The notes beneath the pieces were generated by a model. That model had not been told where the DNA came from. It ran no database searches and worked only from the letters and a program-made list of their open reading frames with translations. The translations under genes and the position numbers were made by a program. A DNA stretch of 24,817 bases, taken from Candidatus Schekmanbacteria bacterium. GTDB taxonomy: Bacteria; CSSED10-310; JACPHN01. Position 1 is the first letter of the stretch. Every line of letters starts with the position of its first letter. Positions 1 to 24,817 of this stretch are shown here, piece by piece. The stretch is from NCBI GenBank assembly GCA_016188575.1, contig JACPHN010000166.1:1-24817 (forward strand), written 5' to 3'.

Positions 1-8
1 GCTGAAGC

Positions 9-959
9 TTGTGCACACACCGTGAGCTCGCTGTCGTTGGCGCGGTCGCCGCGCTGCTCGCGATCGCGCCGGCGAGTAGAGCGGGTGGCGGAGAACCCGC
101 GGCGAAGTGGCTCGAGAGCTATGCTGGACCGCTGAAACTGGTGTTTCTCTTTGAGAACGGCCAGCCCCAGTCTCATTCCCGCGAGCGCGAAGAGCCACAC
201 CTGTTCTATCCCCTCGACCGGCCAGCCGTGGTGAGCGTCACGCTCATCAACCGCTGGCACGATCCCATCGTCATCTCCGGGCCAAACGGCAGCGTCACGA
301 GCACGGAGGATATCTTCGCCGTCACGATTGAGAGGGAAGGCGCGCGCTATCAGCCAGCCGACCTCTTCGCCCTCGCGTCCTCGCATCGCCGCACCGGCGC
401 GGCCGATTCCGTGGCGCTGGTGCCGCCGCGGCTGATGACCCTCGACATGACCTTGCGGGAGGGCGTGGCGCCGGGTCAGTACCAGATCACCGCGGCGCTC
501 CGCCCCGTCGATGGCCTGGCGGCGATGCGCCTCCCTCCACCCGTCAGGATGATCGTGGATATTCGCGACGCCTACGACACCGCCGCGGCCGAAATAGAGT
601 CAATCGTCCACATGATGCACCGCGGCTATGGGGCACCAGAGCCGCGGCCGCACTTTTTCGAATGGGCGGTTCCCCGCCTTCAACAACTTGACCGCACCAA
701 TTACTACACCCGGTACTACACCATTCACCGCCTCGTCAAGATGGGAAAATTCCGAGAAGCTCTTGATGAGGCAAATGCCGCGCTTGCGGAGCGTCGCGGC
801 AGGATCTACACCGAGGTCGGCCACCAGCTTGAAATATTCGAGAACTACGCGTCAGAGATCGAGAAGGCCATCGCGCGGGTTCCTGAAGGCGCCAGAGCAG
901 CAGGCGTATTCTTTTTGGAGCCGCCCAAGGCGAAGCTCCTCATCACCTATCGCAAGTAG
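9..959 (+). CDS. Secreted protein of unknown function
   Basis: This 316-residue ORF opens with a TTG codon. An in-frame TGA at 3-5 prevents extension to the left, so TTG at 9 is the earliest possible start; no clear ribosome-binding site can be judged in the eight bases before it. Residues 1-26 look like a signal peptide (hydrophobic VVGAVAALLAIAPASRAGG), so the product is probably exported. Residues about 70-185 are beta-rich, with a pattern such as PAVVSVTLINRWHDPIVI and a later APGQYQITAALRP, suggesting an immunoglobulin-like fold. The C-terminal third (about 190-300) is predicted helical, with a repeat-like stretch around YYTIHRLVKMGKFREALDEA that resembles a TPR helix pair. I do not recognise a family and assign no function. 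The gene ends 375 bases before the lipase start and is unlikely to be in its operon, since a sigma-54-like promoter lies between them. Confidence 0.7.
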   Translation: MCTHRELAVVGAVAALLAIAPASRAGGGEPAAKWLESYAGPLKLVFLFENGQPQSHSREREEPHLFYPLDRPAVVSVTLINRWHDPIVISGPNGSVTSTEDIFAVTIEREGARYQPADLFALASSHRRTGAADSVALVPPRLMTLDMTLREGVAPGQYQITAALRPVDGLAAMRLPPPVRMIVDIRDAYDTAAAEIESIVHMMHRGYGAPEPRPHFFEWAVPRLQQLDRTNYYTRYYTIHRLVKMGKFREALDEANAALAERRGRIYTEVGHQLEIFENYASEIEKAIARVPEGARAAGVFFLEPPKAKLLITYRK

Positions 960-1275
960 CGGTGGTACCCCAACTCGACTGCCCCTGCCGCTCCTCCTCG
1001 GCCTCTGAGGGAAAAGACGAGCTCGCAGCAGTCACAGGTTCGAAGATAGCCGCGGGCGCCGCTCTCGACAACAGGGATCGATATCCCGAATCCACCGCGG
1101 GTTCGGCTACAGGCTGCGCGCAAAGCGCATGACGACGCCCCCCCTCCTCAGCTCCCCAAGCAAGCGCGGGGAGAGAAGGAAAGGGGCGCTATCCCTGATG
1201 GCCAGGCACAGGGAATCCCTGCACGGCAACGGCATGCATGGCCGTGCTTCGCATTCTCATGCGCTTGCGCGGAGA
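960..1275. other. Intergenic region upstream of the lipase promoter
   Basis: No convincing gene is seen here; the short ORFs have atypical composition. The stretch holds a palindromic GC-rich repeat (1137-1191) and two short inverted repeats lying 30-70 bases upstream of the sigma-54-like promoter: CAGGG-AAT-CCCTG at 1209-1221, and CACGGC/GCCGTG at 1222-1246. Inverted repeats upstream of a sigma-54 promoter are where activator proteins usually bind, but that role is only inferred here. Confidence 0.5.
1137..1191. repeat. REP-like imperfect palindrome
   Basis: The left arm runs CGCCCCCCCTCCTC...CTCCCC and the right arm GCGGGGAGAG...GGGGCG, with GCAAGC at the centre, giving a long imperfect hairpin. 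A related half-copy containing GCTTGCGGGGAGAG lies near 11013-11043. This 'cttgcggggagag' type of intergenic palindrome is common in high-GC proteobacteria. No T-run follows, so it is not an obvious terminator. Confidence 0.5.
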
Positions 1276-1291
1276 CGGCACGAAATCTGCA
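1276..1291 (+). promoter_or_regulatory. Sigma-54-like promoter of the lipase/ankyrin unit
   Basis: The sequence CGGCACG-AAAT-CTGCA matches the -24/-12 consensus TGGCACG-N4-TTGCA with two T-to-C changes. The two essential dinucleotides, GG (1277-1278) and GC (1289-1290), are exactly 10 bases apart. The predicted start of transcription, about 1302, leaves a leader of roughly 33 bases before the ATG at 1335 and its AGGAG. It is weaker than the other two sites in the window, but its position is right. Confidence 0.5.
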
Positions 1292-1334
1292 TCCATGGCG
1301 CACGTCAACTGACATGATCTTCAGGAGAATCGCC

Positions 1335-2894
1335 ATGATTTCCATGTACTCCAGAATGGATTCCGCAGATGCATACGTTGATCCTACCTTCGAGCCCCCG
1401 TACGACGACGCGCTTGACGAAGAACAGGACTTCTTTCGCGCTGACGAGAGCACAATCCTCGATCGCGATGAGTACGAGGATGAGTACGAGTCAGCCGAGG
1501 ACAGTACCTGGGCCGATACCTACGGGCTTGCGGGCGGCGATGTTTTCTCCGAGTCTTATGGCGCGGAGGATCGGGGATACGTGGACTCGTTCGAGGCCAG
1601 GATCGATGAAGCGATCGACGAAGCGATCGACTCCACCGATTGGGAGCAAGACCTGCTGGACGAGGGCGAGAAGTATGCCGCCGAAGAGCTGAACGAATGG
1701 CTCGGCGAGCCGTGGAGCGAGAGCTCGTCGGTCGATGATCCGGACGGGCTGACAATGGAAGACGTCTACCAAGAGGACGAGCAGTTTCAGCCGCTGACGC
1801 GGCTTCGGCTCGACACGAAGATCACCCCAGACCAGCTCATGAATGCCGAGATCAGCGGCAAGGACAAGGACAAGGGCGAGGCGTTGGAAAAGCTGCTCGT
1901 CGCCGAGCGCGGCGGCTACGGCGTCGCCATGCCATACGTAGTGCCAAAGAAAAAAACGGATGTGGAGCCGACCACGCCGCGGCCACCCGCAATCCTCGTA
2001 CATGGCATCGACGGTTCGCCCTCTAGCATCAACAAGCTCGCGACCGAGCTGTATGAATCAGGACACCAGCCCTACATCTACTTCTACGACGACCGCAACC
2101 GAAACCTGACCGACAGTGGCAGAGACCTCGCCCAAGCGGTGGAGGAAATCCGCGCGGCGCACGGGATGTCGACGGCCGACGGGCAGATGACGATCGTCGC
2201 ACATTCCATGGGAGGGCTCGTCGGGCTCAGCGCCATGCGCCAGATGTCGGAGTTTGGCTGGGGCCAGGAAGGCCGAACGGATCCCCGCCTCACGCTCGCG
2301 GCAGTCGATACGCCGTGGCGAGCCTACGGGCAGGGTAGCGAGCTCGTCAAGCAATTCACCGGGGACGACAGCAGCCTGCCCGACATGATCGCCGACAGCG
2401 AATTCCAGCGCGACGTGCATCAAGGGCCGCTGCCGGCGAACATGGAAGTGCGGCTGGTGGAAGCCAACAACGCACGACGATGGGAGTGGAGCCGAAAGGT
2501 TGTCGGCTTCGAGGAGCTATCTCACAGCGAGATCAACGAGGTATTGGGTGCCGCGCTCCTTTCTGAAGACAGCGCTACTTTTAATGAGGATGCCGTCAGC
2601 AGCATAAACATCAGAAACATGGTCGGAACGCTAAATCTATTACCTGAAGATCAGAGGATTGACATGATACGCGATCTCACAGAAGTGCATTTGGAGGCAG
2701 CCCCCATGAGACGAACGCTGAAGCTAGAATACTGGAAACAAGCTAAATATCAGGAAATCATGGCCAGGCACATAAACATTGTCGCTGGCACTCATGATGA
2801 CATCCTTGATACCGATTCAACAGCAGCGTATGTCCGAATGATTGCCCGCGGGAATCGCGGCCGGAACACCGGCAGCACCACCACCGCCCGTTAA
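1335..2894 (+). CDS. Alpha/beta-hydrolase lipase with acidic N-terminus
   Basis: This 519-residue protein begins at ATG 1335, chosen over ATG 1314 because AGGAG lies 7 bases upstream and because the sigma-54-like promoter would leave almost no leader for 1314. Residues 1 to about 150 are very acidic (runs of D and E) and probably disordered, with no signal peptide. The hydrolase domain starts near residue 215. The oxyanion motif ILVHGIDGS contains His223, and the nucleophile elbow VAHSMGGLVG contains Ser291. A later NIVAGTHDDILD segment looks like the acid-residue loop. Only about 25 residues follow and they contain no histidine, so the usual catalytic His is not evident in its normal place. 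Likely substrates are esters or phospholipids, by family. The protein could be a secreted or injected effector lipase without a Sec signal. The ankyrin gene follows after 10 bases, implying co-transcription. Confidence 0.75.
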   Translation: MISMYSRMDSADAYVDPTFEPPYDDALDEEQDFFRADESTILDRDEYEDEYESAEDSTWADTYGLAGGDVFSESYGAEDRGYVDSFEARIDEAIDEAIDSTDWEQDLLDEGEKYAAEELNEWLGEPWSESSSVDDPDGLTMEDVYQEDEQFQPLTRLRLDTKITPDQLMNAEISGKDKDKGEALEKLLVAERGGYGVAMPYVVPKKKTDVEPTTPRPPAILVHGIDGSPSSINKLATELYESGHQPYIYFYDDRNRNLTDSGRDLAQAVEEIRAAHGMSTADGQMTIVAHSMGGLVGLSAMRQMSEFGWGQEGRTDPRLTLAAVDTPWRAYGQGSELVKQFTGDDSSLPDMIADSEFQRDVHQGPLPANMEVRLVEANNARRWEWSRKVVGFEELSHSEINEVLGAALLSEDSATFNEDAVSSINIRNMVGTLNLLPEDQRIDMIRDLTEVHLEAAPMRRTLKLEYWKQAKYQEIMARHINIVAGTHDDILDTDSTAAYVRMIARGNRGRNTGSTTTAR

Positions 2895-2904
2895 GGAAAT
2901 AGCC

Positions 2905-3978
2905 ATGATACGCATCCGAGTTACCCTGGCCACCCTGGTAGTACTGCTACTCGCTGCCCCTGGAGACACACAGCCCGCTCGCGCGACGGACGGAGAAGGA
3001 CTCTACGAAGCCGTCGCCGAGCACGACCTGGTCACAGTTCAGCGGCTGCTCGAAAATGGCGGGGACGACATCGACAGCACTTTGCCGAGCGACTCCGCCG
3101 CATCGGTCTGCGCTCCGCTGAAGAAGGCGGTCGCCGACAGCTGGAACGAGGGGACGCGGCTCCTCCTCGCCCATGGTGCCGATCTCGACAAGAGGGTCGC
3201 AAAATGCAGCATGACCATGATGCACGAGGCAGTTTACGTCCACGATTTCGCGGTAATGAAGTTTCTGCTGGAGGCTGGTGCCGATCCAGACCTGGCCTCC
3301 AAGAATGGCGCCGAACCGTATTTGTGGGCGGCGGCCAGCAAGAAGAATGCAAAGACCATGGCCCTACTGCTCAACTTCGGCGCCGATCCCAATGCCGTCG
3401 ACAACGAGGGCAACACGGCGCTCCACTCGTTTGCAACGCATGACTTTCGCAGCGAATATGGAGACGGCCCCGGCACGGCAGCCTGGGACACCATCTCTGA
3501 AACAGTGAGTGCGTTTGCTCAGCCGCGACCGTCCGGAATGCGAACCGACTTCAGCGCGCGTAACAAGGCGGGGATGACGCCGCTAATGATCGCGGCGTCG
3601 AACACGTCGGTCGCCCTGGTTCAGCAGCTCGTGGATCACGGCGCCGCTCCGAATGATCGTGGCCCGGAGGGGCGGACGCCACTGCACTGGGCGGTGCAGG
3701 CGTACTATGAACACACGCGGCCCCGTCAGTACATCAGGGACTGGGGGCTGGTGGCCGGGCTATTCATGAAGGCCCTGAATTCGCGCATGTTCGTATCCAA
3801 CAAGGAGGGACGGCAGACGACCTATCGGCTGCTCGAGGCGCTGATTGCAGGCGGCGCCGATGTGTCGATCGCGGACGACGATGGGCGGACTCCCTCGCAG
3901 TTAGCGAGCCACAGGCGCTGCTACCGGATTGCGCACAAGGTCCGCAGCCTGGCGGCGCAAGCGAGGCGGCGAAAGTAG
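2905..3978 (+). CDS. Exported ankyrin-repeat protein
   Basis: This 357-residue protein starts at ATG 2905, behind AAGGAAA and ten bases after the lipase stop. Its signal peptide is the stretch MIRIRVTLATLVVLLLAAP followed by an Ala-rich cleavage region, so it should act in the periplasm or outside the cell. At least six ankyrin repeats are visible. Typical units are VQRLLENGG, GTRLLLAHGADLDK, MKFLLEAGADPDLASKNGAEP, MALLLNFGADPNAVDNEGNTALH, VQQLVDHGAAPNDRGPEGRTPLH and LEALIAGGADVSIADDDGRTP. A roughly 50-residue insertion separates the fourth and fifth. Ankyrin proteins bind other proteins. The tight coupling to a lipase suggests a partner or inhibitor (immunity-like) role in the periplasm, which is inference only. 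The C-terminus is basic (AQARRRK). Confidence 0.85.
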   Translation: MIRIRVTLATLVVLLLAAPGDTQPARATDGEGLYEAVAEHDLVTVQRLLENGGDDIDSTLPSDSAASVCAPLKKAVADSWNEGTRLLLAHGADLDKRVAKCSMTMMHEAVYVHDFAVMKFLLEAGADPDLASKNGAEPYLWAAASKKNAKTMALLLNFGADPNAVDNEGNTALHSFATHDFRSEYGDGPGTAAWDTISETVSAFAQPRPSGMRTDFSARNKAGMTPLMIAASNTSVALVQQLVDHGAAPNDRGPEGRTPLHWAVQAYYEHTRPRQYIRDWGLVAGLFMKALNSRMFVSNKEGRQTTYRLLEALIAGGADVSIADDDGRTPSQLASHRRCYRIAHKVRSLAAQARRRK

Positions 3979-4025
3979 GAGCTCGCCGAGGATGGATGCA
4001 AGAATCCGCGTTCAATCCGCGCTGA

Positions 4026-4050
4026 TCCGGGGCCACTTCCGGACCCCGGA
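4026..4050. repeat. Stem-loop between convergent genes
   Basis: The arms TCCGGGG (4026-4032) and CCCCGGA (4044-4050) are perfectly complementary around an 11-base loop. It lies 48 bases past the ankyrin stop. It may act in transcript ending, but there is no T-run, so I do not call it a terminator. Confidence 0.4.
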
Positions 4051-4060
4051 AACCGCCCGA

Positions 4061-4088
4061 GGCCGGTGGCGATGTGCATCGCCTGGCC
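4061..4088. repeat. Stem-loop with perfect 7-bp core
   Basis: GGCGATG (4068-4074) and CATCGCC (4077-4083) flank a two-base loop, extended by outer GGCC arms at 4061-4064 and 4085-4088. It sits in the 269-base gap between the convergent ankyrin gene and the large minus-strand gene. A third hairpin in the gap pairs GGGCGG (4157-4162) with CCGCCC (4165-4170). No gene is seen in the gap. Confidence 0.45.
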
Positions 4089-4247
4089 CCCCCCACCTCA
4101 CCGTTTTCAAATACCTACCCCTGAAACACTTTACCTCCCCCTGCAAGCGGACAGGCGGGCGGAGCCGCCCTGGCCCCACCCGCCGACAGTCTCCCGGCGC
4201 TGCCACCACGTCATTTCTGGTGACGAGCACGCACCGGGCCTCCGCTT

Positions 4248-7200
4248 TTATTGCAGCGCTTGCAGCGCCACGAGCGTGATGCGGAGCTCCTGCTGAATCG
4301 CCACCGTTGCTGCCTTGGTCTGGACATCGATCTTCGCGAGCTTCGCGACTCGCGCGGACAGCGTGACCAGCTTGGCGTCCGCGGCGACGAGCTGACCTCT
4401 TGCCGCGGTGAGCTCAGGTGCTTGCGGCAGCGCGTCAAACGCGCGGATGACCGCTGACAGATCCTTCTCGGCCTGAGCCATCTGTGTCCGGAGCGCCGGC
4501 GTCACCTTGACTCCGATGCGGCTCACCTGGTTGGCAAGCTCACCGACGTCCTGCACCAGGTGCTCGAGCGGGTCCACCACCGTGGGCAGGTTGCCGAACG
4601 GGCTTTTCACCGGTGCGTCGCCTTTCTCCGGCGCTTCGATCACGATGACCGGTTTCTTCAACTCATCGACCAATTCCTGCCAGCGGTCTGCCGCGCATTG
4701 CTGCAGCGTTTGCACCCCTGCTCGATCCTGCTCGCGGAAATCGATGACGCCGTCGCGGCGCGCCCTGACCGCGGCATCCGCCGCCGACTTCGCGCAGGAC
4801 AGGGTGTCCGGGTCCGCGAGCCACTGATACATGGCAACGATCCCGGCGCGGCCAAAGCACTGGTCCTCAAAGGTGTAACAGATCGCCGCGGCGATTGCCA
4901 CCGCCGCGGCCGGGTGCTCCACCATCAGCGCCACGACGTCGGCGGCGTTCTGCACGCCCACCGCCGCGAGCAGCGCGGCGCATTGTTCCGGCCGAGAGAT
5001 GCAGGCGGCCACGACCGCGGCCCCTGCCATGCCGGGATGGCCGAGCGGGTTGTCATATTCCTGCTCCTGCTCCTTCGACCCCGTCTCATAGGTGCAGTGC
5101 TGGTCGAGCCAACTGTCCGGCACGTCGTCGACGAGCTGAATCGAGGCCTGCAGCCAGCCGCCCTTCGTGCGGATTTGACCGTTCGTCAGAAACTGCAGGC
5201 GCCCGCGGGTCACGATGTCGCACAGCTCGCCGTAGAAGCTCCCGGTTCCCTTCTTGCAGGCATTGTCGCGCTTGAACGCGCCGGCCGCGATCCCGAAGAT
5301 CTCGAAGTCGCTGTCGAAGTCGAACGAGGAGCAATCCCCGTCCTGGCACGCGAGCTTGTCGGGAAAGAAGCTCGAGCCCGCCGTCACCGGCAAGAGCACT
5401 TCGGAGAACACATACTGGGTCAGCAAGTCCTCGAGGTACGGCAGCAGGTTATTGAACATGAGCCGCGCGAGCTCGTTGAGGTCGGGCGGCAGCCGCACGG
5501 CGACGTCGCCGGCGCCAATCGCGTAGCCGGAGACGACGGCGTCCGCCGCGTCCGTGGTGAGATCCACACGCGGGCGCGACCGCGGCTGGGTGGGTACGCT
5601 GCACCCATAGCCCTCTGGCTGGTTGGAGCTGGCGCACGAGCAAACGATGGTCGACAGATCCAGCCGCGCTCTGCCGCGGACGGCCAGCCCGATGGAGGCC
5701 AGCTTGACGACCGACCCCTCGATGCCTGCCTGCGCGAAGCGCTCCGCCAGCAGCGGCGAGAGGTCTTCGGCCTGCTCTCCGGTGACCCGCTGGTACACGT
5801 CCAGGCGAAGCCAGTTGAGGTCGAAGCAGAGCGAGTGGTCCTGTCCGGGCACGTCGAAGCGCACCTTGATCGCTAGCTCTTCAGGCGCGCGATCCACCTC
5901 GCACGGTGTCGACGGCGCCCCGATCAGCGCGCGCGGTGGCGCTTCCGCGCTGATCGCGTAGACCAGATTGCCGGTATCGAGATCGTCGATCCCCACGAGC
6001 TGCCACAAGTTTTCGTTGTCGGGATCCACGGCTATGGAACCGTGCGACAGGTAGCCTGCTTCCTGCATCGCCAGCAGCGCGTTGTTGACCACCTGCTGAC
6101 TGATGCTGACGGTGCCGAGCGAGGCGCGGACGGACAGATTCGAGGTGCCCGCGAAGGCTTCGGGTGCCGTCGACACCGGCGCCACGGCCACACTATCCTG
6201 TGCCAGCGCTCCGTAGTTTGGGCGGTGCCCGTCCCAGGCGATGCCAAGGTCGGCCGTGACCCTGACGTCACCACCGGAGAGGCCAATGTCCCCGATACCC
6301 GCGCTCGCCCACAGCGTGCTCGTGATCGGGCCGAGGATGTCCTCCGCTACCGGCTCGATCTCGCGCTCTTCGTAGAGCTCGCGGGCGCGATCGAGGCGCA
6401 CGATGCGGTCCGCGGCGAGAAGCTGAGCGGCTGGTCCCTTGACCATGATTTCCAACTGCTGATTGCCGATCATCGACTGTGCCACCTTGTCCATCACCAT
6501 TCGGGCGTTGAGGCTGAGCGCGTCGAAAACAGCGCCGGAGCGCAGGCGGGCCGACGGCACCTGGCACTTGCTCTTGATCGGGTTGCGCCAGTAACTGTCG
6601 CGGATCTTCGCCGCCACGTCGTCGTCAGCCACCGCCAGGAGCGCCTTGTACGGGCACGACGAACCCGTGCAAAAGACCGCGTCATAGCACTGGTTGTTCC
6701 CCTGGATGTCGTACAGGATATTCCTGGCCAGATCCGTCCTGATGTTGAACGTGATGTCCTCAATCGTGACGGCGCCGCCATCTCGGGTGACGCTCTGGTA
6801 GAGCAGCACGGCGGTGAGCTCCTGTAGCGTCCAGTTCTGAAACGCTTGCAGTCCTGTGCTCTCGAAGTCCGCCTTGGCGAGGTAACAGTCCGTTTCCGGG
6901 CACGAATAGGTCACGTCGCGCAGGCCGATCGCCGGCGTTGTGCCCTCGTGCACCGCCAGCTCGATGCTCCCCGAGAACCGAGGCTTCGCGCGGTAGTCGA
7001 TGGTGGTAAGGTCGACGGCGGGAGGCAGCTCAAACACGAGATTTTTTGCCGTCGCGTCCTCGATGCTGTCGCTGATCATCGGCTCGAGCACGAGCTCGTC
7101 GACCAGGGCTCCCGCAATCTTGCCAAGCTCGGCCGCCGGCTCGAAACCCGTAATCTTGCCCACCACGCGCCCGATGAGGCCAAAGGCGAATTCTCCAATT

Positions 7201-10200
7201 GCCGTGTCGATCTTGTGCTTCATGCCCTTGATGGCGCCGGTGAGCTGAAGCTGCCCGGGCGCCAGGGAGAAGCCGATGGCGTCGCCCTGGTCCGTAAAGG
7301 CCACGCGATCCTCGCCACCGGGTTGATTGCCGTTGTTCATCGTAAACCTGGCGGTGCCGCTGAGCTGATCGAGCGCCACCTGGATGTCGGCCAGGGTCTT
7401 GGTGTAGAGCAATGCATCGATCTTTGCCTTGTACCACACGTCGATCGGACCCACGAGGAAGCCGAGCGCCGCGGTGGCGTTGCTACCCTGGTACCACAAG
7501 GTCGTGGAGCCAAAGTCGGCGTCACCGCTACCCCTGGCGATGACGGCGTCGAACTCGAAGTCGTCGATCTTCTGGTCGAGCGAGTATTCGGCATCCGCTG
7601 CCTTCGCGTCGATCGTGTCATCGACCAGGGAGATGAGCTTGCCGACCTCGGCCGTGATGAGCTTGCGGCCCAGCTCGATCGCGTCTTTCCGTGCGGCGCT
7701 TGCGGACCCAAAGGTGGCCTGGGCGAAGCTGCATTCGGGCATGAGGCGATCGCCTTCCGGCTCCTTGCCGCTCAAGGCATTGACGGTCGCGTTGCTGATC
7801 TGGGTATACGCGGACCTCATCGCGTAGTCGTCACAGGCGACCGGGAATTGGCCATCCTCGCATTCAAGCTCGGCCCTGGCCGCCAGGAAGGCGGTCGCCG
7901 TCAGCCAGTCGTTCCGCATCGTAACCTTGGCCGCCACGCTGTCTACCATGGCGTTACTGAAAGCGTCCGCGAGCTTGGTGAAGCCCGTCGCGTCGCGGAG
8001 AGCGGTGGGGCGATTCGCGGCGAAGCGCCGGTCCACTCGCGACTGCAGGTCGTTGAAGCGGAACCAGTACAGGTGGCGGCCGGCGCCGGCCTGGCTTGGC
8101 GGCGCAATAACGGTGGGAAACAGGGAAATCGGATCCGGGATGATCTTGCAGTCGTCGCAATTGGCGATCCTGGCCACCCAGTAGGCGGTGCGCGCGAGCA
8201 AATCTTGCTCATTGCCCGTGGGCTCCTTGCCACCGGGGAGGGCACAGGCGAGCTGGCTCGGCTGCGCCAGATCGGGCATCGCCTGGAGCAGCGGGGACGC
8301 GGTGCGAGAGCTCAGCCAGGACGTCGTAGACTCCACCGGAGGCCAAAGGTAGAGCTCGACCACAGCGGGAGAATTGCGGGTCAGCACCCCGATGGCCGCC
8401 TTGTAGGAAATGGCGGTCGCAACGTCGTCCCAGCTCATCGCCGTGGCTAGCGGGTCGGCGACCTTTTGCAGGACCTCGAGCACGTGCGCGCGCGTCTCGA
8501 TTCCACCCGTGGCGAGGCGCCTGCCGAGCAATAGCGCCTGGGCGCGGGCCGGAAAGATGTCGGCAAAAATGCGTCCGTCAGCGGTTGTGTAGGCGGCGTA
8601 CAGGTCGACGAAACCGTCTACGGCCGCGGTGTCGCCGGGACGGTCCGCGATCCGCGCGGCGCTTCCCTGCCCGAGTTGCTCGAGTACGGTTGGCCGCGCC
8701 GGAGCGTTCTGGTGACCGCGATACGCGAGTTGCCCGCCGCCGTCGACGGAGTAGAGAGCACCCTGTCCGGTCAGAAACAGGGCGGAAACCTCCTCGAAGT
8801 CATCGGTCAGCGCGGGGCTGCCCCCGGTGGTCAGGTTGACCACGCCAATCCTGGCGTCGCCGGCACAGCGCATCTCGTGGCCGCCCAGGTAGTGCTCGCC
8901 GGCACCTTCGCAGCGAGCGTAAGCGGCGAGGATGCCGCCCGGCGTCGCCCTGAACATGACTCCCCGAACCTGCCCGAGCCCGGTTGTCGCGGCCGGAATC
9001 TTCTGCCCGTGCGGATGGGTGTAGAGACCGTCAGCGGTGATGGCGGCGCTGGCGGTGGAGCAGGCCGCGGTGGCGCTCATGGCACTGGTCGAAGTCGGAG
9101 GCGGCGAAGCCGTGGCGGGTTTCATCGGATTCGGGACGACGGTCTTTGTGGTCAGATGCGGCAGCCCACGGGCCGCCGCGTTGTAATAGAGGTTGCTGTC
9201 GTCGCTCGCGACGTCGAGAAACGCGGGGTAGCTATCGCCGAACGCCGTGCCGGCCGCGAAGCCGCTTTCCGTTCGACACGCCCGCGCCGTCAGCTCGGTC
9301 GTGCTTCCATAGACGCGCGCCTTGTCGCCGACGTTCTCCGCAAGCTCGGTGAGGGCCACGGTCAACTGATCCTTGGCGGCATCGTACTCGACAATTGGGA
9401 GGTCGACGGCCACCCGGCCGTTGTCGACGCGGCGCACCGCGACGTCGCCCGCGTCCAGGTTGCCCGTATCCATCGTGAACAGGTTGCCGTCGGCGCTGTG
9501 GTGCCAGCGCTTCATCAGGTTGCTCCAGGCGAAGAAGTCGAAGGCGACGTCGGTGATCGGCAAGTGATACTGCGTGGTCACGGTGGCGATACCGCCACTA
9601 TCGGGCGACGTCGAGAAGTTGGCCTTGGCCGGGATCGCCCGAGCCGGCGTCGCTCGCGCCGCCACGACCACGGCATGGGCGCCGTCGGTGCTGATGACCT
9701 TGACGAGCTTCCACTTGCAGATGGGCTGGGAGGAATCATCCAGCAGCGTCTCCGCGTTCCAGCTTGCCGCGAGGTTGGTGGTGATGAGCAGGATCTTGCA
9801 GTCCTTGGTGATTGCGGCGACGGACAGCGTGCCCTCGCGGCTGACAGCCGAGTCCCACTGGAGAATGTCCGAGCTCCCGGGAATCAGGCCGGCTCTCGGG
9901 GCGGCGATGACCGTGAACGAACGTTCGACGGGGGCAGGTGGCGGGATGTTCGGATGGACGGCGCGGGCGCTGACGGTCAGGGTGTAGGCGCCCGGCTGCA
10001 AGGGGCGATAGACGATCAGCGGTTGCCCTGCTTCGCGGTGAACTGTGGCTGGCCCGGTGACCTCCCAGCTCCAGCCGGTGACCAGGGTGCTGAGCTTGCC
10101 ACCGTCGATGATCACGTTCTCACCAGCGAAGAAGTTGCCGGAAACGTCGCGCTGCCCGAAGAAGGCAACTTCGAGCTTCGCGTTGAGGTTGGATAGCGGT

Positions 10201-10367
10201 GCCGTGGCCGGTTGCGCGGCGGTTGGCGACGGGCCAGCGAACGCTGAGGCGTGGGCCGTCAGGCTGGCGATGAGCGCGAGGAGGCGGAGCAGGCCGGGAT
10301 GGCCGTGCGCCCGGTGGCAGGTGGCGCCACGAGAGGAGAAGCGTTTCTTGTCGCTTGTGCGAGTCAT
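4248..10367 (-). CDS. Giant secreted protein with BPI/LBP-like region
   Basis: This 2039-residue protein starts at ATG 10367, with GGAG 7 bases upstream, and ends in TAA. Residues 1-45 contain a positively charged start and a hydrophobic core (LLRLLALIASLTAHASAFA), a Sec signal peptide. Residues about 60-155 look like a PKD or Ig-like domain (GWSWEVTGPA ... LQPGAYTLTVSARA). Residues about 160-700 are beta-rich with a Ser/Thr/Pro linker near 415-435. From about 880 onward come long amphipathic segments and many cysteines in pairs (CPETDC, CYDAVFCTGSSC, CSCASS, CQDGDC), fitting disulfides outside the cytoplasm. Near 1420, ISQQVVNNALLAMQEAGYL closely resembles the motif opening the C-terminal barrel of BPI/LBP proteins; near 1627, LNELARLMFNNLLPYLEDLL resembles its closing helix. 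The last 90 residues are coiled-coil-like. The role may be extracellular lipid binding (inference). It is the second gene of an operon, 15 bases after the small exported protein. Confidence 0.8.
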   Translation of the reverse strand: MTRTSDKKRFSSRGATCHRAHGHPGLLRLLALIASLTAHASAFAGPSPTAAQPATAPLSNLNAKLEVAFFGQRDVSGNFFAGENVIIDGGKLSTLVTGWSWEVTGPATVHREAGQPLIVYRPLQPGAYTLTVSARAVHPNIPPPAPVERSFTVIAAPRAGLIPGSSDILQWDSAVSREGTLSVAAITKDCKILLITTNLAASWNAETLLDDSSQPICKWKLVKVISTDGAHAVVVAARATPARAIPAKANFSTSPDSGGIATVTTQYHLPITDVAFDFFAWSNLMKRWHHSADGNLFTMDTGNLDAGDVAVRRVDNGRVAVDLPIVEYDAAKDQLTVALTELAENVGDKARVYGSTTELTARACRTESGFAAGTAFGDSYPAFLDVASDDSNLYYNAAARGLPHLTTKTVVPNPMKPATASPPPTSTSAMSATAACSTASAAITADGLYTHPHGQKIPAATTGLGQVRGVMFRATPGGILAAYARCEGAGEHYLGGHEMRCAGDARIGVVNLTTGGSPALTDDFEEVSALFLTGQGALYSVDGGGQLAYRGHQNAPARPTVLEQLGQGSAARIADRPGDTAAVDGFVDLYAAYTTADGRIFADIFPARAQALLLGRRLATGGIETRAHVLEVLQKVADPLATAMSWDDVATAISYKAAIGVLTRNSPAVVELYLWPPVESTTSWLSSRTASPLLQAMPDLAQPSQLACALPGGKEPTGNEQDLLARTAYWVARIANCDDCKIIPDPISLFPTVIAPPSQAGAGRHLYWFRFNDLQSRVDRRFAANRPTALRDATGFTKLADAFSNAMVDSVAAKVTMRNDWLTATAFLAARAELECEDGQFPVACDDYAMRSAYTQISNATVNALSGKEPEGDRLMPECSFAQATFGSASAARKDAIELGRKLITAEVGKLISLVDDTIDAKAADAEYSLDQKIDDFEFDAVIARGSGDADFGSTTLWYQGSNATAALGFLVGPIDVWYKAKIDALLYTKTLADIQVALDQLSGTARFTMNNGNQPGGEDRVAFTDQGDAIGFSLAPGQLQLTGAIKGMKHKIDTAIGEFAFGLIGRVVGKITGFEPAAELGKIAGALVDELVLEPMISDSIEDATAKNLVFELPPAVDLTTIDYRAKPRFSGSIELAVHEGTTPAIGLRDVTYSCPETDCYLAKADFESTGLQAFQNWTLQELTAVLLYQSVTRDGGAVTIEDITFNIRTDLARNILYDIQGNNQCYDAVFCTGSSCPYKALLAVADDDVAAKIRDSYWRNPIKSKCQVPSARLRSGAVFDALSLNARMVMDKVAQSMIGNQQLEIMVKGPAAQLLAADRIVRLDRARELYEEREIEPVAEDILGPITSTLWASAGIGDIGLSGGDVRVTADLGIAWDGHRPNYGALAQDSVAVAPVSTAPEAFAGTSNLSVRASLGTVSISQQVVNNALLAMQEAGYLSHGSIAVDPDNENLWQLVGIDDLDTGNLVYAISAEAPPRALIGAPSTPCEVDRAPEELAIKVRFDVPGQDHSLCFDLNWLRLDVYQRVTGEQAEDLSPLLAERFAQAGIEGSVVKLASIGLAVRGRARLDLSTIVCSCASSNQPEGYGCSVPTQPRSRPRVDLTTDAADAVVSGYAIGAGDVAVRLPPDLNELARLMFNNLLPYLEDLLTQYVFSEVLLPVTAGSSFFPDKLACQDGDCSSFDFDSDFEIFGIAAGAFKRDNACKKGTGSFYGELCDIVTRGRLQFLTNGQIRTKGGWLQASIQLVDDVPDSWLDQHCTYETGSKEQEQEYDNPLGHPGMAGAAVVAACISRPEQCAALLAAVGVQNAADVVALMVEHPAAAVAIAAAICYTFEDQCFGRAGIVAMYQWLADPDTLSCAKSAADAAVRARRDGVIDFREQDRAGVQTLQQCAADRWQELVDELKKPVIVIEAPEKGDAPVKSPFGNLPTVVDPLEHLVQDVGELANQVSRIGVKVTPALRTQMAQAEKDLSAVIRAFDALPQAPELTAARGQLVAADAKLVTLSARVAKLAKIDVQTKAATVAIQQELRITLVALQALQ

Positions 10368-10382
10368 GACCTTTCTCCGTAA

Positions 10383-10802
10383 TCAGTGCGTGGAGGGGCG
10401 TCGTGAGCGTTCGGAATACTGGGCGACCAGGGCTGGCGTGATGCGTACGAGCTGACCGTCTCCGAGAGCGATGCGCGCCTTGCCGATCATCGTCTTGCTG
10501 ACCAGGGCGAGCTTGTCTCCCGGCAAGCGCAGGCGCAGCAGGCCGTACTGGACGATGGAGGAGTCCGGCGCGGGCATGGCATCGCCCGGGGAGACAAGGA
10601 CATCAGCGGCGGGTGCTGGCGGGCGCACGCCGAGATCGGCGATGCGGGCTCGCTGATAGCGGGATGGCGCGGCGGGCGAAGCAGGGGTGGGGCTGGTGAG
10701 CGCGATGACCAGGGCTGCGGCGAGGGAGAGTGCAGCGGCGAGAGTGCGCCCGGGGCGGCAGCGGGCAGGGCGGCCTTGGGAAGAATCGAGGGAGCCGGTC
10801 AT
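10383..10802 (-). CDS. Small exported protein preceding the giant protein
   Basis: This 139-residue protein starts at ATG 10802. AAGGA lies 7 bases upstream, and the sigma-54 promoter at 10864-10879 would fall inside the longer open frame that reaches 11000, so the longer start is rejected. Residues about 19-45 form one hydrophobic stretch (LAAALSLAAALVIALTSP) preceded by arginines: either a signal peptide or an N-terminal membrane anchor. An Ala/Pro-rich linker follows, then a compact region with YGLLRLRLPGDKLALVSK and LGDGQLVRITPALVAQY. No family is recognised. It ends 15 bases before the start of the 2039-residue protein and is surely on the same transcript, so it may be an accessory factor or membrane partner for that protein. 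Confidence 0.7.
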   Translation of the reverse strand: MTGSLDSSQGRPARCRPGRTLAAALSLAAALVIALTSPTPASPAAPSRYQRARIADLGVRPPAPAADVLVSPGDAMPAPDSSIVQYGLLRLRLPGDKLALVSKTMIGKARIALGDGQLVRITPALVAQYSERSRRPSTH

Positions 10803-10863
10803 GGGAGAATCCTTTCTTGGCGCTGCGGCGAGGTATGGGTTCGCGGCTATTGCCGATGAACGA

Positions 10864-10879
10864 AGCAGGAAGCGTGCCA
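10864..10879 (-). promoter_or_regulatory. Sigma-54 promoter of the giant-protein operon
   Basis: Read on the minus strand the site is TGGCACGCTTCCTGCT, preceded by C. It matches the consensus YTGGCACG-N4-TTGCW at every position except one T-to-C change and the weak purine position. GG and GC are exactly 10 bases apart. The predicted start near 10853 gives a leader of about 50 bases ending in a ribosome-binding site for the 139-residue gene. Confidence 0.72.
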
Positions 10880-11085
10880 GCGGGTCGGCCGGGGGGAGAT
10901 GGCGCGGAAAGGACTCGGAGAGCGGGGTAGTGGGCGGCGACATGGGGTCGTGACGGCAGGTGGCGCCATCATGAGGCTCAACGTTCACTGCGGCCCCCAC
11001 ATCACCTCACCTCGCTTGCGGGGAGAGGCAGGGAGAGGGGCGCCTGCCACACCTGTAAAGGATCATCCCTTCGTCAGCCGGTCCG
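10880..11085. other. Intergenic region upstream of the sigma-54 promoter
   Basis: No credible gene is seen. The stretch contains a half-copy of the 'gcttgcggggagag' intergenic repeat at about 11013-11043. It lies where activator-binding sites for the sigma-54 promoter would be expected, but I see no clear inverted repeat to name. Confidence 0.4.
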
Positions 11086-11203
11086 AAACCCCGCCCTTTA
11101 GAGCGGAATCGCCGCGGAACCCCGGCCTGAAGGCCGGGGTTTCAGCGGTGGTTAGGGCGGGGTCCAAACCCCGCCCTAACATGTCGCCGGCCTAAAGGCC
11201 GGC
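11086..11203. repeat. Cluster of three perfect tetraloop hairpins
   Basis: Three hairpins stand in a row, each with a four-base loop. The first has 10-bp arms (11118-11127 and 11132-11141, loop TGAA). The second has 13-bp arms (11151-11163 and 11168-11180, loop CCAA). The third has 7-bp arms (11186-11192 and 11197-11203, loop TAAA). The right arm of the second hairpin contains AAACCCCGCCCT, which also occurs at 11086-11097, so an alternative pairing is possible. This is a REP-like palindromic cluster, not a simple terminator, as no T-run follows. Confidence 0.8.
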
Positions 11204-11362
11204 ATCCGTATTGGTCACTCGGTATTCGGCCACGCCCCAAGCCGGCGTCCAGCTCCCGATTCCGCCTCCATGCGGCGCAGCAGCCCGAGGTGGTCTTGGC
11301 GCGCTGCCCCGGTTGCGCCGCCCCCCCCGGCTCGCCATAATAAGGTCGCATCGAGTTTTCTT
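11204..11362. other. Gap upstream of tRNA-Sec
   Basis: No gene is seen. On the plus strand a possible sigma-70 promoter lies at 11313-11341: TTGCGC, a 17-base spacer, then CATAAT (five of six bases of TATAAT). It would start transcription about 15 bases before the tRNA. The -35 box is weak. Confidence 0.4.
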
Positions 11363-11456
11363 GGGGGCGGGGCCGATCTGGTGATCGGTGCGGGCTTCAA
11401 ACCCGTTACGGGGCACTAACCCTGCTCTGGGTAGGTTCGATTCCTACACGCTCCCG
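11363..11456 (+). tRNA. selC: Selenocysteine tRNA, anticodon TCA
   Basis: The 94-base sequence folds as a bacterial tRNA-Sec. The acceptor is 8 positions long (11363-11370 with 11448-11455; one G-T pair, and position 8 is a G-A mismatch). The D stem has 6 pairs (CCGATC/GATCGG) and a four-base loop TGGT, a hallmark of this tRNA. The anticodon stem GCGGG/CCCGT holds loop CTTCAAA, with anticodon TCA at 11397-11399, reading UGA. A long variable arm pairs CGGGGCA (11409-11415) with TGCTCTG (11423-11429). The T arm is GTAGG-TTCGATT-CCTAC. The discriminator is G (11456). CCA is not encoded. The cell should therefore decode UGA as selenocysteine, though no selA, selB, selD or selenoprotein gene is seen in this window. 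Confidence 0.9.
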
Positions 11457-11472
11457 TCGGACGGCCGGGGCG

Positions 11473-12711
11473 CTAACCAGGAAACTCCGAATACCTCCGC
11501 ACGTGATCGCGCGTGCCCTGGTACAGAAAGGACTCGTGGACGTGCCAGCGACCGGCATCTAAGGCCGCGGCGTCGTTGCGATCCGCGACCTCGACGAGCG
11601 CCATGATCTCCTCGTATTCTTCGATGGAGATGCGCTCCCGCGCCGCAAGCTGGGCGGCGGGATCGAGCGCCGCCGCATGGCCCTCGACGCCCGGTACGGT
11701 GCGCGCGAAGCCCCACGCGGCGCCACAGCCGCTGCCGTAGGAGAACAGGCTCACCAGACCCGGACCAGTGCGGTTCCTGTGACGCAGATAATCGATCAGT
11801 GCCAGGAACAAGGATCCGGTGTAGATGTTGCCCACTTCGGCGTTGAGACTGAGCCACGGCGCCACCCGCTGCCCGTGACTTGCCTCCACCTCTTGCGCCC
11901 GCTGATCTCCCGGGCTCACCCCGGCGCCGAGCTCCGCTTCCCAGTGCCGCTGGTGCGCCTTCTTCGCCATCTTGACGAAGGGCACGTGATAGAAACAGGC
12001 GGAGAGCTTTGCAATCGCGTACTCCTCGGCGTCCGCGGCCTTGGCGAGCGCGTCGGCGCGACACGCCGCGAGCGCCTCGAGGTAGCACGCGATCGAGTAA
12101 TGGCCGTCCGCAAACGCGAACTTCGAGTAGAGAGGCCGCCAAAAATCCATGACCTGCCGGGTGTAGTCGCCGGTAACGAGCGGATCGAAGGTAATCAGGC
12201 GCGGATTCTCCGACACCACCATGGCCACCGCCCCCGCGCCCTGCGTCGGCTCACCGAGCTCGCCAACGCCGTAACGCGCGATGTCCGAGGCGATGATCAA
12301 CGCCTTGTATCCCCGCGCGCGCCCCGACAGGATCCAGTCACTAGCGGCGGTCAGACCTGCAAACGCTCCGTAGCACGCATGCTTGGTCTCGAACGTCCGG
12401 CAGCACCGTCGCAGCTTCAGCGCCTCGTGCACGTAGACCGCAACCGGCTTGCTGTGATCGATGCCGGTCTCCGTGCCGACCACCAACGTGCCGATCTGCT
12501 GCGGGTCGACGTCGAAGCGCTTCAGCGCCAGCGCCGCCGCATTGGCCGCCAGTGTCACGCTGTCCTCGCACGGCGTCGCGATCGCCATGCGCAACTGCCC
12601 GAGGCCACGCGTATACTTGGCCGGGTCCACCCCCCGCGCGCGCGCCAGGTCCGCCATGTCCAGGTAGCGCTGCGGTCCAAAAAAGGCGATTGCATCGATG
12701 CCGACGTCCAT
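11473..12711 (-). CDS. mvaS: Hydroxymethylglutaryl-CoA synthase
   Basis: This 412-residue protein starts at ATG 12711 (MDVGIDAIAFFGPQRYLD), with AAGGAG about 10 bases upstream; an earlier in-frame start at 12744 has no better signal. It should condense acetyl-CoA with acetoacetyl-CoA to HMG-CoA in the cytoplasm. Visible hallmarks are the general-base Glu region VGTETGIDHSKP (about residues 78-89), the nucleophilic Cys in ETKHACYGAF (about 112), the His in FYHVPFVKMAKKAH (about 235-248) and the glycine-rich LFSYGSGCGAAWGF (about 338-350). Length and start fit bacterial MvaS. PksG-type synthases of polyketide beta-branching are close relatives, but no polyketide genes are in view, so the mevalonate pathway is preferred. 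No other mevalonate gene is adjacent. It is convergent with the tRNA-Sec gene, with 16 bases between them. Confidence 0.88.
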   Translation of the reverse strand: MDVGIDAIAFFGPQRYLDMADLARARGVDPAKYTRGLGQLRMAIATPCEDSVTLAANAAALALKRFDVDPQQIGTLVVGTETGIDHSKPVAVYVHEALKLRRCCRTFETKHACYGAFAGLTAASDWILSGRARGYKALIIASDIARYGVGELGEPTQGAGAVAMVVSENPRLITFDPLVTGDYTRQVMDFWRPLYSKFAFADGHYSIACYLEALAACRADALAKAADAEEYAIAKLSACFYHVPFVKMAKKAHQRHWEAELGAGVSPGDQRAQEVEASHGQRVAPWLSLNAEVGNIYTGSLFLALIDYLRHRNRTGPGLVSLFSYGSGCGAAWGFARTVPGVEGHAAALDPAAQLAARERISIEEYEEIMALVEVADRNDAAALDAGRWHVHESFLYQGTRDHVRRYSEFPG

Positions 12712-12864
12712 CTGCGCTGGTCTCCTTGCTGAGGCTTTTTCCACCCGCCCCCGTGCCGGCGGGAGATCTCACCCAATCCGCAACCTATCGAGCGCCGGAC
12801 CGGTATGCAAGGGCGAGCCAGCTCATGCCGCTTGCCCCCGCCGCGCACTGCCGTTACAGCGTGA

Positions 12865-12900
12865 ATCGCTCCACCCACCCTCGCGAGCGAATGGAGCGAT
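12865..12900. repeat. Stem-loop between HMG-CoA synthase and the MopE-like gene
   Basis: The 9-base arms ATCGCTCCA (12865-12873) and TGGAGCGAT (12892-12900) are perfectly complementary, with an 18-base loop containing TCGCGA. It lies 65 bases past the stop of the large minus-strand gene and upstream of the HMG-CoA synthase. It may separate the two transcripts, but no T-run is present. Confidence 0.45.
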
Positions 12901-12964
12901 CGGTGTCCTGCCGGCGCGGCCCACCTGGGCCTGACGCCGGCTGGCTGCGCGGCCCCTGTGCCCG

Positions 12965-15832
12965 TCAGTAGCAGCCCCACATGCTGGTGCACATGATTGC
13001 CACCGATGCGCCGATGGTCTCGCCATAGGTGGCGTCATCATAAGCGGCCGAAATCACCACGGTCTGGAACCCGCCGAGGTAAACCACATTGACCAGCCCG
13101 TTCGCATCGACCGTCACTGCGGAGGAGTTGCTGGAGCTCCACCGCACGCTGCTCGGGTCAAGGATCGTGCTGAAGTTGTGATAGATGACGGTGCCGAGGT
13201 CGAAGCTTTCGCTGTACGTCACCAGCTCGACGCTCGTCGGTTCCGAATCCTTGGTGACGACCATGTACGGTTCTTCCATCTTGATCAGTGCCAGGTCGAG
13301 TTGCGGCATGCCTTCGTCCATGGTCGTTGCGACGTAGTGCCCGGTCAGCATGAGCGCGGCGTCGCTTTGCGCATCGCCAAGCGCGTCCTCAATCAGGTAA
13401 TAGACATAGTAGGTGTCCGCGACTTCGCTGCTGTCGGCGGAGCAATAGCTCGCCGGGTCATCCACGTCGACCGGCACGAAGTGGTCGGGAAGAAGGCACG
13501 CGAGCTCCTTTACCCCATACAGCAGAGCAGTATCGAGGTTGCGCCGAATGATGGCCTCGCCGGGAAGGTTTCCGTTAAGATCGACAACCGTCACCGTCTC
13601 GTCGTCGAGGTCGACCTCGACCTTGGTGCTCAGGAGCACGTCGTGGGCGGCGTCGAAACCCAGCGATGCGGAAAACTCCAGCATCTCGCTGTCTGAGGGC
13701 TGATGGATGACGAGCTCGGGATTGGCGTCGACCGCCGCGCGCAGCGTTTCGTCGCCCTCGATCGTCATCGTCAGGTTGCGGATGTTCATGAAGACGCGGC
13801 CTTCCTCGTCGACCTCGAAATACGGGGCGACGCCGGCGGAGATAGAGACCCCATCGCCGAGATCGAAGTTGAATAGCCCCATTGTCGTGGTCGCATACAT
13901 GAGCTGATTCAGAAAGCTCTCACCGACGGACAGGCTTCCCAGAGCGTTGGCCGGCCCTTCGGTCTGGTTGCCGTTCACACTATCGCCTTGCAGGAAGCGC
14001 GTTTCGTAGCGATGCGACGAATCCGTTGCACCGACCTTCGCGAGGGTGGAGGAGAAGTAGACGTTGAGCGGATCCGAACCCGAGCTCTTGTCGGAAAACT
14101 CCGTCTTGCCGAGCACCATGCCGAGCGTCCAGGTCTCATCGAGGTGAAGCTGGTATTGCAGGTTGATTTCGGGATCGGTGCCGCTGACCGGCAGCCCCGC
14201 GTGGAAGGTCTCGTTGAGCACGTACTCCAGCGCGTTTCGCAGCGCGGGCGCGCGGTCGAAGTCGAGCCCGCGGTCGCTGTCGTCGGCCTTGGACCACACC
14301 TTGTCATACGTGCTGCGAAGCACCTCATAGATCTCTTCGTAGAGGTTGATGCCGTAGAGCTCGTCGATGGTCCACACGAGGTCCTCAAAGAGCTCGCTAC
14401 CAAAGTATTCTTGCCTGAGGCTCGTCACCAGCCCATTTACGTAAAGGTAGTAGCTGATGTCGCCAAGCATGGCCTCCGCCTGATATTCCGTGGTATCAGA
14501 AACCCAGTCGCAAACGCCTGTTCCTGTAAGCTCAATATAATCGTCAATAGGACTGTAATCTCCCGAGGTCGTAACGTTATAACCGTTGAACATCAGATTG
14601 AGCTTGTTCACCACGAAGGCGAGCTCGCCCTGCTCCGCTGCCCAATCCTTCGGGGCCTGATAGCGGACATCCGGGTAGGAGTAGGAGCGATCGAACCATT
14701 CGGCGGTGAAATCGTCGAGCGTGAAGTTTGCATACCAGGCCGGCCAACCGCCCTCGGACGTGGTCCCGCCAACTTTCGGCACCTTGGGGCTGAAGTTTAC
14801 CAGGAAGCTCGGGTAGTCGAGATCGAGGGTGAAGCATTCCGCGGTGACCTTGATCGAGCTGAAGAAGATTTTCGCGGAAATGGAGCCGTCGAGGAGGCCC
14901 TCGCCGGTGTTGCTGCCGCTGACGTCCGTATCCGAGGATTGAATCTGCACGTTCAGGCCGCTGAAGGTGACGTAATCGGCGAGGTCCGTGGCGCCGTCGA
15001 TGGCGTCCTGAATGGCACCTTCGAGCTGTTCCTCGAGTGTGTCGTAGAAGCGCTCGAGAAGATTGACCGACAGGGGCGAAGTCAGCGTGGAGTTGTACGA
15101 CTTGTAGGCGGCGTTGAAGAGGTAAAGGCGGTGCACGAAGGTCGTGCCGTCGTTCGCCGTAACCTCATAACTGAGGCGCTGATGATCATAAGCGGCGTAG
15201 ATAGTCGCGGCGGTGTCGATGATGATGTAGCCGCTGGTGCTGGGGCAGGAGATTTGCGGGCTCGAGGAGCAGAGCTGCAGGGCCACGTCGCGGGAGCCGC
15301 CGGCGTAGGCGGTCACGTGCACAGTGGTATCGGCGAGCACGTCCTGGGTATCGACCCAGACCGCGACGGTGATGGCGGTATCGGAGGTTACGGAGGTGAC
15401 GTAGCCGTCATCGATCGCGCGGCCGCCGATGGAGATTGTGCTGAGCGAGATGGGGCGCTCGTCCACGGTTCCGTCGCAGTCGTTGTCGATGCCGTCGCCG
15501 GTGACCTCGGCGGCCGCGGGGTTGATCGCGGCGTTCGCGTCATTGCAGTCGCCGCCGATTTTCGCGTAATTGGCGGGTGTTTCTGCGTTGCGGTCGATGC
15601 AAATCCAGGAGGCTCCCTCGGCATAGAAATGATCGGCGTCACCGTCCCAGTATACCTTGGTCTGCGTGGCGGTGCAGTCGCGAGGGGTGCCCTTGGTGGC
15701 GGGGGTCCGCCGCTGGTCGGCGGCAAGCGACCTCGCCGAGGCGGCGGAGAGACAGAGGACAGTGGCGAGCAGGGCGGCGGTCAAGCGCACCGCAGCTCTG
15801 GGAAAGAGACGTGAGGATCTTGCTGGCTGCAT
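12965..15832 (-). CDS. Large secreted MopE-like, BPI/LBP-like protein
   Basis: This 955-residue protein starts at ATG 15832, with GGAG 7 bases upstream. The open frame runs on to 16441, but a sigma-54 promoter at 15879-15894 and a clear signal peptide (residues 1-40, LTAALLATVLCLSAASA) fix this start. Residues about 50-121 form a MopE-type metal-binding region: DGDADHFYAEG, then GGDCNDANAAINPAAAE, then DGIDNDCDGTVDE, a calcium- or copper-type acidic motif. Residues about 260-620 are beta-rich with amphipathic helices (YDTLEEQLEGAIQDAID). Residues about 632-660 (SVGESFLNQLMYATTTMGLF) match the pattern that opens the C-terminal BPI/LBP barrel, and LACLLPDHFVPVD near 775 resembles its end. The last 75 residues look like a BIG2-type Ig domain (VRWSSSNSSAVTVDANGLV). 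It probably works outside the cell and may bind lipid (inference). It stands alone as a transcript. Confidence 0.82.
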   Translation of the reverse strand: MQPARSSRLFPRAAVRLTAALLATVLCLSAASARSLAADQRRTPATKGTPRDCTATQTKVYWDGDADHFYAEGASWICIDRNAETPANYAKIGGDCNDANAAINPAAAEVTGDGIDNDCDGTVDERPISLSTISIGGRAIDDGYVTSVTSDTAITVAVWVDTQDVLADTTVHVTAYAGGSRDVALQLCSSSPQISCPSTSGYIIIDTAATIYAAYDHQRLSYEVTANDGTTFVHRLYLFNAAYKSYNSTLTSPLSVNLLERFYDTLEEQLEGAIQDAIDGATDLADYVTFSGLNVQIQSSDTDVSGSNTGEGLLDGSISAKIFFSSIKVTAECFTLDLDYPSFLVNFSPKVPKVGGTTSEGGWPAWYANFTLDDFTAEWFDRSYSYPDVRYQAPKDWAAEQGELAFVVNKLNLMFNGYNVTTSGDYSPIDDYIELTGTGVCDWVSDTTEYQAEAMLGDISYYLYVNGLVTSLRQEYFGSELFEDLVWTIDELYGINLYEEIYEVLRSTYDKVWSKADDSDRGLDFDRAPALRNALEYVLNETFHAGLPVSGTDPEINLQYQLHLDETWTLGMVLGKTEFSDKSSGSDPLNVYFSSTLAKVGATDSSHRYETRFLQGDSVNGNQTEGPANALGSLSVGESFLNQLMYATTTMGLFNFDLGDGVSISAGVAPYFEVDEEGRVFMNIRNLTMTIEGDETLRAAVDANPELVIHQPSDSEMLEFSASLGFDAAHDVLLSTKVEVDLDDETVTVVDLNGNLPGEAIIRRNLDTALLYGVKELACLLPDHFVPVDVDDPASYCSADSSEVADTYYVYYLIEDALGDAQSDAALMLTGHYVATTMDEGMPQLDLALIKMEEPYMVVTKDSEPTSVELVTYSESFDLGTVIYHNFSTILDPSSVRWSSSNSSAVTVDANGLVNVVYLGGFQTVVISAAYDDATYGETIGASVAIMCTSMWGCY

Positions 15833-15878
15833 GATTTTGCTCCGCGGTCGGAATTGAGAAGAGTTTCGCGTCCTGTAT

Positions 15879-15894
15879 AGCAAATCGCGTGCCA
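15879..15894 (-). promoter_or_regulatory. Sigma-54 promoter of the MopE-like gene
   Basis: On the minus strand the site reads TGGCACGCGATTTGCT. Every strongly conserved base of TGGCACG-N4-TTGCW is present, and GG and GC are exactly 10 bases apart. The predicted start near 15868 leaves a leader of about 35 bases carrying GGAG before ATG 15832. Confidence 0.8.
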
Positions 15895-16322
15895 CCGGCG
15901 AGTTGGCGGCGGCGGCGCGGGAAAGCGCTGCCGCATGCCGCTTTCGACGGGGACGCGACGCGTGGGATGGGCGCGCCCGACCGTTGTTTGCCAAAAACTT
16001 GCGTACGTGTAGGAAACTCAGGTTGCAGGGGCGTCCCCTCACCGCAGTGCTCCGTGTTCGCGCAGTGCTCCGATCCAAATCGGGCTCCGCTCGTTTGGCG
16101 AGTATGAGCACAGCGCGTCGCCCCCTGGACTCAAGGAGCTGGCCAGATGCGGGCGCTAGTGCAACCGGTGCCTCGACTCCCAACCCGAGCCCAGGCAGAA
16201 GCACATCTTGCGTAGGCGGCGCGTGGCGTAGCGGGCTCGCCCGCGCCACAATGCGCTCAAGCTCTGCCCCGATCCTTACCGATAACGGCGCAGCGGTTTT
16301 TTGCCAACCAACGGAGCATGCC
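15895..16322. other. Divergent intergenic region
   Basis: This gap separates the divergent MopE-like gene and the NnrU gene. No credible gene is seen; the open frames through it are extensions of the flanking genes. It holds a direct repeat (16043-16072) and a hairpin: GTGGC (16223-16227) plus GCGGGC (16231-16236) paired with GCCCGC (16239-16244) plus GCCAC (16245-16249). No clear sigma-70 promoter for the NnrU gene was found. Confidence 0.45.
16043..16072. repeat. Twelve-base direct repeat, 18-base period
   Basis: CGCAGTGCTCCG occurs at 16043-16054 and again at 16061-16072. It lies about 150-190 bases upstream of the sigma-54 promoter, a usual distance for enhancer (activator) sites, so it is a candidate operator. 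That role is inference. Confidence 0.5.
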
Positions 16323-17015
16323 ATGGTGCCATTCCTGAAAATCGTCGGATGGTGGATGCTGTTCGGCGGGTCCCACATCGCCGGATCGTCGCGAGTCGTG
16401 CGTTCGGCGCTCGTCAACAAGCTCGGCCTGAAGGCCTTCAAGGCGCTCTATTGCGCCGTGGCGTATGCGACGTTCATTCCGCTGTGCATCGCCTACGCCC
16501 ACGCCCGCCATCTGGGGCCCTCGCTCTTCGAACCGACCGCGGGGTTGCAGCTTGCGGCACAGCTTCTGGTGCTGGCTGGCTTCATCGGGCTCGTGCAGTC
16601 CCAGCTCACGCCCAACCCCATGAGCACCGTGGCGGAGCTCTCGGGGCGGTACCGCAATCAGCCCACGGGCGTGCAGCGAATCACCCGCCACCCGATGAAT
16701 TTTTCCTTCGGCCTGATTGCGCTTGGCCACGTGCTCGCCAATCCGTTTCTGACGGACGCCGCGTTCTGGAGCGGGTTCATCGTGTACGGCGTGCTGAGCG
16801 CCAAACACCAGGACGACCGGATACGCGAGACGGGACCCGAGGCGGCGCGGGAGTTTCTGGCGGCGACATCGGCAGTTCCCTTTGCGGCGATGCTGCGCGG
16901 GAAGCAGTCGCTCGGCCTGGGCGAGTATCATCGCGGTGGCCTGGTCGCGGCCACCGTTGCGTGCGCGGTCGTGCGAGCGTTTCACAGCAGCATTTTCGGC
17001 GGCTTCGGCGGCTGA
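16323..17015 (+). CDS. NnrU-family integral membrane protein
   Basis: This 230-residue protein starts at ATG 16323, with GGAG 6 bases upstream. It has the NnrU family start (GWWMLFGGSHIAGSSRVVR), about five to six hydrophobic membrane segments (for example LQLAAQLLVLAGFIGLV and FWSGFIVYGVLSA), and a conserved RITRHPMNFSFGL motif about half-way along. Family members include NnrU, linked to nitrite and nitric oxide reduction, and the haem-binding zeta-carotene isomerase of plants. The histidines of GGSHIAG and TRHPMN could bind haem by analogy. No denitrification or carotenoid gene is nearby, so the substrate is unknown. It should sit in the inner membrane. The next gene is convergent, beyond the inverted-repeat element. 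Confidence 0.85.
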   Translation: MVPFLKIVGWWMLFGGSHIAGSSRVVRSALVNKLGLKAFKALYCAVAYATFIPLCIAYAHARHLGPSLFEPTAGLQLAAQLLVLAGFIGLVQSQLTPNPMSTVAELSGRYRNQPTGVQRITRHPMNFSFGLIALGHVLANPFLTDAAFWSGFIVYGVLSAKHQDDRIRETGPEAAREFLAATSAVPFAAMLRGKQSLGLGEYHRGGLVAATVACAVVRAFHSSIFGGFGG

Positions 17016-17066
17016 GGTCCCATCGCGCCCGGCCGCGCCGGGTCAGCGCTCCGGCGACCGGACACC

Positions 17067-17230
17067 GGACCCGTAACGAAATAACTGTGTCAAGCACCGA
17101 GGCCGAGCGAGGAGGCCGCCGGCGAGGAACGACGACGAAGCGTATCAATGGAGCGATACGGTGAGGAGGAGAGACGAAGCCGGCGGCCTTTGCAGCCGGC
17201 CGAATGCAACAGTTTTTTCGTTACGGGTCC
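17067..17230. mobile_element. 164-bp inverted-repeat element (MITE-like)
   Basis: The ends are 22-base inverted repeats (17067-17088 and 17209-17230) that differ at one position; each begins GGACCCGTAACGAAA from the outside. Inside, GGCCGCCGGC (17114-17123) pairs with GCCGGCGGCC (17179-17188), and CGTATC (17141-17146) pairs with GATACG (17155-17160) at the apex, so the whole element can fold into one long stem. There is no ORF. The right end touches the stop codon of the next minus-strand gene. No flanking target duplication is evident, so a non-autonomous transposon is likely but unproven. Confidence 0.7.
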
Positions 17231-18517
17231 TTAGCTCCTGGCGCGGCGTTTCTCGAGCCGCGTCACGCCGTCAGCGGTGAGCTCGTAGAGGCCGATCTGT
17301 CCGGTGCGCAACAGGGTTCCGGCGCGGACCCAGCTCTGCACGGTCGAAGCCGGCACTCCCAGCGCCGCCAACTGGTCCGTGCGCAGCCGCGTTCCGGGCG
17401 CTACCTGCGGCCCGGGCGCCGCCTGCGGTGCGGACGCATCCTGTCTGCCAGACTTCGCCTTCGCGCCGGCCAGGGCAACCGCGCGTGCCTTGGGCTGCTC
17501 CGCGGCGTCAGTCTTCGCCACGGCCTTGGTCTTCATCGCGGCCTTGGTCGTCGCGGCGGTGTCGGTCTGCGCCACGGTCCTGGTCTTCACCGCGGCCCTG
17601 GGCTGCACAATAGCCTTGGCTTTCGTTGCGGCCTTCGTCTTCGCCGCCGCCTTGACCGGCATGGTGGCCGCGCGCCGCCGGCCGGCGTCCGTCGCCGTGA
17701 CCACGGGATCCGCGACCACCGAAGCCGCAACCAACGGTTCGCCGCCTTCGGCCGGATCATCGTCCAGGTCGATCCCAAACAGGTCCGCGAGGTCCTGGCC
17801 CGCGATGGCAGGCGCGGCAGTGGCGCCGGCGCGAGCCGTGAGCGCGGCGACTCCGCTGATGGCCGCCTCGGTGATGAGCTCTTTACCATTGACTCCGCGC
17901 AGCGTGAACAGCGACTCCGGGGCGGTGTCCAGGCGTACGCCCACGCCGTAGAGCGTCGCCGCGACGTGCTTGCACAGCGACGCGAAGTCAGGACAACTGC
18001 AGCGGAAGCGGATTTCTCCCGGCTCCGGAAAAAGCCCACGCGCCGGGTGCGTTACCTCCGCCATCACCGCGTCCGAGAGCTCCCCGCGCACAAGCTCCAG
18101 GAACGACCCGATCTTTCCGGCGCAGGCGCGCTTGCACTGCTCCCATCGCCCCGCGGGAAGCGTGGCGATGGTCACGTCCACCCGGTAGAGGTCCGTCCCC
18201 ATCACCTGTGCGCGCACCCGCCCCTGCTCGATGCGCAGGTCAATGACGAGGCCGTTTTTCAGGTAGGATCGACCTCGCGGCAGGCGGTTTTCAAAGTCGC
18301 TGTAGCGCTCGAGGTTCGTGCACCACGCGCCGCCCCAGAAGGTTGACGCAATTTTCCGGCCGCTCACCGCGGCGACCGGCGTCAGCTCCTGGCCCTTGCG
18401 TGTCAGCTTACGGGCCATGTTCTCAGCGTTGGCGATGCGCTGCCCGACGGGCACGTATTCCGGCCAGCCGCCATTGGACGAGTATTCGGACCTCCCCCGC
18501 CGCGAACGCGAGCTCAT
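17231..18517 (-). CDS. SWIM zinc-finger protein with Lys/Ala-rich tail
   Basis: This 428-residue protein starts at ATG 18517 behind AAGGAG; the open frame continues far upstream only as an overlap of the SNF2 gene. Residues 1 to about 160 are a conserved N-terminal region (FWGGAWCTNLERYSDFENRLPRGRSYLKNG in two parts). The SWIM finger lies near residues 168-180: CSCPDFASLCKH, giving C-x-C-x(6)-C-x-H, a zinc-binding module for DNA or protein contacts. Residues about 285-360 are Lys/Ala/Thr-rich and resemble a histone H1-like tail. The last 55 residues look like a small winged helix (LAALGVPASTVQSWVRAGTL). It follows the SNF2 gene by 41 bases; SNF2-SWIM pairs recur in bacteria, so the two proteins probably act together on DNA. 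Confidence 0.85.
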   Translation of the reverse strand: MSSRSRRGRSEYSSNGGWPEYVPVGQRIANAENMARKLTRKGQELTPVAAVSGRKIASTFWGGAWCTNLERYSDFENRLPRGRSYLKNGLVIDLRIEQGRVRAQVMGTDLYRVDVTIATLPAGRWEQCKRACAGKIGSFLELVRGELSDAVMAEVTHPARGLFPEPGEIRFRCSCPDFASLCKHVAATLYGVGVRLDTAPESLFTLRGVNGKELITEAAISGVAALTARAGATAAPAIAGQDLADLFGIDLDDDPAEGGEPLVAASVVADPVVTATDAGRRRAATMPVKAAAKTKAATKAKAIVQPRAAVKTRTVAQTDTAATTKAAMKTKAVAKTDAAEQPKARAVALAGAKAKSGRQDASAPQAAPGPQVAPGTRLRTDQLAALGVPASTVQSWVRAGTLLRTGQIGLYELTADGVTRLEKRRARS

Positions 18518-18558
18518 GGTGACGATCTCCTTTTTGCCAGATGCGCAAACACCAGTCG

Positions 18559-21390
18559 TCAGTCTTCCGCCATCGCCCGGTCGATGTCCAGGCGCAGCAA
18601 CGCCATCAGCTCGTCGTTTGACAGCTCGGTCAGCCGGGCCTCGCCGCCGCCGCCCTCGACCAGGTCCTGAAAGAGCTGCTTCTTGTCCTCGATCATGCGG
18701 TCGATGCGCTCCTCTATGGTACCGCGGCAGACGAACTTGTGCACCAGGACGTTGCGCTTCTGGCCAATACGGAAGGCGCGATCCGTGGCCTGGTTTTCGA
18801 CGGCCGGGTTCCACCAGCGGTCGAAGTGGATGACGTGAGTCGCCGCCGTGAGCGTGAGGCCCGTGCCGCCGGCCTTCAGCGAGAGCACCATGAACGGCAC
18901 GGCATCGCTGTTCTGAAAGGTCTTTACGAGCTCGCCGCGCGCCTTCACGCTGGTGCCGCCATGGAGGACCGCTCCTCGCCGGCCGAAAATCTCGGTCAGG
19001 AAGGCTGCCAGCGGCTCGGTAATCTCGCGAAACTGCGTGAAAACCAGGACCTTGTCCTGACGTTCCGCGATTTCCTCGCAGAGCTCCGCCAGGCGCCCGA
19101 ACTTGCCACTTTCCGCGGGCTCGTAACCGCCGTCGCCGCGCCATTGCGCGGGATGGTTGCAGATCTGCTTCAAACGCATGAGATATGCGAGCACCAGGCC
19201 GCGGCGCTGCATTCCGTCGGACTCTTCGAGGTCTTTCTCGAGCTCGTTGAGCGTTTCGCCGTAGAGCATCGCCTGGGTCCGGGACAGCGGGCAGTACGCG
19301 CGCATTTCCGTCTTGTCCGGGAGGTCGTCGATGACCGCCTTGTCCGTCTTCAGCCGGCGCAAGATGTACGGGGCCACGAGGCGGCGGAGCGGTCCGTAGT
19401 CGCCACCGGGCGCGGACTTCGCAAGGCCTTGCGTAAACCGGGAGAACGCTTCGACCGAGCCGAGCAGCCCCGGATTGAGGAAATCGAACAGCGACCACAG
19501 GTCGCCGAGGCGGTTTTCTACCGGCGTGCCGGTCAGCGCGAGCCGGGTGCGGCCGCGGAGCCTCTTGGCGGCCCATGTCTGCTGTGCGCCTGGGTTCTTG
19601 ATCGCCTGCGCTTCGTCGAGAATCACCAGATCCCAGTCGACCTCAGCCAGCCAGGTCTGGCGCCGCAGCGACCCGTAGCTCGTCAAGACCAGCTCGCCGG
19701 CACCGGCGGCAGCCGGTCCCTGCGGCTGCAGCCGTGCCCGCCCGCCGGCGCCGGCGTGGGCGACGAGCAGGCGGAGGTCCGGCGCGAAGCGCTCGACCTC
19801 GGCGCACCAGTTTGGAATCAGCGAGGTGGGGGCGACGAGCAAGTGGGGGCCGCGCGCGGCCCCACCGGAGCGACCGCGCTGTACCGACAGAAGCAGAGCG
19901 ATCACTTGCACGGTCTTTCCCAGTCCCATGTCGTCCGCCAGGCAGGCGCCCAGCCCGAGCTCGCGGATACAGCTCAGCCAGGCCCATCCCACCGCCTGGT
20001 ACGGTCGCAGCCGCGTGCGCAGCGCGGATCCGAGCGCGTCCTCCCAGGCGCGGGGGTCCGGCCGCGTAAGTCGTCGCAAGACCTCTTCGAGATGCCCCCC
20101 CGCGACCACCTCGGACCAGCGCTCGGCCGCTTCATCCTCGGGTGCCGCCATACCCGCGGGTTCCGGCGAGGCGCCGAAGCCCGCCGCGGACTCAGCCCCC
20201 GCCAGGAGGCGCATCGCTTCGGAAAAGCTGAGGCCACCCCGCGCCACGGCCTTCTGCGCGGCTTTCCAGTGGTCCAGGACGCTGGTGAGCCGTTCCCTGT
20301 CGAGCTCTACCCACCTGCCGCGCAGCCGCACAAAGTTTCCTTCGGCTGCGCGCAGCTCTGCCCATTCCTGAGGTGACAGCGGCTCGCCATCGAGCGCCAC
20401 GTCAACAGCAAACGCGAACAGCGTCTCCGTTGACAGGCCCGCTGCTGCGGTGGCGCCGACGGTGACGCGGACCCGGGGTCGATTGGGCCGTTTCGGGTTC
20501 CACCAGTCCGGGATGCGAACGGCGATGTTTGCGTTATCGAAGCACGGGATGTCGCGCAAGAAGCGCAGCGCCTCAGCAGCGGTGAGTGGGAGCGGATCGT
20601 AGATAGCTCGCGACTCAAACAGCGGGCGCAGAAAGTCGCTGGTCTCGGCAGCGCGCTGCAGTGGCGCCAGCACCTCGAGAAGTCGTCCCGTGTCCAGTCT
20701 GGCGGTAAACTCCGCGAGCGCCTTGCGCAGTGGCACGTGGCGGGCCCCTGATTTTTCCGAAGCACCGGCTGCGAAGGTGGCGAGGAACGCGAATGGGCGT
20801 TTCGGGTCCTTGGGGTTTTCCGCGAGATGAAAGCAGACCCTGCCGATGAGGTTGAACGCGGGATCGATAGCGGCGAGGAGGGTGCCGAGCGTTTGCCTTC
20901 CGGTGCTCACCTCGGCGGCGACGTGCTCCTCCATGCCCTTCCAGAGGTCTACAAGCGTGTGGACAGTGAGATACTCGCCGCCGTGCATCGGTGGCGCCGC
21001 CGCCACCAGCTCTTCGAGGACGCCGAGGGGGGGCGGGACGCGAGCGGCAGCGGGAGTCGGCGTCACAGCGCCGGCGGCCGCCGCGCAGAGGTCGGTCGCA
21101 AACCGCCGCGCCAGACGCCGGAAGAACGCGAGGGCCGGAGCCAGCTCCGCCGTCGGGGGTACGGCTGCCAGCTTCAACAGCCCGCGGCCCGCGTCCGCAG
21201 CGACTCGCTCAGCCAGCGCGTTGCATTCCACCTCGCCGGCATCGCCACCGGCGGCAGCGGCGGTGGAGGCCGCGGGATCAGCGACGACGTGCAAGATCCC
21301 ACGCGGGGAAATACCGAGATCCACGCTCAAGGCTCCATCTCGCCAGGCATCCCGCCCCGCCGGCCCTGCCCGGTTTACATCACGCCCCAC
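18559..21390 (-). CDS. SNF2-family helicase/ATPase
   Basis: This 943-residue protein is read from GTG 21390, which overlaps the end of the lysine gene by 16 bases; the Shine-Dalgarno signal is poor, so coupling or a slightly later start is possible. Residues about 280-390 are the SNF2-associated domain found before bacterial SNF2 motors (IPDWWNPKRPNRPRVRVTVG ... VRLRGRWVELD). The ATPase core follows: Walker A DDMGLGKT near 485-492, Walker B DEAQ near 590, LTGTPVENRLGDLWS, then the C-terminal lobe with VFTQF, GGTGLTLTAA, HFDRWWNP and DRAFRIGQ near 860-870. It should use ATP to move on DNA or displace bound proteins. Length and motif order are complete. Its SWIM partner lies downstream. Confidence 0.93.
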   Translation of the reverse strand: MGRDVNRAGPAGRDAWRDGALSVDLGISPRGILHVVADPAASTAAAAGGDAGEVECNALAERVAADAGRGLLKLAAVPPTAELAPALAFFRRLARRFATDLCAAAAGAVTPTPAAARVPPPLGVLEELVAAAPPMHGGEYLTVHTLVDLWKGMEEHVAAEVSTGRQTLGTLLAAIDPAFNLIGRVCFHLAENPKDPKRPFAFLATFAAGASEKSGARHVPLRKALAEFTARLDTGRLLEVLAPLQRAAETSDFLRPLFESRAIYDPLPLTAAEALRFLRDIPCFDNANIAVRIPDWWNPKRPNRPRVRVTVGATAAAGLSTETLFAFAVDVALDGEPLSPQEWAELRAAEGNFVRLRGRWVELDRERLTSVLDHWKAAQKAVARGGLSFSEAMRLLAGAESAAGFGASPEPAGMAAPEDEAAERWSEVVAGGHLEEVLRRLTRPDPRAWEDALGSALRTRLRPYQAVGWAWLSCIRELGLGACLADDMGLGKTVQVIALLLSVQRGRSGGAARGPHLLVAPTSLIPNWCAEVERFAPDLRLLVAHAGAGGRARLQPQGPAAAGAGELVLTSYGSLRRQTWLAEVDWDLVILDEAQAIKNPGAQQTWAAKRLRGRTRLALTGTPVENRLGDLWSLFDFLNPGLLGSVEAFSRFTQGLAKSAPGGDYGPLRRLVAPYILRRLKTDKAVIDDLPDKTEMRAYCPLSRTQAMLYGETLNELEKDLEESDGMQRRGLVLAYLMRLKQICNHPAQWRGDGGYEPAESGKFGRLAELCEEIAERQDKVLVFTQFREITEPLAAFLTEIFGRRGAVLHGGTSVKARGELVKTFQNSDAVPFMVLSLKAGGTGLTLTAATHVIHFDRWWNPAVENQATDRAFRIGQKRNVLVHKFVCRGTIEERIDRMIEDKKQLFQDLVEGGGGEARLTELSNDELMALLRLDIDRAMAED

Positions 21391-24020
21391 GTGCCGCGCT
21401 GCTCGCTCTCGCTCAGCAGGATTTCCGCAGCCGGTGGGCGCAGATTGTAGTGGGAGCTCATCGTTCGCCCGTAGGCGCCGGCGGTTGCGATGAGCACGAT
21501 ATCGCCTTCTCGCGACGGCGCGATGCGGCGGTCATAGCCGAGCGTGTCGGCGGACTCGCAAATCGGGCCGACAATGGAGGCGAGCAGCGTCGGCGGTTCC
21601 GACAGGCGCGTCAGGTTGACGATCTGATGATGGGCGCCGTAGAGAGCCGGGCGGATGAGGCTGTTCATGCCGGTGTTCACCCCGATGTAGGTGACCGTGC
21701 CCTTCCGTTTGGTCTGCGTCACCCGCGCGAGCAGCACTCCGGCGCGCGACACGAGGTAGCGGCCGGGCTCCATCCACAGCTCGAACCGCGGATTGGCGGC
21801 CTTTACCTGAGCGAGCGAGGTGGCGATGATGTCCAGATCGAGCGCCGGGTCGCCCGGGCGCTCGGGCACGGCAAGCCCGCCGCCGAGATTTAGGGCGCTG
21901 ACCAGCGGAAAGCGCCGCGCCGCTTCGACCAGGCTCACCGCCTGATCCCGCCAGTGATAGGGGTCGCGAATACCACTCCCGCTATGCGAGTGCAACCCCA
22001 CGATGCGTGTGCCGAGATGGTCAGCGAGCTCGCAAACGCGATCGAGCTGATCGCTCGACACGCCGAACTTGCTGCTGGGGCCGGCGGTGCGCACGTGCGC
22101 GTGGTGGCCTCGCCCCACGCCGAGGTCGACGCGCAACACGACGCTGCTGCCGGCGAACAGCTCTGGCCAGGCCTCAAGAGGGTGCACGTTGTCCAGCGTG
22201 ACTCTGGCGCCGAGCGCGAACGCTCGCGCGTACTCTTCCTCGGCGGCGAAGTTCGGAGTGAAGAGGATGCGCTCACCGGCAATCCCGGGAAAAAGAGAGG
22301 CGATCAGCTCGAGCTCGCCGCAGGAGACGCACTCGAAGCCGAGCCCCACGGTGTAAAAGCGCCTCAGGATCGGCGGAAAGGCGTTCGCCTTGATCGCGAA
22401 GAAGATCCGGTCGACGGCCTCGATGCCGCGCACCGCGGCGACAGCTTCGTCCAGCGTACCGGGGTCGTAGTAGTAGCCGGGGCACGTGGTGCCGGCAGCC
22501 GCGAGCAAGTCGGCAGCTCGTTCCCGCCACCAGATGCGCCGCGCCGGCGCCACCTTGGCGGCTCCATCGTCGAAAAGCTCGCGATGTGTCGGGCCGAAGA
22601 TGGCCTCGTCGAGCCGTTGGTGGAACAGGAGATGGTGAAGCTCCCTGATCAGGCGATCCGCCTGTTCCTCGTCGACGACGAACGTCAGGTTGAGGTCGCT
22701 TGCCGCCTGACTGACGAGGTGAATGCGTTGTTCCGCGAACAGCTCCAGCGTCGGACCGAGCTTGTGAAGGATGGCGCGGATGCTTCGCCCCACCAGGCTG
22801 ATCGCGGCGCAGGGGCCGATCGTGCTCGCCCGGCACAGCTTGTTGAGCCGCACCAGGAGCTCCCCGATCGTCGCCGGGTCCAGGGCGTTGGCGGTGGGAT
22901 CGAGCGACACGGTCACGTTGGTTTCCGACGTCGACACGAGGTCGACGGAGAGCCCGAGATCCTTGAAGCAAGCCAGCGAATCGGCCAGAAAACCGACCTG
23001 CTGCCACATCCCGACGGTTTCCATGGACACCAGAGTGATGCCCTTTTTTGCCGAGAGCGACTTGACTTGCGCGCCGGCGTCGGGAACTTCGAGCGAGATC
23101 ACGGTGCCTTCCGCGGTCGGCCGGGGGGTGCAGCGGATATGCAGGGGGATGGCATGCTGCCGGACGGGCGCGATACACCTGGGATGCAGCACTTTGGCAC
23201 CCGTGGAGGCGATCTCCTGGGCCTCGCCGTAACCGAGCGCTCGCAAGAGCCGAGCGCCGGGGATCAGATGCGGGTCGGCCGTGAACATGCCGGGCACGTC
23301 CGTCCAGATCTCGCAGCGCACCGCCTGAAGCCGCGCAGCGAAATAGGCCGCGGAGGTGTCGGACCCACCCCGCCCAAGGAGCACCGTGTCCCCGTTTGGC
23401 CCTCTGGCGATAAAACCTTGCGTGAGCAGGACCGGCTCGGGCCGGGACCCGAGCAGTGCCTGGAGCTCGGGATCGGCGTCAAATCCGCAGGTTGCCGACA
23501 GGTAGCGGCGCCGGGCGCTCCCGTGCGGTTCGTCGATCGCGCTCAGATGCGAGCGCGCATCGATCCAGGCGCACGGCAGGCCGTTGGCGGAGAGAAAGGC
23601 GGCACCGAGTCGAGTGGCGAGCAGCTCGCCGCTCGCCATGACCTGAGCGTGCAGGCGAGGGCTCACTTCCTTGAGCATGGAGATGCCAAGAGCCAGGCGG
23701 CTCAGCTCGGCGAACGGCTCGCCGAGCAGGTCGTCAAAGGACAGCGCGAGGTCGGCCGCGAGCGCGCGGTGCTGCGCGATCAACTGGTCGATGATGGGCG
23801 CATGACCGGCGTCGCGCACGGCCACGTCGAGCAATTTTTCCAAAGTGTTGGAAACGCCGCTCAGCGCGGAGCAGACGATGAGTGGGCGAAGGCCCTTCGC
23901 GAGTCGCTGGCGGCTCTCCGCGGCGATCGTATCCCATCTGGCGCGCGAGGAGACGCTGGTACCGCCGAACTTGAGCACGATCCAGGGCTTTGAGGTCAAG
24001 CGCGATGCTGAGGCAGACAT
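21375..24020 (-). CDS. lysAC: Bifunctional aspartate kinase/diaminopimelate decarboxylase
   Basis: This 881-residue fusion starts at ATG 24020, under a good sigma-70 promoter. The N-terminal half is aspartate kinase: KFGGTSVSS at 17-25 (ATP/aspartate site), GRGGSDTSAAYFAARL near 225, and ACT regulatory repeats at about 320-480 (GITLVSMET, VDLVSTSETNVTVSL). The C-terminal half is a PLP enzyme of the alanine-racemase fold, like diaminopimelate decarboxylase: PLP lysine in FFAIKANAF near 541, HSHSGSGI near 677, NLGGGLAVP near 715, EPGRYLVSRAG near 750, CESADTLGYDR near 820, AGAYGRTMSSHYN near 845. It therefore catalyses the first and last steps of lysine synthesis in one chain. Such LysAC fusions are known in some bacteria (Xanthomonas type). 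The SNF2 start overlaps its stop by 16 bases. Confidence 0.95.
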   Translation of the reverse strand: MSASASRLTSKPWIVLKFGGTSVSSRARWDTIAAESRQRLAKGLRPLIVCSALSGVSNTLEKLLDVAVRDAGHAPIIDQLIAQHRALAADLALSFDDLLGEPFAELSRLALGISMLKEVSPRLHAQVMASGELLATRLGAAFLSANGLPCAWIDARSHLSAIDEPHGSARRRYLSATCGFDADPELQALLGSRPEPVLLTQGFIARGPNGDTVLLGRGGSDTSAAYFAARLQAVRCEIWTDVPGMFTADPHLIPGARLLRALGYGEAQEIASTGAKVLHPRCIAPVRQHAIPLHIRCTPRPTAEGTVISLEVPDAGAQVKSLSAKKGITLVSMETVGMWQQVGFLADSLACFKDLGLSVDLVSTSETNVTVSLDPTANALDPATIGELLVRLNKLCRASTIGPCAAISLVGRSIRAILHKLGPTLELFAEQRIHLVSQAASDLNLTFVVDEEQADRLIRELHHLLFHQRLDEAIFGPTHRELFDDGAAKVAPARRIWWRERAADLLAAAGTTCPGYYYDPGTLDEAVAAVRGIEAVDRIFFAIKANAFPPILRRFYTVGLGFECVSCGELELIASLFPGIAGERILFTPNFAAEEEYARAFALGARVTLDNVHPLEAWPELFAGSSVVLRVDLGVGRGHHAHVRTAGPSSKFGVSSDQLDRVCELADHLGTRIVGLHSHSGSGIRDPYHWRDQAVSLVEAARRFPLVSALNLGGGLAVPERPGDPALDLDIIATSLAQVKAANPRFELWMEPGRYLVSRAGVLLARVTQTKRKGTVTYIGVNTGMNSLIRPALYGAHHQIVNLTRLSEPPTLLASIVGPICESADTLGYDRRIAPSREGDIVLIATAGAYGRTMSSHYNLRPPAAEILLSESEQRGTWGVM

Positions 24021-24073
24021 GGTAGTACCGTCCCGGCGCGGTGGGTGAAGGAAAGCGGACGCAATCAGCGCGA

Positions 24074-24102
24074 AGTCTAGGCAAATTGGCGCGGTGTGTC
24101 AA
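24074..24102 (-). promoter_or_regulatory. Sigma-70 promoter of the lysAC operon
   Basis: On the minus strand a perfect TTGACA (24097-24102) is followed by a 17-base spacer and TAGACT (24074-24079), four of six bases of TATAAT. Transcription would start near 24067, about 47 bases before ATG 24020. No riboswitch-like structure is evident in so short a leader. Confidence 0.75.
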
Positions 24103-24374
24103 GAAGGTCCGGCGCCCAGGACCTCTCGTAGTCCCCCGGCGGCGCCGCGATCTCCACCGTCACGGTGCGCTTCTCGTCGACCCGATAGGAAGCTCATGTT
24201 GCGAGGTCGTCCGCTTCATCCGGCGCGGGTCGGCGGTGCCGGTGTGCAACTGATGAGCGCCGGAACCACACCGAGCCACCGAGGGCAGTGAACAGTCTCG
24301 TCTGATCTTGATGGCGGGTGCCTGTCGGCCTGTCCGGACACGCGAGCACGATCGTGGCCGCTGCCCCTCGGGAG

Positions 24375-24401
24375 GGTTATCGGCTTCAGCACCCGATAAC
24401 C
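24375..24401. repeat. Perfect 9-bp stem-loop
   Basis: GGTTATCGG (24375-24383) pairs perfectly with CCGATAACC (24393-24401) around a 9-base loop. No T-run follows on either strand. Confidence 0.55.
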
Positions 24402-24544
24402 GCATGGCTGAGCGATCTGGCACGACGGGGGCGCAACTGGCTGTGCGCGGCACGTTGTAGAGGGTGCTCGTGACCTGCCCAAGGTGGGTGGGCGACTCTA
24501 TTACACGAAGAAAACGCGAAAAAACGGCCCTCGTAACACGCTTT

Positions 24545-24575
24545 TGGGCGGTGAAGCACATGCTTCTCCCGCCCA
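24545..24575. repeat. Long stem-loop with two-base loop
   Basis: TGGGCGGTGAAGCA (24545-24558) and TGCTTCTCCCGCCCA (24561-24575) form a nearly perfect stem with a two-base loop (CA). On the minus strand it is followed by AAAA rather than T's, so it is not an intrinsic terminator for the partial gene. Confidence 0.55.
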
Positions 24576-24605
24576 GGTCACGGTCGTCGGTAATTCGCGG
24601 TGTGC

Positions 24606-24626
24606 CGAGGGCCCTGCGGCCCCTCG
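24606..24626 (-). repeat. Stem-loop after the partial gene's stop codon
   Basis: CGAGGGCC pairs with GGCCCCTCG (one bulged C) around CTGC, starting three bases beyond the stop codon on the minus strand. It is a possible transcript-end structure without a T-run. Confidence 0.45.
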
Positions 24627-24628
24627 CC

Positions 24629-24817
24629 TCAGGCCACTTTGGCGCCGGGAGCACCTCGCCGCCGGAAGAGAGCGGCGAGGATCCCGTCGCCGCTCGCCGA
24701 GTCGTCCACCTTTCGCTCCTGCTTCAGCCACGCCCGTGCGTGGGCGACCAGGGCGTGTCCGAGCAACGCCAGCAGAAAGAGGTGCTTTCTCCTGTACGGT
24801 CGCTTGCCGAGCTTCCC
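24629..24817 (-). CDS. C-terminal fragment of an unidentified protein
   Basis: The frame is open from the window edge to a TGA at 24629-24631, giving the last 62 residues of a protein whose start lies outside. The visible part is basic, with a probable helix LFLLALLGHALVAHARAWLK, then an acidic linker VDDSASGDG and a basic end RRRGAPGAKVA. The basic RRKH lead into a helix is reminiscent of the ends of some transposases, but I cannot identify a family. Its codon use, rich in G/C third positions, supports a real gene. Confidence 0.5.
   Translation of the reverse strand, partial: GKLGKRPYRRKHLFLLALLGHALVAHARAWLKQERKVDDSASGDGILAALFRRRGAPGAKVA

What the first reader, a model, noticed from the sequence alone, without database searches (positions are those of the whole stretch)
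4248..15832. Two giant secreted proteins with BPI/LBP (TULIP)-like motifs
The 2039- and 955-residue proteins both carry a segment like ISQQVVNNALLAMQEAGYL, or SVGESFLNQLMYATTTMGLF, followed after about 120-200 residues by an amphipathic helix. From family knowledge, animal BPI and LBP proteins show this order (IS..vfN.a......GyL, then a closing helix) in the C-terminal lipid-binding barrel. If right, these are very large bacterial lipid-binding or lipid-transfer proteins, perhaps acting on outer-membrane lipids or prey envelopes. The likeness is by eye.
Basis: inference. Interest (0 to 1): 0.8.

Follow-up and report, generated by a model that had tools for sequence, protein, structure and literature searches.

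The report
Bacterial relatives of animal BPI/LBP proteins
Two very large secreted proteins of a little-known bacterium carry a faint but statistically real signature of the animal lipid-binding proteins BPI and LBP, and they led to a broad, apparently undescribed family of large bacterial proteins that match human BPI and LBP along their whole length, which bears directly on where this family of lipid carriers came from.

Summary
The two genes are real: 2039 aa (4248-10367, minus) and 955 aa (12965-15832, minus), each with a signal-peptide-like N-terminus. The quoted motifs are present. Direct tests first failed: no Pfam or PDB hit, no close relative found, and two single-sequence AlphaFold runs failed (pLDDT 32-33).

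Searching other bacteria with Pfam's BPI C-domain model then found a family of large bacterial proteins (about 500-1600 aa) in 21 of 386 genomes from 15 family-level groups, and in all 7 genomes of one phylum. A profile of 30 bacterial members alone picks human BPI (E=1.8e-22) and LBP (6e-22) out of the whole PDB, over both barrel domains.

Against that family the window proteins carry the signature helix (N-x9-G spacing kept). The 955-aa protein matches with E about 2e-6 to 7e-6. The 2039-aa protein matches with E=0.005 (bacterial), 0.01 (human BPI/LBP only) or 0.0008 (both), and its closing helix lies where expected (E=0.006). Both are divergent: the full-length profile does not reach them in their own genome.

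Verdict: BPI/LBP homology of a C-terminal TULIP domain is likely for both proteins. The fold, lipid binding and any attack on prey are unproven.

The parts
4248..10367 (-). P0001, 2039-aa secreted protein
   Evidence: ORF with GGAGA upstream of the start and hydrophobic signal-like N-terminus (LLRLLALIASLTAHASAFA); no Pfam, NCBIfam or PDB family
6033..6128 (-). P0001 residues 1414-1445, TULIP-C signature (N1428-x9-G1438)
   Evidence: PSSM tests: E=0.005 (18 diverse bacterial), 0.01 (human BPI+LBP only), 0.0008 (both), best site in the protein each time; profile HMM 6.8 bits against at most 4.5 in 2000 shuffles
5763..6104 (-). P0001 residues 1422-1535, stretch aligned to the bacterial BPI-like protein L093
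   Evidence: Smith-Waterman 76, p=1.5e-4 before correction for best of 47 relatives; includes SAEAPPRAL against LRPNYPPILL
5391..5486 (-). P0001 residues 1628-1659, putative closing helix of the TULIP-C barrel (NELARLMFNNLLPYLEDLL)
   Evidence: family closing-helix PSSM p=3e-5, E=0.006 within +80..+260 of the signature; hydrophobic moment 98th percentile
12965..15832 (-). P0002, 955-aa secreted protein (Met204 of the ORF)
   Evidence: GGAG upstream, signal-like N-terminus (VRLTAALLATVLCLSAASA)
15458..15550 (-). MopE-type metal-binding motif (PF11617) in P0002
   Evidence: E=4e-12
14990..15085 (-). P0002 residues 453-484, candidate first helix of the N-terminal TULIP domain
   Evidence: suggestive only: best match of the family's N-start helix in residues 335-837, E=0.07; hydrophobic moment 98th percentile for 460-484
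13454..14242 (-). P0002 residues 734-996, stretch aligned to the bacterial BPI-like protein L092
   Evidence: Smith-Waterman 88, p=1.7e-4 before correction for best of several relatives
13856..13951 (-). P0002 residues 831-862, TULIP-C signature (N845-x9-G855)
   Evidence: PSSM of 47 bacterial members p=6e-9, E=7e-6; 18 diverse members E=2e-6; HMM 11.8 bits against at most 5.8 in 2000 shuffles
13073..13153 (-). Big_2-like Ig domain piece in P0002
   Evidence: PF02368 E=1.2e-4, 22.4 bits, just under cut-off 22.8
10383..10802 (-). small secreted protein directly upstream of P0001 (Met at 10802; ends 15 nt before the P0001 start)
   Evidence: AAAGGA upstream, hydrophobic N-terminus, no family
11473..12711 (-). 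HMG-CoA synthase-like gene between P0002 and P0001, same strand
   Evidence: PF01154/PF08540; TIGR01835 331.6 bits, below its cut-off 360

Best explanation
P0001 and P0002 are divergent members of a broad bacterial family of large, exported, multi-domain proteins whose core is a BPI/LBP-type tubular lipid-binding (TULIP) unit. Shown: the signature helix with N-x9-G spacing in both, the closing-helix motif in P0001, and full-length homology of the wider bacterial family to BPI/LBP. Inferred: each protein folds one or two elongated barrels that hold acyl lipids. It is exported by a signal peptide and held at or near the cell surface by Ig-like, MopE and other accessory parts. There it takes up, presents or hands on lipids (outer-membrane lipids, LPS, or lipids from neighbours or food) much as LBP, PLTP or CETP do. 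Killing by BPI-type cationic LPS binding is unlikely because the proteins are strongly acidic.
For: Bacterial-only profile A3 against the PDB: BPI 1bp1 E=1.8e-22 (profile 9-446 on BPI 1-429), LBP 4m4d 6e-22, next BPIFA1 near 0.3. PF02886 exceeds its cut-off in L052 and L053. Signature in P0002 p=6e-9 and in P0001 p=2.6e-6; P0001 scores 13.9 bits with 18 diverse bacterial members, where human BPI itself scores 10.6. HMM domain scores exceed all 2000 shuffles of each protein. Smith-Waterman against L092 and L093. A same-phylum genome, G002, holds a clear member (L124, E=7e-8). Relatives share the exported, Ig-rich, acidic, multi-domain build, and some lie in clusters.
Against: No Pfam TULIP model reaches either protein, whole at E<=1 or in sub-segments at E<=10. 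The A3 profile finds nothing in the window's own genome at E<=0.5. hhalign gives only E 0.012 (P0002) and 0.15 (P0001), each confined to the signature helix. P0001 and P0002 show no similarity to each other. The N-terminal TULIP half is not established in P0001 and only suggestive in P0002. AlphaFold models are worthless, with pLDDT 32-33. The motif window was chosen after seeing the site, and the best pairwise scores were picked from 47 relatives.
Confidence: 0.72

Rival explanations
1. P0002 is a true BPI-like member but P0001 is not: its motif is a chance match of an ordinary amphipathic helix in a large beta-rich surface protein.
For: P0001 is weaker than P0002 in every test that uses the bacterial family (E=0.005, hhalign 0.15). 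Its first half (1-880) resembles nothing known.
Against: The same site is the best in the protein with two independent references (animal and bacterial). It scores above human BPI with the bacterial PSSM. The closing-helix motif recurs at the right distance, and the L093 alignment continues through the PP strand.
Confidence: 0.2
2. Both proteins are unrelated large adhesin-like surface proteins and the resemblance is convergence of an exposed helix.
For: Similarity is concentrated in about 30 residues; no Pfam or PDB TULIP hit and no usable model. MopE and Big_2 in P0002 are typical of surface proteins.
Against: p=6e-9 for P0002 against a family built without it, and preserved N-x9-G spacing in both. 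Family members themselves carry Ig-like surface domains, so an adhesin-like build is expected.
Confidence: 0.1
3. They belong to another bacterial TULIP branch already described (DUF4403, YceB/DUF1439, P47/OrfX, DUF2140, DUF2993) rather than to the BPI/LBP branch.
For: All share the TULIP fold and weak sequence signals; DUF4403 was described as a full-length pseudodimer (PMC6791001).
Against: None of those Pfam models rings in P0001, P0002 or ten scanned relatives, whereas PF02886 rings in several relatives.
Confidence: 0.08

Closest known systems
Animal BPI / LBP (Pfam PF01273 + PF02886; PDB 1bp1, 1ewf, 4m4d)
   Same: signature helix with N-x9-G; bacterial relatives align over both barrels, E about 1e-22
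   Different: the window proteins fail the Pfam models, are far larger, multi-domain and acidic; BPI is about 456 aa and cationic (charge of BPI from general knowledge and PMC11048543)
DUF4403 (PF14356), bacterial BPI-like pseudodimer predicted by Levine 2019 (PMC6791001)
   Same: bacterial, two barrels predicted in one chain
   Different: that link was an HHsearch probability of 63% to BPI-N; the family found here matches BPI/LBP directly by HMMER at about 1e-22, and no DUF4403 hit was found
YceB/DUF1439, DUF2140, DUF2993, P47/OrfX2 bacterial TULIPs (PMC5507252, PMC6791001)
   Same: same general fold class if the prediction holds
   Different: mostly small single-barrel proteins; no sequence match to the window proteins
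MopE-motif surface proteins (PF11617)
   Same: P0002 carries one such motif
   Different: the motif is an accessory piece; the rest of P0002 does not match those proteins

Membership tests
BPI/LBP/CETP family (PF02886 C-domain) | score above the Pfam gathering cut-off | tested here: not met
   no hit for P0001 or P0002, sub-segments up to E=10; relatives L052 and L053 do meet it
BPI/LBP/CETP family (PF02886 C-domain) | signature helix IS....N.......GxL with N-x9-G at the start of the C-terminal barrel | tested here: met
   P0002 p=6e-9, P0001 p=2.6e-6 by PSSM
BPI/LBP/CETP family (PF02886 C-domain) | closing helix of the C-terminal barrel at conserved distance | tested here: inconclusive
   met for P0001 (E=0.006), not for P0002
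BPI/LBP/CETP family | N-terminal TULIP domain joined to the C-terminal one (pseudodimer) | tested here: inconclusive
   suggestive helix in P0002 at 453-484 (E=0.07), nothing clear in P0001
TULIP superfamily | long helix wrapped by a strongly curved sheet, hydrophobic tunnel | tested here: inconclusive
   AlphaFold single-sequence models failed, pLDDT 32.0 and 32.7
TULIP superfamily | binds or transfers lipid | not testable with these tools
   needs purified protein
Bacterial BPI-like family defined here (A3) | significant full-length match to the family profile | tested here: not met
   own genome silent at E<=0.5; P0002 gets 11.4 bits with the 32-member profile, above all 1000 of its shuffles (max 6.3) but with only 0.006 as E-value; P0001 0.6 bits
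DUF4403 / DUF1439 / DUF2140 / DUF2993 / P47 | Pfam model match | tested here: not met
   no hit for the window proteins, none for ten relatives

The most novel reading that the evidence does not exclude
Bacteria of many lineages encode an old, diverse family of large exported proteins that are full-length, two-barrel homologues of animal BPI/LBP, expanded to as many as eight matches in some genomes. The animal LPS-binding and lipid-transfer proteins descend from, or share an ancestor with, this bacterial family, and P0001 and P0002 are its giant outliers.
Probability: 0.6. Interest if true: 0.85.

Novelty: new variant of a known kind. Interest (0 to 1): 0.72.

Why it matters
[quoted passage not shown] Bacterial proteins that match BPI and LBP along both barrels at E about 1e-22 give that question a much firmer handle. 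They also raise the odd possibility that proteins used by animals to bind bacterial LPS have close relatives made by bacteria themselves, exported and often attached to the cell surface.

Tried and rejected
Pfam, NCBIfam and PDB sequence searches with the window proteins: no TULIP hit. Genome-contig scans for both proteins, viral-contig scans and plasmid tblastn: none. The genome search with the proteins themselves: only MopE cross-hits and noise. Pairwise Smith-Waterman of the window proteins with human BPI/LBP C-domains: not significant at the signature; a stray score at P0001 1-500 (61, above 300 shuffles) lies elsewhere and was not repeated by any profile. AlphaFold without an alignment: useless, so no fold search was run on those models. 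A viral-contig scan for family members gave none.

Full report
What was checked. The two open reading frames exist as described: P0001 at 4248-10367 (-), 2039 aa, and P0002 at 12965-15832 (-), 955 aa from Met204 of a longer frame. Both starts have purine-rich ribosome sites and hydrophobic signal-like N-termini. The quoted segments lie at P0001 1422-1440 and P0002 838-857 (ORF numbering). Everything between and around them on the minus strand looks like an ordinary bacterial neighbourhood: an HMG-CoA synthase-like gene and a small secreted protein between them, and a SWIM-domain protein, a SNF2 helicase and a LysC-LysA fusion upstream. The window is a complete contig of a 9.2-Mb genome with no close relatives in the collection.

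Direct evidence was silent at first. Neither protein matches any TULIP model of Pfam or NCBIfam, even in sub-segments at E up to 10. P0002 only shows a MopE motif (E=4e-12) and a Big_2 fragment. There is no PDB match. No relative was found in GTDB contigs, plasmids or viral contigs, nor in several hundred genomes searched with the proteins themselves.

The motif itself is not chance. Scored against the human BPI and LBP segments (LSDYFFNTAGLVYQEAGVL, ISDYAFNIASRVYHQAGYL), the P0001 19-mer gets 33, while the best of 72,361 decoy 19-mers gets 22.5. P0002 is not special by that animal-only yardstick.

A bridging bacterial family. A search of 386 diverse genomes with PF02886 (BPI C-terminal domain) found bacterial proteins over Pfam's cut-off (L052 8e-10, L053 3e-9) and several just below it. 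The best of them are large open frames, many with visible export signals. A profile of five of them matches human BPI-C and LBP-C (27 and 18 bits). The same profile finds 2-8 matches in every one of the seven genomes of the phylum of G381, with E down to 1e-190 (the two top hits were in the profile, but other genomes reach 1e-108). A 30-member bacterial alignment (A3) finds members in 21 of 386 genomes at E<1e-3, in 15 family-level groups, among them G002 in the window's own phylum (L124, E=7e-8). Searched against all PDB chains, A3 returns BPI (E=1.8e-22, profile 9-446 on BPI 1-429) and LBP (6e-22, 8-474 on 4-465), then BPIFA1 weakly, and nothing else. So this bacterial family is homologous to BPI/LBP along both barrel domains. 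Its invariant residues include the N and G of the signature (10 apart) and a P of the PP in the following strand. The human pair keeps the same N-G spacing.

Placing the window proteins. Exact p-values from position-specific matrices of the signature (32 positions, window proteins left out) give P0002 p=6e-9 (E=7e-6 over the protein; 2e-6 with 18 diverse members). For P0001, E=0.005 with diverse bacteria, 0.01 with human BPI/LBP alone and 0.0008 with both; in each case it is the best site in the protein. With all 47 bacterial members, dominated by one phylum, P0001 reaches only E=0.1. For scale, human BPI scores 10.6 bits with the diverse bacterial matrix and P0001 scores 13.9. The closing-helix motif lies at P0001 1628-1659 (E=0.006 in the expected interval). 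Profile HMM domain scores of 11.8 (P0002) and 6.8 (P0001) exceed all 2000 shuffles of each (maximum 5.8 and 4.5); that profile includes BPI and LBP. Smith-Waterman extends the match to P0001 1422-1535 with L093 (p=1.5e-4) and P0002 734-996 with L092 (p=1.7e-4), about 0.007-0.008 after allowing for the best of 47. Against this, A3 does not ring in the own genome, hhalign stays at 0.012 and 0.15, P0001 and P0002 are not detectably related to each other, and their N-terminal barrels are not established.

Mechanism. Family members are exported. Some have lipobox-like N-termini or end in a Cys-TM-basic tail of the MYXO-CTERM kind. Several carry Ig-like segments before the core (read by eye), and nearly all are acidic (median pI 4.05). 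That fits surface or periplasmic lipid binding, presentation or transfer, and does not fit killing through a cationic face. This is inference from the fold family; no substrate is known. P0001 and P0002 lie within 12 kb of each other, and other genomes also hold several such genes close together (three on one 10-kb stretch of G506:C31).

Assessment. I rate BPI/LBP homology at about 0.85 for P0002 and 0.75 for P0001, and a lipid-handling role at about 0.55. Papers I could search describe bacterial TULIPs (YceB, DUF4403, DUF2140, DUF2993, P47/OrfX; PMC5507252, PMC6791001) but not this one; subscription papers and preprints are outside the library, so prior description cannot be excluded.

Noticed in passing
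L076-L105 (phylum of G381): Every one of the seven genomes held for one bacterial phylum has two to eight matches to a large BPI/LBP-like family (most frames about 600-1526 aa), a lineage-wide expansion.
   Followed up: partly
L118 region, G506:C31 26247-35968; L113, G293:C31 57965-62602: BPI-like genes occur in close clusters: three within 10 kb in G506, and two core matches inside a 1620-aa frame in G293.
   Followed up: no
L054, L058, L060, L112, L114, L117, L120 (C-termini): Many bacterial BPI-like proteins end in a Cys-containing motif, a transmembrane stretch and a basic tail (MYXO-CTERM-like), and some start with a lipobox, suggesting surface anchoring.
   Followed up: partly
window 10383-10802: A small secreted protein of unknown family ends 15 nt before P0001 and is probably co-transcribed with it.
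   Followed up: no
window 11473-12711: HMG-CoA synthase-like gene scoring below the prokaryotic equivalog cut-off (331.6 against 360 bits), placed between the two giant genes.
   Followed up: no
window 21375-24020: Fused aspartokinase-diaminopimelate decarboxylase (LysC-LysA) in one 881-aa frame.
   Followed up: no
window 1314-3978: A lipase-like alpha/beta-hydrolase gene is followed directly by a secreted ankyrin-repeat protein, reminiscent of an effector-immunity or catalase-ankyrin type pair.
   Followed up: no
P0001 residues 1948-2037 (window 4254-4526): The C-terminal tail is helix-rich with a weak match to PqiB (E=0.01, far under cut-off), a protein of intermembrane lipid transport; probably only a coiled-coil likeness.
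   Followed up: no
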